Shown: in pieces, positions 1-64,000 of the stretch
Position numbering within the stretch: position 1 is the stretch's first letter
How the letters are laid out: every line of letters begins with the position of its first letter
From: Aquabacter sp. L1I39
Lineage (GTDB): Bacteria; Pseudomonadota; Alphaproteobacteria; Rhizobiales; Xanthobacteraceae
Assembly (NCBI RefSeq): GCF_017742835.1
Contig: NZ_CP072392.1
Span: forward strand, 4,960,180 to 5,024,179
Direction: 5' to 3'
Length of the DNA stretch: 64,000 nt
Notes under the pieces: model-generated
The model's database searches: none
The model's input: only the letters and a program-made list of their open reading frames with translations
What the model was told of the DNA's origin: nothing
Program-made: the position numbers and the translations under genes

Positions 1-519
1 GTGACCTTCAACGCGCAGGGCAATTACCGCACGCCCCAGTCCATCGCCACCTTCATCCGCGACCTTTTGCCGGGATTGGACTTCGACGCCCGCAATCCCC
101 TGCCGGGCCTCGGGGTCGGAGAACACCAGTGCAAGACGCCGGCAGATGTGGCCCGCAGAGTGGGCGCGGTGGTGACGGAATACCTGAAGCAGGGCTTCAA
201 GGCGCAGGATATTGTGGTCCTGTCGCTGCGCGGGCTCGGCTCAGCCACGCTCGCGCACGCGGCCAAGGTCGGCGCTTTCACGCTCGCACGCCCCACCGGC
301 ATTTATGATCCGCAAGGCAACCAGATCATGGACAGCGGGCAGATCCGCTTCGACACGATCTTTCGGTTCAAAGGGCAGGAGGCGGATGCGGTCATCATCA
401 CCGACGTGCCGCCCCTTTCTGCTGATCCCACGGTCACGTCCGCCTCCCGCCTCCTTTTTACTGCCCTCACACGGGCGAAGGTGCGCGCGGACATCCTCTA
501 TGGACCCGCCCCCGGCTGA
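1..519 (+). CDS. UvrD/Rep-type helicase, C-terminal part (5' end outside window)
   Basis: The reading frame is open from the first base, so the gene starts upstream and only about the last 172 residues are here. They carry the end of a superfamily 1 helicase: NYRTPQSIATFI resembles motif IV, FRFKGQEADAVII resembles motif V, and LLFTALTRAKV is a good motif VI (the VALTRA type that contacts ATP). The Walker A and B motifs would lie off the left edge. The gene is followed on the same strand by a small coiled-coil gene, an AddB-like nuclease and an AddA-like helicase, so it probably belongs to one DNA-processing operon. The N-terminal domain, for example NERD, cannot be judged. Confidence 0.8.
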   Translation: MTFNAQGNYRTPQSIATFIRDLLPGLDFDARNPLPGLGVGEHQCKTPADVARRVGAVVTEYLKQGFKAQDIVVLSLRGLGSATLAHAAKVGAFTLARPTGIYDPQGNQIMDSGQIRFDTIFRFKGQEADAVIITDVPPLSADPTVTSASRLLFTALTRAKVRADILYGPAPG

Positions 520-583
520 CGGACGACCGGGACTGTCGTAATTGCGGGCCATGAGAGGGTCTTGTGAAACCTGGGAATGTGCC

Positions 584-847
584 ATGGTCGAAACCGAAGA
601 CGATTTGCGCCGCAAGATCGCCCGCCTGGAAGACAGGAATGCACGGCTGACGGCCATGGTGGAGGACCTGCATCGCAAATGGGGCGAGGCGGAGGATCAG
701 GCCTCCCGCCTCGCAAAGCTGCTCGTCGCCGCCGCTGAGAAGGCCAACCTAGAGGCCTCCTCTTCATCGCGTGGCACGCCCGGTGCTGTCGCGGATCGGC
801 AGGGCGACACCAAGATGGCAGCCGGCCCGGGCAAGTCGGACAGCTAG
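584..847 (+). CDS. small coiled-coil protein of unknown function
   Basis: An 87-residue product starting MVETEDDLRRK. Residues 1-50 are rich in Glu, Arg and Leu with heptad-like spacing and look like one alpha-helical coiled coil. The C-terminal 30 residues are Ser/Gly-rich and probably disordered. No enzymatic motif is visible. An upstream in-frame ATG at 551 and a TTG at 542 would add 11-14 residues; 584 was chosen because the helix begins there. It lies between two helicase/nuclease genes, so it may be a small partner subunit, but that is only positional inference. Confidence 0.5.
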   Translation: MVETEDDLRRKIARLEDRNARLTAMVEDLHRKWGEAEDQASRLAKLLVAAAEKANLEASSSSRGTPGAVADRQGDTKMAAGPGKSDS

Positions 848-871
848 AAGAGTCGGGGCGGGGAGGGGACC

Positions 872-3565
872 ATGTTCCAAGGTGTCATGGCCTGTCAGGC
901 CGGGGGCTTCATTCCGGCCTATGTGCCGCTCAGGCGTGCCCTATTGGAGCGGGCCTATCTGCCGCGTACCCAGGCGTCCCCCACGTCCTTCGGCGAGGCT
1001 CTGCGCCCTCATCTGGAGTCGGGTCCGTGGGCGGCGAGCTTTGCCGTCGCGCCGGGCGAAACGGCACGGGCGGTGGAGCGCGCCCTGCGGGACGTGATGC
1101 TGGCGAGCGGCACCCTGCGCCCGGAAGCCATCGACCTGTCCCGGCTCGATCCGCAGTCGCGGGCACATCATCACCTCTCGGCCCTTCTGGCGCTATGGAC
1201 CCGCATGGGCGACCTCTTGCCGGAAGACCTCGCTTATTTACGCCCGATCCTGGAGGCGGAGGCGGATGAGGCCATCGATCCGCTCCATGTGGTCCATGAT
1301 CCGGCCGATCCCGATTTGACCGCGGTGGAACGCGTGGTCCTCGATACCTTGCTACGCCATCATGGCGCGCCCGATGACCTTGCGGCGCGCCGGGCCGCCC
1401 TCATCACCGCGCGCGATCGCTGCCACGGTCGGCCCGGTTCCGCCCTGGCCCATCTCCAGGAGACGTTTCTCGCCCCGACGGCCACCCGTCTGCCGCTGGA
1501 TGACAGCGTGCATGTCTATGGCCTGCGGGATGCCGCGGCCGAGGCGGATTTCGCCGCCAGCCTCGCCCAGAACTGGCTTGATGACGATCCCTCCCTCACC
1601 CCCGCCGAGATCGGCCTCCTGCTGCCGGCCGGCGCCCATTATGTGCCTTTCGTCCGCGAGGCCTTCGCCCGTGCCGGACTTCCGGTCTCGGGGCTGCCGT
1701 CGGAGGCGGCAAAGCGGGACCTGGCCGGGGAGTGCCTGCTGCATGTCCTCACCTGCCTGCGCCAGCCCGCCCCAGCCATGGCGCTCGCCTCCCTGGTGCG
1801 CTCTCCGCTCATGCCGTGGTCGGCGCAGGAGGGGCGCCGTTTGTCCGACGGGGTGATGGAGGGGAGCCCCGATTTGCGCCACGGAGCAGCGCTGACGGGG
1901 CCGGCTCTCGCCATGGCCCATCTCCTCAATAACCGGCGCGTCCCGAAGGCGCATGATGCCGCCGAGCGGTTGGCGACGCTCCTGCGCAATCTCACCCGCG
2001 ATGTCGCCTTCGCGGACGAGGTGGCACGTTTCGCCGAACTGGCCCGGCCGATCCAGCTTGCCCTGTTCGCACGACCGGCCGAGAGCGAGGTGCCGTGGGA
2101 GGATCTGCTCGCCGGCGTGCCCGTGGGCGGCGCGCGGGACGAGGATCCCGCTCCCGCAGTCCTCGACGGGGTGACGATCCTGGTGGATGGCGAGCCGCCA
2201 ACCGCTCCGGTACGCCGTCTCATCGTGCTCGGCTTCAGCGCCGGCGCCTTTCCCGCCGCGCCGCCGGTGAGCCCGCTCTTCCTGGACAGTGAGGTGGCAA
2301 AGATCCGCGACCAATGCGGCCTCCATCTGCCGAGCCAGGAGGCCATATTGGCAAGGCGGCTGCGGGTGCTGCGCTCCCAGCTTGCGGCAGCGAGCGAGCG
2401 CCTTACCGTCCTGGTGCCCTATCGCGACCTGATGGGCGCCCGGAGCGCGCCGTCCGCCTCCCTCGCCTTCATGGCGCGCTGCTTCGAGGGGATCGCGGAT
2501 CCCGACCATCTCATCGTCGACCTCACCGACGAACGGTATCTGCCGGAGGAGCGGCTTCCGGTGGCGCCGGAGACCAAGAGTGTGGCTCTGCCTCCGCTCA
2601 ATGTGCCGTCGGCCCTGGCTCTGGGCACCGACCTCCTGGCGCTGCGGACCGATGCGGAAGGTCGCCCCCGCGCCCAGTCGCCCACGCGGCTGGACACGCT
2701 TCTCGTCAGTCCGCTCGCGTGGTTGCTGAAGGAACTGGACATTCTGGACCGGCCCTGGGCGCCGGAGACGCTGGATGTGCTCACCAAGGGCAGCCTGTTT
2801 CACACGGTGGTGGAGCAATTGTTCCCGCCCGATGCCCCACTGCCGTCCGAGGCGGACATCCGGGCCCGGCTTCCCGATCTGCTGGCGGCGGAAATTGCGG
2901 CGTCGGCGCCTTTCCTTGCCGGTGGCGGCTGGATGGTGGAGCGCCAATCCATGGAGCGGGAATTCGTGACGTCGGCTCTCTCCTGGCGGGCGATGCTGGA
3001 GGCCCTGGGCGCGCGCGTTATCGCCAGCGAGCTGCCCCTGCGCGGGACGGCGCTGGGTGTGCCCTGCCAGGGGATCGCGGACTGCGTGTTGCTGCTGCCA
3101 GACGGAAGCCTCGTGATCGTGGACCACAAGACCAGCGGATCGGGCACCCGGCGCCAGCGCATGGAAAGCGGTTTCGATCTTCAGGTGGAAATCTATCGGA
3201 GTCTCGCCAAACAGGTGGCCTGCGCCCCCTCGGACACCGGCCTTGAGATCAAGTCGCTCGCCACAGGCGGGCCCATGGGCGTCGCCTATCACACCACACG
3301 GGACGGCATCTTGCTGCTGAATGGCCTTGCCATGGCCGCCCCGCCAGGCGGGGTCGAGGTGATCGACACCGACATATCGAGCGCCGCAACCGTTCGCATC
3401 ACCCAGGAGATTGCGCGCCTGCGGGCCGGCACCCTGCGGCTGCCAGGGGAAGAGGAACGCACAATGCTCGAAAAGGCCGGGGTCGGCCGCTATGCCCTGG
3501 AGACGAGCCCGCTCGTTTGCGTCTTCATGCCCGCAGCGCTCGCGCAGGAGGGGGACGATGCCTGA
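872..3565 (+). CDS. AddB-like PD-(D/E)XK nuclease family protein
   Basis: An 897-residue protein resembling AddB, the second subunit of AddAB helicase-nucleases. The C-terminal RecB-type nuclease core is clear: GIAD with Asp near residue 737, then VDHKTS with Asp751 and Lys753, then a helix with a Gln-x2-x-Tyr-like stretch (LQVEIYRS). The N-terminal two thirds lacks a usable Walker A, as expected of AddB. The tail holds a single Cys, so the iron-sulphur cysteine cluster of classical AddB (C-x2-C-x5-C) is not seen. The start has a strong purine-rich site (ggggagggg). The end overlaps the AddA-like gene by 8 bp, implying coupled translation. It is somewhat shorter than a housekeeping AddB, and may be an accessory copy. 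Confidence 0.8.
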   Translation: MFQGVMACQAGGFIPAYVPLRRALLERAYLPRTQASPTSFGEALRPHLESGPWAASFAVAPGETARAVERALRDVMLASGTLRPEAIDLSRLDPQSRAHHHLSALLALWTRMGDLLPEDLAYLRPILEAEADEAIDPLHVVHDPADPDLTAVERVVLDTLLRHHGAPDDLAARRAALITARDRCHGRPGSALAHLQETFLAPTATRLPLDDSVHVYGLRDAAAEADFAASLAQNWLDDDPSLTPAEIGLLLPAGAHYVPFVREAFARAGLPVSGLPSEAAKRDLAGECLLHVLTCLRQPAPAMALASLVRSPLMPWSAQEGRRLSDGVMEGSPDLRHGAALTGPALAMAHLLNNRRVPKAHDAAERLATLLRNLTRDVAFADEVARFAELARPIQLALFARPAESEVPWEDLLAGVPVGGARDEDPAPAVLDGVTILVDGEPPTAPVRRLIVLGFSAGAFPAAPPVSPLFLDSEVAKIRDQCGLHLPSQEAILARRLRVLRSQLAAASERLTVLVPYRDLMGARSAPSASLAFMARCFEGIADPDHLIVDLTDERYLPEERLPVAPETKSVALPPLNVPSALALGTDLLALRTDAEGRPRAQSPTRLDTLLVSPLAWLLKELDILDRPWAPETLDVLTKGSLFHTVVEQLFPPDAPLPSEADIRARLPDLLAAEIAASAPFLAGGGWMVERQSMEREFVTSALSWRAMLEALGARVIASELPLRGTALGVPCQGIADCVLLLPDGSLVIVDHKTSGSGTRRQRMESGFDLQVEIYRSLAKQVACAPSDTGLEIKSLATGGPMGVAYHTTRDGILLLNGLAMAAPPGGVEVIDTDISSAATVRITQEIARLRAGTLRLPGEEERTMLEKAGVGRYALETSPLVCVFMPAALAQEGDDA

Positions 3566-6500
3566 CATTCGCATCGTGCCCGCCGGGGCCGGCGCCGGAA
3601 AGACCCACCACATCAAGCAGACTTTGCTGGACTGGGTGAAGGAGGGGGCCGTCCGCCCGGAGCGCATCCTGGCCGTCACCTTCACGGAGGCGGGGGCGAG
3701 CGAGCTGCGCCAGCGCATCCGCGCGAGCCTCATCGCCGAGGGGCGCATGGAGGGGGCGCTGGCGGTGGACCGCGCTTATGTCTCCACCATTCACGGCCTC
3801 GGCCTGCGCCTGCTCACCGAGCATGCTCTGGCCGCCGGCGCGTCGCCGGCACCGCGCCTGCTCTCGGACGAGGAGCGCGACCTCCTGATCCGGACCGAAC
3901 TGCCCCATGCGGACGACCTCGCCGAGGTGTCCGCCGACCTTGCCCGCTACGGCTATCGCTTCGCGCTCGGCACCACACCGGAAGCGGAATTTCGCGGCCG
4001 GGTGTTCGAGACCGTCTCGCTGCTCGCCACCATGGGCCCGCGCGGCCTTGATCCGACACTGCCCGCACGGGCCGAGGCCGCCATCTGTGCCACCTATGGC
4101 GCGGCCCAGGGGGAGGCGCAGGCGCTGGCGACGCGGCTGCATGGCGCGGTGGCTGCCTTGCTGAAGCGCTTCCCTGGCAGCCTGTCGCGGCCCGACATGA
4201 ACAAGACCGCCCGGGACACCTTCCGGGGCGATCACCAGACACTCCGCGCGGCGCAGGACCTGGCGCGCCTGGAACGGGACTGGGGCCTGTGGGTGGCTCT
4301 GAGCGACCTGCGCCTCACTCGGCGCGGCACGCCAACGCCCGAGGGCTATGACGACCTCGCCCGCGCGGTGATGGAGGCGGCCTCCGCCCTCTCCAGCCAT
4401 CCCGGCCCGCTGGAAGATGCCTGCCGGCATGCGCGGTGCCTCATCACGGGCGCGCAGCAGATCCTCAAGGGCTATGCCGCCCGTAAGCGCGCCCTCGGGG
4501 TCATCGACTTCACCGACATGGTGGCCGATGCGGGCCGCCTGCTGCGCGAGGATGCCCGCATCCGGGCGGCGGTGCTGGGCGAGATCGACTGCGTCATCGT
4601 CGACGAGTTCCAGGACACCAACCCGGCCCAGTTCGCCCTGCTCTGGCCGCTGATCCAGGGGGCGCCCCGGGCCATCATCGTGGGCGACGTGAAGCAGGCC
4701 ATCATGGGCTTCCAGGGCGCCGATGCCCGGCTGATGGAAGCCCTGGTCACCCGTTTTGCCTCCGGTGTCGCGCCGCTCGATCGCAACTGGCGCTCCTCCC
4801 CGCGCATCATGGCCTTCGTCAATGGGGTGGGCGCCCAGCTGTTTCCCGGCCGCTACGATGCCCTCACGCCCACCCAGCCGGATGGCACCGGCTCCGCTTT
4901 GGAGGTGGTGGTGACGCAGGCGCCGCGCACGGGAGGCGGTACGCTGCGCCCCTATCATCACCTCGCCGCCCATCTGAGCGCCTTCCTCGCGCGCCCCGAC
5001 ACGCGCATACGCGACCGCCAATCCGGCGCCTTGCGCCCGCCCGGCCCGGGGGATGTGGCGGTGCTCTGCCCCACCCATAAGCAGTGCCAGTCCTATGCGG
5101 CGGCGCTGGCACAATTGGGGGTGCCCGTGCGCGTGGCCGGCACGGGCTGGTGGACGAGCCCCATCGTGCAGGCGGCGCGCTTCGCCCTCCAGGTGGCCGA
5201 CGACCCGCAGGACCGCCACGCCGCCTTGTGCTTCGCGACGCTCGGCCCGCCCGCTCTGCCTCTTGAAACTGCCCTCAAGCAGATGCTGGAGGGCGGCGCC
5301 CTCGACCATCCGGCCCTGGAGCGCCTGCGTGCCCTTGCCGCTTCCAGGCCGGGCGACACCGTGCGCGCCTTGCTCGGTGCGGCCATTGCGGCGGCCGGTT
5401 TGCGCGACTGGGCGGACCTTCAGGACGACCCGGCCCAGGCCCGGGCAGACCTGCTGCGCCTGGAAGCGGAGGCCGAAGGCTTCCTTGCCACCCATCGGGA
5501 CATGCGGGCGGCGGCGGGCTTTCACGGCTTCGGGGTCAAGGTGTTTCTGGGCTGGATGGAGTCGCGCCAAGGCGAGCGTGGCTTCGACCAGCGGCCCAAC
5601 CCCACCGGCAATGTGGCCGATGGCGTGGAGATCCTCACCTGGCACGCATCAAAGGGCAGGGAATGGCCGGTGGTGGCGGTGGTGGGGCTCGACCAGGAAT
5701 TCGGCCCCCGCGCGGGCGGTTGGCGGGCCGCGTGCGAGGATTATGGTGACCTCGACGGTCTGCTCGGGCGCACCCATCTCACCCACCTGCCGAAATTCCA
5801 CGCCGCCGCCACCAACGAACGCTTCCTCGCCGACGAAGCGCCCCAGGCGCAGGACACGGCGCGGCGCCTGCTCTATGTGGCCCTCACGCGGGCGCGGGAC
5901 GTGCTGGTGCTGGAATGGCCGGAAACCTTCGCACAGAAGGCCGAGGCGGGTGAAAAGCCTCCCTTCAGCGGGGCCGCCCTGCTGGTGGCCAGCGGCATGA
6001 GGATTGAGCCAGGAAAAATCCGGCTCGGCAAGGCGTCCTTTCCCGCCCGCACCTCCTTCTGCGGCAAGGAAATGCCGCCCGAATGCGAGGGGGAGGCGCC
6101 GGCCCGGGCGTCGTCCCTGGCCCGGCTCGGCCGCCGCGCCATTGCTCCTCGCCCGATGTTGCCCGATGGCGGGCCGGCCTTGCTGGTGCCGTCCGGCCTC
6201 GACGCGGGCCTTTCCGCGCCCCCGGTTGGCCTTGCCACGGACGTCATTGGCCCGGCCGCGCCCATGCCGCCGGAGGTCTTCGCCAGTGCCACTGACCGCG
6301 GCACGGCGCTCCACGACATGCTGCGCATCCTTCTCATCCGCCCGGCCATGGCGGACCGGGCTGCGGCGCGCCTTGGCCTGAGTGGAGAGACCTGTTCCAT
6401 CCTCGCCCGGCAGGCGGAGGCCCTTCGCGCCTGGCTGGAAAGCCGGGGCTATGGCACCCTCATGACCGAGGTGCCGATCGAGGTGCAATTGCCCGGCGGC

Positions 6501-6728
6501 GCCCGCGTCAGCGCCGCGCTGGACCTAGTGGCACGGGGCGAGGCCGGCCTCGCGATCATCGATCACAAAAGCGATGCCGTCTCCGATTGCGACGCCCGCT
6601 TCGTCCATCACTGGCCGCAACTTTCCGCCTATGAAGCGGCCCTGCGCACTCTGGGCTTCGCGCGCGCGCCCATTTTGATGGGCATCCATTGGCTGGGGCG
6701 GGGAGCGGTGACGTACGGTGTGAAGTAA
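3558..6728 (+). CDS. AddA-like UvrD helicase with C-terminal PD-(D/E)XK nuclease
   Basis: A 1056-residue superfamily 1A helicase-nuclease. Motifs occur in order: Walker A GAGAGKT (10-16), DEFQDT with Asp349-Glu350, VKQAIMGFQGAD, NWRSS, WHASKGREW (from 695) and LLYVALTRARD (from 771). A RecB-type nuclease ends the protein, with IIDHKSD (Asp1002, Lys1004). It would unwind and degrade DNA ends together with the AddB-like partner encoded just upstream. The ATG at 3558 was chosen because it sits after aggaggggg and gives a Walker A near the N-terminus. The open frame extends 49 codons further upstream, but that part overlaps the AddB-like gene. Confidence 0.9.
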   Translation: MPDIRIVPAGAGAGKTHHIKQTLLDWVKEGAVRPERILAVTFTEAGASELRQRIRASLIAEGRMEGALAVDRAYVSTIHGLGLRLLTEHALAAGASPAPRLLSDEERDLLIRTELPHADDLAEVSADLARYGYRFALGTTPEAEFRGRVFETVSLLATMGPRGLDPTLPARAEAAICATYGAAQGEAQALATRLHGAVAALLKRFPGSLSRPDMNKTARDTFRGDHQTLRAAQDLARLERDWGLWVALSDLRLTRRGTPTPEGYDDLARAVMEAASALSSHPGPLEDACRHARCLITGAQQILKGYAARKRALGVIDFTDMVADAGRLLREDARIRAAVLGEIDCVIVDEFQDTNPAQFALLWPLIQGAPRAIIVGDVKQAIMGFQGADARLMEALVTRFASGVAPLDRNWRSSPRIMAFVNGVGAQLFPGRYDALTPTQPDGTGSALEVVVTQAPRTGGGTLRPYHHLAAHLSAFLARPDTRIRDRQSGALRPPGPGDVAVLCPTHKQCQSYAAALAQLGVPVRVAGTGWWTSPIVQAARFALQVADDPQDRHAALCFATLGPPALPLETALKQMLEGGALDHPALERLRALAASRPGDTVRALLGAAIAAAGLRDWADLQDDPAQARADLLRLEAEAEGFLATHRDMRAAAGFHGFGVKVFLGWMESRQGERGFDQRPNPTGNVADGVEILTWHASKGREWPVVAVVGLDQEFGPRAGGWRAACEDYGDLDGLLGRTHLTHLPKFHAAATNERFLADEAPQAQDTARRLLYVALTRARDVLVLEWPETFAQKAEAGEKPPFSGAALLVASGMRIEPGKIRLGKASFPARTSFCGKEMPPECEGEAPARASSLARLGRRAIAPRPMLPDGGPALLVPSGLDAGLSAPPVGLATDVIGPAAPMPPEVFASATDRGTALHDMLRILLIRPAMADRAAARLGLSGETCSILARQAEALRAWLESRGYGTLMTEVPIEVQLPGGARVSAALDLVARGEAGLAIIDHKSDAVSDCDARFVHHWPQLSAYEAALRTLGFARAPILMGIHWLGRGAVTYGVK

Positions 6729-6749
6729 AGAGATCGCGGAGGAAGCAGC

Positions 6750-7784
6750 GTGGCCCAGGACACCATACGCCTTGAGAAGGCGGCGAACCTGCTGAGGCTC
6801 GCCCAAGCGCTTGCGGCTTCGGCGGAAGGGCTCACGCTGGACGAGATCGCCAGCCAGTTCTCGGTCAACCGGCGCACCGCCGAGCGCATGCGCAACGCGG
6901 TGCAAGACCTGTTTCCCGGTTTCGAAACGGTGGATGAGGGCAGGTTCAAGCGCTTTCGCATCAGGGGAGGGCTCGGCGCCTTTTTCATCGCGCCGAGCGT
7001 CAGCGAGCTTGCGGAGCTGGAGACCGCGTGCAAGGGGCTCCAGCAGGCCGGCCACCAACCGCGTGCCGCCTTGCTGCGAGCCTTGCAGACCAAGATCACC
7101 GCCGCCCTGCGCGACTCCACGCGCCTTAAGATGGCCACCGACATGGAGGCCCTGTGCCGGGCCGAGGCCATTGCCCGGCATGTGGGTCCCCATGCCATCA
7201 CCGATGAGGCCACCCTTCAGGTGCTGCGGGAAGCGCTGATCGCCATGAAGCGCGTGCGCTTTTCCTATCCCCGGCAGGATCGGCCGGAAGGCTATGTGCG
7301 CACCGTCGTCCCCTATGGCCTCCTGTTTGGCGCCAATGCCTACCTCGTGGGCCGCGAGGCGGGGCGCCCCGATGCGGTGCTCTGGCGCCTCGACCGCATG
7401 CGGGCCCTGAAGATGACCGCCCAGGCCGGCGGGCCGCCGGAAAACTTCAACCTCGATGCCTATGCCGCCCGGTCCTTCGGCACCTACCAGGAACCCCCGG
7501 CTCGCGTGGTGCTGCGCTTCGCCCCCGAGGCGACGGAGGCGGCGCGCATGGTGTTCCATCCCACCCAGGACATCCGAAGTCTGGAAGACGGCCGGTTGGA
7601 AGTGACTTTCGTGGCCGGCGGGCAGTTGGAAATGGTGCGCCACCTCTTCGGTTGGGGCGCCTCGGTGGAGATCGTCGAGCCGCCCGAGCTTCGCGACCGG
7701 ATGATTGCGGAGCTGAAGGCGGCGCTGGCGGCCCACGAACGCCCCCCGCGGACCCGTTCCAAGGGCACACGCGGCAAGACTTGA
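6750..7784 (+). CDS. WYL-domain transcriptional regulator
   Basis: A 344-residue protein with a DeoR/HTH_11-like winged helix at about residues 10-60 (LTLDEIASQFSVNRRTAERMR). A WYL domain lies around residues 160-215, with RVRFSYPRQD, a VVPYGLLFG turn and LWRLDRMRAL. A WCX-like C-terminal extension runs to about 325. WYL domains bind nucleic-acid or nucleotide ligands and often control defence and DNA-damage genes. The GTG start at 6750 follows gcggaggaag. The gene lies 21 bp after the AddA-like gene on the same strand, so it may regulate this operon. Confidence 0.88.
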   Translation: MAQDTIRLEKAANLLRLAQALAASAEGLTLDEIASQFSVNRRTAERMRNAVQDLFPGFETVDEGRFKRFRIRGGLGAFFIAPSVSELAELETACKGLQQAGHQPRAALLRALQTKITAALRDSTRLKMATDMEALCRAEAIARHVGPHAITDEATLQVLREALIAMKRVRFSYPRQDRPEGYVRTVVPYGLLFGANAYLVGREAGRPDAVLWRLDRMRALKMTAQAGGPPENFNLDAYAARSFGTYQEPPARVVLRFAPEATEAARMVFHPTQDIRSLEDGRLEVTFVAGGQLEMVRHLFGWGASVEIVEPPELRDRMIAELKAALAAHERPPRTRSKGTRGKT

Positions 7785-7811
7785 GGGCGCCCGGGTGCGG
7801 CGAGGATCCCG

Positions 7812-9149
7812 TCAGGGCTTTGCCATCGGAGCGGGCGGCAAGGAGGTGGGGGCTGCGGGGATGGGATCTGCGGGGCTGAGTTCGGTCAGGTCGGTGCCGA
7901 GTGCGTCCCTGATCTTCTGGACGGCCGCCAGTATCTTTCCCGCCACATCGGTTTCCGGACCGCGATGGCCCCTTTCCCGCTCCGCGATCTGGACCCACGG
8001 CTCGGGGTTGGCCCAGAAATCTGCCGGCAATGGACACAGGTCGTTTTCCACTTTGGGCAGAAACACCCACGCCCAAAGGTCGTCGCCCCATTTTTCCGAG
8101 GCCGCCAGACCCGTCAGGCGAGAGGCATATGCGCGCCCTTCAGCAATGCGCACGGGATCTCGCGCGTTTTTCTCCTCGCGCCGCATGAGGCCGATGGCCA
8201 TCTTTTCAAACGCCTGCACCCGCACGATGAAGGGGATCTGGCTCGCAGTCTCGAAATTCAATGTGAAACCGTCATTCTTGAATTCGGATTTCAGCAGGCC
8301 GGCGCCTTCTTGGTTGCCGATATCTGCCACGAGCGCTTTGAACAGCCCTCTTTTCATCTCTATGAGCGAGCGCTGGACATCGAACGCGGAACGGATGAAG
8401 TCCGAACGGCCGGACATCAGGCTGGCAAGAGCGTCATCTTGGTTCATGTCACGCATGCCGACAAACTCCGCTTTGATCTGTGCTTGAATTTCTTCGATAA
8501 AGTTCGCCACGCGGGGCGAGCGGCATGCCATTTTGCAGGCATCCAGCCACGAGGGGTCCCCCAGCCGAGGCGATCGTCCGAGGTCCCGATAGCTGAGGCA
8601 GACGAGTGTTCCGTCTCGCTGTCTTTCCTCCGCCACCTGGTGATCCAGACTGCCTTTTGAAGGCAGCCGACCATCGGCGGTCAGGTAGACGATGGTGGCC
8701 TTGCGATGTGCCCGGCTGAGTTGATCTGCATATTTGAAGTAGCGCTGCAGCTGCCGGTCCTGATCTGCGGCATAAGGCTTGTTTTCAATGATGAGAAAAC
8801 GCTCATCGCATTCTACGATGATGTCGATGCGGCCATCAGAAAAGCTGTGTTCAATCTCCACACGGGCGTGGTCGCACGCCTTCTCGGACCAGGTGCCGGC
8901 GCCCGGAACCAGGTTCCGCACGAACAGATGGAGGAAGCGCCCCTTTTGCGCGTGGGTCTCACGCGGGTTCAGCAGCCATGCCATCAGCTTCGACCACATG
9001 AGTTCGTCCAGCCACAGGAACTGGAGCGGACTGAAATCGGGCGCGAGGCGATCCTCATATTGCCGTCGCGCGGCTTCCACCGCGGTGCGGCAGGCCGCCA
9101 CTTCGTGCAGAAGCTGGCCGGCCGTCTGGATGGGGTCAATGCGTGTCAA
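7812..9149 (-). CDS. PD-(D/E)XK nuclease superfamily protein (PDDEXK_4-like)
   Basis: A 445-residue protein. The nuclease core lies in the first third: a conserved helix (LDELMWSKLMAWLLNP), then GRIDI with Asp109, then IIENKPYA with Glu122-Asn-Lys124, and a following helix DQLQRYFKYA-like. This order of Asp and Glu-x-Lys with a long unknown C-terminal region matches the PDDEXK_4 family of uncharacterised nucleases, many of which occur in defence neighbourhoods. The TTG start at 9149 was chosen because aggaaagg lies about 8 bp upstream; a longer frame to 9224 begins with low-complexity sequence. It converges on the WYL gene, with only 27 bp between them. Confidence 0.7.
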   Translation of the reverse strand: MTRIDPIQTAGQLLHEVAACRTAVEAARRQYEDRLAPDFSPLQFLWLDELMWSKLMAWLLNPRETHAQKGRFLHLFVRNLVPGAGTWSEKACDHARVEIEHSFSDGRIDIIVECDERFLIIENKPYAADQDRQLQRYFKYADQLSRAHRKATIVYLTADGRLPSKGSLDHQVAEERQRDGTLVCLSYRDLGRSPRLGDPSWLDACKMACRSPRVANFIEEIQAQIKAEFVGMRDMNQDDALASLMSGRSDFIRSAFDVQRSLIEMKRGLFKALVADIGNQEGAGLLKSEFKNDGFTLNFETASQIPFIVRVQAFEKMAIGLMRREEKNARDPVRIAEGRAYASRLTGLAASEKWGDDLWAWVFLPKVENDLCPLPADFWANPEPWVQIAERERGHRGPETDVAGKILAAVQKIRDALGTDLTELSPADPIPAAPTSLPPAPMAKP

Positions 9150-9220
9150 AACTGCACCTTTCCTTTCCCCGGACGCGGTCCTTGCCCGTGCCGTTCGGGC
9201 GGCACCGCATCCATCCCCCC

Positions 9221-9637
9221 TCAAGACCGCCGATAATGCGCGTCGACCGCAAATCGTACGCGCGCGGCCTCAAGGGCGAAGCGGGCGAGGATAGCGCAGC
9301 GGCGCCGGGGCGTGTGGAGGCCCGGATCCGCATAAATGATGAATTCTTCCGGACCGCGCTGATAGACGACGCGACCCCGCGGGAAGTCCTCATATTCATG
9401 GCCGAGGATGCAAGCGGGAAGTCCCAGCTGCGCAAGTCCACGCATCCCGAGGGCGCGCCAGGCCTCCCACGTCTCGAAATGCCCCCGGGGGTGGCCCAGG
9501 CACGCCCCATAGGGCTCCGCTTGCGGCAAGGGCGTGCTGTCGCAGAGCAGAACCGGCCCGCCGGGCGCAGGCACCAGCCAGAAGATGCCGAGCTGGGGCG
9601 CCGGGCGTGCCATCGGGTCGAAAGTGCCCGCCATCAT
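9221..9637 (-). CDS. conserved-looking protein of unknown function (138 aa)
   Basis: The product starts MMAGTFDPMARPAPQLGIFWLV. It is a compact soluble protein with alternating hydrophobic strands and one helix (HFETWEAWRALG), a Tyr/Phe/Arg-rich C-terminus, and no signal peptide or membrane segment. Cysteines are few and no catalytic motif is recognised. The ATG at 9637 overlaps the stop codon of the upstream 41-aa membrane peptide (ATGA), which argues that both are real and translated together. Function is unknown. Confidence 0.55.
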   Translation of the reverse strand: MMAGTFDPMARPAPQLGIFWLVPAPGGPVLLCDSTPLPQAEPYGACLGHPRGHFETWEAWRALGMRGLAQLGLPACILGHEYEDFPRGRVVYQRGPEEFIIYADPGLHTPRRRCAILARFALEAARVRFAVDAHYRRS

Positions 9638-9759
9638 AGCCCCCCGAACATCAGGACGGCGATGATGGCGATCATCAGGCCGAGCAGGCCGAGGCCGACA
9701 AGGATCATGCCCCACAAGATGAGGCCGCGCGGCGTCCGATCGGGTCCAAAAGTCTGCAT
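9634..9759 (-). CDS. small single-pass membrane protein (41 aa)
   Basis: The 41-residue frame starts MQTFGPDRTPRG and continues as one long hydrophobic segment (about residues 12-38, LILWGMILVGLGLLGLMIA) ending FGGL. A short basic N-terminus suggests the N-terminus faces the cytoplasm. A GGAGG site lies just upstream of the start, and the stop overlaps the next gene's start as ATGA. It is too short for homology-based naming. The tight coupling suggests it serves the 138-aa protein, perhaps as a membrane anchor. Confidence 0.5.
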   Translation of the reverse strand: MQTFGPDRTPRGLILWGMILVGLGLLGLMIAIIAVLMFGGL

Positions 9760-9931
9760 GCATCGCCTCCATCCACCGGAACAGGAATGCCTGACCCGTG
9801 CGACAGAATCGGTCGTGCTTGGATTTTGCCACGGTCGCTGCACCGTCGGGGCTGGTCGTTGTCGACGCGCATCATGCGACCGTTTCTGTCGCATATCCGT
9901 GGCATCTCTTCTCTCCCTCACGGAGAGCCTC

Positions 9932-11986
9932 ATGCACCCTTTTGAACGGCATATCCTGGTCCGATACGTCGCGGCCCTCGCCACCGGCGGGAGCGCGGTC
10001 TGGGCGCGTTGGTGGCGGAACACGGAGTTGGCGCACTGGCTGTTGTGCCACCAGGCCGTGCTCGGCCTTCCCGCCCTTCCCACCACGCAGGACGAGAATG
10101 ACCCCTCGTGCAATCTCGCCGCTCGCGATGCTGCGCTCCGGCACTTCACCAGCCTGCGCCAAGGCCGGACGCCCGCGGCCTCGCCCTTGGAGCGCAAGGT
10201 CTCCTGGCTCGGTGACGAGCTGGGCCTCGCCCCGATCGATCGGCCGATCCTCGCCCTCCTGGTGCGGACGGCGACGGTTCCGGAAGTCCACACCCTCGCT
10301 CTGGCCTTGGTGAGCCAGTTCATTCCCGAGCGGCTGCGCATGCCGCACAACATGGATATCGGGCTGAACACCATCGCCGCGCTGCTGGGGCAGATGCCGC
10401 GCGCCGTGAGCCGTCGCCTCACCTGCGAGATGCCGCTGGTGATGTACGGGCTCGTGGACGACCGGCGGGGTCACGACTTTGCCGCTTCCTCGCGCACCTT
10501 GAAGGTGGCGAACGCGTCCCGCTCGACCGCGCAGACGCTGCGCGCCCTCCTGTTCGGCAAGCCCAAGACCACTTCCTTGGCGTGGGAGGACTTCTCCCAT
10601 CTCCAGCGCGACGCGGAGCTGGTGTGCGACCTGCTGAAGGCGGCTTCCCGCAACCGGACGCGGGGCATCAACATCCTGCTCCACGGCGCGCCCGGCACCG
10701 GCAAGACCGCCTTTGCCAGCGCGCTCGCCGCGCGGGCGGGGCTCCACGCGGTGTTCGTGGGCGAATGCGCGGAGGAGGGCGAGGAGCCCGACCGGGAGCA
10801 ACGCATCAGCGCGCTCGCCCTCGCGCAGAAACTCTCCAGCCAGAGCGAGGGGCTGCTCCTGGTCATGGACGAGGCGGAGGACATTTTCGTCGGCGTGGAC
10901 GAGGCCCGCGGCCACAGCCGCCTTGGCGCCAAGGTGTTCATGAACAACCTTGTTGAGGCCAATCCTTGCCCGACGCTCTACATCTCCAACCATCCCCATC
11001 GGCTGGGCCGGGCGGTCCTGCGGCGCATGACCTATGCGGTGGAATTTCCGCGCCTGGATCGCGCGGCCCGCGAGCGGATCGTCCGCCGCTCGGCCACCCG
11101 CCATAAGATCGCGCTCGATCAGCCGGGCCTCCAGGAACTGGTCCGCCTGGACGCGCCCCCCGCGCTTATCGATCATGGCCTGCGGACCGCGCGCCTGTGC
11201 GGGGCGGATGTGAAGGTGGCTGTGCAGGCGGCATCATCGGTGCTGAAGGTGATGGGAGGGCGTCCTGCCCCCGTGGACGCCAAGGCGCGGTTCCACCCCG
11301 CCTTTGCCTGTGCCGACACCGACCTTGCGCGCCTCACCGAGCGGATCGTGGCCAGCGGGCGCCTCGACATTTCCCTGTGCCTCCATGGCCTTCCCGGCAC
11401 CGGCAAGAGTGCCTATGCCCGCTATCTGGCCGAGCGCATGGACCTTGAAGTGCTGGAGAAGCGGGCCAGCGATCTGCTGGGCATGTTCGTCGGCCAGAGC
11501 GAGCAGAACATCGCAGACTGCTTCGAAGAGGCCAGGGCGCGTCGGGCCTTCCTCATTTTCGACGAGGCGGATTCCCTCTTGCGCGACCGCACCGGGGCCA
11601 GTCGGTCCCACGAGGTCAGCCAGGTGAATGAAATGCTCACCTGGATGGAGCGCCACCCCTATCCCTTCGCCTGCACCACCAACTTCGCCGACGCGCTGGA
11701 CCCGGCCGCCGCACGGCGCTTCCTGTTCAAAATCGGGTTCCTGCCCCTTGCCAAGGCCCAGGCTCGCGCTCTCTTCGCCCACACGTTCGGCCTGACCCCG
11801 CCGGCGCACCTGGACGGCCTCTGCCAGCTCACCCCTGGCGATTTTGCGGTGGTGGCCCGCAAGGCGCTGGTGATGGGGGAAACCGAGGCCAACGCCCTGG
11901 TGGAGGCGCTTGCCAGCGAAGTGGAGGCCAAGCCTGGTGGCGCCCGCCAGCCCATCGGCTTCCGGCCACTGGCGTCGACGCCGTGA
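9932..11986 (+). CDS. double AAA+ ATPase (CDC48/FtsH-type central domains)
   Basis: A 684-residue protein with two AAA+ modules. Domain 1 has Walker A GAPGTGKTAFA (near 252) and Walker B LLLVMDEAEDIF (near 308). Domain 2 has GLPGTGKSAYA (near 485) and FLIFDEADSLL (near 543), followed by TGASRSHEVSQVNEML. The N-terminal 200 residues are helical and unfamiliar. The layout suggests a hexameric protein-remodelling machine of unknown target. The start was set at the ATG at 9932 rather than in the frame open back to 9143, because upstream codons cover the minus-strand pair. It follows an operon-like DNA-processing island but has its own 170-bp leader. Confidence 0.85.
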   Translation: MHPFERHILVRYVAALATGGSAVWARWWRNTELAHWLLCHQAVLGLPALPTTQDENDPSCNLAARDAALRHFTSLRQGRTPAASPLERKVSWLGDELGLAPIDRPILALLVRTATVPEVHTLALALVSQFIPERLRMPHNMDIGLNTIAALLGQMPRAVSRRLTCEMPLVMYGLVDDRRGHDFAASSRTLKVANASRSTAQTLRALLFGKPKTTSLAWEDFSHLQRDAELVCDLLKAASRNRTRGINILLHGAPGTGKTAFASALAARAGLHAVFVGECAEEGEEPDREQRISALALAQKLSSQSEGLLLVMDEAEDIFVGVDEARGHSRLGAKVFMNNLVEANPCPTLYISNHPHRLGRAVLRRMTYAVEFPRLDRAARERIVRRSATRHKIALDQPGLQELVRLDAPPALIDHGLRTARLCGADVKVAVQAASSVLKVMGGRPAPVDAKARFHPAFACADTDLARLTERIVASGRLDISLCLHGLPGTGKSAYARYLAERMDLEVLEKRASDLLGMFVGQSEQNIADCFEEARARRAFLIFDEADSLLRDRTGASRSHEVSQVNEMLTWMERHPYPFACTTNFADALDPAAARRFLFKIGFLPLAKAQARALFAHTFGLTPPAHLDGLCQLTPGDFAVVARKALVMGETEANALVEALASEVEAKPGGARQPIGFRPLASTP

Positions 11987-12045
11987 CACCGACCTGACAC
12001 GGGGCGGGGCGCAATGGCTGATCCTGCGCCCCGCGACAAGGAAAG

Positions 12046-12144
12046 CACTTCCGAGCGAAGTGAAAACCGGTTCGCGGGAAGGAAATGCATGAAAACCCAA
12101 AGGCAGAGCGCTGCGGAACTTCCATGAAACGCAACAGCGCTCTA
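12046..12144 (+). repeat. dispersed intergenic repeat, copy 1 (with 9-bp inverted arms)
   Basis: About 99 bp sharing the blocks ttccgagcgaag, accggttcgcg, gaaggaaatgc and ttccatgaaacgc with a second copy at 27155-27254. The right half forms a hairpin: agagcgctg pairs perfectly with cagcgctct across a 21-base loop. It lies between the AAA+ gene and the convergent LysR gene. It resembles intergenic elements that I recall as widespread in Rhizobiales. Confidence 0.7.
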
Positions 12145-12168
12145 ACCCATTGATAGAGAATGCGTGAT

Positions 12169-12197
12169 CCGATCAGATGGCGATGCCATCTGATCGG
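12169..12197. repeat. perfect 13-bp hairpin between convergent genes
   Basis: CCGATCAGATGGC, a GAT loop, then its exact reverse complement. It sits 9 bp from the LysR stop and follows repeat copy 1. There is no T-tract, so a role as a bidirectional terminator is only possible; it may instead be a REP-like element. Confidence 0.6.
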
Positions 12198-12205
12198 CGC
12201 ATGCT

Positions 12206-13114
12206 CTAGCCCGCAAGGGATTCCTGCAGGTAAGGCTTGAAAACGCCCCGTATGAAATCGATGAAGACTTTCGCGCGTGGGACGGCGTGTCGATTGGGCG
12301 GGTAGACCACGTACAGGTCTTCGCTCGGGACAGAGGTCTGAGGCAGCAGCTCTGCGAGCTGTCCGGCCCGCAATTCGGGTGCCACCAGGATCGAATTGCA
12401 TTGGGCGATGCCCAGGCCGCGCAGCGCGGATTCCCGCAAGGCCAGCCCGCTGCTCACGGTCAGTCCGCCGCGCGGCGTGTGGGCCACCTGCTCCCCATCC
12501 TGTGCGAAGGTCCAACTGCGGATCCGCCCGTCCACCAGCAGCGCGATGCAGGTGTGGTCCTGCAAATCCTTCAGCGTGGTGAGGGGGGCATGGCTGGCGA
12601 TGTAATGGGGCGTGGCGCAGGTGACGCGCCGCGAGCGCGCCAACCGACGGGCGATGAAGCCGCCATCCCTGGGCTTGCCGATGCGGACGGCGACGTCCAG
12701 CCGGTTCTCCAGAAGATCCGGCGGCGTGTCGCTATAGTCCAGCGTCAGCCGGATGGACCTGTGGGCGCTCAGGAACCGATCGAGCTGCGGGATCACATAA
12801 ATCTGCCCCATGGCCGCGGGCATCGACACCCGCAATTGGCCCGCCGCCTCCTGCCGGCGGCTGGCGAGCTGCTGCTCGATGTCGTCCACCTCCTCCAGCA
12901 CCCGCTGGATCCGCTCCAGGCACAGCGCGCCCTCGTCGGTGAGCACGACCCCATGGGTGGTGCGGTGCAGAAGCTGCGCGCCCAGGGACTTTTCCAGCTC
13001 CGATATGCGCTTGGTGAGCGCCGAGGGCACGGTGGACAGCTTGGCAGCCGCCGCCGTGAAGCTCCCCGTCTCGGCCACCAGCACCAGGGTCCTGAAGGCG
13101 GTGAGGCGATCCAT
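12206..13114 (-). CDS. LysR-family transcriptional regulator
   Basis: A 302-residue LysR-type protein, the family's usual length. The winged HTH occupies residues 1-60 (MDRLTAFRTLVLVAETGS, AAAKLSTVPSALTKRISELE), and a periplasmic-binding-like effector domain runs from about 90. It is transcribed divergently from the amidohydrolase at 13213, with 98 bp between the starts. The ATG at 13114 is the standard LysR start; the open frame upstream is unsupported. It probably regulates the amidohydrolase, binding-protein and cupin genes. Confidence 0.92.
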   Translation of the reverse strand: MDRLTAFRTLVLVAETGSFTAAAAKLSTVPSALTKRISELEKSLGAQLLHRTTHGVVLTDEGALCLERIQRVLEEVDDIEQQLASRRQEAAGQLRVSMPAAMGQIYVIPQLDRFLSAHRSIRLTLDYSDTPPDLLENRLDVAVRIGKPRDGGFIARRLARSRRVTCATPHYIASHAPLTTLKDLQDHTCIALLVDGRIRSWTFAQDGEQVAHTPRGGLTVSSGLALRESALRGLGIAQCNSILVAPELRAGQLAELLPQTSVPSEDLYVVYPPNRHAVPRAKVFIDFIRGVFKPYLQESLAG

Positions 13115-13121
13115 GGCGCTG

Positions 13122-13134
13122 TTCCAAACTGGAA
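13122..13134. promoter_or_regulatory. candidate LysR operator (T-N11-A palindrome)
   Basis: TTCCAAACTGGAA is a perfect 5-3-5 palindrome with the T-N11-A form typical of LysR-type boxes. It lies 8 bp upstream of the LysR start and about 80 bp upstream of the divergent amidohydrolase. Confidence 0.5.
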
Positions 13135-13212
13135 AAACCGTTCTGAGAAGACGGCGGTGGGATTCGTCGGACCGAGATTTTAGCATGGGGCAACAAAGAA
13201 AGATGAGGAAAC

Positions 13213-14082
13213 ATGACCCGCCCCTGCCTGCCCCCGGACCCCGATACACGCGTCCCACGGTTCAAGGCGCCGCCGCTCTCCTGTGATGCGCACGCGCACA
13301 TTTTCGGTGACTTCTCGACATTTCCCCTCTCGCCGAACCGTTCTTTCACCCCGCCCCAGGCGCCGGTGGAAAACCTGTTCGGCATGCTCGACGTACTGGG
13401 CGTCACGCGGGCCGTCATCGTACATTCCAGCGCCTATGGCACCGACACGCGGGTGTCGGAAGAAGCCCTGAAGGCGGCGCCCGACCGGCTGCGAGGCGTT
13501 GCGGTCACCGGGCCGGATACGCCCTATGCGGACCTGGAGCGCCTTGATGCGCTCGGCTTCAGCGGCAGCCGGCTGAGCACGGTGGTGAAGGGCACGGCGA
13601 GTTTCGACCATCTGGAAGCCATTGCCGCCCGCGTCCATCCCTTCGGCTGGCACATCGCGGTGCACGTCAACCGCTCGGACGAACTGGTGGACCTGGCGCC
13701 CCGCCTCCTGGCCCTGCCCAACCCCATCGTGGTGGACCATGTGGCACGGGTGAGGGGCGATGAAGGCGTGACCTGCCCTGGCTACCAGGCGCTGCTCACC
13801 CTTTTGAAGACCGACCGCTGCTGGGTGAAGCTCTCCGCCCTCCACCGCACGTCGTCCCGGGCATTCCCCTGGAGCGACATGCGCCCCCTCGTGGAGGGGC
13901 TGCTGGAGGCCCGGCCGGATCGCATCGTGTGGGGCACCGACTGGCCCCATGTGAACCAGTATGACGAGATGCAGAATGACGGCGACCTGCTGGACGCCTG
14001 CGCCGAATGGGTCGGCGACGATGACCTGATGCGGAAGATCTTGGTCGACAATCCGCAAAAGCTTTACCGCTTCCCAGAATAA
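13213..14082 (+). CDS. amidohydrolase 2 family, LigI-like (pyrone-dicarboxylate lactonase-like)
   Basis: A 289-residue TIM-barrel amidohydrolase. Metal or catalytic residues are visible: CDAHAHIFGD near residues 24-33, His in IAVHVNR, His in VVDHVARV, and Asp in VWGTDWPHVNQ near the C-terminus. This pattern matches the LigI branch, which hydrolyses 2-pyrone-4,6-dicarboxylate in protocatechuate/gallate meta-cleavage, but related members open other lactones. It starts a short operon with a Bug-type binding protein (17-bp gap) and a cupin protein. The aromatic-cleavage operon 10 kb away fits a LigI-type role. Confidence 0.85.
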   Translation: MTRPCLPPDPDTRVPRFKAPPLSCDAHAHIFGDFSTFPLSPNRSFTPPQAPVENLFGMLDVLGVTRAVIVHSSAYGTDTRVSEEALKAAPDRLRGVAVTGPDTPYADLERLDALGFSGSRLSTVVKGTASFDHLEAIAARVHPFGWHIAVHVNRSDELVDLAPRLLALPNPIVVDHVARVRGDEGVTCPGYQALLTLLKTDRCWVKLSALHRTSSRAFPWSDMRPLVEGLLEARPDRIVWGTDWPHVNQYDEMQNDGDLLDACAEWVGDDDLMRKILVDNPQKLYRFPE

Positions 14083-14099
14083 CAACAAGGATACAGGAA

Positions 14100-15083
14100 A
14101 TGCTCAAGATGATGCGCCGCCTCCTGGCGGCAGCCATGTGCCTTGGCGCGGTGGGGTGGGGGGCTGCGGGCGCCGATGCCGTCGCCGCGTCCTATCCCAC
14201 GCGCCCCGTGACCATCGTGGTCGGCTTCTCCGCCGGTGGAAACGCGGACCTGGTGGCGCGCCTGGTGGCCCAGCGCCTCAGCGAGACACTGGGTCGGCCC
14301 TTCATCGTCGAGAACAAGGGCGGGGCCGGTGGCCTGCTGGCCAGCGAGGCCGTGGCGAAGTCCGCGCCCGATGGCTATCGCCTGCTGCTCGTGACCGGCG
14401 CCTTCCCGGCCCAGGCGGCGGCTTTGAGCCGCCTGCCGTTCGACCCGGTCCGGGACTTCACGCCCATCTCGGTGGTGGTGTCCTATCCCGCGGTCATCGT
14501 CGTTCCGGCGACCTCCCCCTTCACCAGCCTGAAGGACCTCATCGCCTACGCCAAGGCCCATCCCGGACAGCTCAATTATCCCAGCCCCGGGACCGGTTCC
14601 CTCTTCCACCTGGCGGTGGAGCTGTTCGCAGACAAGACCGGCATCGTGATGACGCATATTCCCTTCAAGGGCGGCGGCCAGCAGGTCACCGAGCTGATCG
14701 CCGGGCGGCTGGACGTGATGTTCGACACGCTGTCCGTGGTGCAGAGCCAGATCAAGTCGGGCAAGCTGCGGGCGCTCGCCGTGACCTCTCCCCAGCGCCT
14801 TCCCCAATTGCCGGAGGTGCCGACCGTGGACGAGGTGGTGGGCGACTACGAGGTGTCGTCCTTTGTGGGCCTTGCCGGCCCCGCGAACCTGCCGGCTGAC
14901 ATCGTCGCCCGTCTCAATACGGCGATCGATGAGGCGGTGAACAGCCCCGACATCAAGGCCCGCTTCATCGAGCTTGGCGGAACGCCGCTCGGGGGCACGC
15001 CGCAGCAGGCGGCAGAGACCATGAACCAGGCGCTCGAGACCTGGCAGAAGATCGCGCGCTCCAAGAACATCAAGGCGGATTGA
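14100..15083 (+). CDS. Bug/TctC-family periplasmic solute-binding protein
   Basis: A 327-residue protein with a Sec signal peptide (about residues 1-30, RRLLAAAMCLGAVGWGAAGADA) and then the family signature YPTRPVTIVVGFSAGGNADLVAR. Asn, Pro and Gly turns follow, such as VENKGGAGGLLASE. Members bind carboxylates for tripartite tricarboxylate transporters, but no TctA or TctB gene is present nearby, so the membrane partner is elsewhere or absent. It is sandwiched between the amidohydrolase and the cupin gene, suggesting a ligand that is the substrate of that pathway. Confidence 0.92.
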   Translation: MLKMMRRLLAAAMCLGAVGWGAAGADAVAASYPTRPVTIVVGFSAGGNADLVARLVAQRLSETLGRPFIVENKGGAGGLLASEAVAKSAPDGYRLLLVTGAFPAQAAALSRLPFDPVRDFTPISVVVSYPAVIVVPATSPFTSLKDLIAYAKAHPGQLNYPSPGTGSLFHLAVELFADKTGIVMTHIPFKGGGQQVTELIAGRLDVMFDTLSVVQSQIKSGKLRALAVTSPQRLPQLPEVPTVDEVVGDYEVSSFVGLAGPANLPADIVARLNTAIDEAVNSPDIKARFIELGGTPLGGTPQQAAETMNQALETWQKIARSKNIKAD

Positions 15084-15085
15084 GC

Positions 15086-15673
15086 ATGTCCCTGTCGCAA
15101 AAGGTGCGCCGCGTGGTCACCGGGCACAATGAGCAAGGCGAGGCCATCGTGCTGATGGACGGGCCCGCGCCCTTCCTCTTCCAGTCCGAGCATCGCCCTG
15201 GCTTCTGGTCCAATGACATCTGGCGCACCGGGCAGATGCCCGTGGTGATCGAGGCGCAGCCCGAGGAACCGACGCTCGGGCCGCGCCGCCAATTGCCGGG
15301 TCCACGCGGCAGCGTCCTGCGCATCAACAACATCCCGCCCGAGAGCGGCCTGTTGACCTCCGACGACATCGCGCGCGAATTCGCCCGCATGGGAAATGCT
15401 GCCGGCTCCACCCATGCCGTCTCCGGGCGCCATCCCATGATGCACCGGACCCAGACGCTGGACTATGCGATCATCCTGTCGGGCGAGATCTATCTCGTGC
15501 TCGACAAGGAAGAGACCTTGCTTCGGGCGGGGGACGTGGTGGTCCAACGCGGCACCAACCACGCCTGGAGCAACCGCTCCTCGGCCCCGTGCGTGCTGGC
15601 CTTCATGCTCCTCGACGGGGTCTATGAGGAGAGCCTCGCCCAACAGCTGGAAGGGGAAGGCGCGCCGCCGTGA
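15086..15673 (+). CDS. cupin-domain protein
   Basis: A 195-residue protein with a C-terminal cupin barrel at about residues 105-180: HRTQTLDYAIILSGEIYLVLD, then LLRAGDVVVQRGTNHAWSNRS. The usual metal residues are partly kept: one His at MMHR, Glu in SGEIYL, and His in TNHAWSN. The N-terminal half (PGFWSNDIWRTGQMP) is shared with ring-related cupins of unknown activity. The ATG at 15086 follows the preceding stop by 2 bp, so it is operonic with the binding protein. It may be an isomerase, decarboxylase or dioxygenase in the same catabolic path. Confidence 0.85.
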   Translation: MSLSQKVRRVVTGHNEQGEAIVLMDGPAPFLFQSEHRPGFWSNDIWRTGQMPVVIEAQPEEPTLGPRRQLPGPRGSVLRINNIPPESGLLTSDDIAREFARMGNAAGSTHAVSGRHPMMHRTQTLDYAIILSGEIYLVLDKEETLLRAGDVVVQRGTNHAWSNRSSAPCVLAFMLLDGVYEESLAQQLEGEGAPP

Positions 15674-15761
15674 CCTAACGGCACCTCGCCCTCGGCCGTG
15701 CAGACTGGCAGCCCCGTGAACCGTCTGGCGCATGTGAGGCAAGCGGGAACCGGATCGCGCT

Positions 15762-17588
15762 CTAGCCAGCCAGCAGGGCCTCGAACTCCTGCGCCGGCAT
15801 GGGCTTGCCGAACAAGTAGCCCTGTCCTTCCGGGCAAGCGCGTTCCACAAGATAGGAGCGCTCCTCCTCGGTCTCTATGCCCTCGGCGATGACGTCCATG
15901 TCGAGGGCGCGGCCCATCTGGAGGATAGAGGAAATGACGGCCGCCTCGCGGGGAGAGCGCAGCATGGCCTGGACGAAGCTGCGGTCGATCTTGATGCAGT
16001 TCACCGGGTAGCGTGTCAGGAGGCTGAGCGCGGCGAAGCCCGTGCCGAAATCGTCGAACGCGATGCCCACGCCGATCTGCCGCAGCAGCGTCAGGGCCTC
16101 CAGGGCGGCGGCATCGTTGGACAGGACGATGTTCTCGGTAATTTCCAGTTCCAGCGCTTCCGGCGGCAGGTCGTGTCGGCGCAGGGCCTCTTCCACCTGC
16201 TTCGCCAGGTCGCCGGCGCGAAACTGGGAGCTGGAGAGATTTATGGCCATGCGGAAGTCGGCCCGCCCCCGCCGGCGCCAGCGCGCCACCTGGGCGCAGC
16301 CCTCGTCGATGACCCAGCGCCCTACAATGGGCGCGAGCGGCCCCGCCTCCAGGGAGGGCAGGAAGGCGGACGGTGGCAGAAGGCCTCGACTGGGATGAAG
16401 CCAGCGGATCAGCGCTTCCGCCCCCACCACGGCGCCGTCCTGAAGGCGCACCTGGGGCTGGTAGAACAGCCGCAGCTCTCCATGAGTCACCGCCCGCTGA
16501 AGGTCCAGGCTGGAGAGCCGCCGATCCAGCGCCTCGTTGCGAAGCGAGGGGGAATAGAGCGCGATCCCAGAATTGCGGCTGATCTTGGCGGCGTGGAGCG
16601 CGAGGTCCGCATCGCTGATCAGCTCGACCGCCTCCGTGGCATCGCGCGGGGACAGGGCAATGCCGCAACTGGTGCTGATGCGCAGATCCTCGCCGGCCAG
16701 GGGGCGCAGCTCGGCGACCTTGGCCAGGAGCCGGCGCGCGAACGGCTCCGCCGTCTCCGCGGAAAGGCTTTCCACCAGCACGGCGAACTCATCCCCGCCC
16801 ACGCGGGCGACCGTCGAGCCGTGCATGGTCTCTGCTGAGAGCAAACCGCCGAGCGCCCGGAGGACATCGTCCGCGGCCGCCGGCCCGAGGATGTTGTTGA
16901 TGTCGTTGAAGCCGTCAATGTCCAGCATCAGCACGGCGCAGGGATGGCCGGAGAGGAGCGTCGCCTCCACCGACCGGTAGAACTGGCGGCGGTTGGGCAG
17001 GCCCGTCAAGGCGTCCATGCTGGCGAGGCGGAAAAGCTGCTCGGGGTCCATGGCGCGGGCATGGATGGTGTTGCTCTGCCTGCACGGGCCAAAGCCGAGG
17101 CGGCGGACCTCCAGCCGGTCCATGACCATCTGGGCCATCTGGCTCAGGCGTTCGCGCTCTTCTCCCGAAAAGCCGTTGCGCGGATGCGTGTCCAGAACGC
17201 AGAGCGCGCCAATGGCGTGGCCGTCCGAGGACAAGAGCGGCGCCCCGGCATAGAAGCGGATGCTGCCGGCACCGGCGACAAGGGGGTTGTCGTGGAACCG
17301 GTCGTCCCGCTCGGCATCCGGCACAACCATCACCTTGCCCTGGAGGATGGTATGGGCGCAGAAAGACACCTCCCTGCGCTTGTCCACCTCCCCAAAGCCG
17401 GCGCTGGCGGCGAAGAAGACATGATCGGAGCCGATCATATTCACTGCTGCCATGGGCACCTTGAAGACATGCAGGGCCATGTCGACCAGGGGCGACAGGT
17501 CGACCACCGGGGCTTCATCGGCGAGGCAGTAGCTGGCAAGAGCGGCGAGCCGCTCCTTCTCGTGCGGAGGCACTGGAGGGCACTGCAT
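15762..17588 (-). CDS. GAF-GGDEF-EAL cyclic-di-GMP signalling protein
   Basis: About 608 residues. A GAF sensor fills residues 25-165 (FCAHTILQGK, VVPDAERDDRF, FYAGAPL). A diguanylate cyclase domain with an intact GGDEF at 264-268 comes next, followed by an EAL phosphodiesterase domain with EAL at 391-393 and DDFGTGFAALSLL in the second half. Both catalytic signatures look complete, so the protein could make or break cyclic-di-GMP. No membrane segment is seen, so it is probably cytosolic. The start was set at ATG 17588 because a purine-rich stretch precedes it; ATG 17609 is an alternative. A 200-bp AT-richer leader lies upstream. Confidence 0.92.
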   Translation of the reverse strand: MQCPPVPPHEKERLAALASYCLADEAPVVDLSPLVDMALHVFKVPMAAVNMIGSDHVFFAASAGFGEVDKRREVSFCAHTILQGKVMVVPDAERDDRFHDNPLVAGAGSIRFYAGAPLLSSDGHAIGALCVLDTHPRNGFSGEERERLSQMAQMVMDRLEVRRLGFGPCRQSNTIHARAMDPEQLFRLASMDALTGLPNRRQFYRSVEATLLSGHPCAVLMLDIDGFNDINNILGPAAADDVLRALGGLLSAETMHGSTVARVGGDEFAVLVESLSAETAEPFARRLLAKVAELRPLAGEDLRISTSCGIALSPRDATEAVELISDADLALHAAKISRNSGIALYSPSLRNEALDRRLSSLDLQRAVTHGELRLFYQPQVRLQDGAVVGAEALIRWLHPSRGLLPPSAFLPSLEAGPLAPIVGRWVIDEGCAQVARWRRRGRADFRMAINLSSSQFRAGDLAKQVEEALRRHDLPPEALELEITENIVLSNDAAALEALTLLRQIGVGIAFDDFGTGFAALSLLTRYPVNCIKIDRSFVQAMLRSPREAAVISSILQMGRALDMDVIAEGIETEEERSYLVERACPEGQGYLFGKPMPAQEFEALLAG

Positions 17589-17799
17589 ACCCTTTCCCCC
17601 CTTCGCCATCAGGGATGGCAAATGAAATCGGGCTTATTTCCCTTAAAAGTAGCATGACAAGGAATTAAACGTGAAGTCTTTGTGACGGATCAAGATTTTG
17701 CTACGGTAATACCGCTCTGCGGGCGCGATTTCTTTCTGCACTACCTGACGGCGGCACGCGCTCCACCGCGTCCGGGGCAAAGGGCGCGGGCTTGGAGCT

Positions 17800-18534
17800 T
17801 CAGTGTGCCATGCCCATCATGGTCCGGCGCAGATCGTCAGCGCTGAAGGCCTCCTTTTCCCGGTCGAGGGTGCGCACGATGGCGCCATGGGAGAGCACAT
17901 AGGCGCGGGACGCCAGGTCCACGGCGCGCAGAAAGCTCTGCTCGGCCATAAGGATGGTGAGCTGCCGCGAGGCTTGGAGATCGCGCACCGCGTCGAACAC
18001 TTGCGACACGACGATGGGGGCAAGGCCCACGGAGGGCTCGTCGATGACGATGACGCGCGGCGAGGTCATCAGCGCGCGGGCGATGGCGAGGAGTTGCTGC
18101 TGGCCCCCGCTCATGGTGCCGGCCCGCTGCGCCCGGCGCTCCCGCAACAGGGGGAAGGTCTCGTAGCAGAAGGCGAGATTGGCGGCGAGCTGGTGCTTGG
18201 CGCGCGGACAGCTGCCGGCCAGCACGAGATTTTCCTCCACCGTCAAATTGGGGATCAGCCGCCGGCCTTCCGGCACCAGGGCGACGCCTTCATTGACGAT
18301 GCGGTGGGGCGGGAGGCCAGTGAGGTCCAGAACCTGCCCGTCCCATTCCAGCAGGATGCGCCCCTTGGTGGGCCGCACGAAGCCCAGCACGGTGTTCAGG
18401 AGCGTGCTCTTGCCGTTGCCATTGGTGCCCAGCAGCGCGATGAACTCGCTCTCGCGCAGCTCCAGCGAGACATCGTGCAGCACCGCGACCGCGCCATAGC
18501 CGGCGCTGACCCCTTCGACGATGAGCCTATTCAC
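17800..18534 (-). CDS. livF: branched-chain-type ABC transporter ATP-binding protein (LivF)
   Basis: A 244-residue ABC ATPase of LivF type: Walker A GTNGNGKST near residue 37, signature MSGGQQQLLAIARAL, Walker B VIVIDEPSVGL. It starts 8 bp inside the end of LivG. It is the last gene of the nine-gene operon beginning at 26017. In this context the cargo is more likely an aromatic carboxylate than leucine, because LigAB and CoA-dependent enzymes share the operon. Confidence 0.95.
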   Translation of the reverse strand: MNRLIVEGVSAGYGAVAVLHDVSLELRESEFIALLGTNGNGKSTLLNTVLGFVRPTKGRILLEWDGQVLDLTGLPPHRIVNEGVALVPEGRRLIPNLTVEENLVLAGSCPRAKHQLAANLAFCYETFPLLRERRAQRAGTMSGGQQQLLAIARALMTSPRVIVIDEPSVGLAPIVVSQVFDAVRDLQASRQLTILMAEQSFLRAVDLASRAYVLSHGAIVRTLDREKEAFSADDLRRTMMGMAH

Positions 18535-19240
18535 CGAAATACACCTTCTGAACGAGGGGATCGCTGGAGACGGCCTCGGGGGACCCGTCGGCGATCATCT
18601 GGCCGGATTCCAGGCAGATGATGCGGTGGGAGAAGCGCATCACCGCGTGCATGATGTGCTCGATCATGATGACCGCCACGCCGGCCTCGTTGAGCCGCTC
18701 CAGAATGGCGAGCACATCGTCGATCTCGCGGTCCGACAGGCCGGCCATGGCCTCGTCCGCGATCAGCACCTTGGGTGCGGCGGCGAGCGCCCGCGCCAGT
18801 TCCAGCTTGCGCAATTCCAGCTGGGTGAGGCGGCCGGCATCATCCTCGGCGCGCCCGGAAAGGCCCACGGAGGCGAGGATGTCCATGGCGGTCTGGCGCG
18901 GCGCCTCGACCTTCCGCACATGGTCCAGCGGCACCAGCAAATTCTCCAGCACGGTCATGCCGGTGAAGGGTTTGGGGATCTGGAAGCTGCGGGCCAGGCC
19001 CAGGCGCGCCCGGGCGCTGGGCGACAGGCCGGTAATGTCCCGCCCCAGGAAGTGGATGCGCCCAGCATTGGGGGTGAGCGTGCCGGTGAGGCAATTGATG
19101 AGGGTGGTCTTGCCGGAGCCGTTGGGGCCGATGATGCCGAGCCGCTCGCCGGCATGAAGGGTGGCGGTGACCGGACCGAGGGCGCGCAGGGCCCCGAACT
19201 GCTTCTCGACCCCTTCGGCGATCAGGATGGGATCGCTCAT
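18527..19240 (-). CDS. livG: branched-chain-type ABC transporter ATP-binding protein (LivG)
   Basis: A 237-residue LivG-type ATPase starting MSDPILIAEGVEK, with Walker A GPNGSGKTT, a LivG-like region (SFQIPKPFTGMTVLENLL), a Gln-rich signature (LTQLELRKLELARAL) and Walker B VLIADEAMAGL. The signature loop lacks the LSGGQ spelling, having TQLELRK instead, which is common in LivG. ATG 19240 overlaps the LivM stop (ATGA). The frame continues upstream over LivM, but that part is spurious. Confidence 0.95.
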   Translation of the reverse strand: MSDPILIAEGVEKQFGALRALGPVTATLHAGERLGIIGPNGSGKTTLINCLTGTLTPNAGRIHFLGRDITGLSPSARARLGLARSFQIPKPFTGMTVLENLLVPLDHVRKVEAPRQTAMDILASVGLSGRAEDDAGRLTQLELRKLELARALAAAPKVLIADEAMAGLSDREIDDVLAILERLNEAGVAVIMIEHIMHAVMRFSHRIICLESGQMIADGSPEAVSSDPLVQKVYFGE

Positions 19241-20250
19241 GGCGCGCGTCCTTTCCGCAGCCGGTCGACGAGGCCGAGAATGCCATCCGGCGCGGCGGCG
19301 ACGAAGGCGATCAGCACCACGCCCACCAGCAGGATGTTGAGCTCGGAGGAAATGGTGATGGTCGCCACCTGCTGGAGGCTGCCCAGCAGCACCGCCCCGA
19401 TGATGGGGCCGGGCCAGGATTGCCGGCCGCCGATGAGCGGCATGGCGATGGCGTTGAGCGCGAGCGCGAGGCCGAACACGGTCTCCGGCTCGATGAAGGA
19501 GGCGTAATAGACCAGAGGCGCGCCGGTCATGGCCAGCAGCGCGCCCGAAATGGCGCAGGCGGCGAGCTTCAGCCGCAAGGTCGGCACCCCCGCGCATTCG
19601 GCGGCTTCCTCGCTCGCCCTGAGCGCGCGGAAGGCGCGTCCGACCCACGACACCTCGATCCAGCGGGCCACGGCGACAGCAAACACCGCCACGGCGAGCA
19701 TGACGAGGAAGATGAACTGGATCGGCCCGCCCGCCCAGGACGGCGCCTCGGGGGGCAGCAAAGCCAGTCCGGAGGCCCCGCCCAGGAACTCCGTATTGAT
19801 GACGATGGTGTGCGCCATCACCACCAGGGCGATGGTCGCGATGGCGAAATAGACCCCCTGCACCCGCAGCGTCATATAACCCATCATCAGCCCGAGCACG
19901 CCACCCACCAGGCCAGCCGCCGGCAGGGCCAGGAAGACGGAGGCCTCGAACGCCTTCAAGAGCGCCGCGCCCGTATAGGCGCCCGCGCCGAAGAAGGCGG
20001 CGGCGCCGAAATTGATGTAGCCCGCATAGCCGCCGAGCACGTTCCAGCCGGTGGCTAGCGCAATGGACTGGATGATGATGAAGGCCGAGAAGAACACATA
20101 GGGGTTCTCGGCTGTGCGCGTCAGCACGAAGCCGGCGGCCAACACGGCAACCGCGCCGAGGCCGAAGGCCAGCGTACGGAGCCGCTGCCGCTGCACGGTG
20201 TCGGTTGGGACGGCGGGGGAGGCTCTCATGAGCGAGGTTCCGGCGGTCAT
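19237..20250 (-). CDS. livM: branched-chain-type ABC transporter permease (LivM)
   Basis: A 337-residue integral membrane protein with about eight to ten hydrophobic segments from residue 28 on. It carries the LivM hallmark GWNVLGGYAGYINFGAAAFFGAGAY split over TM segments and a cytosolic loop GRAFRALRASEEAAECAG that contacts the ATPases. It has ATGA overlaps with both neighbours. An internal ATG eight codons downstream is possible. It pairs with LivH to form the transmembrane channel. Confidence 0.95.
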   Translation of the reverse strand: MTAGTSLMRASPAVPTDTVQRQRLRTLAFGLGAVAVLAAGFVLTRTAENPYVFFSAFIIIQSIALATGWNVLGGYAGYINFGAAAFFGAGAYTGAALLKAFEASVFLALPAAGLVGGVLGLMMGYMTLRVQGVYFAIATIALVVMAHTIVINTEFLGGASGLALLPPEAPSWAGGPIQFIFLVMLAVAVFAVAVARWIEVSWVGRAFRALRASEEAAECAGVPTLRLKLAACAISGALLAMTGAPLVYYASFIEPETVFGLALALNAIAMPLIGGRQSWPGPIIGAVLLGSLQQVATITISSELNILLVGVVLIAFVAAAPDGILGLVDRLRKGRAP

Positions 20251-21122
20251 CGGCGCGCTCCGAACAACCCTTGCGGGCGCAAGGCAAGCGTGGCGAGGAG
20301 AATGGAAAAGGCGACGGCCGGGGCCCAGGACGGGCTGGCAAAGGCCGCCACGAGGGATTCCGACACCCCGATCAGGATGCCGGCCGCGATGGTGCCCGGC
20401 AGCGAGCCCATGCCCGCCAGCACCACCACCGCGAACACCCGCCCGATCATCAGGCGGCCGCCGAACGGGTCCACCGGCCCGATGATGATGAGGGCGGCGC
20501 CGGCAATGACCGCGGTCGCCGCCGCGATGCCGAAGGCGTGCCGCTTGATCCAGCGCGGATCGATGCCGCTGACCGAGAGGCCCCGTTCGTCATGGGCCAC
20601 CGCGCGGATGGCGATGCCTGCATGGGTCTTGTGGAGATAGAGCCACAGGAGGGCCACCATGACGGGAGCGATCAGCGCCGGGACCAGCAGCCGGTAGGGC
20701 AGGGACAGGAGGCCGATTTTCAGGCTCTGGCCCACATAGGCCACCTGCACCGCCTGCTGGTCGGTGCCGAACTTGAGGAGCAGCAGCGTCTCCACCACCA
20801 GCGACACCCCGAAGAACAGCGTCAGGGCATTCATGGTGTCGGCGGAGCCGGAGCGTTCAAACACGCGGGAATAGAATTCGTAGAAGCCGAGCCCCGCCAC
20901 ATAGAAGGGCACCATGGCGATGACCGCCACCAGGATGGGATCAAAGCCATGGGAATTGCCCACCGCCACCACATAGGCGCCGGCGATGACGAAGGCGGGA
21001 TGGGCGATATTGGGGATGTGCAGGAGGCCGAACGTCACCGCGAGGCCGAGGGCCAGCGCGGAATAGATGCAGCCCAGCATCACGCCAGTGCCCACCGCAT
21101 TGACCAATTGGTCCATGAACAT
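20247..21122 (-). CDS. livH: branched-chain-type ABC transporter permease (LivH)
   Basis: A 291-residue membrane permease starting MFMDQLVNAVGTG. LivH features include YSALALGLAVTFGLLHIPNIAHPAF and the EAA-like loop VAHDERGLSVSGIDPRWIKRHAF, with about eight membrane segments. A further ATG (21116) or an 18-codon upstream extension is possible; the extension runs into the repeat at 21147 and was rejected. The stop overlaps the LivM start (ATGA). Confidence 0.93.
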   Translation of the reverse strand: MFMDQLVNAVGTGVMLGCIYSALALGLAVTFGLLHIPNIAHPAFVIAGAYVVAVGNSHGFDPILVAVIAMVPFYVAGLGFYEFYSRVFERSGSADTMNALTLFFGVSLVVETLLLLKFGTDQQAVQVAYVGQSLKIGLLSLPYRLLVPALIAPVMVALLWLYLHKTHAGIAIRAVAHDERGLSVSGIDPRWIKRHAFGIAAATAVIAGAALIIIGPVDPFGGRLMIGRVFAVVVLAGMGSLPGTIAAGILIGVSESLVAAFASPSWAPAVAFSILLATLALRPQGLFGARR

Positions 21123-21146
21123 GGCATGGGTCTTTCTGTTGGGCGC

Positions 21147-21239
21147 GACATGCCCGGGCTTGTCCCGGGCATCCACGGCTCTCCGTTAAGACGGTCCTTT
21201 CGGAACCCCTGGGATGGCCGGCACGCGCCCGGCCATGAC
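21147..21239. repeat. two palindromic REP-like elements in the livK-livH gap
   Basis: First hairpin: ATGCCCGGG, a CTTGT loop, then CCCGGGCAT. Second: ATGGCCGG, an 8-base loop, then CCGGCCAT, ending near 21239. They fill most of the 185-bp gap inside the transporter operon and could stabilise or attenuate the upstream livK-type message. Confidence 0.6.
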
Positions 21240-21307
21240 GGCGGTTCTTTGAAGGGCGCCCATGTGAATGGGACGGTCGGTCCGGCCTGGGCCGGATCTG
21301 GTGCCGC

Positions 21308-22573
21308 TCAGCTGCGCGCCTTCATGAAGGGCGAGATGAGATCGCCGGACTTCAGCGCCGGCGGATCAAGGATGACCTGGCGGCCCGGCTGGCGGAACTG
21401 CTCGATGTCATTGCCCTTGATGCCCTGGAACTGGGTCATCAGCACGCGCCGCTGCGTCCAGTCGCCGGTCTCATTGAAGGTGGCATCGCCCACCAGGGTC
21501 TTCACCGGATTGGCGTGCATCCACTTGGCCATGGCGGCATTGTCGGTGGAGCCTGCCCCCTTCACGGCGGCGGCAATCATTTCGCCCGCCGCATAATAGA
21601 AGGGGGGAATGTAATAGCCGAGCGCGTCCAGCTTCTCCGGCACCGCGATCGCCGTGTAGCGGTCGAGGAACTTGGTGACGGCGGGCGTCAGCATGGTCTT
21701 TTCGGGCAGGAACAGGTTGAAGTTGACGATGCCGTTGAGCGCCGGGCCCAGCGCCTGGAGGGTGGAGGCATATTGCGGCCCCACCATGCCGCCGCCGAAC
21801 AGCTTGACGCTGTCACCGACCCCCACTTCCGAGAGGCCGCGCACCAAAGCGGCGCTGTCCGGGGGATAGGAGCAGACGAACACCGCATCCGGCTCGGCGG
21901 CGCGCAGGTTGCGCAGGATGGCGGAGAAGTCGGACGTGTTGGGCGGATAGCTCTGGTCGAATACCACTTCCTGGCCGAAATCCTTCACCGCCATCTTGCC
22001 GCCAGCGGCCGAAACCTTGGCGAATTCCACGTCGGCGTTCAGGATGGCGATGCGCTTGCAACCCGCGCCCCTGCCCAGCTCGAAGAAGCCGCGCGCCCAA
22101 TTGACCTTGGCGTCCGGCCCCCAGGGGGCGCTGTGGAAATAGCGGTCGCTCTTCACGCCCTCATTGGCGGCCAGCGCGAACATGCCGATCATGAAGCGCC
22201 CACGCTGCTTGATGAAGGGCATGACGGGGGCGGACAGCACGGCGCCGTAGGGCGACAGCAGGATGTCCACCTTGTCGATGTCCACCAGCTTGGAGAAGAT
22301 GCTCGGGATTTGGGAGACCGTGCTCTGGTCGTCATAGGTGACGATCTCCACCTGTCGGCCCAAAAGGCCGCCGGCGGCATTGATGTCGTCGCGCCAGATC
22401 TGCAGCCCCACGAGGCCCGCCCGCGTGGACGAGAGCGGCCCCGTCATGGAGAAGCTCGTTCCGATGCGGATGGGGCCGGACTGCGCGCGGCCCGAGGTCC
22501 AGATGGCGGGGGCGGCAACCGCAAGGCCGGTGGCGGCGGCAAGCTTGCCGAAGCTCCTGCGTGAGATGGTCAT
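21308..22573 (-). CDS. ABC transporter substrate-binding protein, LivK-like, Tat-type signal
   Basis: A 421-residue periplasmic binding protein. The N-terminus MTISRRSFGKLAAATGLAVA has a twin-arginine motif and an A-x-A-like cleavage region near residue 31 (SGRAQS). The mature part begins GPIRIGTSFSMTGPLS, as in type I binding proteins for amino acids, amides or aromatic acids. It sits in the operon directly after LigA and supplies the binding component for the LivHMGF genes. Its operon partners point to an aromatic or phenolic acid ligand. Confidence 0.93.
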   Translation of the reverse strand: MTISRRSFGKLAAATGLAVAAPAIWTSGRAQSGPIRIGTSFSMTGPLSSTRAGLVGLQIWRDDINAAGGLLGRQVEIVTYDDQSTVSQIPSIFSKLVDIDKVDILLSPYGAVLSAPVMPFIKQRGRFMIGMFALAANEGVKSDRYFHSAPWGPDAKVNWARGFFELGRGAGCKRIAILNADVEFAKVSAAGGKMAVKDFGQEVVFDQSYPPNTSDFSAILRNLRAAEPDAVFVCSYPPDSAALVRGLSEVGVGDSVKLFGGGMVGPQYASTLQALGPALNGIVNFNLFLPEKTMLTPAVTKFLDRYTAIAVPEKLDALGYYIPPFYYAAGEMIAAAVKGAGSTDNAAMAKWMHANPVKTLVGDATFNETGDWTQRRVLMTQFQGIKGNDIEQFRQPGRQVILDPPALKSGDLISPFMKARS

Positions 22574-22646
22574 GTTTTCCTCCCGATGGTCTGTTTTCCG
22601 GCCGCGCGGGGCATTGCGGGGCCGGTCGCCTTTTTTCGTTATGGAA

Positions 22647-22665
22647 GCGCCGGGCTGCCCGGCGC
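22647..22665. repeat. GC-rich hairpin after ligA
   Basis: GCGCCGGG, CTG, CCCGGCGC is a perfect 8-bp stem lying immediately after the LigA stop. The T-run nearby is on the wrong side for a terminator of the minus-strand operon, so it may act as an mRNA-stabilising or attenuating hairpin between the enzyme genes and the transporter genes. Confidence 0.4.
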
Positions 22666-22666
22666 C

Positions 22667-23032
22667 TCAGAGCGCGACGGTGGGATAATCCTTCCCGTTC
22701 CAATGCTGCAGCCGTGCCGCGAATTCGCGCTGGAACGACAAGGGACCGTTCCGGCGCATATAGTCTTCATCATAGATGGCGATGAAGATGGTCAGCGACA
22801 GGAAGAAATGGGCGCCCATCTCGAACAGCGCCACATAATCGTGATTGATGAGCGCCTCGCGCTCTTCCGGCGTGAAGCCGTTCACCGTGAAGCGCTCCAC
22901 CTCGTTGAGGCAGGGTCCGATGGACTGCTCCCATGTGGCCACGAAGGAGCGCGGGTCCTCCTTGTAGCGCTGCAAGTATTCGGGATTGCGGTCCACGGTG
23001 AAGAGGAACTTGTTGACGTAATACTTGCTCAT
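22667..23032 (-). CDS. ligA: extradiol dioxygenase LigA-type small subunit
   Basis: A 121-residue helical protein of the LigA family (protocatechuate 4,5-dioxygenase alpha subunit). Recognisable stretches are VNGFTPEEREALINHDYVAL and FEMGAHFFLSLTIF. LigA lids the active site of LigB and does not bind the metal. The start overlaps the LigB stop as ATGA, giving a translationally coupled alpha-beta pair. Lig-type enzymes cleave protocatechuate, gallate or related catechols next to a hydroxyl. Confidence 0.93.
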   Translation of the reverse strand: MSKYYVNKFLFTVDRNPEYLQRYKEDPRSFVATWEQSIGPCLNEVERFTVNGFTPEEREALINHDYVALFEMGAHFFLSLTIFIAIYDEDYMRRNGPLSFQREFAARLQHWNGKDYPTVAL

Positions 23033-23892
23033 GCGCGCCCCTCCTCGGGATACCAGGTCAGGTAGGCCTCGCGGGTGTGGAAGAGGTCGAGGCTGTCCAC
23101 ATGGGCCGCTTTGTGCTGCGGACCGGCGATCCCCATCATCAGGATGAGGTCCATAAAACCGTGGGTGGCGTTGCCGCTGCGGCTCATGCTCTCGTGTGTG
23201 ACATTCTCAAGGATGGCATCGATGTCGCCATTGGCGAGCCACTCGATGGCCTTCACGTCGAACTCGGGATCGGGGCCGTGTTCGCCGAACTGGCGCGGGC
23301 CGCCCAGTTCCAGGGACAGATGGCCGGACCCCACCGCCGCGATGCGCTTGTCGGAGGGATAGGCGTCGATCACCTCGCGGATCGCCCGACCCAGCTCCCA
23401 GAAACGGCGGGGTGAGGGCAAGGGTGGGGCGAAGATGTTGGTGTAGATCGGCACGATGGGCAGGTCCGCCTGCGGCCGGGTGGTGATGATCGGGCAGATG
23501 ATGGAATGGTCGATCTTCAGCTCATGGCTGAAGGAAAAATCGAAGCCCCGGTCCATCAGGCCCTGATGCATGAAGCGCGAGAGGTCCTCATGGCCCTCCA
23601 GCACGTATTTGGGCAGGCCGAACTCGCGCTCCTCATTGTAGAAGGTGGCGTCGTAGCGGGCGGCCTTGCCGATCAGGAAGGTCGGGTAATTGTCCAGGAA
23701 GAACTGGTGGAAGTGGTCGGCGCCCACCATGACCAGGATGTCGGGCTCGGCCCGCGTCAGCGTCTCCCGATAGGCTTCGACCTTGCGCTTCCATTCCGCC
23801 GCCTGGGGGATCTGCTCCTCCACGGGCGCGGTCGTGGCCTTCAGATAGAAGGGGTGGTGGGTGGTGGCCAGGACGGCCGCCAGGGTGGCCAT
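23029..23892 (-). CDS. ligB: extradiol dioxygenase LigB-type catalytic subunit
   Basis: A 287-residue class III extradiol dioxygenase. The iron-binding residues expected of LigB fit THHPFY near residue 12 (His) and ADHFHQF near residue 60 (His). A later Glu completes the site but I could not place it with certainty. SHELKIDHSIICP contains the His that usually acts as acid-base catalyst. It works with LigA to open a catechol-type ring with O2. A 122-bp gap with repeated motifs separates it from the CoA-transferase gene upstream in the operon. Confidence 0.93.
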   Translation of the reverse strand: MATLAAVLATTHHPFYLKATTAPVEEQIPQAAEWKRKVEAYRETLTRAEPDILVMVGADHFHQFFLDNYPTFLIGKAARYDATFYNEEREFGLPKYVLEGHEDLSRFMHQGLMDRGFDFSFSHELKIDHSIICPIITTRPQADLPIVPIYTNIFAPPLPSPRRFWELGRAIREVIDAYPSDKRIAAVGSGHLSLELGGPRQFGEHGPDPEFDVKAIEWLANGDIDAILENVTHESMSRSGNATHGFMDLILMMGIAGPQHKAAHVDSLDLFHTREAYLTWYPEEGRA

Positions 23893-23947
23893 TGTTTCCT
23901 CTCCGCTTGCTTTTCTCGTTCACGCGATACTTTGGCGTCACGCGTTG

Positions 23948-24007
23948 TTCTGGGACTTCCAAGTTGTTCTTGTACTTCTTTGTACTTCTAAGGCGTTCTG
24001 GAACTTC
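23948..24007. repeat. four spaced copies of a TTCT-N3/4-ACTTC motif
   Basis: Copies are ttctgggacttc (23948), ttcttgtacttc (23967), an overlapping ttctttgtacttc (23976) and ttctggaacttc (23996). Their spacings are about 19, 10 and 20 bp, close to one or two helical turns. They lie between the CoA-transferase stop and the ligB start. Confidence 0.55.
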
Positions 24008-24014
24008 TGAAGGG

Positions 24015-25196
24015 TCAGTCGACGGGTTCGGCCTGCCGGTGCCGGGCCGGCCATGCGCCGGGGCTGGCCGCCAGCGCCGTCCGGATGGCCGCGCCATTCT
24101 CGTTGACCGTGGGCGCGGCCTTCACCGCCGCCGCGCGCTCACCATCGAAGCTATAGGCCGGACGCACGGTCCGCGAGGCCCCTTCCACCCGCTGCGACAC
24201 CGGCACGATCATGCCGAGATGGTTCACCTGCGGGTCATCCACCACATCGGGAATGGTGTTGATGGGGGCATAGGGCACGTCGAAGGCGGCGAAACGCTCC
24301 ACCCAGGCGGCGCGGTCCTTCTGCCCGAACACGGCGTTCAGCGCCTCGGCCAGCTCCAGGTAATTGTCGATGCGCTTCTGGCGGATGGCAAAGCGCGGGT
24401 CGCTGGCGAGGTGCGCGGCGCCGGTGGCCTCCACCAGCGCGTCCCAGAACTTATCCAGCGAGGACAGATGGAAGGCGAACAGCTTCTCGTCCTTGCAGCG
24501 CACGATGAAGGCCTGCGCCAGCCGCGGCCGGTCGACGCCGGAGGGCAGTTCGCCGAGCGCGAAATAGCCCATGAAGGGCTCCACGGCGAAATGCATCATG
24601 GCTTCCAGCATGGAGATTTCCACCAGCCGCCCGCGCCCGGTGCGGCCGCGTTCCACCAGCGCGCCTGCAATGCCGAGCGCCGCATAGATGCCGGTGATGG
24701 CATCGGCCAGCGCCGGGCCGATGAAGCGCGGCTGCTCGGGATCTATGGCGACGGAAAGGAAGCCGCTGACCGCCTGGGCCACCGAGTCATAGACCGGGCG
24801 CTTGGCATAAGGTCCGTCCGGCCCGAAGCCGCTGATGGAGCAATAGACGAGGCGCGGGTTGATGGCCCGCAGCGTCTCATAGTCGGCGCCGATGCGGGCG
24901 GCCGCGCCGGGGCGGAAATTCTGGATATAGACGTCCGCTTCCCGGATCAGGTCATAGAAAACGGCGCGATCCGCCTCCACCTTCATGTCCAGGCCGATGC
25001 TGCGCTTGTTGCGGTTATAGGCCTGGAAATGGGCGCTGTAGAAGCCGCTCTTGAAGCTGCGATAGGGATCGCCATTGCCGGCGCTCTCCACCTTGATCAC
25101 GTCCGCGCCGAGATCGGCCAGCATCATGCCGGCGCAGGGGCCGGTGATGAAGGTGCCCTGCTCGACGATGCGCACCTCGTTCAAAACCCCGAACAT
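24015..25196 (-). CDS. family III CoA-transferase (CaiB/BaiF)
   Basis: A 393-residue class III CoA-transferase: FITGPCAGMMLADLGADVIKVE at the N-terminus, the NRNKRSIGLDMK block, YCSISGFGPDGPY, and a small C-terminal lobe ending with YAPINTIPDVVDDPQ. It moves CoA from a donor thioester to an organic acid. The ATG at 25196 was preferred over an upstream TTG that overlaps the preceding stop. It lies next to a citrate-synthase-like lyase, so the likely sequence is CoA activation of a ring-cleavage acid followed by C-C cleavage. Confidence 0.92.
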   Translation of the reverse strand: MFGVLNEVRIVEQGTFITGPCAGMMLADLGADVIKVESAGNGDPYRSFKSGFYSAHFQAYNRNKRSIGLDMKVEADRAVFYDLIREADVYIQNFRPGAAARIGADYETLRAINPRLVYCSISGFGPDGPYAKRPVYDSVAQAVSGFLSVAIDPEQPRFIGPALADAITGIYAALGIAGALVERGRTGRGRLVEISMLEAMMHFAVEPFMGYFALGELPSGVDRPRLAQAFIVRCKDEKLFAFHLSSLDKFWDALVEATGAAHLASDPRFAIRQKRIDNYLELAEALNAVFGQKDRAAWVERFAAFDVPYAPINTIPDVVDDPQVNHLGMIVPVSQRVEGASRTVRPAYSFDGERAAAVKAAPTVNENGAAIRTALAASPGAWPARHRQAEPVD

Positions 25197-25204
25197 GGCA
25201 GCCC

Positions 25205-26017
25205 TCAATTCTCGTTGGCCACGAAGCCCTCGGGGGCCGGGCCGTCATAGCTGATGGCGGAGGCCGCCGCGTGGGACATCAGGAAACCGATGGGGTGCGT
25301 CTGCTCTTCCAGCAGGTGGCCGATGAGCCCGGCGGTGCGCGCCAGCAGCGGCACGCCGCGCAGCGCCAGCAGCGGATAGTCGGCATCCAGGAGCACGGCG
25401 GGAATGGCGGCCGAGATGTTCATGACCAGCGGGCGGTTCACGAGCTCAGGGAGCATGCGCTCCACCTCCAGGGCCACATGGCAATGGGCGCCGTGCAGGC
25501 CGAGTTCCCGGGCGATGGCGAAGAGGCGCAGCGCGCGGGGATCGCCGTCCTTGTGGAGCGGATGGCCATAGCCGGGAATGGCGCGCTTGGCGGCCCGGTA
25601 GGCCCGCACGGTCTTGGCGATGGCGTCCTCCAGCGAACCGCCCGAGGCCTTCTGCTCGTCGAGGATTTCGGCGAACAGGACCCCCGCCGTGGCCGAGGCG
25701 CCCAGGATGACCGAGCCGCAGCCCAGGAGGCCCGCCGCCACCGCCCCCTGGAGCGCCTCGGGCGCCGAGGCCAGCGTCATGCGCGCGGCCTGCACGGAGG
25801 GCACGAGGCCATGCTCGGCGATGGCCACCAGCGTGGCGTTGAGCATGGCTTCCTGGGCCGGGCTCGGCAATTGGCCGGTGATGAGCAGCCAAGTGTGGGC
25901 CGTGAAGCTGATGCGCCCGATGAGATCCTCAACCAGGTCGTGGCCCCGCACGATGATGGTCTGCGGATTTGAGCCCGAGATGGCGGTGGTGGGGGCAGTA
26001 TCGGCACCGATTTTCAA
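25205..26017 (-). CDS. citryl-CoA lyase-like protein of the citrate synthase superfamily
   Basis: A 270-residue single-domain member of the citrate synthase fold. Visible features are GRISFTAHTWLLITGQLP, an active-site His in GYGHPLHKDGD, and the second His/Arg region near EEQTHPIGFLMSHAAA. At about 270 residues it matches citryl-CoA lyases rather than full-length citrate synthase (about 430). Such enzymes split a citryl-type CoA thioester into acetyl-CoA and an oxo acid, or the reverse. First gene of the operon, 8 bp before the CoA-transferase and divergent from an IclR regulator. Confidence 0.88.
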   Translation of the reverse strand: MKIGADTAPTTAISGSNPQTIIVRGHDLVEDLIGRISFTAHTWLLITGQLPSPAQEAMLNATLVAIAEHGLVPSVQAARMTLASAPEALQGAVAAGLLGCGSVILGASATAGVLFAEILDEQKASGGSLEDAIAKTVRAYRAAKRAIPGYGHPLHKDGDPRALRLFAIARELGLHGAHCHVALEVERMLPELVNRPLVMNISAAIPAVLLDADYPLLALRGVPLLARTAGLIGHLLEEQTHPIGFLMSHAAASAISYDGPAPEGFVANEN

Positions 26018-26137
26018 AGCACGTCTCCCCGGCGGGATGCCTTCCCGCCACGTTGGTCACGGCCGCCGACGCCCTCGGACCCCAAGGGGCCGCAGGCGGA
26101 TCTGAATCGGGATGGTCTGGGCGGCGTTTCCGTTATT

Positions 26138-26152
26138 TTTCGCTAGACGAAA
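26138..26152. promoter_or_regulatory. candidate IclR operator, site 1 (TTTCGCTAGACGAAA)
   Basis: TTTCG-N5-CGAAA palindrome, 121 bp upstream of the citryl-CoA-lyase-like start in the 319-bp divergent region 26018-26336. The same 15-mer recurs at site 2 with one change. The rest of the region holds AT-richer promoter-like DNA and no gene. Confidence 0.6.
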
Positions 26153-26303
26153 TTTTATTCGTACAAAGGGTGGAGCTTGCCTGCCAGACTGTCAAGCGAA
26201 ACCTTCCCGCGCCTTTCTTCGCGATTGCAGCAAAATTGGCAGCAAAAGGCCGCGGCACGGCACGGGTTGACAGGCGGAACAGAATGCTCAATCTCGAAAC
26301 AAA

Positions 26304-26318
26304 TTTCGCCAGACGAAA
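26304..26318. promoter_or_regulatory. candidate IclR operator, site 2 (TTTCGCCAGACGAAA)
   Basis: Identical to site 1 except for one central base (C for T). It ends 18 bp before the GTG of the IclR gene, a position suited to autorepression. Confidence 0.6.
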
Positions 26319-26336
26319 ATCTGGGATCAGCGAGGC

Positions 26337-27152
26337 GTGAGCGTGGACGGGGCGGGAAACGGGGCAGGCGATGGCAAGGAATTCGTCGAGGCGCTGGCGC
26401 GCGGCCTCGCCGTGCTGGAATGTTTCGACGACCTCAACCCGGAAATGTCGCTGACCGACGTGGCACGCCGCACGGGCCTTCGCCCCGCCACCGCCCGGCG
26501 CAGCCTCCATACCCTGGCGGCGCTCGGCTATGTGCGGGAGATCAACAAGCGTTATGTGCTGGCGGCCCGCGTGCTCACGCTGGGTGCCGCCTATCAGCGG
26601 GCCTCCCATGTGGACGAGGCGCTGATGCCCGAATTGCGGCGCCTGGTGAACCTGTTCGGCGATGCCTCCTCGGTGAGCGTGCTCGATGGGCCGGACATCC
26701 TCTATGTGGCCCATTGCTCCGAGCAGCGCGCGGCCCGGCCCATGGCGCGGGTGGGCGTCACCTATCCCGGTTATGCCACCTCCATGGGGCGCGTTTTGCT
26801 CTCGCGCATGCCGCAGGAGGCCATCGACATGTATCTGGCCCAGTTGCGCCCGGTGAAGCTGACCGAGCACACGGAAACCGACCCCACCCGCCTGCGCCAG
26901 ATCCTCGCCGAGGCGCGCCAGCAGGGCTATGCGGTGGCGGTGGACCAATTGGATTATGGCGTCACGTCGCTCGCCATACCGGTCCGCGACCCGTCTGGCC
27001 GGGTGGTGGCCGCCATCAACAGCTCAGGCTATTCGGGCAAGATCACCGCCGAGCGCCTGGTGGCCGAGCGGCTGGCGGAATTGCAGGTGTCGGCCACCCG
27101 CATCACCCAGACCTTCAGCCGCTTCCCCGCCTTGCTGCATTCCCTGGTCTAG
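26337..27152 (+). CDS. IclR-family regulator (PcaR/PcaU/PobR type)
   Basis: A 271-residue protein with an N-terminal winged HTH (MSLTDVARRTGLRPATARRSLHTLAALGY split around residue 45) and a C-terminal IclR effector domain with YPGYATSMGRVLLSRMP and VDQLDYGVTSLAIPVRD. This subtype regulates protocatechuate and p-hydroxybenzoate catabolism and responds to aromatic acids. It is transcribed away from the nine-gene aromatic operon and flanked by two TTTCG-N5-CGAAA sites, so it is very probably that operon's regulator. The GTG at 26337 is chosen; GTG 26343 is in frame. Confidence 0.93.
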   Translation: MSVDGAGNGAGDGKEFVEALARGLAVLECFDDLNPEMSLTDVARRTGLRPATARRSLHTLAALGYVREINKRYVLAARVLTLGAAYQRASHVDEALMPELRRLVNLFGDASSVSVLDGPDILYVAHCSEQRAARPMARVGVTYPGYATSMGRVLLSRMPQEAIDMYLAQLRPVKLTEHTETDPTRLRQILAEARQQGYAVAVDQLDYGVTSLAIPVRDPSGRVVAAINSSGYSGKITAERLVAERLAELQVSATRITQTFSRFPALLHSLV

Positions 27153-27154
27153 AA

Positions 27155-27254
27155 CATTTCCGAGCGAAGGGGGCACCGGTTCGCGTGAAGGAAATGCGTT
27201 AAACCAAAGAGATAGATCGCGTCAGTGTTTCCATGAAACGCTGAAGCGATCTAG
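27155..27254 (+). repeat. dispersed intergenic repeat, copy 2 (with 8-bp inverted arms)
   Basis: Begins right after the IclR stop. It shares the blocks ttccgagcgaag, caccggttcgcg, gaaggaaatgcgtt and ttccatgaaacgc with copy 1 (12046-12144). Arms tagatcgc and gcgatcta pair perfectly, with an inner GTTTC-CAT-GAAAC stem. The arms differ in sequence from copy 1 but keep pairing. Confidence 0.7.
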
Positions 27255-27386
27255 GCTGTCGCCTCCCGCCGGTCGCCGGCAGGGTCGATGGCCTGCCGCG
27301 GGCCACGCTGCGGGCGGGGCAAGAGCGCGGGCACGGGCTCGCGATCCCGCCGCCGCCGCGCAAGGAGGGGCCGGCGCCGCAGCGTT

Positions 27387-28301
27387 TCACCCGGGCATGG
27401 GGCGGAAGACATCCGGTCGCGTGGCGCACAAGTGCCCGGCCTCGGCCTGGATCATGTCCACCAGCACCGCCGCCGCCCGGGTCAGCGGCCGATCGCGGTG
27501 AGAGAACAGCCCGCGGGAGACCTCAAGGCCCTCCAGCCGGGCGCCGGAGAATTCCCGCAACTTCAGCTCCCGGTCGAGGGCGGACACCGGCGTTACGAAG
27601 TAGCCCGCCCCCGCCCGCACCGCCTCCCTGGCGAGGGAAAGCGAATCCACCTCCGCCACCACGTTCAGCCGGACCTGGTCCCTGTTCAGGTTCTTCTCCA
27701 GCAGCGTGCGCATGAAGCTGCCCACCACCAGCGGGAGCTTGTCGAGGCGGGCCGGGGACAGGGCCCCCTCCGGAAATGGCCAGTCCTGCGGACGCCCCAC
27801 GAGCCACATGGATTCCCGGAACAACGGCCTCTGCACGAGGTCCGGATGGTGCGCCTCGCTGCTCATGATGCCGATGTCGATCTGGCCGGTGAGAAGGGAC
27901 GTGCGCACCGCATTGGCGTAGTTCTCGTTCAATAGCAGCTTGATGCGGGGATAGCGCACGGTGCAGTCCGACAGGATACGGCCCACGAACAGGATGCCGA
28001 TGGAGGGCGGAAAGCCCATGGCCACCGGCCCGGCCGGCTCGTCGCCCTGGAACCTCACCTCGGTTTCGAGCTGCTGGACGAGCCGCAGGATGACCTCGGC
28101 CCGCTCAAGCACCAGCCGCCCCGCCTCGTTGGGCTCCACGCCGCGCCGGTGGCGCATGAGGAGCGGTGAGCCGAGGCTCTCCTCCAGAAGCTGGATCCGG
28201 CGCGTGAGGGCCGGCTGTACCACGCCGAGCGAAGCGGCCGCCTTGGAGATGCTGCGCTGGCGCGCCGTCTCCACGAAGAAGCGCAGCGAAACCAGGTCCA
28301 T
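27387..28301 (-). CDS. LysR-family transcriptional regulator
   Basis: A 304-residue LysR protein: HTH MDLVSLRFFVETARQRS and ASLGVVQPALTRRIQLLEE, then an effector-binding domain with GAGYFVTPVSALDREL near the C-terminus. It is divergent from the Bug-type binding protein gene at 28449, with 147 bp between them, and probably controls it and the hydrolase. NAC/CynR/CbbR-like subgroups cannot be told apart here. Confidence 0.92.
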   Translation of the reverse strand: MDLVSLRFFVETARQRSISKAAASLGVVQPALTRRIQLLEESLGSPLLMRHRRGVEPNEAGRLVLERAEVILRLVQQLETEVRFQGDEPAGPVAMGFPPSIGILFVGRILSDCTVRYPRIKLLLNENYANAVRTSLLTGQIDIGIMSSEAHHPDLVQRPLFRESMWLVGRPQDWPFPEGALSPARLDKLPLVVGSFMRTLLEKNLNRDQVRLNVVAEVDSLSLAREAVRAGAGYFVTPVSALDRELKLREFSGARLEGLEVSRGLFSHRDRPLTRAAAVLVDMIQAEAGHLCATRPDVFRPMPG

Positions 28302-28320
28302 GACGGGCGGTGCTTTCTGG

Positions 28321-28337
28321 TATGTCGATCTGGCATA
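28321..28337. promoter_or_regulatory. candidate LysR operator (TATG-N9-CATA)
   Basis: TATGTCGATCTGGCATA has 4-bp inverted ends and the T-N11-A form of LysR boxes. It lies 20 bp upstream of the LysR start. A wider CATATT-N23-AATATG inverted repeat overlaps it at 28334-28368, in AT-rich DNA. Confidence 0.5.
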
Positions 28338-28448
28338 TTAGCCATCAAAACTATCTATTTTCAATATGTCACAATCGGCTTCATGCTTCCTCCATGCCGA
28401 GAAGGCACCGAGGCCCTGCGCCAAGACAGGGCAGAACGGGAGGAAATC

Positions 28449-29411
28449 ATGCTGAAACGCCTCGTCCTCGCCGCCGCGGTGGCGGCCCTGCCGAGCCTCG
28501 CATGGGCCGCGGACGACTATCCCGCGCGCCCCATCGCCATCGTCGTTCCCAGCCAAGCGGGCGGCCTCAGCGACATCCTCGCACGCAAGGTGGCCGACAA
28601 GGCCGCCCCGGAGCTGCATGGCGTCATTATCGTCGACAACAAGCCCGGAGCGTCCGGTGCCATCGGGGGCAATTATGTCCGGCGTGCCGCGCCGGATGGC
28701 TACACCCTCCTCCTCGCCAATGGCGCCTCCCATGGGGCGCTGCCCTATTTGACCAAGACCCCGCCTTACGACCCGATCAAGGATTTCGTGCCCATAGCCC
28801 GCGTTGGCGAGACCCAGCTGGCGCTCGTCGCCTCCAAAAAGCTGCCGGTGAAGAATGCGCAGGACCTGCTCGCCTATGCCCGCAAGAATCCCGGAAAGCT
28901 GACCTATGGCACCTTCGGCCATGCCAGCGCCGGGCATCTCTTCGGCGAGGTGATGAAGAAGGAGAACGGCATCGAGATGGTGCACGTCCCCTACAAGGGC
29001 GAGGGCGCGGTGATGCAGGCGCTCATGGCCGGGGAAATCGACCTCGCCATGATCGTGTCCGCCAAGCCCTATGTGGACCAGGGACAGGTCACCCTCATCG
29101 GCATCACCAGCCCGGAGGGCGCGGCCGCCTATCCCGACTGGCCGACGCTCGCCTCCCAGGGCGTGAAGGGCTTCTCGCAGGCCCGCGGCTTCCAGGTCTT
29201 CCTCGCCCCCGTGGGAACGCCGCAGCCCATCATCGACAAGCTGGCCAATGCCTTCTCCGATGCGATCGCGGATCCCGCGCTTCGCAAGCAACTGCTCGAC
29301 CTCGGCGTCAGCCCCGCGAGCGAGAAGCCGCAAGACGTTCCCGCCCTGTATCGCGAGCTGGTTAGCCAGTGGAAGGGCCTCGTGGAGAGTTCGGGCGTGA
29401 GCTCCGATTGA
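28449..29411 (+). CDS. Bug/TctC-family periplasmic solute-binding protein
   Basis: A 320-residue protein. Signal peptide MLKRLVLAAAVAALPSLAWA with cleavage before ADDYPARP, then the Bug signature PIAIVVPSQAGGLSDILAR. The ligand loops VDNKPGASGAIGGN and PYKGEGAVMQALMAGEIDL are typical. The start follows gggaggaaatc. It is the second Bug protein of the window and again has no TctAB membrane partner nearby. It is followed by a CocE-type hydrolase (1-61 bp gap depending on that start), so its ligand may be an ester or amide. Confidence 0.92.
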   Translation: MLKRLVLAAAVAALPSLAWAADDYPARPIAIVVPSQAGGLSDILARKVADKAAPELHGVIIVDNKPGASGAIGGNYVRRAAPDGYTLLLANGASHGALPYLTKTPPYDPIKDFVPIARVGETQLALVASKKLPVKNAQDLLAYARKNPGKLTYGTFGHASAGHLFGEVMKKENGIEMVHVPYKGEGAVMQALMAGEIDLAMIVSAKPYVDQGQVTLIGITSPEGAAAYPDWPTLASQGVKGFSQARGFQVFLAPVGTPQPIIDKLANAFSDAIADPALRKQLLDLGVSPASEKPQDVPALYRELVSQWKGLVESSGVSSD

Positions 29412-29471
29412 GTGTCCTCCCGCCAGGACGCGCGGCGGCCGCGCAGGGCGACCGCACACCATCAGCGGGCC

Positions 29472-31199
29472 ATGGAGAGTGCCTTGTCCGACTTCATCAT
29501 CACGCGTGACGTCGCCATCCCCATGGATGACGGCCTGGAACTGAAGGCCGACGTGTTCCGTCCGGACACGGACGCGCCCGTCCCTGTCATCATGACCCTC
29601 GGCCCCTATGGCAAGGGGGTGCGCTACCAGGACCACTACAAGGCCAGCTGGGATTTTCTCACCCGCGCACACCCCGATCTGCTCGCCGGCTCACAGCATC
29701 GCTGGCTGACTTGGGAGACCGTCGATCCGGAGATCTGGGTGCCATGGGGCTATGCGGTGGTGCGGGTGGATTCCCGCGGGGCCGGACGCTCGCCGGGATA
29801 TCTCGACATCCTCTCCCCCCGCGAAACCCTGGACTATTACCATGCGATCGAATGGGCGGGGACGCAGCCCTGGTCCAACGGAAAAGTGGGGCTGAACGGC
29901 ATTTCCTACTATGCCATCAACCAGTGGCACGTGGCGGCGCTCCAGCCGCCGCACCTCGCCGCCATGGTGCCGTGGGAGGGCGCGGCTGACGCCTATCGGG
30001 ACTTCTTCCGCCACGGCGGCATTCTGTCCAACAGGTTTCTGGAAACCTGGTATCCGCGCCAGATCCTCTCGGTCCAGCATGGCAATCCCAATGGGCCGGC
30101 GGACCCTTGGATGGGGGCGCCAGCCACTGGCCCCGAACGGCTTTCGGAGGCAGAGCTTCACGCCAATCGCATGGCCACCCTTGCCAATGTGCGGGCTCGG
30201 GAAATGGACGACGCCTGGTATCGCGCCCGCTCGCCCGATTGGAGCCAGGTGGTCACCCCCTTCCTCAGCGCCGCCAACTGGGCGGGCTTTGGCCTGCATC
30301 CGCGCGGAAACTTCACCGCCTTTGCCGAGGCCGCCTCACCTCAGAAGTGGCTGGAAGGCCATCCTGGCCGCCACGAGGAGTGGTTCTATCTGGACTATGG
30401 GATGGAGCTTCAGAAGCGCTTCTTCGACCATTTCCTGAAGGGCGAGGACAATGGCTGGGACCGCGAGGCGCGCGTGTGGCTGCATCTGCGGCGCCCCTTC
30501 AGCCGCGCGTTCGAGCTGCGCAAGGAAGAGGAGTGGCCGCTGGCCCGGACTTCATGGACCCGGCTGCACCTCGACGCGGCGACCGGGGGCCTGTCCTGGA
30601 CGCCGCCCGAGGCGCCCGCCTCGGCCTCCTTCGAGGCCGCGTCCGAGGGCCTGTGCTGGATGTCGGCGCCGCTCGACCAGGAGGTGGAGTTGACCGGCCC
30701 CCTGGCGCTGAAGGTGCACCTTTCCTCGTCGACGGCGGACGCTGATCTTTTCGCCACCGTGCGGGCTTTCTCGCCCGAGGGGGTGGAAGTGGCGTTTCCC
30801 GGGACGGTGGACCCGCACACGCCATTGGCTCAGGGCTGGCTGCGCGCCTCGCATCGCAAGCTGTGCCCGGAGCGCTCGCGTCCCTATCAGCCCTATCACA
30901 CGCACGACGACAAGCAGCCGCTCAGGCCCGGTGAAATATATGAACTGATGGTGGAAATCTGGCCCACCTGCATCATCCTGCCGGCCGGCTTCCGGCTCGC
31001 CTTGGATGTGCGCGGCGCAGATTTCCAGCGGCCACCTGACCCGGACAACCCCTCCGCCTATCGTGGTTCCGGCCCCTGGCTACACGATGACCCCCTGGAC
31101 CGCCCCGCGAGCCTCTTTGGGGGGACGACGACCCTCCATACAGGGCCCGGGCGGGAGGCGTTTCTCCTTCTGCCGGTCATTCCCCCGCGCCCTGCCTAG
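29472..31199 (+). CDS. CocE/NonD-family alpha/beta hydrolase
   Basis: A 575-residue hydrolase with an N-terminal alpha/beta domain and a C-terminal jelly-roll (from about residue 370: LHLDAATGGLSWTPP, ITLDVRGADFQR-like end). The oxyanion Tyr lies in LGPYGKGV and the nucleophile Ser in VGLNGISYYAI. The acid residue, normally Asp in GWYDGF, aligns here with ANWAGFGLHPRGN and is missing. The His probably lies in GRHEEWF. These enzymes cleave esters or amides. The ATG at 29472 is chosen because conserved sequence begins just after it; a GTG at 29412 directly after the Bug stop would add 20 residues. Confidence 0.85.
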   Translation: MESALSDFIITRDVAIPMDDGLELKADVFRPDTDAPVPVIMTLGPYGKGVRYQDHYKASWDFLTRAHPDLLAGSQHRWLTWETVDPEIWVPWGYAVVRVDSRGAGRSPGYLDILSPRETLDYYHAIEWAGTQPWSNGKVGLNGISYYAINQWHVAALQPPHLAAMVPWEGAADAYRDFFRHGGILSNRFLETWYPRQILSVQHGNPNGPADPWMGAPATGPERLSEAELHANRMATLANVRAREMDDAWYRARSPDWSQVVTPFLSAANWAGFGLHPRGNFTAFAEAASPQKWLEGHPGRHEEWFYLDYGMELQKRFFDHFLKGEDNGWDREARVWLHLRRPFSRAFELRKEEEWPLARTSWTRLHLDAATGGLSWTPPEAPASASFEAASEGLCWMSAPLDQEVELTGPLALKVHLSSSTADADLFATVRAFSPEGVEVAFPGTVDPHTPLAQGWLRASHRKLCPERSRPYQPYHTHDDKQPLRPGEIYELMVEIWPTCIILPAGFRLALDVRGADFQRPPDPDNPSAYRGSGPWLHDDPLDRPASLFGGTTTLHTGPGREAFLLLPVIPPRPA

Positions 31200-31330
31200 A
31201 CTGCGCGGACCGTCGCGGCGGGCCGCTGCGGCCCTGACGGGCGGGGGCGTCATGCCGCAAGCCGCGCCGGACGTGCCATTGTTGCAGTCGCGCAGCTTAT
31301 GTATTTTGGCCCCCGCTCAGGGAGCCGATA

Positions 31331-32332
31331 ATGAACGTGGAAGACCTCTACCGCCTGCTTCGCAACAGCCACGTTCAAGCACAGAGCATCGTCGATACGG
31401 TGAGCGACCCTCTGCTTGTGCTCGATGAAAACTTGCGCGTGGAAAGCGCCAGCCGGGCCTTTTTCAATACCTTTCAAGTGGACAGGTTCGAGACAGTGGG
31501 CCAACTTCTCTATGAGCTGGGCAATGGACAGTGGGACATTCCGGAACTGCGGCAACTGCTTCAGGACGTGGTGCCCCGGAGCGCCGCGCTGATCAACTAC
31601 AAGGTGGAGCACGCTTTCCCCCATCTCGGCCGGCGGGTCATGCTGCTGTCCGCACGGACACTGTTTCATCCAGACAAGAAGAGCCACACCTTCCTCCTCT
31701 CCATTGTCGACGCCACCGAGCAGCACCGCCGCGATGCCGCCAAGGACCTCCTCTTGCGGGAGATACACCACCGCATGAAGAACCTGTTCGCCGTGATCGC
31801 CTCCCTGGGCCGCCAGGCCCCGACCGAAGGCGTCACTGCGGAGGCGTTCCGGGACGCCTTTATGGGGCGCGTTGGTGCATTGGTCGAAGCCCATGAACTG
31901 GCTTTTTCCGATCAGGATGTCGCCTTGCCGTCCGTGATCACGCGCATCCTGGCGCCTTACCCCATCCGCGAGGGAGGGGTGGAGATCGAGGATGGCCCGG
32001 CCATCGTGCTGTGGCCGCAGGCGATTCAGGCCTTGAGCCTGATCCTGCACGAACTGGCCACCAATGCCGTCAAGTATGGGGCACTCTCCAACGGAGAGGG
32101 CCGGATCAGGATCGGCTGGCGCCGGGATGAAGAAGCGGGCCTTTTGAGGCTTGGCTGGCAGGAAAGCGGGGGACCGCCCGTGGCCTCCAAGCCGGCCCGG
32201 GGCTATGGTTCGCAACTGATGGAGGCGAGCGCCACCCAAGGCCTTGGCGGGCGGGTGGAGTTCGGCTTTGCGCCGGAAGGCCTGCGGGTGGAGATCATCG
32301 CCCCGCTCGGGAGCCTGGACGGGTCCAGCTAG
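31331..32332 (+). CDS. PAS-HWE sensor histidine kinase
   Basis: A 333-residue kinase. A PAS-like domain lies at about residues 15-130, then the H box LLREIHHRMKNLFAVI (His146/147), an N box LILHELATNAVKYGALS, and GWQESGG with the Trp-x-Glu of the HWE class. No transmembrane segment is seen, so it senses a cytosolic signal. HWE kinases in Alphaproteobacteria often feed the general stress response or light and redox signalling. No response regulator is adjacent, so it is an orphan here. A plausible AT-richer leader lies at 31270-31330. Confidence 0.92.
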   Translation: MNVEDLYRLLRNSHVQAQSIVDTVSDPLLVLDENLRVESASRAFFNTFQVDRFETVGQLLYELGNGQWDIPELRQLLQDVVPRSAALINYKVEHAFPHLGRRVMLLSARTLFHPDKKSHTFLLSIVDATEQHRRDAAKDLLLREIHHRMKNLFAVIASLGRQAPTEGVTAEAFRDAFMGRVGALVEAHELAFSDQDVALPSVITRILAPYPIREGGVEIEDGPAIVLWPQAIQALSLILHELATNAVKYGALSNGEGRIRIGWRRDEEAGLLRLGWQESGGPPVASKPARGYGSQLMEASATQGLGGRVEFGFAPEGLRVEIIAPLGSLDGSS

Positions 32333-32450
32333 CTGCTCCGCCCGGTGCGGACGGGCTTTCGCGCGAATGCCGGCTGGCATCCGGCGACCTGCGGCGGGAA
32401 CTTGATGGGCGCTGGATGACTCGACCCTCCTGAAGCCACAGGAGGACGAC

Positions 32451-32690
32451 ATGCCTGACGATCACCGCCGCCAAACCGGCATCCGCACGCCGGGCACCAC
32501 CCGCGATGGGCATCGCGCTCCCGCCGCCGCACCGGCAGAGGCCCGGCCCGGTGACGAGGCCGCGCCGGGAACCCCGGGCACCGGCGAGGGCCTGTGCCCC
32601 GACTGCGGCGGGCGGGGCAGTATCGACGGGCACCCCTGTCCAGCTTGCGGCGGCACCGGCATCGTCGTCCTGGGCGTTGGTGGCGCCTGA
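32451..32690 (+). CDS. small zinc-ribbon-like protein with DnaJ-type CxxCxGxG repeats
   Basis: A 79-residue product. The first half is basic, Pro/Ala-rich and probably disordered. The second half holds two CxxCGGxG-type modules, CPDCGGRG and CPACGGTG, 14 residues apart, like half of a DnaJ zinc centre. A good site (aggagga) precedes the ATG. No J domain or other catalytic region is present. It may bind zinc and act as a small RNA- or protein-binding factor. It heads a run of three small genes ending at 33123. Confidence 0.7.
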   Translation: MPDDHRRQTGIRTPGTTRDGHRAPAAAPAEARPGDEAAPGTPGTGEGLCPDCGGRGSIDGHPCPACGGTGIVVLGVGGA

Positions 32691-32707
32691 CCGGACGGGA
32701 GCTGGCC

Positions 32708-32836
32708 ATGAACCATCCGATGCCGCGCGATCCCGCCTCGGTGCGGAACGCTCGGCGCTCTCAGGCGTTTGCCAAGAGGGGCTTGAGGTTGGCCGCGGAC
32801 CGGCAGAGTGAAGAGGACCCAGAGGAAAGACCATGA
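32708..32836 (+). CDS. small basic protein (42 aa)
   Basis: A 42-residue frame starting MNHPMPRDPASVRNARRS, rich in Arg and Gln/Glu with no hydrophobic segment. The stop codon overlaps the start of the next gene as ATGA, which supports real translation. No family recognised. It is 18 bp downstream of the zinc-ribbon gene. Confidence 0.4.
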   Translation: MNHPMPRDPASVRNARRSQAFAKRGLRLAADRQSEEDPEERP

Positions 32837-33123
32837 GAACAGCCATCCTCGCGGCCCTGCTGACGGCCATCTGCCTTCCGGCGGCGGCGCAGGAGGTCAA
32901 TGCCCTTCAGCTCAATTGCGCGCAGGCGCGGGGATGGGTCAATGCCCATGGTGCGGCGCTCATTCGCACCAGCCCCTCCACCTTCGATCGCTACGTCCGC
33001 GACCGGGGGTTCTGCGTGCCGCCGGAGGACGTGCAGCCCGAATGGATCCGCACCCGCGACGTGGCCCAGTGCTTCGTCGGCTATACCTGCTTCGACCCCT
33101 CGCGGGACCGCTCGCCCCGCTGA
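32833..33123 (+). CDS. small secreted protein with four cysteines
   Basis: A 96-residue protein with a Sec signal peptide (MRTAILAALLTAICLPAAAQ, cleavage before EVNAL). The mature part is about 76 residues with four Cys (NCAQ, GFCV, QCFV, TCFD), spaced so as to form two disulphides in the periplasm. It is overlapped by the small basic gene (ATGA). No named family recognised. The last two Cys sit in a short ValAlaGln-Cys and Tyr-Thr-Cys-Phe pair. Confidence 0.65.
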   Translation: MRTAILAALLTAICLPAAAQEVNALQLNCAQARGWVNAHGAALIRTSPSTFDRYVRDRGFCVPPEDVQPEWIRTRDVAQCFVGYTCFDPSRDRSPR

Positions 33124-33185
33124 GCCGGGAAACAGGGCACGAAAAGGGCAACAGAGACGGGGGGAAGAACCATCAAGGAGGCAAA

Positions 33186-34955
33186 ATGTGTGGCATTTGC
33201 GGTGAGGTGAACCGGGACGGCGCCGTGCGCATGCGCGTGCTGGAGGACATGGCCGATCCCCTCACGCCCCGCGGCCCCGACGGGGCCGGCGTCTTCGCCC
33301 AAAACGGGATCGGACTGGCCCATCGCCGCCTGTCCATCCTCGACCTGAAGGCCACCTCGCAGCAGCCCATGGTGGACCCGGACCTTGGCCTCGCCATCGC
33401 GTTCAACGGCTGCATCTACAATTTCCGCGACCTGCGCCAGGAATTGACCGCGAAGGGCTATCGCTTCTTCTCGCAGGGCGACACCGAGGTGATCCTGAAG
33501 GCCTATCATGCCTGGGGCGCGGACGCGGTGAAGCGCCTCCAGGGCATGTTCGCCTTCGCCATCTGGGAAATGTGGACGGGCCGCGTGGTGCTGGCCCGCG
33601 ACCGGCTGGGCATCAAGCCGCTCTATCTGGCGCAGGTGGGCGCGTCCTTGCGCTTCGCCTCCACCTTGCCGGCGCTGCTGGCCGGGGGCGGGGTGGACAC
33701 CGCCATCGATCCGGTGGGCCTCCATCATTATATGAGCTTCCACAGCGTGGTGCCGGCCCCTCACACGCTCTTTCGCGGCGTGCGCAAACTGCCGCCGGCC
33801 ACCGTCCTGACGCTGGAGCCCGATGGCCGGCGCCATGAGCACGTCTATTGGTCGGTGCGCATGGGCGAGGGCTTCGATGCCGCCGAGATGGGCGAGGAGG
33901 AATGGCGGGAGACGCTCACCCAGGCGCTCCAGACGGCGGTGGAACGCCGCGCCGTTTCCGACGTGCCCATCGGCGTGCTCCTCTCCGGCGGGGTGGACAG
34001 TTCGCTGCTCGTTGCGCTGCTGGCGCGGCTCGGTCATTCCGACATCCGCACCTTCTCGGTGGGGTTTGAGAGCGTGAACGGCCTCAAGGGCGACGAGTTT
34101 GAATATTCCGACCTCATCGCCCGCACCTATGGCACCGACCACCAGCGCATCGTGATCCCGCAGGAACGGGTGCTGGAGGCGCTGCCCGGCGTCATCGGCG
34201 CCATGTCCGAGCCCATGATGAGCCACGATTGCGTCGGCTTCTATCTGCTGGCGCAGGAGGTGGCGCAGCATGTGAAGGTGGTGCAGAGCGGGCAGGGGGC
34301 GGACGAGACCTTCGCGGGCTATCACTGGCACGAAAAGATGCTCACCTCCGCCGATCCGGTGGCCGACTATGCCGCGCTCTATTTCGACCGCGACCACGAC
34401 GAGATGGCCAAGGCGCTCTCTCCGGACCTCCTGGGCGCCGACCATAGCCGGGCCTTCGTGGAGGCGTTCTTTGAACGCTGCGGCGAGACCTCGCCCATCA
34501 ACAAGACGCTGCAGATCGACACCGAGATCATGCTGGTGGACGATCCCGTCAAGCGCGTCGACAACATGACCATGGCCTTCGGCCTCGAAACCCGCGTGCC
34601 TTTCCTCGACCACGAGATGGTGGAGCTGGCGGCGCGCATTCCCTCCGAGCTGAAGGTGCAGTCGGGCGGCAAGCACATCCTGAAGGAGGCCGCCCGGCGC
34701 ATCCTGCCGGCGGAGGTGGTCGACCGGCCAAAGGGCTATTTCCCCGTGCCCGCGCTCAAATACATTCGCGGGCCCTATCTCGACTTCGCCCGGGACGTGC
34801 TGAACCAGGAGGCGGCCCGCACGCGCGGGATCTTCCGGCGCGATTATGTGGACCGCCTGCTGGCCGATCCCGAGGGGAATCTCACGGCCAAGGGTCATTC
34901 CAAGCTCTGGCAGGTGACCGTCCTGGAGCACTGGCTCCAGACCCACGCGGCGTGA
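33186..34955 (+). CDS. asparagine-synthase-type amidotransferase (NAGGN amidotransferase-like)
   Basis: A 589-residue two-domain enzyme. N-terminal class II glutaminase with nucleophile Cys2 (MCGICGEVN), RGPDGAGVFA and a conserved Asn-Gly (FNGCIYNF). C-terminal ATP-binding synthase domain with the SGGVDSSLLVALL pyrophosphatase loop. Length and blocks such as HYMSFHSVVPAPHTLFRGV and MSEPMMSHDCVGFYLLAQEV resemble the amidotransferase of N-acetylglutaminylglutamine amide synthesis. The ligase and peptidase genes usually paired with that enzyme are not visible here, so the substrate remains open. Followed by a separate glutaminase-type gene. Confidence 0.85.
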   Translation: MCGICGEVNRDGAVRMRVLEDMADPLTPRGPDGAGVFAQNGIGLAHRRLSILDLKATSQQPMVDPDLGLAIAFNGCIYNFRDLRQELTAKGYRFFSQGDTEVILKAYHAWGADAVKRLQGMFAFAIWEMWTGRVVLARDRLGIKPLYLAQVGASLRFASTLPALLAGGGVDTAIDPVGLHHYMSFHSVVPAPHTLFRGVRKLPPATVLTLEPDGRRHEHVYWSVRMGEGFDAAEMGEEEWRETLTQALQTAVERRAVSDVPIGVLLSGGVDSSLLVALLARLGHSDIRTFSVGFESVNGLKGDEFEYSDLIARTYGTDHQRIVIPQERVLEALPGVIGAMSEPMMSHDCVGFYLLAQEVAQHVKVVQSGQGADETFAGYHWHEKMLTSADPVADYAALYFDRDHDEMAKALSPDLLGADHSRAFVEAFFERCGETSPINKTLQIDTEIMLVDDPVKRVDNMTMAFGLETRVPFLDHEMVELAARIPSELKVQSGGKHILKEAARRILPAEVVDRPKGYFPVPALKYIRGPYLDFARDVLNQEAARTRGIFRRDYVDRLLADPEGNLTAKGHSKLWQVTVLEHWLQTHAA

Positions 34956-34995
34956 CGGGGCGCCGGCCGCGACCATTCGTAAAGGAGGAGGATGC

Positions 34996-35766
34996 ATGTG
35001 CCGGTGGATGGCCTATTCGGGCGAACCCATTGCACTCGACCGCTATGTGACGCGCTCGTCCCATTCCTTGGTGGTGCAGAGCCAGAAGGCGCTGGAATCC
35101 ACCATGGCTATGAACGGCGACGGCTTCGGCCTCGGCTGGTATGACGATCTGCCGGACCCGGGGGTCTACCGGGAGATCCGGCCGGCCTGGTCGGACGAGA
35201 ATCTGCGTTCCCTCAGCCGGCATCTGCGCTCGCGGCTGTTCTTCGCCCATGTGCGCGCCGCCACCGGCACGCCGGTCACGCGGCCCAATTGCCACCCCTT
35301 CGCCTATGGCCGCTGGCTGTTCATGCACAACGGGTATCTCGCCAACTGGATCGCGCTCCGCCGCACCGTGGAAGGCATGATCCCCGACGAGATGTATGGC
35401 GCGCGGGCCGGCTCCACCGATTCCGAGGCGCTGTTCCTGGCGCTCATGGGGCAGGGGCTGGCGGAGGATGCGGAGCCGAACCCGGTTGCGGCGGTGGGGC
35501 GGTTCCTGGCGCGTGTGGCGGAACTGGCGGGGTCGGACCCGTTCCTCTTCACCGCCGCGCTGTCGGACGGCGTGCATCTCTACGCCTTCCGCTATGGGGT
35601 CAATGCGCGGCCGAATTCGCTCTATTACCGCGCCGCCCAGAACGGTGTCCTCATCGCCTCCGAGCCACTGGACGATGACCGCTCCACCTGGATCGAGGTG
35701 CCGCCGCAATCGGCGCTGTGCGCCCCGTCCGGCGGCCCCGTCTCGGTGCTGCCACTGGCGGCGTGA
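34996..35766 (+). CDS. class II glutamine amidotransferase (YafJ/EgtC-like)
   Basis: A 256-residue stand-alone N-terminal nucleophile hydrolase. Cys2 follows the start Met (MCRWMAYSGEP), with further glutaminase features: NGDGFGLGWYDD, SRLFFAHVRAATGT and HNGYLANW. No synthase domain is attached. The family includes EgtC and YafJ, which hydrolyse gamma-glutamyl or glutamine amides. A GGAGGAGG-type site lies before the start (aaaggaggagg), 40 bp after the asparagine-synthase-type gene, so the pair is probably co-transcribed. Confidence 0.9.
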   Translation: MCRWMAYSGEPIALDRYVTRSSHSLVVQSQKALESTMAMNGDGFGLGWYDDLPDPGVYREIRPAWSDENLRSLSRHLRSRLFFAHVRAATGTPVTRPNCHPFAYGRWLFMHNGYLANWIALRRTVEGMIPDEMYGARAGSTDSEALFLALMGQGLAEDAEPNPVAAVGRFLARVAELAGSDPFLFTAALSDGVHLYAFRYGVNARPNSLYYRAAQNGVLIASEPLDDDRSTWIEVPPQSALCAPSGGPVSVLPLAA

Positions 35767-35778
35767 GGGGATCCGCCT

Positions 35779-36723
35779 CTAAACTCCCGCGCCCCGCGCG
35801 TGGATCAGCAGCAGGATCTCATAGGCGAGATAGGCGGCCAGATGCGCCGCCATGCCCTGCACATCATGGCCGGGGCTCACCGTATTGATGTCCACGGCGA
35901 CGATGTTCAGCCCGGACAGGCCGCGCAGCAAGTGCAGCCCCTCCCGCGCCGAGAAGCCGCCCCAGGTGGGCGTGCAGACGCCCGGCGCCACGGAGGGGTC
36001 GAAGGAATCCATGTCCCAGGACAGATAGACCGGCCGGCCCCCCATCACCTCGTGCAGTTCGGCGAGCACATCCGCCTCGCCCCGCCGCACATAGTCGGTC
36101 ATGGTGATGATGTTGTAGCCGAGGCTGCGGGTGTGGTCGGCGACCCCCGGCCGGTAGGTGGAGCCGCGCACCCCCACATGGTAGGAGGCGCTGGCCGAGA
36201 CCCGCTGCTCCAGCGCCACATGGCTGAACTGGCTGGCGGCGTCATAGGGGTGTTCCGGGTTCACCGGGTGGCAGTCGGTGTGGCTGTCCACATGGAGCAC
36301 GCACAGGTCCGGCCACAGCCGCGCGGCGGCGCGCACCAGCGGGACGGAGACCGACCCGTCGCCGCCGAAGCCGACCACGGTGGCCCCGGTGGAGGCGATG
36401 CGGAAGGCGGCCTCCTCGATGCGCGCGAAGGCGTCCTCGATGCGGCCGGGGGTGAGGGTGACGTCGCCGCAATCCACCAGCCCCAAGGCTTCGCGCACGT
36501 CGAAGTCGGCCCGCTCGCTCTCATAGGGCCGCACGAGAGCGGATTGCTCGCGGATGGAGCGCGGCCCTTCCCGCGAGCCGATGCGGAAGGGATGGGTGCC
36601 GCAATCGAAGGGCACACCGAGAATGGCCGCCTTAGCGCCTGTGGCATCACCCGCCCAGGGCACGCCCATGAAGCCGGCGCCCTGGTGCATGAGGGCGGCG
36701 CTGCTCATTTCCGAGGGTTTCAT
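35779..36723 (-). CDS. ureohydrolase-superfamily protein with altered active site
   Basis: A 314-residue arginase/agmatinase-like protein. The DSHTD block (LHVDSHTDCHPV) and DMD block (LSWDMDSFDPSVAPG) of the dinuclear Mn site are present. The first metal His is not: the usual GGDHS reads GGDGS. The guanidinium-binding Glu region (usually D-x-x-E-V-x-P) reads DINTVSP, with Thr at the Glu position. Agmatine/guanidine hydrolysis is therefore doubtful. It is last in an operon with an M20 peptidase (ATGA overlap) and an amino-acid ABC importer. Substrate may be a related amide or hydrolysed guanidino-like compound. Confidence 0.85.
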   Translation of the reverse strand: MKPSEMSSAALMHQGAGFMGVPWAGDATGAKAAILGVPFDCGTHPFRIGSREGPRSIREQSALVRPYESERADFDVREALGLVDCGDVTLTPGRIEDAFARIEEAAFRIASTGATVVGFGGDGSVSVPLVRAAARLWPDLCVLHVDSHTDCHPVNPEHPYDAASQFSHVALEQRVSASASYHVGVRGSTYRPGVADHTRSLGYNIITMTDYVRRGEADVLAELHEVMGGRPVYLSWDMDSFDPSVAPGVCTPTWGGFSAREGLHLLRGLSGLNIVAVDINTVSPGHDVQGMAAHLAAYLAYEILLLIHARGAGV

Positions 36724-37994
36724 GACAGGGGGCTTTCCTGCGCGAGAAAGTCGAAGGCTGTGAGCGTGTGCACCTTCGCCACCGCCACCAGTTCGTCGAC
36801 GAGAATGTATTCGTCGGGCGCGCCCATGTTGAACGGCGTGCAGCCGAAGACCACGCTGGGAATGCCGAACATGCGGTAGATGCGGGCGTCCGAGGCCCCC
36901 ACCCGCATGTTGCTGACCGGCGGTGCGCCGAACACGCGGGCGGCGGCGTCCACCGTGCGCGTCACGATCTCATGGCCGGGCGAGGTGTAGCTTGCCGGAT
37001 AGGCGCGGATGATGCGCCAGGTGACGCCCTCAAGGCCATCGAGCCCGGCATGAAGGGCGTCTTCCACCGCCTCCAGCGTCACGCCTACGGGAATGCGGAT
37101 GTCGGCGGCGGCGGTGGCGGCGGCCGGCACCAGGTTCGGCGAAATGCCGCCCTGGACGGTGCCGATATTCACCGTCACCCGCTGGAGCGTCGCCGCCTCG
37201 CCCGCGCCGGACAAAGGCTCGGAGACGGGCTTCGCCGCCGCGATGGCGGCGCTCACCTCCGCGGGGGCCGTCACGGGCAGGTCTTCCAGGCGCTTCAGGG
37301 CATCCAGCGCGTCGCGCAGGCGGTCGATGGCGTTTTCGCCCTTATGCACATGGGCGCCATGGGCGGGCTGTCCCTCAGCCTCGATCTCCACCCAGCACAG
37401 GCCCTTCTCGCCGAAGCGCACCACGGTGGGCGAACCCACGTCGCCGCACAGCATGGCATCGCCCGCGGCTTCCGGCACGTTCTCCAGCAGCCAGCGGGAG
37501 CCAAGGGAACCCATGTTTTCCTCATCGCCCGCCAGCGTCACCACCAAGTCGCCCGACCAGTGGTCTTGATGGCCGGCGAGGATGCGGGCCGCCAGCAGGG
37601 AAGAGGCGATGCCCGCCTTCATGTCGGAGACGCCGCGCCCATAGATCCGGCCATCCTCCAGCACGCCGCCCAGCGGCGGGACGCTCCAGGCGCCCTCGCC
37701 AATGGGGAAGGTGTCCAGATGCCCGTTCAGCACCAGCCGCCGACCAGGGCGGCCGGAGGAGAGGACGCCCACCAGGTTGATGATGCCGGGCGCGCTTTCA
37801 TAGCGCTGCACGGTCATGCCGGGGATGGCCTCCAGGAGGGCTGTGGCGGTCTCAGCGATCGCGGTCACATCACCGGGCGGGTTGGGGGAGGCGATGCGCA
37901 CCAGCCGGCGGGTGGTGTCCACGAGGGCCTCGCGGCCCGCCTCCACCTGCGCCATCAGGCGGTCGTGGAGGCAAGAAAGGTCACTGGCGGGCAA
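36720..37994 (-). CDS. M20-family metallopeptidase/deacylase (ArgE/DapE/CPG2-like)
   Basis: A 424-residue dizinc hydrolase. Residues LNGHLDTFP (first His-Asp pair), GRGVSDMKAG, a GDEENMGSLG block containing the catalytic Glu, and a late His in TPFNMGAP-adjacent region match M20. It removes acyl or peptidyl groups from amino acids. It overlaps the permease gene by 14 bp and the ureohydrolase-like gene by ATGA, tying import and intracellular deacylation together. The exact substrate is unknown. Confidence 0.9.
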   Translation of the reverse strand: MPASDLSCLHDRLMAQVEAGREALVDTTRRLVRIASPNPPGDVTAIAETATALLEAIPGMTVQRYESAPGIINLVGVLSSGRPGRRLVLNGHLDTFPIGEGAWSVPPLGGVLEDGRIYGRGVSDMKAGIASSLLAARILAGHQDHWSGDLVVTLAGDEENMGSLGSRWLLENVPEAAGDAMLCGDVGSPTVVRFGEKGLCWVEIEAEGQPAHGAHVHKGENAIDRLRDALDALKRLEDLPVTAPAEVSAAIAAAKPVSEPLSGAGEAATLQRVTVNIGTVQGGISPNLVPAAATAAADIRIPVGVTLEAVEDALHAGLDGLEGVTWRIIRAYPASYTSPGHEIVTRTVDAAARVFGAPPVSNMRVGASDARIYRMFGIPSVVFGCTPFNMGAPDEYILVDELVAVAKVHTLTAFDFLAQESPLS

Positions 37995-38646
37995 GGCGGC
38001 GCTCCCACAGGCGGATGGCCATGGCCAGGGGCCAGCAGATGAAGAAATAGACCACGGCGATGAAGGTGAAGATTTCCAGCGGCCGGAAGGTGGTGGAGGA
38101 CAATTCCATGCCCCGGCGCGTGATCTCGCTGACCGAAATGACCGAGCCCAGCGAGGAGAATTTGATGAGCTGCACGAAGTTGGAGGCGAGCGGCGGCAAG
38201 GTCATGCGGATGGCCTGCGGCATCACGATGCGCATGAAGCTCTGGGCCGGGGTCAGCCCCAGCACCTGCGCCGCCTCCCGATGGCCCTTGGGCACCGCCT
38301 GGATGCCGGCGCGGTACACCTCCGAGATGAAGGCCGCCATGTAGAGCGACAGGCCGATGAGGATCGCCGCCAGCGCCGAGATGCGGATGCCGAAGACGAT
38401 GGGCAGCACATAATAGACCCACAGCAACTGCACCAGGATGGGCGTGTTGCGGATGATCTCGCCCAAGGTCAGGCTGAAGGCCCGCAAGAGCCGGAACTTC
38501 GACATGTCGAACAGCGCCAGAACCAGCCCGCCCAGAAGCGCGAAGACCAGCGAGGTGGCGGAGATGATGAGCGTCAATTGGAGGCCGGACAGAAGGAAGT
38601 CCAAATTGCTCCAGATGATGTCCCAGCGAAACGTATAAGAGTTCAC
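37981..38646 (-). CDS. amino-acid ABC transporter permease (HisM/GlnP type)
   Basis: A 221-residue membrane protein with about five hydrophobic segments, including TLIISATSLVFALLGGLVLA, and the EAA loop of amino-acid permeases (EVYRAGIQAVPKGHREAAQVLG). One permease gene is present, so it probably forms a homodimer or pairs with a subunit elsewhere. It is 126 bp after the binding-protein gene, and its end overlaps the M20 gene. Confidence 0.93.
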   Translation of the reverse strand: MNSYTFRWDIIWSNLDFLLSGLQLTLIISATSLVFALLGGLVLALFDMSKFRLLRAFSLTLGEIIRNTPILVQLLWVYYVLPIVFGIRISALAAILIGLSLYMAAFISEVYRAGIQAVPKGHREAAQVLGLTPAQSFMRIVMPQAIRMTLPPLASNFVQLIKFSSLGSVISVSEITRRGMELSSTTFRPLEIFTFIAVVYFFICWPLAMAIRLWERRLARQ

Positions 38647-38771
38647 GGCGGGCCTCCTGCTGCTCGCCTCGGGGTGGACGCGCCGGCCCGTGCGCGCAGC
38701 GCGGCGGGGCTGGCGCGGAATGGGGCGAGCGGGCCGGCGCCAAGGCAGGCGCCGGCGACTTCTTCAGGACA

Positions 38772-39587
38772 TCAGGGGGCGACGATGGGGCCGAGCTTGT
38801 TCTTCTCGGCATACTTCTTCAGGCGGCCATCCAGCTTGATGGTGTCGATGAAGAGGTTCACATAGTTCAGCCACACCTGGTCGCCTTGGTTGATCACATA
38901 GGCATAGGGCGTCACCGCCAGCTTTTCCGGCGGCTCGATGGATTTGGCCCAGTCGAACTCGTCGGTGACTTTCACGGCGGTGGGGAAGTCGGTCATGATG
39001 ACATCCACGCGGCCGGCCACCAGTTCGCCCTCGCGGGTATTGGGCGGGGCCACCGAGATCAGCTCGGCATTCTTCAGGTAGGTCTTCATGAAGGGCTCGA
39101 TATAGGAGCCGAGCGTCACGGCCACCTTCATGCCGGGCTTGTCAATGTCGGCCCAGGTCTTCACCGGCCCGTCCTTGCGGGTGACCGCATAGATGTTGGT
39201 GATGAGATAGGGCTTGGAGAATTCCACCGCCTGGGCCCGCTTCAGCGAGGCGCCGACGCCGAACATGCCGATGTCGCACTTATTGGCCTGGAGGTCGGCG
39301 ATGAAGGTGCCGAAGCTGGATTCCACGATCTCCAGCTGCGCGCCCAGTTCCTTGGCCAGCTCCTTGGAGAGATCGGCGTCGATGCCCTCGATCTCGCCCG
39401 TCTTCGGGTTGCGGAAGGAGATGGAATAATAGAGCGGATACTGGCAGACGCGCAGCTTCTTGCTCTTCGTGATCTCGTTGAGGCGCGAATTCACCGCCTG
39501 CGCGGCGGCGGGCAGGGGCGCGGCGATGCAGGCGGTCAGCGCGGCGGCGGCGGCCCATCGCAGGAATTTGGGAAGCGGCAGGGTCAT
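38772..39587 (-). CDS. amino-acid ABC transporter substrate-binding protein (family 3)
   Basis: A 271-residue periplasmic protein. Signal peptide over about residues 1-30 (AAAAALTACIAAPLPAAAQA), then LRVCQYPLYYSISFRN, GEIEGIDADLSKELAKELGAQ and KAGRVDVIMTDFPTA-like loop, all typical of family 3 binding proteins for polar or basic amino acids. It delivers ligand to the permease downstream. It lies 61 bp after the ATPase gene. Confidence 0.93.
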   Translation of the reverse strand: MTLPLPKFLRWAAAAALTACIAAPLPAAAQAVNSRLNEITKSKKLRVCQYPLYYSISFRNPKTGEIEGIDADLSKELAKELGAQLEIVESSFGTFIADLQANKCDIGMFGVGASLKRAQAVEFSKPYLITNIYAVTRKDGPVKTWADIDKPGMKVAVTLGSYIEPFMKTYLKNAELISVAPPNTREGELVAGRVDVIMTDFPTAVKVTDEFDWAKSIEPPEKLAVTPYAYVINQGDQVWLNYVNLFIDTIKLDGRLKKYAEKNKLGPIVAP

Positions 39588-39647
39588 GGCTTGGTCCTCT
39601 GGGGTTGGCCCGGCCTTTGGCGGCCGTTGTCTGTGTTCGGGTGAGGG

Positions 39648-40403
<756 letters not shown>

Positions 40404-40428
40404 TGCGGGCTCCCTCGACAAACTTGAC

Positions 40429-40445
40429 CATAAATTTGCGTTATG
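40429..40445. promoter_or_regulatory. candidate LysR operator (CATAA-N7-TTATG)
   Basis: CATAAATTTGCGTTATG has 5-bp inverted ends in T-N11-A layout, between the divergent ATPase and LysR genes. An inverted CATAAATTT half (as aaatttatg, 40514-40522) lies at the LysR start. The region is AT-richer than its surroundings. Confidence 0.5.
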
Positions 40446-40519
40446 ATCTTCTTGCCTCGTGTTCCAAGGCTCCTTCATATTCCAGACGAGCAAACGAAAA
40501 ATGGCAATAACCAAAATTT

Positions 40520-41428
40520 ATGCAAATGGACTATCGCCTCCTTGAAGCCTTCCGCGCCGTGATCGATGCCGGCTCCGTCACCCAGGCGGCGGGCGCGTTG
40601 GGGCTCACCCAGCCGGCCGTGAGTGCGCAGATCGCGCGGCTGGAGGCGGAGGTGGGCTTTTCCCTGTTCGAGCGCTCGGGCAACCGGGTGCGGCCCACCA
40701 CCGAGGCCCTCGTCTTCCGCGAGGAGGTGGAGCGCACGCTCGCCAAGATCAACGACCTCAGCCGCGTGGCCGAGCAGATCCGCACCGGCGAGATGGGGGC
40801 GCTCACCATCGTCAGCCACCCCATGGCGGGCGTCACCTTGCTGCCGCCGGTGGTGGCCGCCTTCGGCAAGGCGCGGCCGGAGACGCGGGTGGAATTGAGC
40901 GTCCGCAACTCGGACATGGTCCGCTCGCTCTTTCCCTCGCGCACCTATGACATCGGCATTGCCGAGGCCTCCGTGGACCCGGCGGGGCTCACCCTCACCC
41001 GCTATCGCATGGCCTGCCGCGCCATTCTGCCCAAGGGCCATGCACTGGCTGCCCATGAAGTGCTCACGCCGGCGCTCCTCTCCGGCGTGCCCTTCGTCTC
41101 CATGTCCCGGCAATGGGCCGCCCATCATCTGGTGGAGAAGGTGTTCGCGGCGGCGGACGCGCATCTCAACATTGTCGCCACCTCGGAATTGTTCGCCGCC
41201 ATCTGCATGATGGTGGCCCATGGGCTCGGCGTCTCCATCGTGGATGCCGCCTCCGCCGCCCAGTTCGAGGGGCTGGGCCTGGAGGTGCGGCCCTTCGCGC
41301 CCGCCGTCCTCTATGAGGTGGCCGTCTTCCATTCTGCGGACCGGGTGCCCTCGGCCATCGCCCGCAACTTCCTCGATCTTCTCGACGCCCACATGGGCAC
41401 CTTCCTGTCGCCCGTGGAGCAGCCCTGA
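40520..41428 (+). CDS. LysR-family transcriptional regulator (OccR/NocR-like)
   Basis: A 302-residue LysR protein. HTH (MQMDYRLLEAFRAVIDAGS, GALGLTQPAVSAQIARLEAE) and an effector domain resembling opine/arginine regulators. ATG 40526 (MDYR) is an alternative start. It probably regulates the divergent amino-acid uptake operon and the M28 peptidase gene that begins at its stop codon (1-bp overlap). Confidence 0.92.
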   Translation: MQMDYRLLEAFRAVIDAGSVTQAAGALGLTQPAVSAQIARLEAEVGFSLFERSGNRVRPTTEALVFREEVERTLAKINDLSRVAEQIRTGEMGALTIVSHPMAGVTLLPPVVAAFGKARPETRVELSVRNSDMVRSLFPSRTYDIGIAEASVDPAGLTLTRYRMACRAILPKGHALAAHEVLTPALLSGVPFVSMSRQWAAHHLVEKVFAAADAHLNIVATSELFAAICMMVAHGLGVSIVDAASAAQFEGLGLEVRPFAPAVLYEVAVFHSADRVPSAIARNFLDLLDAHMGTFLSPVEQP

Positions 41429-42705
41429 TGCGCCCCTTGCCCGATCTGTCCGTCTTCGCCGCCGATGCCCGCCTCCAGGAGGAGTTCGACGCGCTGTGCG
41501 ACTTCGGCGGCCGGCTCGCCGGCACGAAGGCCGAAGCGGACGCCATGGCCTATGTGGCGGAGCGGGGCGCACAGGCAACCGGCGTGCCCGCCCAAGCGGT
41601 GCCGGTGGCCTATGGCGGCTGGACGGCGCGGGGGGCTTTTCTCGCCTTTGCCGATGGCAGCACTGCGCCGTGCCATCCTTTGGTGCGCAGCCGGCCGACG
41701 CCGGCCGAGGGCCTCGAAGCTGAAGTGATCGACCTCGGCCGGGGCACGCCGGAAGAGTTCGAGGCGCACCGCGCCGAGATTGCCGGGCGCATCGTGCTGG
41801 TGCGCCATGAGCTGATGTTCGTGGCCGGCACCATCCATCGCCGCCGCAAATACAATATGGCCTTGGAGATGGGGGCGGTCGGCTTTCTCATTGCCGGCCC
41901 CGTGGCGGGCGGCGCTGTGGCGGGTTCGTCCGGCCGTGCCGGTGACGAGCCCGGCATTCCCGCCGCCGGCATCTCGCCCGAGACCGCCGCGCGCCTTGCC
42001 CGCACCGCCGCCGGCCGGCCGAAAGTGCGCTTTCATCTCGCCGCGCAGGACCGGCCGGGCGAGACGGCGACCTTGCTGTTCGACCTGCCGGGGCAGGGGC
42101 CGGACTTTGTGGTGCTGAGCGCCCATGTGGACGGCCACGACATCAATGAAAGCGCGATGGACAATGCCTCGGGCGTCGCGGTGGCGCTTGCGGTGATGCG
42201 GGCGGTGGCGTCCCTTGTGGCGGGCTTCCAGCGCGGCGTGCGGCTGGCCTTCTTCAGTGCCGAGGAATGGGCGCTCACCGGCTCGGCGCAATATGTGAAC
42301 GGGCTCACGCCGCAGGAGCGCGAGCGCATCGCCCTCGACATCAATCTGGACACGGTGGTGGGCGGCGCGCGCCATGCGGCGCTCACCAGCGGCTATGGGG
42401 CGCTGGAGCCCTTCCTGCTGCGGGCGGCGGACGAGGCCGGCTATCCGCTGCGCTGCGTGCGGCCTTTCCTGCAGAACTCCGACCACGCCAATTTCGCCGC
42501 CGCCGGCATCCCCGCCTTCCGCCTGGTGGCCGGCTATGACGAGCCGGAGGCGGCCGTCCGCCTCGTCCTGACCCCCGAAGACCGGCGCGACAAGGTGCAG
42601 CCCGGCGAACTCCCCCGCGCCGCCGCCCTCACCGCCGCCTTGCTGGTGGCCGCCTGCACGGCATCGCCCGAAGAGGCCGCGGGGTGGCGAGCGCGGGTGG
42701 GGTGA
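41428..42705 (+). CDS. M28-family metallopeptidase (aminopeptidase-type)
   Basis: A 425-residue zinc peptidase. Metal residues fit SAHVDGHD (His, Asp), ESAMDNASGVAVAL (Asp), SAEEWALTG (catalytic Glu-Glu), NLDTVVGG (Asp) and SDHANFAAAGIP (His). No signal peptide is visible, so it is probably cytosolic. The gene starts at the last base of the LysR stop. It may hydrolyse peptides or N-acyl derivatives taken up by the divergent ABC system. It ends 6 bp before the convergent P450 gene. Confidence 0.92.
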   Translation: MRPLPDLSVFAADARLQEEFDALCDFGGRLAGTKAEADAMAYVAERGAQATGVPAQAVPVAYGGWTARGAFLAFADGSTAPCHPLVRSRPTPAEGLEAEVIDLGRGTPEEFEAHRAEIAGRIVLVRHELMFVAGTIHRRRKYNMALEMGAVGFLIAGPVAGGAVAGSSGRAGDEPGIPAAGISPETAARLARTAAGRPKVRFHLAAQDRPGETATLLFDLPGQGPDFVVLSAHVDGHDINESAMDNASGVAVALAVMRAVASLVAGFQRGVRLAFFSAEEWALTGSAQYVNGLTPQERERIALDINLDTVVGGARHAALTSGYGALEPFLLRAADEAGYPLRCVRPFLQNSDHANFAAAGIPAFRLVAGYDEPEAAVRLVLTPEDRRDKVQPGELPRAAALTAALLVAACTASPEEAAGWRARVG

Positions 42706-42711
42706 GTGGCC

Positions 42712-45700
42712 TCACCCCGCCGCCCACACATCCTGGAGATAGCGCCCGCTGTCCTCCAGCGCCTTGACCGTCTCGGCGCCGAGCAATTCCGCGAACGCGG
42801 CGTGCACGTCGGGGGCCATGGTGCGGGCATTGCCGCAGATGAGGATGGACGCGCCCGCCGCCACCGCGCCGCGCACGGCATTCCCATGGAGGCGCAGGAG
42901 GTCCTGCACATAGGTCTTCGGCGTCCCCGCCCGGCGGGAGAAGGCCACCGCCAGGAGGCCGAGCGTGCCCTCGGCCTCATAGGCTTCCAGCTCCTCGCGA
43001 TAGAGATAGTCGCTCTCGTCCCGGCAGCCGAAGAAGAGCTGCACCGGGCCCACCTCCATCCCCTGTGCGCGCTGGGCGTGACGCTGCTGGATGAAGCCGC
43101 GCAACGGGGCAAGGCCGGTGCCCGGACCCACCAGGATGAGCGGAACGGTGGGGTCGGCCGGCAGGTGGAAGGTGCTGCCCGTATCCTTCACCAGCACCCG
43201 CACCGACGTGCCCTCGGCGCATTCAGCCAGATAGGTGCTGCACAGCCCGTCATGGCGCACCCCGTCGGCCGAGACGAAATGGTGGACGCCCACGGTGAGC
43301 GTGCACGCCTCCGGCGACAGGAGCGGCGAGGACGAGATGGAATAATAGCGCGGCTTCAGGGCCGGGCGCACGGTGAGCATGGTGGCGAGATCGAGCTTCA
43401 CCGAGGGCACCTGCGCCAGCAGATCCTCCATGCGGGGCTTGGCCTCGGCGACCGCGTGGGGGAAGTCGGCGAGCCAGGCGGCGATGCGGGCGCTATCCGG
43501 CGGGCATTGGGCCGCCTGCGCCCAGGCGCGCAGGTCGCGCCGGGTGACGGGGCCGGCGAGGTCCACATGCTCGGCCAGAAGCTCGCCGACGCTCACCGGC
43601 ACGCCGAACGGCAGGCCGGCTTCGTCGGCGGCGTGGGGATGGAGCGGGGTCAGGAGCACGCGCGTTTCCGGCGCCAGGCCGCAGCGGGCGGCGGCCGCTG
43701 CCACCAAAGCCGGCGGGTTGGTGGGGAAGACGGCCAGATGATCGCCCGCCGCATAGGAGGTGCCGGTGGGCAGCGGGATCTCGATGTGGCGCGTGGAGCC
43801 CTGGGCGCCCGCGCCCAGCAATTCCCGGTTCATGCGCACCGGCACCATCACGGCGCCCGCATCGAGCCGCGTGCCGGAGCGGGGCGCGGCGCCGGAAGCG
43901 GTGCCGGCGAAATTGGCCATTTCCACCTTCACGGCGGGCGCCTCGGCGAAGGCGTCCGCCTCCGCCGCATCTGTGTCCGCCGCACCGCCGAAGGCCGCGT
44001 CCAGCGCCGGCCAGAGTGCGGCGGTCCAGGCCTCCACCGCCGCCTCATAATCGCCGTCCGCATCCGCCGTGCCCGCCTCCAGGAGGGGCGTGCCGCCAAG
44101 TGCGGCGAGGCGGGTGGCGACGGTCTTGGGGAATTTCTGGAAGGTCTGGTGCCACTGGGTGTTTCCGCAGCCGAGCACCGCATGGCGTACCCCCGCACAG
44201 GCGCCCGCCGGGGCGCTCGCCAGCCATTGGGCAAAGCGCGCGGCATTGTCCGGAGGGGTGCCATTATAGGTGGAGGTGATGATCACGACGGCCCCGTCCG
44301 TGGGCCAGGGCTGGCCCACCTGCTCGTCCAGCTCCGCCACGCTGGCCGCATAGCCCCGCGCCGCCGCCTGCTGGGCGAGGGCGAGCGCGATGTCGCGGCA
44401 GCCGCCCATGTTTGAGCCGTAGAGCAGGCGCAAGGGCCGCCCGCCCCCCGCCACCGGAGCGGCGGACACGGCCTCCGCCTTGGCGGCGGCGGGGCGCACA
44501 GGGAAGCGGCCCTTCACCTCCGGCCGGCGCTCCAGCAGCATGTCCAGATGGTCGGGCTTCACGGTGAGCGCCTGCTTGTGGCGCAGCACGTAATGGGGAT
44601 CCTTGGGCCGGACCGTGAAGCGCTGCACGAGGCGTGCCAGCACCATCTTGGCTTCCAGCAGGGCGAACTGGAAGCCGATGCAGGAACGCGCGCCCATGCC
44701 GAAGGGATGGTAGGCGTGGGGATGGTGGAGCTTCTCCTCCTCCGGCGCGAAGCGGTCGGGGCGGAAGACGGCGGCATCGGCGCCCCAGAAGCGCGGATTG
44801 GCATGCAAGGTGGTGAGCGACACGAAGATGCGCTCGCCCTTCTTCACATCGTAGCGCCCGTTTCCGAGCGTGGCGTCGCGGGTGGCATAGCGCGGGAACA
44901 TGGGCACGGGCGGGCACAGCCGCAGCGCCTCCTTCAGCACCCGCTGGGTGTAGTCGAGCCGCCCCACATCCTCATAAGTGGGGATGTAGGAGAAGTCGCG
45001 GCCGAGCACCCGGTCCACCTCGGCGATGAGCTTTTCCATCGCCTCGGGATTTTTCCACAGGTGGTAGAGCGCATAGGCCAGCATGCCCGAGGTGGTCTCG
45101 TGCCCGGCAATAAGCAGCACGATGAGCTGGCCGCGAATATTGTCGTCCGGCAGCTTCTGGCCGGTCACCCGGTCGGGGGTGGTGAGCATGACCTGGAGCA
45201 GGTCGGCGGGCACCGTCTCGCCTGACGCCATGGCGGCGCGGCGCTCGGCGATGATGGCCTCCACCTCCTCCAGCATCACCTTGTCGGCCGCCGTGCGGCG
45301 CTTGCGGACCTCGTGATAGAAGACCTCCGGCAACAGGCGCTTGGGCTCGGCCATGGCGTCGGTGAGCACCACATTCATGGCCTCCACGAAGGCGGGCAGC
45401 TCCGGCGTATCGATCGCCCCATAGCGGCGGTTGAAGGCGGCATAGGAAATGGCCTCGAAGGTCATCCGCGTCATCAGCTCAGTGGCAAGGAAGCTCTCGC
45501 CGGGGCCGAGGCGTTCGAGATGGGCGAGCAGGTCGTCCGCCACCTCGACGATGCGGCCGTAATAGTTTTTCAGCGCCGTGGCGCCGAAGGCGGGGGCGAG
45601 GATGCGGTGGGCCTGGTGCCAGAGCGGGTCATCGTCGGAGGCGGTGAAGAGCGCGCTGCCGACGCTCTTGTCGGCGAGGTTGCGCAGGCCGCCGCGCCCT

Positions 45701-46191
45701 TCCACCAGCTTGGCGAACACGTCCGGCGCGGCGCACATCTCCGCCACCATGTCCGCGTCCGCGCACAGATAGGTGCGCTTGCCGACCACCTCGAAGGCGA
45801 AGAAATCGCCATGCTTGGCGTGCAACGCGCCGAAGGCGGCCACCACGCCGTCCGGATTGTGCAGCTCCGGCAGGTTGCCGACGATGGGATAGGGCCGGGG
45901 GCCGGGCACCGCCTGGTGGGCGGCGGGCGCGGGCGCAGCAGGGGCCGGCGCCGCATGCTCCACCACAAGACGCAAGGGAAGGCCGTCCGGCAGGCTGTCG
46001 TCGAGGGCGACGGTGATGCCGTCCGCCGTCTCCACATGAAAGGCCACCTCCGCCGCAAGTCCCGCCGCCGCGCGCACGGCCTCGCGCACCGCCGCGCCGC
46101 TGGCGCCGGGGAACCAGCCCACCTTGAGGGTGTCGGCCCCGTGCGCGAGATCCACACGCTTCAGGGCGGGAGGCGCAGGGGTCTGCGGCAT
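42712..46191 (-). CDS. self-sufficient P450/NADPH-P450 reductase fusion (CYP102/BM3-like) with extra N-terminal domain
   Basis: A 1159-residue fusion. A P450 domain starts near residue 95 (GPRPYPIVGNLPEL), with I-helix AGHETTSG, EALRLCPP, and heme loop FGMGARSCIGFQ (Cys504). The usual FMN, FAD and NADPH domains follow: GSNMGGCRDIALAL, YYSISSSP, and a VWAAG-type tail. Substrate-pocket features such as LFTAS match CYP102A. CYP102s hydroxylate fatty acids near the omega end. Residues 1-73 form a separate beta-strand-rich domain (VDLAHGADTLKVGW, VALDDSLPDGLPLRL), joined by an Ala/Pro linker, which BM3 (about 1049 aa) lacks. Last gene in the MFS-GT-P450 operon. Confidence 0.95.
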   Translation of the reverse strand: MPQTPAPPALKRVDLAHGADTLKVGWFPGASGAAVREAVRAAAGLAAEVAFHVETADGITVALDDSLPDGLPLRLVVEHAAPAPAAPAPAAHQAVPGPRPYPIVGNLPELHNPDGVVAAFGALHAKHGDFFAFEVVGKRTYLCADADMVAEMCAAPDVFAKLVEGRGGLRNLADKSVGSALFTASDDDPLWHQAHRILAPAFGATALKNYYGRIVEVADDLLAHLERLGPGESFLATELMTRMTFEAISYAAFNRRYGAIDTPELPAFVEAMNVVLTDAMAEPKRLLPEVFYHEVRKRRTAADKVMLEEVEAIIAERRAAMASGETVPADLLQVMLTTPDRVTGQKLPDDNIRGQLIVLLIAGHETTSGMLAYALYHLWKNPEAMEKLIAEVDRVLGRDFSYIPTYEDVGRLDYTQRVLKEALRLCPPVPMFPRYATRDATLGNGRYDVKKGERIFVSLTTLHANPRFWGADAAVFRPDRFAPEEEKLHHPHAYHPFGMGARSCIGFQFALLEAKMVLARLVQRFTVRPKDPHYVLRHKQALTVKPDHLDMLLERRPEVKGRFPVRPAAAKAEAVSAAPVAGGGRPLRLLYGSNMGGCRDIALALAQQAAARGYAASVAELDEQVGQPWPTDGAVVIITSTYNGTPPDNAARFAQWLASAPAGACAGVRHAVLGCGNTQWHQTFQKFPKTVATRLAALGGTPLLEAGTADADGDYEAAVEAWTAALWPALDAAFGGAADTDAAEADAFAEAPAVKVEMANFAGTASGAAPRSGTRLDAGAVMVPVRMNRELLGAGAQGSTRHIEIPLPTGTSYAAGDHLAVFPTNPPALVAAAAARCGLAPETRVLLTPLHPHAADEAGLPFGVPVSVGELLAEHVDLAGPVTRRDLRAWAQAAQCPPDSARIAAWLADFPHAVAEAKPRMEDLLAQVPSVKLDLATMLTVRPALKPRYYSISSSPLLSPEACTLTVGVHHFVSADGVRHDGLCSTYLAECAEGTSVRVLVKDTGSTFHLPADPTVPLILVGPGTGLAPLRGFIQQRHAQRAQGMEVGPVQLFFGCRDESDYLYREELEAYEAEGTLGLLAVAFSRRAGTPKTYVQDLLRLHGNAVRGAVAAGASILICGNARTMAPDVHAAFAELLGAETVKALEDSGRYLQDVWAAG

Positions 46192-46260
46192 GGGGAACTC
46201 CTTGGGACGTGTTTTCGGCCCCTCGGGGCCTCGTTTGGGATGCGGGCCGGATCGGGACGG

Positions 46261-47529
46261 TCAAGCGGCGGTGGACGCGCGCGGCGCGCGGCGGACCATG
46301 GCCTCGATGGCGGCCACGTTGCGGGCCATGTCCCCCTCCGGGTCCATGGCGGCGGCCACCGCCTTGGCACGGGCGGCCATGTCGGTGTCGGCGAGCACCG
46401 CGCGCAAGGCACGCTCCAGGGTCTCCTGGCTGACGCGCGTGTGGGGCAGCACCGCGCCCACCCCCATGCGGCGCAGGCGCTCGGCATTGTCCGGCTGGTC
46501 GAAGCCCACGGGAATGGTCAGAACCGGCACGCCGGCCCGCAGCGCCTCCGCGCAGCCGCCGACGCCGCCATGCTGAACCACCGCGGCCGCATGGGGAAAG
46601 AGGCTCGCATGGGGGGCAAAGTCCAGCGCGAGGACCTGGTCCGCGGGAGCCTTGGGCGGCTCATTCTTGCCCATGAGCAGGACAGCCCGCCGGCCGAGGA
46701 CTTGCGCCGTGTCGGCGGCGATCTGGTAGAAGTCGTGGGCGAGGTGCACCACGGTGGTGCCGAGCGTGAACACCACCGGCGCCGGCCCCGCTGCCAGGAA
46801 GGCGGTGATGCGCGCGGCGGTTTCCGGGTTGGGCGCCTGGGCCAGGAAGGGAAAGCCGGTCTGGACCGAGGCCGCCGGCCAGTCCCGCTGGAGCGGGCCG
46901 AAGGCGGGGGAGAACAGGGCCAGCACCAGATGGGGCGAGAACTTGCCCTCGAACAGGACACCGCCATGGGTCTCCACCCCCAGCTCCTGCGCCAGAGCCG
47001 TGAGCGGCGCGCCCCACTTATTGGACATGCGGCGGGCGATGTTGAGCAGGATGCGCTGCGGCCAGGTGCCAAGATGGCGCAGATGGTAGCCGGCCGGGAA
47101 CCAGGTGAGGACGCACGGGTCGAGCGCGGACATGAAGGTGGTGGGCGAGAGCATCACATTGGCCCAGGGCAGGCCGAGCTTGGCCGCCACCAGCGGCGCC
47201 ACATAGACCAGTTCCCCCACCACCAGGGCATCGGCGCCCTGTGCGGCGGCCATGAGGTCCGCATAGGTCTCGCGCACGCGCGGGAAGAGGGTTTCCAGAT
47301 AGAGGCGCTTTCCGCCATGGACCGGGTCGCCGAAAATATGGGTCAGCACCTCCGGCGGAAAGTCCGGCCGCAGGGGATGGAAGGGCAGGCCGAGGGCGGT
47401 GATGCGGCTCTCATAGGCGGCGGGGGCGGCGACCACCGGCTCATGGCCCTGTGCCTTCAGGGCCTGTGCCACCGCCAGCATGGGGAAGAGGTCGCCGAGC
47501 GAGCCGAGGGAGGCGAGGACGATGCGCAT
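46261..47529 (-). CDS. GT1-family glycosyltransferase (MGT/UGT-like)
   Basis: A 422-residue GT-B enzyme. N-terminal Rossmann start MRIVLASLGSLGDLFPML, then PSPTTFMS-type acceptor region, VVFTLGTTVV, and the donor motif VVQHGGVGGCAEALRAG with PVGFDQPDNAERL. These resemble UDP-sugar-dependent transferases (rhamnolipid RhlB, sterol UGT, macrolide GTs). It is cytosolic. Its start shares one base with the MFS stop, and the P450 follows after 69 bp. A glycosyl transfer to a P450-made hydroxyl is the simplest reading. Confidence 0.93.
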   Translation of the reverse strand: MRIVLASLGSLGDLFPMLAVAQALKAQGHEPVVAAPAAYESRITALGLPFHPLRPDFPPEVLTHIFGDPVHGGKRLYLETLFPRVRETYADLMAAAQGADALVVGELVYVAPLVAAKLGLPWANVMLSPTTFMSALDPCVLTWFPAGYHLRHLGTWPQRILLNIARRMSNKWGAPLTALAQELGVETHGGVLFEGKFSPHLVLALFSPAFGPLQRDWPAASVQTGFPFLAQAPNPETAARITAFLAAGPAPVVFTLGTTVVHLAHDFYQIAADTAQVLGRRAVLLMGKNEPPKAPADQVLALDFAPHASLFPHAAAVVQHGGVGGCAEALRAGVPVLTIPVGFDQPDNAERLRRMGVGAVLPHTRVSQETLERALRAVLADTDMAARAKAVAAAMDPEGDMARNVAAIEAMVRRAPRASTAA

Positions 47530-49079
47530 CAGATGGTCACCTTTACGGGCGCGCCGGTCGTGTTGGGACGGCCGCGCATCAGGACGATCACGGCGAGCAA
47601 GGCGACAGCGAGCATGATGAATCCCACATAATAGCCATCGGCGATGCTGCGCGCCGCGCTGAGCCGCAGGGCCTCGGCCACCGCCGGTGCCTGCGCCGCG
47701 AGCGCCCGCGCGGCCTCCTCATTGCCGTAAATGGCTTGCCCCATGATGACTTCCAGCTGCGCGCGCGCGGCCCCCTCGACGCCCGAGGCCTCGGCGATGG
47801 CGTGGAAGCGTCCGCGCTCCATGGCCACCACCACCGTGCCAATGGCCGCCATGCCCATGGCGCCGCCCAGCTGACGCACCGTATCCAGGGCGCCAAAGGC
47901 CCGGCCCCGCTGGCTCTCCGCCACCTGGGCGGTGCCGTCCGTATAGGTCTGGGAGACGCAAAGGCCGATGCCGGCGCCGAGCAGGATCAAGGCGGGCACC
48001 ATATGGGCGAAATCCATGCGCGGCAGGGCCTGGGTCTCCAGGAAGAATCCGAGCGTGGCGAGGCTGAGGCCCGCCACCACCGGCAGCTTCGCGCCATGGC
48101 GGTCATACAGCACCCCCGAGAGCGGGGCGCAGATCAACATGGGCACCAGAAAGAGCAGCATGGCCAGGCCCGACTCCAGGGGCGTGAAATGCAGCACCCG
48201 CTGGAGAAAGATGGCGCCATAGGCTGACTGCCCCACAATGGCGCTTTGGACACAGAAGAGGGCGACCCCATCGGCGCTGAATTGCCGCCGCGTGAACAGG
48301 CGCACATCCACCAGCGGGTCGTCTGCCCGCGCCTGGGTGAGAATGAACACCCCCAGCAGCAGGCATCCGCTGGCGATCAGGCCGACGGTGAGCGGCGAGG
48401 TCCAGCCCCAGGAATGGCTCTGCTGCAGGCCGAGCACCATGGGGCCGAGCGCCGCCGCCAAGAGCAAGCTGTGGGCCGGCCGAAAAGTGCCGCTGCGCGG
48501 GCTGGCGGCGGCAGGCCCCGCCTTTGCCAGCAGCACCAGCACGAGGGCGGCGAGCGGCAGATTGACGAAGAAGGCCCAGCGCCAGTTCCCCGCCTGCACC
48601 AGCGCCCCGCAGACGATGGGGCCGATGACCATGGCCAGCCCCCCGAGCCCGCTATAGAGGCCCATGGCGCGCCCGCGCCCAGTGGGGCCGAAGGCCTCGG
48701 TGGCCAGCAGCGCGGCGGCGGGCGCCATCATGATATTGCCCAGCCCCTCCAAGGCGCGCCCGCACAGGAGCATGGGCAGGTTCACCGAAAGCCCGCTCAC
48801 GGCCGAGCCGAAGGCGAACAGCACCACGCCGGCGCGGAACATGCGCGCCCGGCCCGCGACGTCCGCCAGACGCCCGCCGGTGGCGATGGCGACGGCCACG
48901 GTGAGCGCATAGAGGGTGATGATCCATTGCTGCGCCCCGTGGCTCAGCATCAGGTCGCGCTGGATGGAGGGGAGCGCCACGGCGGTGCCGGTGCCGTCGA
49001 TCATGATCATGCCCAGGGCGCCGGCCGCCGCAAAGACCGTGAACCAGCGCTGCCGGCTCTCTATGGACGCCTCACTCAT
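47529..49079 (-). CDS. DHA2-family MFS drug/lipid exporter (EmrB/QacA-like)
   Basis: A 516-residue MFS protein with about 14 membrane segments: MIMIDGTGTAVALPSIQRDL in the first segment and GGRLADVAGRARMF in the A loop, as in DHA2 exporters. It would export a hydrophobic or amphipathic product by proton antiport. The 1-bp stop-start overlap with the glycosyltransferase ties it to that enzyme. It heads the three-gene operon. Confidence 0.93.
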   Translation of the reverse strand: MSEASIESRQRWFTVFAAAGALGMIMIDGTGTAVALPSIQRDLMLSHGAQQWIITLYALTVAVAIATGGRLADVAGRARMFRAGVVLFAFGSAVSGLSVNLPMLLCGRALEGLGNIMMAPAAALLATEAFGPTGRGRAMGLYSGLGGLAMVIGPIVCGALVQAGNWRWAFFVNLPLAALVLVLLAKAGPAAASPRSGTFRPAHSLLLAAALGPMVLGLQQSHSWGWTSPLTVGLIASGCLLLGVFILTQARADDPLVDVRLFTRRQFSADGVALFCVQSAIVGQSAYGAIFLQRVLHFTPLESGLAMLLFLVPMLICAPLSGVLYDRHGAKLPVVAGLSLATLGFFLETQALPRMDFAHMVPALILLGAGIGLCVSQTYTDGTAQVAESQRGRAFGALDTVRQLGGAMGMAAIGTVVVAMERGRFHAIAEASGVEGAARAQLEVIMGQAIYGNEEAARALAAQAPAVAEALRLSAARSIADGYYVGFIMLAVALLAVIVLMRGRPNTTGAPVKVTI

Positions 49080-49284
49080 GCGACGGACCTCAAGCGGACC
49101 GATACGCCCCGCCGGGACGATCAGGTGCGGGAACGGTTACATGGTCCGGAGTGTCCAGTGCACGGCAGAGCTTGTCCAGGGCCTGCACCGGCGGCGGCGT
49201 CCATCATTCATCGGAGCTTGTTCCGGGGACATCATTTCCGGATTGAAGCCCGGCGATCCGCTGCAGCGGCACCGGCCGGGTGGC

Positions 49285-49794
49285 CTAGGGGGTGCGCACC
49301 AGCCGCAGCCGTGCCTTTGCGCGTTCCAGAAAATAAGCGTGGCGGAGGCCGTCGGAGAAGCGCAGCGCCACCCGCGTGGCCGGCGAGGTCAGGCCGGACG
49401 TCCAGTACCAGTCGCCGCCAAAGCCGCGGATCAGGTCCCGGTCCAGGTACATCATCTGCAATTCAGCCGGGGAGGGGATGCGCCAATCCTGATAGCCATT
49501 CCAGCGCGCCCGGCGGGCGAGGGCGTCGATGTCGCAGCCGCGGATCAGGCAGAAATCCACCGGATGGGGGCTTTCATCGTCTGGTCGCGTGTGCAGCACA
49601 GCGCCGGTGTCGGGCGAGCGGCCGGCGAACACCGTCCCATCGGCGAGGCGGGGCCGGCGCAGGGCGCGCCGGCGCTCATATTCGGCGGTCATGAAGAAGG
49701 GCAAGGTGAAGCCGCGGCCATCCTCCACCGGCCCGGCCGCGCCAGTATCGGGGAGGACGGCGTCCCCGTCCCCGGCATCCGTGGCGTCATCCAT
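49285..49794 (-). CDS. Lcl C-terminal (DUF1566)-like protein
   Basis: A 169-residue protein. The C-terminal 60 residues resemble the Lcl C-terminal/DUF1566 fold: QDWRIPSPAELQMM, DWYWTSGLTSPATRV, FSDGLRHAYF, ending ARLRLVRTP. The N-terminal part is Asp/Gly-rich and probably flexible. No signal peptide is seen. Such domains are often extracellular or sugar-binding, but here the missing signal leaves the location open. A 205-bp gap upstream separates it from the MFS gene start on the same strand; nothing is recognised in that gap. Confidence 0.6.
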   Translation of the reverse strand: MDDATDAGDGDAVLPDTGAAGPVEDGRGFTLPFFMTAEYERRRALRRPRLADGTVFAGRSPDTGAVLHTRPDDESPHPVDFCLIRGCDIDALARRARWNGYQDWRIPSPAELQMMYLDRDLIRGFGGDWYWTSGLTSPATRVALRFSDGLRHAYFLERAKARLRLVRTP

Positions 49795-49836
49795 GTGTCC
49801 GCGACCTTCGGGATGGCCGGAACGGGGAGGCCATGT

Positions 49837-50079
49837 TCATGTCCCTCCGCCGCGCGTCGGCGATGCGGCGCGCGTGACGCGCCCGGCTGCCTTATCCAGG
49901 TCATCGAGCCGCGCCCGATGGCGGTGCAGGAACGCCACCTCCTGGTGCGAGAGCCCGTCAATGTAATCGTCTATCTCGCGCAGCATGTGCGGGCTCTTGT
50001 CCGGGATGCCGCGATAGAACTCCAGAAACTGAAGGATTTCCTTCTGCTTTTCGCTCAAAGGCGGGGCATTTTCGGCCAT
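49837..50079 (-). CDS. small hypothetical protein (80 aa)
   Basis: An 80-residue protein starting MAENAPPLSEKQKEILQFLE. It is mostly helical and charged (IDDYIDGLSHQEVAFLHRHR). ATG 50079 is preferred because a strong aggag site lies 6 bp upstream; a start at 50139 would add 20 residues. No family recognised. It is 69 bp after the membrane-protein gene, on the same strand. Confidence 0.55.
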   Translation of the reverse strand: MAENAPPLSEKQKEILQFLEFYRGIPDKSPHMLREIDDYIDGLSHQEVAFLHRHRARLDDLDKAAGRVTRAASPTRGGGT

Positions 50080-50148
50080 TGTCTCTCCTGTCCCGACGAG
50101 GTCGCGCACCGTGAAGGGGCCTTCGATCCCTTCACGCATGCCGTCATT

Positions 50149-50847
50149 TCACGCGCGCCGGCGCGCCCCATAGGGGGGCGCAGAGCTGATCTTGCGCTGC
50201 GCCAGCCGGGTGACGCCTCCCACCAGGAGCAGCCAGACCAGGATTATGCCAGAGAGGATGGCATCCCGCTTCAGCGGGCTCACGGTCTGCGCCGAAGGCG
50301 GGCCGAACATGTCCAGGCCCTCCAGGATCAAGACGAGGCCCACCGCGACCAAAGGCGGAAACACCACATTGGCCGCGCGGGACCGGCTGATGGCCCGCAG
50401 GGTCCGCAGCACCGGCAGGCGCCCGAGCAAGGTGGCCATCACGAAGCCCCATGCGGAAAAGCCGATGGCCACCAGGATGAGGAAGACGACCCCCAGAAGC
50501 CCCGGCTGCACGCCCATCCCTTCCAGCGACAGGAACGTCCCAAGGCCGCACAGGCCCGCCCCCACCCAGCGCGGCAGGAGGCTCAGCAGCAGGATGAAGC
50601 CAGCCAGGATCACGCTGAGACAGACGATCTCCTGGATCAGGGACAGCGACAGGACGCCGGGAAAGAGCAGCCCGGAGACCAGATAGGCCAGCGGCCACAA
50701 GACCGTGACGGGAAAGCCGAAGATCAGGAAGACCACGCCGAACACCGCCGCTGCCACGGCCGCAAGGCCGAGGATCGCCACGATGAGGATGCCGCCCCCG
50801 CCAGTGTCGCTGCGGTCGTCGATCACATGGATGAAGATGGGAAACAT
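50149..50847 (-). CDS. multi-pass membrane protein of unknown function
   Basis: A 232-residue protein with about six hydrophobic segments (for example ILIVAILGLAAVAAAVFGVV and IILVWLLLVGGV). It has a basic C-terminus (YGARRRA) and no motif of a known transporter. The N-terminus MFPIFIHVIDDRSDTGGG is conspicuous. It could be a regulatory or stress membrane protein. It lies 56 bp from the secreted-protein gene upstream. Confidence 0.6.
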   Translation of the reverse strand: MFPIFIHVIDDRSDTGGGGILIVAILGLAAVAAAVFGVVFLIFGFPVTVLWPLAYLVSGLLFPGVLSLSLIQEIVCLSVILAGFILLLSLLPRWVGAGLCGLGTFLSLEGMGVQPGLLGVVFLILVAIGFSAWGFVMATLLGRLPVLRTLRAISRSRAANVVFPPLVAVGLVLILEGLDMFGPPSAQTVSPLKRDAILSGIILVWLLLVGGVTRLAQRKISSAPPYGARRRA

Positions 50848-50903
50848 CCTGTCCTCCCTCGCACCTTGTCCTCACAGACGGGTTCACGACGGACCGCCAT
50901 TCC

Positions 50904-51770
50904 TTAGCGATGGGCCGCGCACCACGCATAGGTCTTGCCGTTGGAGATGAAGGTCTTCTCGTCCAGGATCTGGAAGCTGAAGCGATAGCGCCCGAGGTCC
51001 GACGAAGCGCGCCCGCCGCTCTCGCAGGCGGGCGCGCCGGAATAGACATTCCCCGCCACGGACAGGGGCTCGGCCAGCGTGCAGACGCCGAACATGCCCT
51101 CCGCCGCCGGGGAGAGGAATTGCCGGCCGGCGAAGCGGCCGTCGGTGAAGATGTAGAGGCCGATGGAGCGCACCGCGTCGGGCGGCGCGGTGCAGGGGCC
51201 TGTGCTGTATTCCCCCGGTGCGAGGGGCAGACGTGTCACCGGCTGCGACGCGGCCGGAGCGGGACGGTTGAGCCCGCATCTGGTCGCCAGCCGCGCGATC
51301 GCATCGCCGGCCCCGGACAGATCAAAGGCGCGGCCCGCTTCCGTCATGGCGCGGGCGGGCGGTCCGGCTAAAATGAGCATTTTGCCGGCGCCGATGGCCT
51401 TAACGGTGTCCGGCTTGAGGCCGAGCGCCCCGCCAGCCAGATCGCTCAGGAAAACCCCCGCCCCGAACGCCTCGACGGTGACGGGAAGGGAGACGCCGTC
51501 AATGTCCAGGACCGCCGTTCCCTCCGGGCGCCAGCCCGACTTGGGGGACAGGATGAGGCTGAGACGGGTGGGGCCGCCGGGGCGGCAGGACAGCACGAGC
51601 GCCGTCGAGCCGGCCCGGTTGCGGGTGAAGGCCTCGATCGTCTCGCCCTGGTCCCGCACGGTCCAGGCCCTCGGACCGGACGCTGCGAGGGCCAGCGGGA
51701 TGAGTGCGGCGACGCCAAGCAACAGGGCCGCCATAGCGGCCAGGATCCTCGCGGGACAAGGCCAGCGCAT
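50904..51770 (-). CDS. predicted periplasmic protein of unknown function
   Basis: A 288-residue protein with a signal peptide at about residues 1-30 (ILAAMAALLLGVAALIPLALA, cleaved near ASGP). The mature part has two repeated beta-rich halves, SGWRPEGTAVLDIDGVSLP in the first and GMFGVCTLAEPLSVAGNVYSG in the second, with several Cys (SCRPG, RCGLN, PCTAPP, VCTLAE, ACESG, WCAAHR) that could pair. No family recognised. The product probably acts in the periplasm. Confidence 0.6.
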   Translation of the reverse strand: MRWPCPARILAAMAALLLGVAALIPLALAASGPRAWTVRDQGETIEAFTRNRAGSTALVLSCRPGGPTRLSLILSPKSGWRPEGTAVLDIDGVSLPVTVEAFGAGVFLSDLAGGALGLKPDTVKAIGAGKMLILAGPPARAMTEAGRAFDLSGAGDAIARLATRCGLNRPAPAASQPVTRLPLAPGEYSTGPCTAPPDAVRSIGLYIFTDGRFAGRQFLSPAAEGMFGVCTLAEPLSVAGNVYSGAPACESGGRASSDLGRYRFSFQILDEKTFISNGKTYAWCAAHR

Positions 51771-51876
51771 CCGATCGATCCCCCAGCGTGAGCTTCACCA
51801 TAGAGGCGTTGCGTCAAGGCCGACAGCGGTTTTATCACCGCAGCCCCGCCACCGCCCCGCATCGCACACACCATCG

Positions 51877-51996
51877 ACTTGAAGCGTCAGAGTTGAAGCG
51901 TCGGAGTTGAAGCGCCTGCCTTGGCGCGTCCTGTTTGGCGCGTCCTGCCTGGGGCAGTCCACTTGGCGCAGTTTCCTTGGGGCAGTTTATTTGGCG
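51877..51996. repeat. short direct repeats: 3 x TTGAAGCG and 6 x 14-bp TGGSGC units
   Basis: TTGAAGCGTC(A/G)GAG occurs twice, then TTGAAGCG again (51878-51912). Six degenerate TGGCGC/TGGGGC units follow at 51921, 51935, 51950, 51963, 51977 and 51991, spaced 13-15 bp. The last unit overlaps the 3' end of the 70-aa gene. Confidence 0.6.
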
Positions 51997-52199
51997 CGCT
52001 GCTCGCGGGCGCGGCGGGCCTTCTCGCGGGCGATCTCCGCCCGCTCCGCCTCCGCCTTGTCGCGGGCCTCCCGCAGCGCCCGCTGGCGGGCCATGCGGGC
52101 CTGGAGGGTGTCCGTCTCGGCCGGCTGCGGGGTGGTCTGCTGGGCGAACACCGCTTCGGCACGGGCCTTCAGGTCCACGGGCATCTTCGTCACATTCAC
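51987..52199 (-). CDS. small highly charged helical protein (70 aa)
   Basis: A 70-residue product. The N-terminal 25 residues are mixed (MNVTKMPVDLKARAEAVFAQ), and the rest is almost pure Glu/Arg/Ala/Lys helix (ALREARDKAEAERAEIAREK), predicted as one long coiled or single alpha helix. No family recognised. Its 3' end overlaps the degenerate repeat array. It is 52 bp before the deaminase stop, on the same strand. Confidence 0.5.
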   Translation of the reverse strand: MNVTKMPVDLKARAEAVFAQQTTPQPAETDTLQARMARQRALREARDKAEAERAEIAREKARRAREQRAK

Positions 52200-52251
52200 G
52201 TCCTCTTGCCGCGGGGCGGGGACGGGGCGGTGTGGCGCGGTTCAGGTCCGG

Positions 52252-53013
52252 TCAGATTTTGGCCGGGCACCGATCCTGCATCTTCACGCCGAAGGTCTCG
52301 GCTCCCACCCCCTTCAGGAAGTCCTGGGTGGCGGCGAGGACAGCTTCGTTTTCCCGATTCCTGACCTTGAATCGATCAAGATCCCCGGATGCGGAACCGT
52401 AGATGGTCTTGGCGTTGGCCGAAAGCAGATAATCGGTGATGGCCGAGCCCTTGTTGGCGTCCCGATAGGCGGCCCAGCCCTGTTCCAGCTCTTGCTTCTG
52501 GGGTAGGGGGCGGACGGTGGCCTGCTGGAACAGGCGGGGGAAATGGACGTGCTTGAGGCCGGCCAAAGCGTGGCCGAATTCCGGGTCGGCCTGCACGAAC
52601 ACCACGCGGTCCACCTGGGTCATGGCGATCATGCCGGTGCACATGGCACAGGGTTCGAGCGTCGTATAGATGGTGTAACCCGTCATATACTTGCCGACGC
52701 CCGGGCAGCTCAGGAAGGCCTGGATCAGCCGTACCTCGCCATGCTGCGTGGCGTTGTTGGTGACGGTCACGCAATTGCGCGCCCAGAAGACCGGACGGTT
52801 GTCCTTGTCCACCAGGACCGACCCGATATTGTGGCCCCGGCCATTGGGAGCCGACTGCCAGTCGCGATAGACCATGTCCAGAACGGCGAGACTGAAGATG
52901 GTGTCGCGCTCGCTTCCGGCCGTCGCGCCGCGCGCCTCCTGGGCCAGTGCGGCGGGGGAGAAGGCCAGCGCGCCCATGAGGGTGCCGAACGTCCTGCGAT
53001 CCATTAGGCTCAT
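52252..53013 (-). CDS. predicted exported cytidine/guanine deaminase-fold protein
   Basis: A 253-residue protein. N-terminus MSLMDRRTFGTLMGALAFSPA carries Arg-Arg-x-Phe with a hydrophobic run and Ala-x-Ala near residue 25, like a Tat signal. The zinc deaminase motifs are complete: HGE in ATQHGEVRLIQAF and PCAMC in TTLEPCAMCTGMIA. The fold is that of CMP/dCMP/guanine deaminases, normally cytosolic enzymes. Neighbour genes give no substrate hint. If exported, it would act in the periplasm, an unusual place for a nucleobase deaminase. Confidence 0.85.
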   Translation of the reverse strand: MSLMDRRTFGTLMGALAFSPAALAQEARGATAGSERDTIFSLAVLDMVYRDWQSAPNGRGHNIGSVLVDKDNRPVFWARNCVTVTNNATQHGEVRLIQAFLSCPGVGKYMTGYTIYTTLEPCAMCTGMIAMTQVDRVVFVQADPEFGHALAGLKHVHFPRLFQQATVRPLPQKQELEQGWAAYRDANKGSAITDYLLSANAKTIYGSASGDLDRFKVRNRENEAVLAATQDFLKGVGAETFGVKMQDRCPAKI

Positions 53014-53075
53014 GTGATCCTCCAGATGGGTGTCGAAAGCGCGCGCGGAAGGTCCGCGCGCGCCGTGCGTTGGGA

Positions 53076-56000
53076 TCAGAAGGCGACTGAGAGGCGGCCC
53101 TGGACGGCGTTGTTCTGCGTCTCTCCGGCCAGCTGCCCCACATAGGACACGCCGAGCCGGGAATTGGCGGTCATCAGCCAGTCCAGGCCGAGGCCGATGA
53201 GGGCCGTGTCCCGCGCGACCGGTGCGCCGGCGATGGAGAAGGCCGGGCCGCCGCTCACCGCGAACGCCTCGGTGAGCTGCGGGGTCAGGTCGCCGAAGGC
53301 ATGCTGCCAGGCCAGCGAGCCGCGCACGGACAGGCGCGTGGTGCCGGCGGAAAAGTCCTGGCTCGCCCGCACGCCCAACGTGGTGAGCGTGTTGTCCTGG
53401 GTGAGGCCGCCGGAGGTGAGCGCCGCCGAGCCGCCGCTTTCGGTGAAGCCGTCAAGGTTGAGATGCACATAGGCCAAGCCCGCGAACGGCTCCAGCGTGG
53501 TGCCACCGGCCATCTTCATGCCGTAGCCCAATTCGCCGAACACCTGGCCCGTGCCGCCATTCTGGCTGGCGGAGAGGCTCTGATAGAGGCCCGGCAGGGC
53601 GACACCCCGGGAAGTGGAGACGTCGTGCCAGGTGTAGCTGGCGCCATAGCGCAGGTTCAGCGCGCCGAAGCGGTTGGCCCCATAAAGGGCGAGGTCGTAA
53701 TTGTCGCTGGTGCCGGAGCCGGAGACTGCATCGGTGGAATAGCTGGTCTGGCTGTAGCCGCCGGCGATACCCACGCGCCAGTTGGGCGCCACCTCGCCGT
53801 CGAAGCCGCCGAGGAAGCCGCCCACCGAGGTGGTGACCGACGAGGCCGCGCCCCCGCTCACACTGCCCCAGCCGCCATAGCCCTGGCCCCAGGCGGTGAA
53901 GCCGCCAAAGGTGGCGGCGGGCGCCGCCGGCGCGTCCGCATAGCCGAGCGGGGCGAGGGCGGCGGTGGCGCCGTCCCCGTCGCTGAGGCGCCCCGTGATG
54001 GACTGACGCAGATAGGTGGACTGGGCCAGCAGCACCGAGCCGGTCGCCGCATGGATTTCGCCCGTGAGGGTCGAAAGCGCCTGCGGCGCCTGCGCCGGGG
54101 TCAGCGTCACCGCCGCCTGGAGCACCGGGCTGGCATTGGACATGCGGGCGACCGCGCTCGCGGCGGCATTGGCATTGGGCGTGCCGCCGGCCGTAGACAA
54201 GGCGGCGACATTCGGCGCCACGGTCACCAGGAGATCGGTGCCCGAAGCCACCACGGAAGAGGTGGACAGGAAGGCGCCGCCTGTCTCGATGGACGAGAAG
54301 GCGCCGGACACGCCGCCGGCGGAGCTGATCAGGTCATAGGTGCCGAGCGGGGCGAGGCTGCCATTGGTACCCACCAAGGCGAGGGTGCCCGCGAGCGTGG
54401 TCGTGCCGGTCACCACCAGCTTGTCGCTGGTGTTCCCCGTGCCGGTCTCGGCCATATAGAGCGAGGTGTTCGTGAACACCGCATTGCCGCCAACCGTCAG
54501 GGTGCCGATGGACAGGCCGGGTGCCAGCACGCCGGCATTGGTCAGGTTGCCGGCGATGCGGCCGGTGCCGCCGAGCAGTCCGGCATTGCTCACATCGCCG
54601 CCGACCGCGCCGGTGGTGAGGAAGGTGGCCGGGGCCGCGACGGACACATTGCCGGTGAGCGAGCCTGTGAGCGCGAGCGTGCCGGCCTGCACGTCGGTTC
54701 CGCCCGCATAGGTGTTGTCGCCGGCGAGCAGCAGCGTGCCGGTGCCCTGCTTGACGAGCCCGCCCGGCCCGCTGATGTCGTTGCTCCAGATGTCAAAGGC
54801 GTTCAACCCGCCCTTGGCCGCATCCATGGTCACGGTCACCGTGCTGGCGAAGGCGCCATAGCCGCCCGCCGCGGCATAGGGATTGATGCGCGCCCAGCCC
54901 GACCCGTCGTCCAGCGGCACGCCGGAGGGCAATTCGGTGCTGGCGATCACGTCGCGGATCTGGGCGTCGGTCAAATAGGGGAAGCGGGTGCGGAACAGGA
55001 GTTCGGCATTCTGCGGCACCACCGGCGCCAGCGTGGTGTCGCCCATGGAGGGCAGACCGTAGGTCAGGTACCAGGTGGATTGCTCGCGCGCGGCGCGGTA
55101 GGTGGCGGCGGAGGGCACCATGCCGGCCGAGAGACAGGCCTTCAGGTTGGCCCCGCAGGCGGCATAGACCGGCGCGTTCGCGCTGGTGCCGAGGGCTTCC
55201 ACCAAAGCCGTGCGGTTGGCCTCGAACGAGGTGGTGAAGTCGGCCGAATAATCGGCATTGTCGGCCATCAGTTCGGTCAGGGACTGCAAGGCGATGATGC
55301 GGCCGCCGATGACGTCGAGGGCATAATGCATGCCGATGATGTTGCGGCTCAGGCCATATTGCTGGGCGGAGGCGAACATGTCCTGCCAATAGGTGGGCAG
55401 GAGCATTCCGTAATACATGCCAGTGATGAAGCCGCGCATGGAATGGCCGCTGGCGAACGAGGATTCGCCGACATTCTCCGCCCATTCCTCCTCCTGGATC
55501 GTGACCGCCGCCTGCGAGGTGGTGGACGTGGTCCAGGGATTGCCGCTGATGGCCGGCAGCGCCACGAAGGGGCGGGGGTTACCCACCAGGGCGCCGGTGG
55601 CGTTATAGGCGGTCTTATAGATTTCCAGCGTCTGGTAGTAGTCCTTCACATCGCCGGAATGAAGGACGCCCGTGGCGCCCCAGAGATCGCCGAGAATGTT
55701 CCCCGGCATGGTCTCGTCCAGGGACCATTTGACCATCTGGTCGCTGATTGGCGACTGAACCATGCTCCAGAGGTGCGCCGTGATGCTGCCCAGCTTCTTG
55801 CCGGGAAAGTTGACGGCGTTCGCCGCCGCCAGATCCCGCTGCTCGGCGGTGGAGGTGGAGTAGATCTGGGTGGTGACCGCGGCATTCTGCTGGAGAAGGG
55901 CATTGCCCTCCGGCGAGGACAAAAGCGTGCCGAAGACGCTCACATCATTGATCTGGTTCTGGATCTGCACTGCCTCGCAGGCATCCGTGGTGCAGAAGGT

Positions 56001-56117
56001 GGCCTGCGCCAGAGCGGGCGCCGCCGCGCACAGGGCCGGTAGTGAGGCGCCCGCGAAGAGCGCAGCCATCTTCATTCGCGCGCGGCCAGACCGCGCCCGT
56101 TCAAAACGAGCTTTCAT
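53076..56117 (-). CDS. autotransporter with PAP2 acid-phosphatase passenger
   Basis: A 1013-residue protein. Signal peptide at about residues 16-38 (MKMAALFAGASLPALCAAAPA). The passenger's first half is a class A-like phosphatase with PAP2 motifs: ASGHSM (His225) and SRNIIGMHYALD (His264, Asp268). The first motif's Arg-Pro appears as NPRPF, but its Lys is not at the usual spacing. PATR-like repeats follow (KQGTGTLLLAGDNTYAGGT), then a 280-residue outer-membrane barrel ending RLSVAF (Phe). It probably displays or releases a phosphatase outside the cell. The start lies 41 codons into the open frame. Confidence 0.88.
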   Translation of the reverse strand: MKARFERARSGRARMKMAALFAGASLPALCAAAPALAQATFCTTDACEAVQIQNQINDVSVFGTLLSSPEGNALLQQNAAVTTQIYSTSTAEQRDLAAANAVNFPGKKLGSITAHLWSMVQSPISDQMVKWSLDETMPGNILGDLWGATGVLHSGDVKDYYQTLEIYKTAYNATGALVGNPRPFVALPAISGNPWTTSTTSQAAVTIQEEEWAENVGESSFASGHSMRGFITGMYYGMLLPTYWQDMFASAQQYGLSRNIIGMHYALDVIGGRIIALQSLTELMADNADYSADFTTSFEANRTALVEALGTSANAPVYAACGANLKACLSAGMVPSAATYRAAREQSTWYLTYGLPSMGDTTLAPVVPQNAELLFRTRFPYLTDAQIRDVIASTELPSGVPLDDGSGWARINPYAAAGGYGAFASTVTVTMDAAKGGLNAFDIWSNDISGPGGLVKQGTGTLLLAGDNTYAGGTDVQAGTLALTGSLTGNVSVAAPATFLTTGAVGGDVSNAGLLGGTGRIAGNLTNAGVLAPGLSIGTLTVGGNAVFTNTSLYMAETGTGNTSDKLVVTGTTTLAGTLALVGTNGSLAPLGTYDLISSAGGVSGAFSSIETGGAFLSTSSVVASGTDLLVTVAPNVAALSTAGGTPNANAAASAVARMSNASPVLQAAVTLTPAQAPQALSTLTGEIHAATGSVLLAQSTYLRQSITGRLSDGDGATAALAPLGYADAPAAPAATFGGFTAWGQGYGGWGSVSGGAASSVTTSVGGFLGGFDGEVAPNWRVGIAGGYSQTSYSTDAVSGSGTSDNYDLALYGANRFGALNLRYGASYTWHDVSTSRGVALPGLYQSLSASQNGGTGQVFGELGYGMKMAGGTTLEPFAGLAYVHLNLDGFTESGGSAALTSGGLTQDNTLTTLGVRASQDFSAGTTRLSVRGSLAWQHAFGDLTPQLTEAFAVSGGPAFSIAGAPVARDTALIGLGLDWLMTANSRLGVSYVGQLAGETQNNAVQGRLSVAF

Positions 56118-56363
56118 GATGCCCCCACACCAAAATGACGGCCCCAATGACAAGGCCGCGACGGTCCCCAACCCCTCGGGTTCCGTCTGGTCAAACGCAA
56201 CTGCCCCCTCCCACGGCCAAGGCCGAGGTGGTTGCTGCAACGAAGTCAGGCGTTGAGCCCGGCGCGGTCAAGCGCAAATCGCAGTCTGAGCAGGGAGCGT
56301 GTCGTGTTGGGCAACGTTCACAGATACTGCGGTCAAGTGGGGGAACGTAGGGGATGGCGCAGC

Positions 56364-56411
56364 CCGCCCTTATCCCTGATGAGGGCGGCGCCTCCGCGCG
56401 CGCGGAGGCGC
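56364..56411. repeat. two adjacent GC hairpins after the NfeD-like gene
   Basis: CCGCCCT pairs with AGGGCGG (56364-56388), and GCGCCTCCGCG-CG-CGCGGAGGCGC is a perfect 24-bp palindrome (56388-56411). They end the minus-strand SPFH/NfeD operon without a clear T-run. The rest of the 304-bp gap (56118-56421) carries nothing I recognise. Confidence 0.5.
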
Positions 56412-56421
56412 GCAGAGGCGC

Positions 56422-56718
56422 TCAGTTCTCGTTCACGTCCTTGTCCCAGATCTTCACATTGCCGCGCATATGCACCCCCTTGCCCTTGCCCCGGCTGGCG
56501 CGGGTGAGGTGGCGCAAACCGAGCCAGGCGGCGAGCGCCGCGCAGGCGAAGACCAGAAGGAGAACCGGCACGCTCTCCCCCAGCACCCCCAGCCCCAAAA
56601 GGGCGCCCACCACGGCGGCACCGATGGCGAAGCCGAGGAAGATGTAGCCGGAGGTCAGCATTTCCAGGATGGCCAGCACGATGCCGGCCACCACCCAGAC
56701 CCACCATACCGTCCACAT
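56422..56718 (-). CDS. NfeD-family membrane protein
   Basis: A 98-residue protein with three hydrophobic segments: MWTVWWVWVVAGIVLAILE, GFAIGAAVVGALLGLG and VPVLLLVFACAALAAWLGL. It has a basic hinge and a short hydrophilic tail (VKIWDKDVNEN), matching the short NfeD type without the soluble OB-like domain. It is paired with an SPFH protein encoded one base upstream on the same strand. NfeD-SPFH pairs organise membrane microdomains or proteolysis. Confidence 0.85.
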   Translation of the reverse strand: MWTVWWVWVVAGIVLAILEMLTSGYIFLGFAIGAAVVGALLGLGVLGESVPVLLLVFACAALAAWLGLRHLTRASRGKGKGVHMRGNVKIWDKDVNEN

Positions 56719-56719
56719 G

Positions 56720-57601
56720 TCAGCCGCGCCCCTTGAGCATCTTGAAGGCGTCGGCGAAGGCTTCCAGCGCCTGGGTGGGAATGAGGATGGTCTGCTGGCC
56801 ATTGCCCTTGGCCACCTCCGCGAGCGCCGCCACCTGCTTCTGGGCGATCTGGAATTGCGCCGCCTCCAGCCCGTTGGCGGCGATGGCGGCGGCAATCACG
56901 CCGGTGGCATAGGCTTCCGCATCCGCCGTGACCCGGCGGGCCTTGGCCTCCTGCTCGGCGGCATAAAGGGCGGCATCGGCGGCCAGCTCCACCGAGCGCT
57001 TGCGCCCCTCCGCCTCCATCACCTGGGCGCGGCGGGCGCGCTCGGCATTGAGCTGCTGGAGCATGGCGGCGCGGGTGGCCTCGTCCAGATTGACGTCCAG
57101 GATCTCGGCCCGCGTCACTTCCACGCCCCAGTCATCCACCATGGCGCGCACATGCTCGCGCACCCGCTCGATGAGCTGGGCGCGGTTGGACTGCACCTGG
57201 TCCAGCTCCAGCTTGCCGATCTCCGAGCGCACGATGCCGGCCACCGTGGTGGCGATGGCCGCGTCCACGTCGCGGATGCGGTAAACGGTCTTTTCCGGCT
57301 CGGTGATGCGATAGAAGACCGAGGTCTCCACCCGCACCAGCACATTGTCGGCGGTGATGGCGTCCTGGGTGGCATTGGGCAATTGCCGTTCCAGGATGGA
57401 GATCTTGTGCGCCACCCGGTCGAAGAAGGGGATGACGAAATTGATGCCGGGCCCCAGCACCGCGCGCAGGCGGCCGAAGCGCTCCACCACATATTTTTCC
57501 GACTGCGGCACGATCCGCACGCCGAGGAAGATGCACAAGATGACGAAGGCGGCGAACGCCAGGGTCACCGCGCCGCTGCCGAGGAAGTCACCGGGATTCA
57601 T
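56720..57601 (-). CDS. SPFH/Band 7 membrane protein (QmcA/stomatin-like)
   Basis: A 293-residue protein. One N-terminal membrane segment (VTLAFAAFVILCIFLGV), then an SPFH domain with IVPQSEKYVVERFGRLRAVL, SEIGKLELDQVQSNR and AEILDVNLDEA, and a coiled-coil tail. It assembles oligomers on the inner membrane and typically works with NfeD partners. It forms a two-gene operon with NfeD (1-bp gap). The neighbouring hydrolase gene is on the same strand, 90 bp upstream. Confidence 0.9.
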   Translation of the reverse strand: MNPGDFLGSGAVTLAFAAFVILCIFLGVRIVPQSEKYVVERFGRLRAVLGPGINFVIPFFDRVAHKISILERQLPNATQDAITADNVLVRVETSVFYRITEPEKTVYRIRDVDAAIATTVAGIVRSEIGKLELDQVQSNRAQLIERVREHVRAMVDDWGVEVTRAEILDVNLDEATRAAMLQQLNAERARRAQVMEAEGRKRSVELAADAALYAAEQEAKARRVTADAEAYATGVIAAAIAANGLEAAQFQIAQKQVAALAEVAKGNGQQTILIPTQALEAFADAFKMLKGRG

Positions 57602-57691
57602 GAGAAAGCCTCGCGGGCGAAGAAGGGCGGCGCAGCCTGCCTCTGTTCGGGCTGCCGCGCAACCGGCGGGGACGGGGAGGGCGACGGCGCC

Positions 57692-58600
57692 TCAACTGCG
57701 GCGCTGCCGCTCCACCGCGCCGAGCACCCGGGCGATCTCGCCCAGGCAGTCCTCCGCCTCGGGAATGGAGGCGGACATGAAGACATGGGGCATATCGTCA
57801 TAAAGGTGCAGGAAGGATTTTGCCCCCGCCTCCTGCGCCCGCTCATGGGCGCGGGCGGCATCGGGGCTGGTCAGGTCCAGCGTACCACCGAACAGGTGCA
57901 GGGAGGGCAGGCCCCGGAAGTCCCCGAAGAGCGGGCTCACCGCCGGGTCGGCGGCATCCCCCGTCGGCGAAAATGTGGCTGCCGCCCAACGCGGGCCGGC
58001 CGGGGAGAGGAGCGGATCATGGGGGGCGATCTCGGCGCTTTCGGGGGCTGAGAAGGTGTAGTCAAGGGCCGGCGAGAGCAGGATCAGCGCATCCACGCCC
58101 TTGTCGCCCCGCGCCCGCAATTCCTGCGCCAGGGACAAGGCGAGCGCCGCGCCGGAGGAATCGCCCATCAGCACCAGCGGTCCGTCCTGCTGGACCAGCA
58201 CCGCCTGGATGGCGAGCAGCGCATCCATGGCCTCCCGCCAGGTGTGGCGGGGGGCGAGGGGGAAGACCGGCACATGAAACGGCGTCCCGCACCGGCGCAC
58301 CAGGTCCGTGATGATGGACCAGTGATAGCTCGCCAGTTCCAGGGCATAGGCCCCGCCATGCACATAGAGCACCCGCACCGGCGCGCTGTCGCCCTCCGGG
58401 AAGCAATGGAAGCAGCGCGTGCCGGTCTCGTTGCTCTCCAGCACCTGCACGCCGCGCCGCAGCAGGAGGCCGGGCGGCGAGGCGCCCGCCGACTGGGACT
58501 TCAAGGCCGCCGCCTCCAGCCGGCTCGGATCGGCCATCATGGCCTTGGACCCGCTGAGCGGCAGGATGACCGTCTTGAGGATCTCGGCGGACAGGCTCAT
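57692..58600 (-). CDS. HSL-type alpha/beta hydrolase (esterase)
   Basis: A 302-residue carboxylesterase of the hormone-sensitive-lipase group: HGGAYAL oxyanion motif, GDSSGAAL nucleophile elbow (Ser), Asp in GGTLDLTSPDA, and His in DMPHVFM. The ATG at 58600 follows aggagccccc with the right spacing; the open frame further upstream is not supported. It may hydrolyse short-chain esters. It sits 90 bp before the SPFH gene with no shared function obvious. Confidence 0.88.
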   Translation of the reverse strand: MSLSAEILKTVILPLSGSKAMMADPSRLEAAALKSQSAGASPPGLLLRRGVQVLESNETGTRCFHCFPEGDSAPVRVLYVHGGAYALELASYHWSIITDLVRRCGTPFHVPVFPLAPRHTWREAMDALLAIQAVLVQQDGPLVLMGDSSGAALALSLAQELRARGDKGVDALILLSPALDYTFSAPESAEIAPHDPLLSPAGPRWAAATFSPTGDAADPAVSPLFGDFRGLPSLHLFGGTLDLTSPDAARAHERAQEAGAKSFLHLYDDMPHVFMSASIPEAEDCLGEIARVLGAVERQRRS

Positions 58601-58752
58601 GGGGGCTCCTATTGCGGGCGGGCGCTGGGCATCGCGGGATGGGACCGGACACAACGCGTGCGGCGCAGCAAAGTTCATTCTCGCCGCGCAAGTGACGCGG
58701 CGGCGGCTGGGGCCGTCCTGCCTTGCTTGCTGCGCCGGCCCTATCCGTGAGC

Positions 58753-58846
58753 TAGGCTCAGGACTCATTGATCAGAGCCAGAAGATGACAGTTGCGGCGA
58801 TGCAGATGGCGGAGAAGAAGGTGTGGGCGCATCGGTCGTAGCTCTG
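58753..58846 (-). pseudogene. remnant of an IS5/IS427-type transposase (last ~24 residues)
   Basis: On the minus strand, codons 58772-58846 read SYDRCAHTFFSAICIAATVI ending in FWL and stop, a typical IS5-group transposase C-terminus. An upstream stop at 58847 truncates it. The terminal repeat ggctcaggactcattgatc at 58756-58774 marks the IS end. Nothing else of the element is present. The 152-bp stretch 58601-58752 before it shows no gene. Confidence 0.75.
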
Positions 58847-59043
58847 CTAACGGGCGCGAGGTGCGTTAAGCCCCGTCCCGTCGGACACCCGCCCCCAACA
58901 CCACCCGTCAGGCCGCTCCGGACGCGCCCCTCCTTGGTGCCAGGTGGGACAACCATAACAGAGGTCCAAGAAAATAGGAATATGATCTAGGATATTTTTC
59001 TTAAGAGGGGTAATTTGGGGCTCTGGCCCTGCCCCCTCCCTAA

Positions 59044-59415
59044 CCCTCCCCCGCTTTGCGGGAGAGGGAACTGCGGGGCGCTCGGTCGGGCGGTACCTCT
59101 GCCCGTCACGAGGAGCCGTCACGAGGCGTCCGTCATCCCGACCTCTCCCCCAGCGCGAAAAGCCCCCTCTCCCGCAAAGCGGGAGAGGGCTGGGGAGGGG
59201 GAATGGCGGACGGTGAAGCGTCCCCCTCCCCCAAAGCTGCGTCCTGCCCCTGGCCCTCTGCCCCCTCCCTTTCCCTCCCCCGCTTCGCGGGAGAGGGGAC
59301 TTCCGTGCGACCAGTCAGGGCGGTGGTTCTGTTCTGCCCCCGCGTTGGCATCCCCACCTCTCCCCCAGCGCGACAAGCCCGCTCTCCCGCCAAGCGGGGG
59401 AGGGCTGGGGAGGGG
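59044..59415. repeat. array of four palindromic REP-like repeats in two tandem units
   Basis: CCCTCCCCCGCTTTGCGGGAGAGGG at 59044-59068 recurs inverted at 59165-59189, direct at 59273-59297 and inverted at about 59383-59405. The linkers cctctcccccagcgcgaaaagccc and ctggggagggggaatg also repeat, giving a 215-230 bp dimer twice. The gene-free stretch 58847-59555 contains only this array, an AT-rich patch at 58970-59010, and the terminator. Confidence 0.7.
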
Positions 59416-59484
59416 GAATGCAGGGAAAGACGGACAAGAGGAAATAGGGCCAAGACCGCGCCGGCCACTATCCCCCAAAACGCA

Positions 59485-59519
59485 CGACGCCCGCCGCTGC
59501 GGGCGCAGGGCGGGCGTCG
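59485..59519 (-). terminator. likely rho-independent terminator of the suf operon
   Basis: On the minus strand an 11-bp perfect stem CGACGCCCGCC / GGCGGGCGTCG with a 13-base loop is followed by TGCGTTTTGGGG. A second hairpin, GCACCGG-CTCAG-CCGGTGC at 59534-59552, follows the sufT stop. Confidence 0.55.
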
Positions 59520-59555
59520 AAATCGTCAGGCAAGCACCGGCTCAGCCGGTGCGGC

Positions 59556-59930
59556 TCACCACAGATTGAGCGTGGCGCGGGCCTCTTCGGACATGCGGCC
59601 CTGGTCCCACGGCGGGTCGAAGGTGATGTCCACGGTGACACCGGCGACGCCGGGCACCGTATTCACCGCCCCTTCCACCATGCCGGGCAGTTCCGCCGCG
59701 GAGGGGCAATTGGGGGTGGTCAGGGTCATCTCCACGGCCACGGTGCGGTCGTCGGCAATGTCCACCTTGTAGATGAGGCCCAGTTCGTAGATGTCCACCG
59801 GGATCTCGGGATCATAGACGGTCTTGAGCGCGCCGACGATGTCGTCGGTCAGGCGCGTCAATTCCTCTTCCGGGATGCCGGACTGGAACTGCGGAACGTG
59901 GGGCGTTTCGTTGGTCAGCGTATCGGTCAT
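59556..59930 (-). CDS. sufT: SufT/MIP18-family Fe-S assembly factor (DUF59)
   Basis: A 124-residue protein of the DUF59 family: YDPEIPVDIYELGLIY, TTPNCPSAAELP and a TVDITFDPPWDQGRM end. It helps mature iron-sulphur proteins. The start overlaps the sufS stop by 4 bp (ATGA-type), and it is last in the suf operon, ahead of the terminator-like hairpins. Its highly conserved Cys lies in the PNCP loop. Confidence 0.93.
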   Translation of the reverse strand: MTDTLTNETPHVPQFQSGIPEEELTRLTDDIVGALKTVYDPEIPVDIYELGLIYKVDIADDRTVAVEMTLTTPNCPSAAELPGMVEGAVNTVPGVAGVTVDITFDPPWDQGRMSEEARATLNLW

Positions 59931-61180
59931 GCGAACAAATCCTGCGCCTTCACGAGCGCCTCGGCAAGGCGATCCACGTCGGCACGCGTATTATAGAATG
60001 ATAATGATGCGCGACAGGTGGCTGTCACCCCATATCGGGCGAGCAAAGGCTGGGCGCAATGGGTCCCGGCGCGCACCGCCACCCCATAGCGGTCCAGCAC
60101 GGTCGCCACGTCGTGGGGATGAGCGCCCTTCAGCTCGAAGGAGAGGATGGCCCCCTTCCCCGCCGCCGTGCCGAAGATGCGCACGGAATTGAGCGCCCCC
60201 AGCTTTTCGTGGGCATAGTCGGACAGCTCGGCCTCATAGGCGGCAATGGCCTCGCGGCCCACCACCTCCATATAGTCCAGCGCCGCGCCAAGCCCGATGG
60301 CCTGGACGATGGGCGGGGTGCCGGCCTCGAAGCGGTGGGGCGGGGCGGCATAGGTGACGCGGTCCTCGCTCACCTCGCGGATCATCTCGCCGCCGCCCTC
60401 ATAGGGCGCCATTTCGGCCAGCAGATCCCGCTTGCCATAGAGCGCCCCGATGCCGGTGGGACCATAGAGCTTGTGGCCGGTGACCACATAGAAATCCACG
60501 TCGAGGTCGCGCACGTCCACCGGCATGTGCACGGCGCCCTGGCAGCCATCCATCAGCACCTTGGCGCCCACCGCATGGGCGGCGCGCACGATCTCCTTCA
60601 CCGGCGTCACCGTACCCAGCACGTTGGACATCTGGGTGATGGCGACGATGCGGGTGCGCGGGGAGAGCAGCGCCTTGAAGGCCTCCAGGTCGAAGCTGCC
60701 ATCCTCCTGCACCGGCGCCCAGCGGATCACCGCGCCCTTGCGCTCCCGCAGGAAGTGCCAGGGCACGATGTTGGAATGGTGCTCCATGATGGACAGGACG
60801 ATCTCGTCCCCCGGCCCGATCTCCTGGCCAAGGCTGGAGGCGACGAGATTGATGGCGCCGGTGCCCGAGCGGGTGAAGATGATCTCGTCGGGGGAGGCCG
60901 CGTTCAGGAACACCCGCACGCTCTCGCGCGCCGCCTCGAAGGCCTCGGTGGCGGCATTGGCGAGATAGTGCAGGCCGCGATGGACGTTGGAATATTCGCT
61001 CTCATAGGCCTGCCGCATGCGGTCCAGCACCTGGCGGGGCTTCTGGGCCGAGGCGGCATTGTCCAGATAGGTGAGCGGATGGCCGTTCACCACCAAAGAG
61101 AGGGCGGGAAAATCGGCGCGCACGGCCTCCACGTCGAAGGGGCGGGTGGCGGATGAAGGAGCGGGCAAAGTGGCGGTCAT
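59927..61180 (-). CDS. sufS: cysteine desulfurase SufS
   Basis: A 417-residue PLP enzyme. VTGHKLYGPTGIG carries the PLP Lys, and RAGTHCAQPLLARYG holds the active Cys on a short loop as in SufS type II. Substrate-binding parts such as FTRSGTGAINLVAS and HHSNIVPWHFLRE are complete. It supplies sulphur to SufBCD. A 173-bp gap separates it from sufD upstream; no gene is seen in the gap. No SufE or SufU gene is visible in the window. Confidence 0.96.
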   Translation of the reverse strand: MTATLPAPSSATRPFDVEAVRADFPALSLVVNGHPLTYLDNAASAQKPRQVLDRMRQAYESEYSNVHRGLHYLANAATEAFEAARESVRVFLNAASPDEIIFTRSGTGAINLVASSLGQEIGPGDEIVLSIMEHHSNIVPWHFLRERKGAVIRWAPVQEDGSFDLEAFKALLSPRTRIVAITQMSNVLGTVTPVKEIVRAAHAVGAKVLMDGCQGAVHMPVDVRDLDVDFYVVTGHKLYGPTGIGALYGKRDLLAEMAPYEGGGEMIREVSEDRVTYAAPPHRFEAGTPPIVQAIGLGAALDYMEVVGREAIAAYEAELSDYAHEKLGALNSVRIFGTAAGKGAILSFELKGAHPHDVATVLDRYGVAVRAGTHCAQPLLARYGVTATCRASLSFYNTRADVDRLAEALVKAQDLFA

Positions 61181-61353
61181 GAAACAGGTCCGATGCGCGT
61201 TGGGCCGCCGCGCGCGATCACGGCGCGGCCGGCGCTGCGTTGACGATCACCTTCCGGTGCCCTCCGGGCGCGGTGCGGGCCTTATGCCCGCCCGACGCCT
61301 CATATTGGACCGCAATCCGGCGGCGCGAACCCGCCGGACTGTCGCGCGACCGT

Positions 61354-62694
61354 TCAGCCGGCGCGCTTCTGCAACCAGGTGACGGCGCGGGCCATGAGGG
61401 CCTCGCGCAATGCGTCATGCTCCACGAACTCGATGGCCTCGCCCACGAAAGCCTGGATCAGCAGCGCCTCCGCTTCCTTGGCGGGGATGCCGCGGGCCAT
61501 GAGATAGAAGAGCAGGTCCTCGTTGATGGCGCCGGCGGTGGCGCCGTGGCCGCACTGGACATCGTCGGCGAAGATTTCCAGCTCCGGCTTGTTGTCCATC
61601 TCCGCCGCCTCGCCCAGCAGCAGCGACTGGCTCATCATGCGCCCGTCGGTCTTCTGCGCCTCGCGATGGACGATGATCTTGCCCTGGAACACGCCCTTGG
61701 CTTCGTCCGCGAGCACGGTCTTGAACAGCTCCCGGCTCTCGCAATGGGGCACCACATGGTCGAGCAGCAGCGTGATGTCCGCATGCTGCCGGCCGCGCGC
61801 CAGGGTGGCCCCGCGCAGCGCGCCCTGGGTGTGGGCGCCGGCGAAGCGGCCATAGACGGACAGGCGGGAGGCCGCCGCCCCCGAGGTGAGCGCGAAGGAA
61901 TGGAACTTCGCGTCCTTGCCGAGGCGCGTCAGGAAGGTGCCGAGATGCAGGGCGGCGTCGCCCTCCTCCTGCACCCGCACATAGTCCACATGGCTGCCGT
62001 CGCCCACGAACAGCTCGATGGCGTCGTTGGTGACATAGGCCCGGCCATCGAGGCCCTGGAAGCTTTCCACAAGCGTCACCTTGGCACCCGTGCCCACGTC
62101 CACCAGGCGGCGGGCGAACAGGGTGGCCGGCTCGTCGCCCGTGAAGACGTGCGCCACGTGAAGGGGACGCTCGATCTGCGCGCCCTCGGCCACATGGATC
62201 ACCAGCCCCTCGCCCAGATAGGCGGTGTTGAGGGCATAGGGGCCGTCATAGCGCTCAGGCGCCAGCGTGCCGAGCTTTTCCACTGCGCCCCGGCCGCCGG
62301 CCAGCGCGCTTGAAAGCGGGAGCACGGAGAGGCCGGCCTCCAGGCCATGCAAGTCCGAATGGGCGCGGGAGAGCACGCCGTTTACGAACAGGATGCGGCG
62401 GGCGCCGGGAATGGACAGCGCCCGGAACGAGCCTTCCGCCGCATCGGCATCGGAGAGCGCCCCGGCCGGGGTCGGCGCGGTACGCAGGAGGGCGCGCAGG
62501 TCCGTATATTTCCACTCCTCCACCCGGCGATGGGGCAGGCCGAAGCGGGCAAAAGCGTCGCGCCCGGCGCGGCGCAGGTCGGTGACGTGGGCGCCGAGCG
62601 GGCCTTCCACCGGATCGGAGACGAGGCGGGCGTCGAGAAAGCCCTTCAGGGCCTCCTCGGCCGCGGTGCGCGGCGGCTGGTTCTGGATGTTCAT
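61354..62694 (-). CDS. sufD: Fe-S cluster assembly scaffold SufD
   Basis: A 446-residue beta-helix protein. N-terminal helical part with RRVEEWKYTDLRALL, then the SufD core, including ARGRQHADITLLLDHVVPHC and a C-terminal QCGHGATAGAINEDLLFYLM block with PAKEAEALLIQAFVGE. It forms the SufBCD scaffold with SufB and SufC. The ATG at 62694 gives the usual length; 13 upstream codons are unsupported. It starts 11 bp after sufC. Confidence 0.95.
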   Translation of the reverse strand: MNIQNQPPRTAAEEALKGFLDARLVSDPVEGPLGAHVTDLRRAGRDAFARFGLPHRRVEEWKYTDLRALLRTAPTPAGALSDADAAEGSFRALSIPGARRILFVNGVLSRAHSDLHGLEAGLSVLPLSSALAGGRGAVEKLGTLAPERYDGPYALNTAYLGEGLVIHVAEGAQIERPLHVAHVFTGDEPATLFARRLVDVGTGAKVTLVESFQGLDGRAYVTNDAIELFVGDGSHVDYVRVQEEGDAALHLGTFLTRLGKDAKFHSFALTSGAAASRLSVYGRFAGAHTQGALRGATLARGRQHADITLLLDHVVPHCESRELFKTVLADEAKGVFQGKIIVHREAQKTDGRMMSQSLLLGEAAEMDNKPELEIFADDVQCGHGATAGAINEDLLFYLMARGIPAKEAEALLIQAFVGEAIEFVEHDALREALMARAVTWLQKRAG

Positions 62695-62704
62695 CGCCCG
62701 ATCC

Positions 62705-63460
62705 TCACGCCGCGTCCTGGCCGTAGGCCGCATAGCCGGAGGCTTCCAGCTCCAGCGCCAGCTCCTTGCCGCCGGAGCGCACGATGCGGCCCTTGTGCAT
62801 CACATGCACCACGTCGGGCACGATGTGGTTCAGGAGGCGCTGATAATGGGTGATGACCACCATGCCCCGGTCGGGACCGCGCAGGGCGTTCACGCCCTCG
62901 GCCACCACTTTCAGCGCGTCGATGTCGAGGCCGGAATCGGTCTCGTCGAGGATGCAGAGCTTGGGCTCCAGCAGCGTCATCTGAAGGATTTCGTTGCGCT
63001 TCTTCTCGCCACCGGAGAAGCCCACATTGACGCCGCGCCGCAGCATCTCCTGGGAGATGCCGAGCGGCGCCGCCTTCGCCTTCACGAGGCGCAGGAAGTC
63101 CGGGGTGGAGATTTCCTCCTCGCCGCGCGCCTTGCGCTGGGCGTTCAGCGCCGTGCGCAGGAAGGTCATGTTGGCGACGCCGGGGATCTCGATGGGATAC
63201 TGGAATGCCAGGAACAGGCCGGCGGCCGCGCGGGCGTCCGCCTCCATCTCCAGGAGGTTCTGGCCGTCGAGCAGCGCCTCGCCGTCGGTGACCTCATAGT
63301 CCTCCTTACCGGCGAGCACATAGGACAGGGTCGACTTGCCGGAGCCGTTCGGCCCCATGATGGCGTGCACCTCGCCGGGATTTACCGTCAGGTCGAGGCC
63401 GCGCAGGATCTCATTGTCCTCGATGCGGGCGTGCAGGTTCTTGATTTCGAGCAGAGCCAT
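62705..63460 (-). CDS. sufC: Fe-S assembly ATPase SufC
   Basis: A 251-residue ABC ATPase: Walker [10 protein letters not shown] near residue 35, signature [14 protein letters not shown], Walker [12 protein letters not shown], and the SufC-type Q loop [11 protein letters not shown]. It powers the SufBCD scaffold. ATG 63460 is the standard start; the 36 upstream codons of open frame are rejected. It lies 118 bp after sufB. Confidence 0.96.
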
Positions 63461-63577
63461 GGTCTTGTCCGTTCGGTTGGCGCTGCCGCCGGACGCGGCG
63501 CCCTGGACTGGGGCCGCGCGGGGCGCGCGATCGCAAAAGGGGTCCGGCCGGGCGCCCCGGCCGCGCATGTGCGGGCG

Positions 63578-64000
63578 TCAGCCCACCGAGCCTTCCAGGC
63601 TCACCGCGATGAGCTTCTGGGCCTCCACGGCGAACTCCATGGGCAATTGCTGGAGCACATCCTTGACGAAGCCGTTGACGATCAGCGCCACCGCTTCCTC
63701 CTCGGACAGGCCGCGTTGGAGGCAGTAGAACATCTGGTCCTCTGAGATTTTCGAGGTGGTGGCCTCGTGCTCGAAGACCGCGCTGGAATTCTTCGCCTCG
63801 ATATAGGGCACGGTGTGCGCCCCGCACTGGTCGCCGATCAGCAGCGAATCGCAATTGGTGAAGTTGCGGGCATTGGTGGCCTTGCGGTGGGCGGTCACCT
63901 GGCCGCGATAGGTGTTGTCCGAGCGGCCGGCGGCGATGCCCTTGGAGATGATGCGGCTCGACGTGTTCTTGCCGAGATGGATCATCTTGGTGCCCGAATC
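63578..64000 (-). CDS. sufB: Fe-S cluster assembly protein SufB, C-terminal part (3' end in window)
   Basis: Only the last 141 residues are visible because the gene runs off the right edge. They match the SufB C-terminus: [41 protein letters not shown] and a [17 protein letters not shown] ending. Conserved Cys (NCDS, QCGA) and His residues are in place. Upstream genes, such as an Rrf2/IscR regulator, lie outside the window. Confidence 0.95.

Follow-up and report, generated by a model that had tools for sequence, protein, structure and literature searches.

A conserved gene trio for an exporter, a glycosyltransferase and a CYP102-like P450 in Aquabacter sp. L1I39, with a possible role in glycolipid formation

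Gene content of the locus

The window analysed here is a stretch of 64,000 nucleotides from the genome of Aquabacter sp. L1I39, which consists of a single contig of 5.39 Mb. It contains three adjacent open reading frames, all on the minus strand, at positions 42712-46191 (1159 aa), 46261-47529 (422 aa), and 47529-49079 (516 aa); codon-based gene calling yielded the same three genes. In the order of transcription, they encode an MFS exporter (P0003, 49079-47529), a GT1-type glycosyltransferase (P0002, 47529-46261), and a CYP102-like P450-reductase fusion (P0001, 46191-42712). The original prediction, made from the sequence alone, had named a DHA2 exporter, a glycosyltransferase and a CYP102-like P450, and was silent on the minus strand and on the exporter-first order. 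The 1-bp overlap between the first two genes and the 69-bp gap before the third, on which it relied, are both present: the overlap is a TGATG stop/start (47527-47531, minus strand) with one base (A) in common, and a ribosome-binding-site-like AAGGAG (46198-46203, minus strand) precedes the P450 ATG. A promoter-like block, TGGACA-17 nt-GACACT (49150-49178, minus strand), precedes the start of the exporter gene by some 70 bp. The exporter-upstream regions of six genomes, aligned with Segnochrobactrum left out, have in common TGGACA or TGTACA, a spacer of 17 nt, and GACAAT, GACACT, GAAACT, or GAAAGT. The block is absent from the output of a strict sigma-70 consensus scan, a generic promoter scan returned none, and a terminator scan gave no more candidates than the chance number.

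The exporter matched the MFS_1 model at 154 bits and the DHA2/EmrB model TIGR00711 at 219.3 bits, just under the cut-off of 230.2; by these scores it is DHA2-like, short of TIGR00711 membership. A crude hydropathy scan recognised 11 segments, the expectation for DHA2/EmrB proteins being 14 transmembrane helices.

The fusion protein scored above the cut-offs of the P450, flavodoxin, FAD- and NAD-binding models. Its haem domain spans residues 96-533 (44593-45906; PF00067, 293 bits) and is followed by flavodoxin (FMN; residues 589-722, 44026-44427; PF00258), FAD-binding (residues 781-987, 43231-43851; PF00667), and NAD(P)-binding (residues 1020-1130, 42802-43134; PF00175) domains, all on the minus strand. 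The haem motif FGMGARSCIG starts at 497, with Cys504 invariant in all 87 aligned rows, and the oxygen-binding stretch reads AGH[ED]TT in the same alignment. The predicted haem-thiolate cysteine and the fused FMN/FAD/NADPH reductase are those of a CYP102 enzyme, and the nearest solved chains are CYP102-type, bifunctional P450/NADPH-P450 reductases. Under the nomenclature rule for CYP102 (P450 BM3 and its relatives), members are at least ~40% identical to the family; the fusion is ~36-42% identical to ordinary CYP102-like fusions. Phe182, which we take to be the equivalent of BM3 Phe87, is conserved in 85 of the 87 rows. Less constant are the positions which we equate with BM3 Arg47 and Tyr51, the anchors of the fatty-acid carboxylate in that enzyme: in the 33 closest rows, the former holds K in 10 cases and for the most part G or A in the others, with R/K at the adjacent next position in 25, and the latter is F or L. 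This pattern is neutral as to a carboxylate anchor.

What the original prediction missed, and what ordinary CYP102 enzymes lack, is a predicted ubiquitin-like (PB1/CIDE-like) domain of ~70 residues that opens the P450 (residues 11-78; 45958-46161, minus strand). Of 87 aligned proteins from an extended P450 subfamily, to which Myxococcota/'Deltaproteobacteria' sequences also belong, 84 have this domain; its AlphaFold model (pLDDT ~88) and fold matches make a beta-grasp fold of the PB1, CIDE, or ubiquitin-like type a candidate. The Pfam PB1 model gave no match with the window P450, which falls short of its gathering score, and weak matches with 5 of 26 members (best E 0.0013). Most proteins retrieved by a PDB profile search with the domain were alanine-rich designs, which we ascribe to composition; NBR1 came up at E 0.12. 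A search of seven genomes for a partner protein with the same domain yielded matches only at E values of at least 0.18; among 398 Pseudomonadota (best 15 candidates per genome at most), two trio genomes alone matched at E <= 1e-4, and plasmid records gave no match to the domain. The domain probably tethers or oligomerises the P450.

The glycosyltransferase scored above the cut-offs of EryCIII-like_C (59.8 bits; cut-off 31.7) and UDPGT (54.4 bits; cut-off 19.5), which points to a GT1-type C-terminal donor-binding domain. Close to the N-terminus, a G[ST]xGD motif occurs in 111 of the 120 homologues listed; by analogy with GtfB-type enzymes, its Asp may be the base. A 51-row tree unites the trio enzymes, that of Segnochrobactrum and two database proteins in one clade (support 100/98). 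The sister clade (support 89/88) comprises 13 database proteins, five of them with Chthoniobacterales or Terrimicrobiaceae names.

Conservation across genomes

According to the original prediction, its idea would gain support from a conserved trio free of polyketide and steroid neighbours, and this is what was found in the flanking genes scanned. Besides the window, six genomes have the exporter-glycosyltransferase-P450 order: Aquabacter sp. P-9 (G001/L024), Azorhizobium caulinodans ORS 571 (G014/L051), Pseudoxanthobacter soli DSM 19599 (G133/L052), Ancylobacter vacuolatus (L025), A. polymorphus (G022/L026), and Segnochrobactrum spirostomi (G900/L065). In P. soli, the glycosyltransferase gene was missed by the gene caller and was revealed by tblastn and an open frame; on a short MAG contig (L027), a glycosyltransferase gene adjoins that of the P450, both being truncated at the contig ends. 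Identity to the window proteins (exporter, glycosyltransferase, P450) ranges from 96, 98, and 92% in Aquabacter sp. P-9, the nearest relative among the genomes compared, to 57, 52, and 63% in Segnochrobactrum. Of the seven trio genomes, all but Segnochrobactrum, which has a 55-bp gap instead, retain the TGATG overlap. In A. polymorphus, the glycosyltransferase frame that starts at the overlap ends after 29 codons and homology goes on in another frame, owing to a frameshift or an assembly error.

By BLASTP of called neighbours against the window genes, flanks are in common only within the Aquabacter pair; matches of neighbours at the other loci were scattered, for example to genes of ABC transporters (25-49%) and to one LysR gene (27%). 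Pfam assignments of ten flanking genes from five genomes were GNAT, MinC, LysR, glyoxalase, ABC, SIS, aminotransferase, Crp, and Rieske, one gene being without match. A lone GNAT acetyltransferase gene, ~1.2 kb upstream of the trio, is confined to A. vacuolatus. The trio order was found in two families (f1 and f45) with differing flanks. Its recurrence in six more genomes, where the surroundings are alike only between the two Aquabacter strains, excludes chance adjacency, and the trio is a real conserved unit.

No polyketide or steroid gene occurs among the flanking genes scanned, and macrolide-type NCBIfam models scored far below their cut-offs with the glycosyltransferase; macrolide tailoring or inactivation was rejected on these grounds. 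GT1 enzymes glycosylate many lipophilic acceptors, and the substrate-anchor positions of the P450 are unlike those of BM3. Both points would suit an operon that modifies another endogenous lipid or signal (e.g., a hopanoid, a carotenoid, or an acyl-homoserine lactone) and not a free fatty acid. However, the flanking genes scanned with Pfam, to which the search was confined, include none recognisable as a hopanoid, carotenoid, or luxI/luxR-type gene, and we regard this possibility as improbable.

The glycosyltransferase and the long P450 also occur together on a wider scale. Among 150 relatives, the window's own genome counted, 23 had a P450-fusion match (E <= 1e-100) and 21 a glycosyltransferase match (E <= 1e-20). 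The long P450 (at least 75% identity, alignment from residue 1-6) was found in five of the 150, namely the window's genome, G001, G014, G022, and G133; the remaining 18 have an ordinary CYP102-like fusion with 38-42% identity, aligned from residue 68-103. Exactly the same five genomes encode a glycosyltransferase of at least 73% identity, the next best reaching 34%, and a homologous glycosyltransferase (E <= 1e-20) was found in none of the 18 ordinary-fusion genomes of this set. The order sample (397 genomes) added one further long P450, in S. spirostomi, where it belongs to the trio; 385 class and 398 phylum genomes, samples outside which S. spirostomi lies, gave no close glycosyltransferase beyond those of the window and of A. 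polymorphus. Protein clusters were compared with the best 120 of each family listed and with an identical longest-contig size as a proxy for the same contig: 11 of the best 20 glycosyltransferase clusters, and none of the next 100 listed, matched the size of some P450 cluster exactly. In plasmid records, glycosyltransferase relatives occur in ten, at 29-42% identity, and there was one P450 match, at 35.8%.

The gap between the glycosyltransferase and P450 genes varies from 25 to 117 bp across the trio loci, with a Shine-Dalgarno-like site before the P450 gene. Such a gap and translation signal of its own could mean that three independent genes are merely kept together, with no common product. 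This is very unlikely, as the order is kept in families f1 and f45 despite their differing flanks, and the close glycosyltransferase never occurs without the long P450 in the genomes searched.

Comparison with known systems

The rhamnolipid-type operon of Burkholderia glumae (plasmid NZ_CP100139.1; the names rhlA, rhlB, and rhlC are our assignments, the record carrying product names) resembles the trio in that a related GT1 enzyme (31% identity) is followed directly by a DHA2 MFS pump (28%). It differs in the reversed order of pump and glycosyltransferase relative to the trio, in the presence of its own GT2 (rhlC), outer-membrane, and HlyD genes, and in having no P450 in common with it; moreover, the hydroxy-acyl acceptor is made by its RhlA. 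No RhlA (E <= 1e-10) was found in any of five trio genomes (G000, G014, G022, G133, and G900), the control G814 being matched at 7.8e-146. In the glycosyltransferase tree, the RhlB-type proteins (L045, L047, and L048, called RhlB by operon context) form a separate, distant clade, and their phmmer scores with the trio enzyme (140-154 bits) are no better than those of several glycosyltransferases of unknown role. The trio enzyme is thus RhlB-like by sequence and outside the RhlB clade; its identity as RhlB was ruled out by this placement and by the failure to find RhlA in the five trio genomes searched. Three glycolipid-type operons (L047, L048, and L058, the last being a wider stretch around L045) have genes in common at 63-78% identity, coding for a hydrolase, a glycosyltransferase, a DHA2 pump, GT2, outer-membrane, and HlyD proteins, with no P450 among them. 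The original prediction knew of no equivalent bacterial locus; this needs caution, because bacterial glycolipid operons with a glycosyltransferase and a DHA2 exporter exist, although these three have no P450 among their common genes.

A plasmid locus of Polaromonas JS666 (L050) has a related GT1 gene (33%) two genes from a P450 gene and, in the vicinity, genes for HlyD and TolC-family export proteins; unlike the trio, it combines a stand-alone P450 with several further glycosyltransferases and a different exporter. The yeast sophorolipid cluster follows the same logic of P450, glucosyltransferase, and exporter, but it is eukaryotic, and has a different P450 family and further enzymes. Clusters of this type include an accessory acetyltransferase, a lactone esterase, and a CYP52-type P450; neither the acetyltransferase nor the esterase occurs in the conserved unit, which has three genes only. 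The glucosyltransferase of the yeast cluster is named UGTA1 (PMC11210130).

The same chemistry could serve detoxification, the main rival explanation, in which a toxic compound from plants or microbes would be oxidised by the P450 (phase I), glycosylated by the glycosyltransferase (phase II), and pumped out by the MFS protein (phase III). All three functions suit this scheme; for the pump, multidrug-type models are the nearest among MFS models, and the glycosyltransferase also scores to antibiotic-inactivating models, in both cases below the cut-offs. According to published reports, A. caulinodans has two P450s, placed in its genome description under protection against toxic compounds (PMC2443382), and recombinant P450 BM3 reduces gossypol (PMC12115826). 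Conversely, no adjacent regulator is common to the orthologous loci, and the P450 is nearest to CYP102, mainly a fatty-acid family. We consider a detoxification operon possible, yet rather unlikely. Two P450s were likewise recovered from the A. caulinodans genome (G014) in our search. Only the trio member of the two has a fusion-length frame, so it is very probably P450 AZC1, which has already been expressed by others and is cited as a new self-sufficient P450 of this species (Yildirim et al., 2023; cited in PMC12115826 and PMC11173547).

Proposed function and significance

The explanation that we prefer, with about an even chance of being correct, is that the trio is a self-contained operon for the synthesis and export of an amphiphile that has been hydroxylated by the P450 and then glycosylated; the likeliest product is a hydroxy fatty acid, or a fatty-acyl compound, with a sugar attached. 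An alkyl chain would be hydroxylated by the P450 with electrons from its own reductase, the GT1 enzyme would place a sugar from an activated sugar on the new hydroxyl, and the MFS pump would export the glycosylated product, the ubiquitin-like domain probably serving to tether or oligomerise the P450. CYP102 enzymes hydroxylate fatty acids (PMC11900375), and we infer a fatty-acid-type substrate class from this family together with the analogy to the rhamnolipid operon.

The glycolipid reading is consistent with the conserved gene order, the co-occurrence of glycosyltransferase and long P450, the affinity of the P450 to CYP102, the pairing of a glycosyltransferase with a DHA2 pump in rhamnolipid-type operons, and the scanned flanks. 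Against it stand the BM3 Arg47/Tyr51 positions, which are not conserved, the placement of the glycosyltransferase outside the RhlB clade, the broken frame in A. polymorphus, and the protective role assigned to the A. caulinodans P450s. Of the sophorolipid-like pathway originally proposed, the conserved unit holds up, as does the lack of polyketide and steroid genes in the scanned flanks; the substrate anchor varies, the glycosyltransferase lies outside the RhlB clade, and RhlA was not found. As a hypothesis the idea is plausible. A bolder version is speculative and seems doubtful to us: bacteria would make and export sophorolipid-like glycosides of P450-hydroxylated fatty acids without any need for RhlA, and the ubiquitin-like domain would polymerise the CYP102-type P450 or dock it into an assembly with the glycosyltransferase and would define a P450 subfamily across Hyphomicrobiales and Myxococcota.

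The enzyme classes are already known, as is the pairing of a glycosyltransferase with a DHA2 pump from rhamnolipids. The conserved trio and a ubiquitin-like domain on a CYP102-type enzyme were not met in the literature searched: among the matches listed (titles and abstract starts, open-licence literature), none described a CYP102-glycosyltransferase-MFS operon or a PB1-type/ubiquitin-like domain on a P450. What others have reported on P450 AZC1, the likely orthologue, may deserve a second look in view of the N-terminal domain, which would be an unusual organisation for a widely used family of biocatalysts. Should the trio yield a glycoside of a hydroxy fatty acid, bacteria would have a compact equivalent of the yeast sophorolipid pathway in only three genes, useful for biosurfactants.

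Divergence within the trio genes

Between the window and the corresponding locus of Aquabacter sp. P-9, the CYP102-like P450 is unevenly conserved: similarity is 87.6% with a ps of 0.205 in the haem domain (44527-45909 in the window), against 96.2% with a ps of 0.104 in the flavin part. The haem domain is the less similar of the two at silent sites as well, and recombination may have occurred. In the trio locus of Ancylobacter polymorphus (L026), the glycosyltransferase frame opened at the conserved overlap, TGATG, ends after 29 codons (8001-8087); this break is either a frameshift or an assembly error.

A plasmid locus in Polaromonas

On plasmid 1 of Polaromonas sp. JS666 (L050, 1-10251), a stand-alone cytochrome P450 gene lies two genes from a related GT1, and further glycosyltransferase and HlyD/TolC-family genes are also present. 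This could be another glycosylated-metabolite locus.

Other genes in the window

A 999-aa protein encoded on the minus strand (53076-56075) combines a PAP2-phosphatase-like domain, an unusual passenger, with an autotransporter beta-domain. Consecutive plus-strand genes for a PD-(D/E)XK nuclease, a UvrD helicase with PD-(D/E)XK, and a WYL regulator (872-7784) make up a nuclease-helicase operon of AddAB-like type that also carries a WYL gene. At 7812-11986, a PDDEXK_4 protein matches candidate PDC-S26 models of PADLOC, and a two-P-loop AAA protein matches IetA models; both are possibly defence genes.
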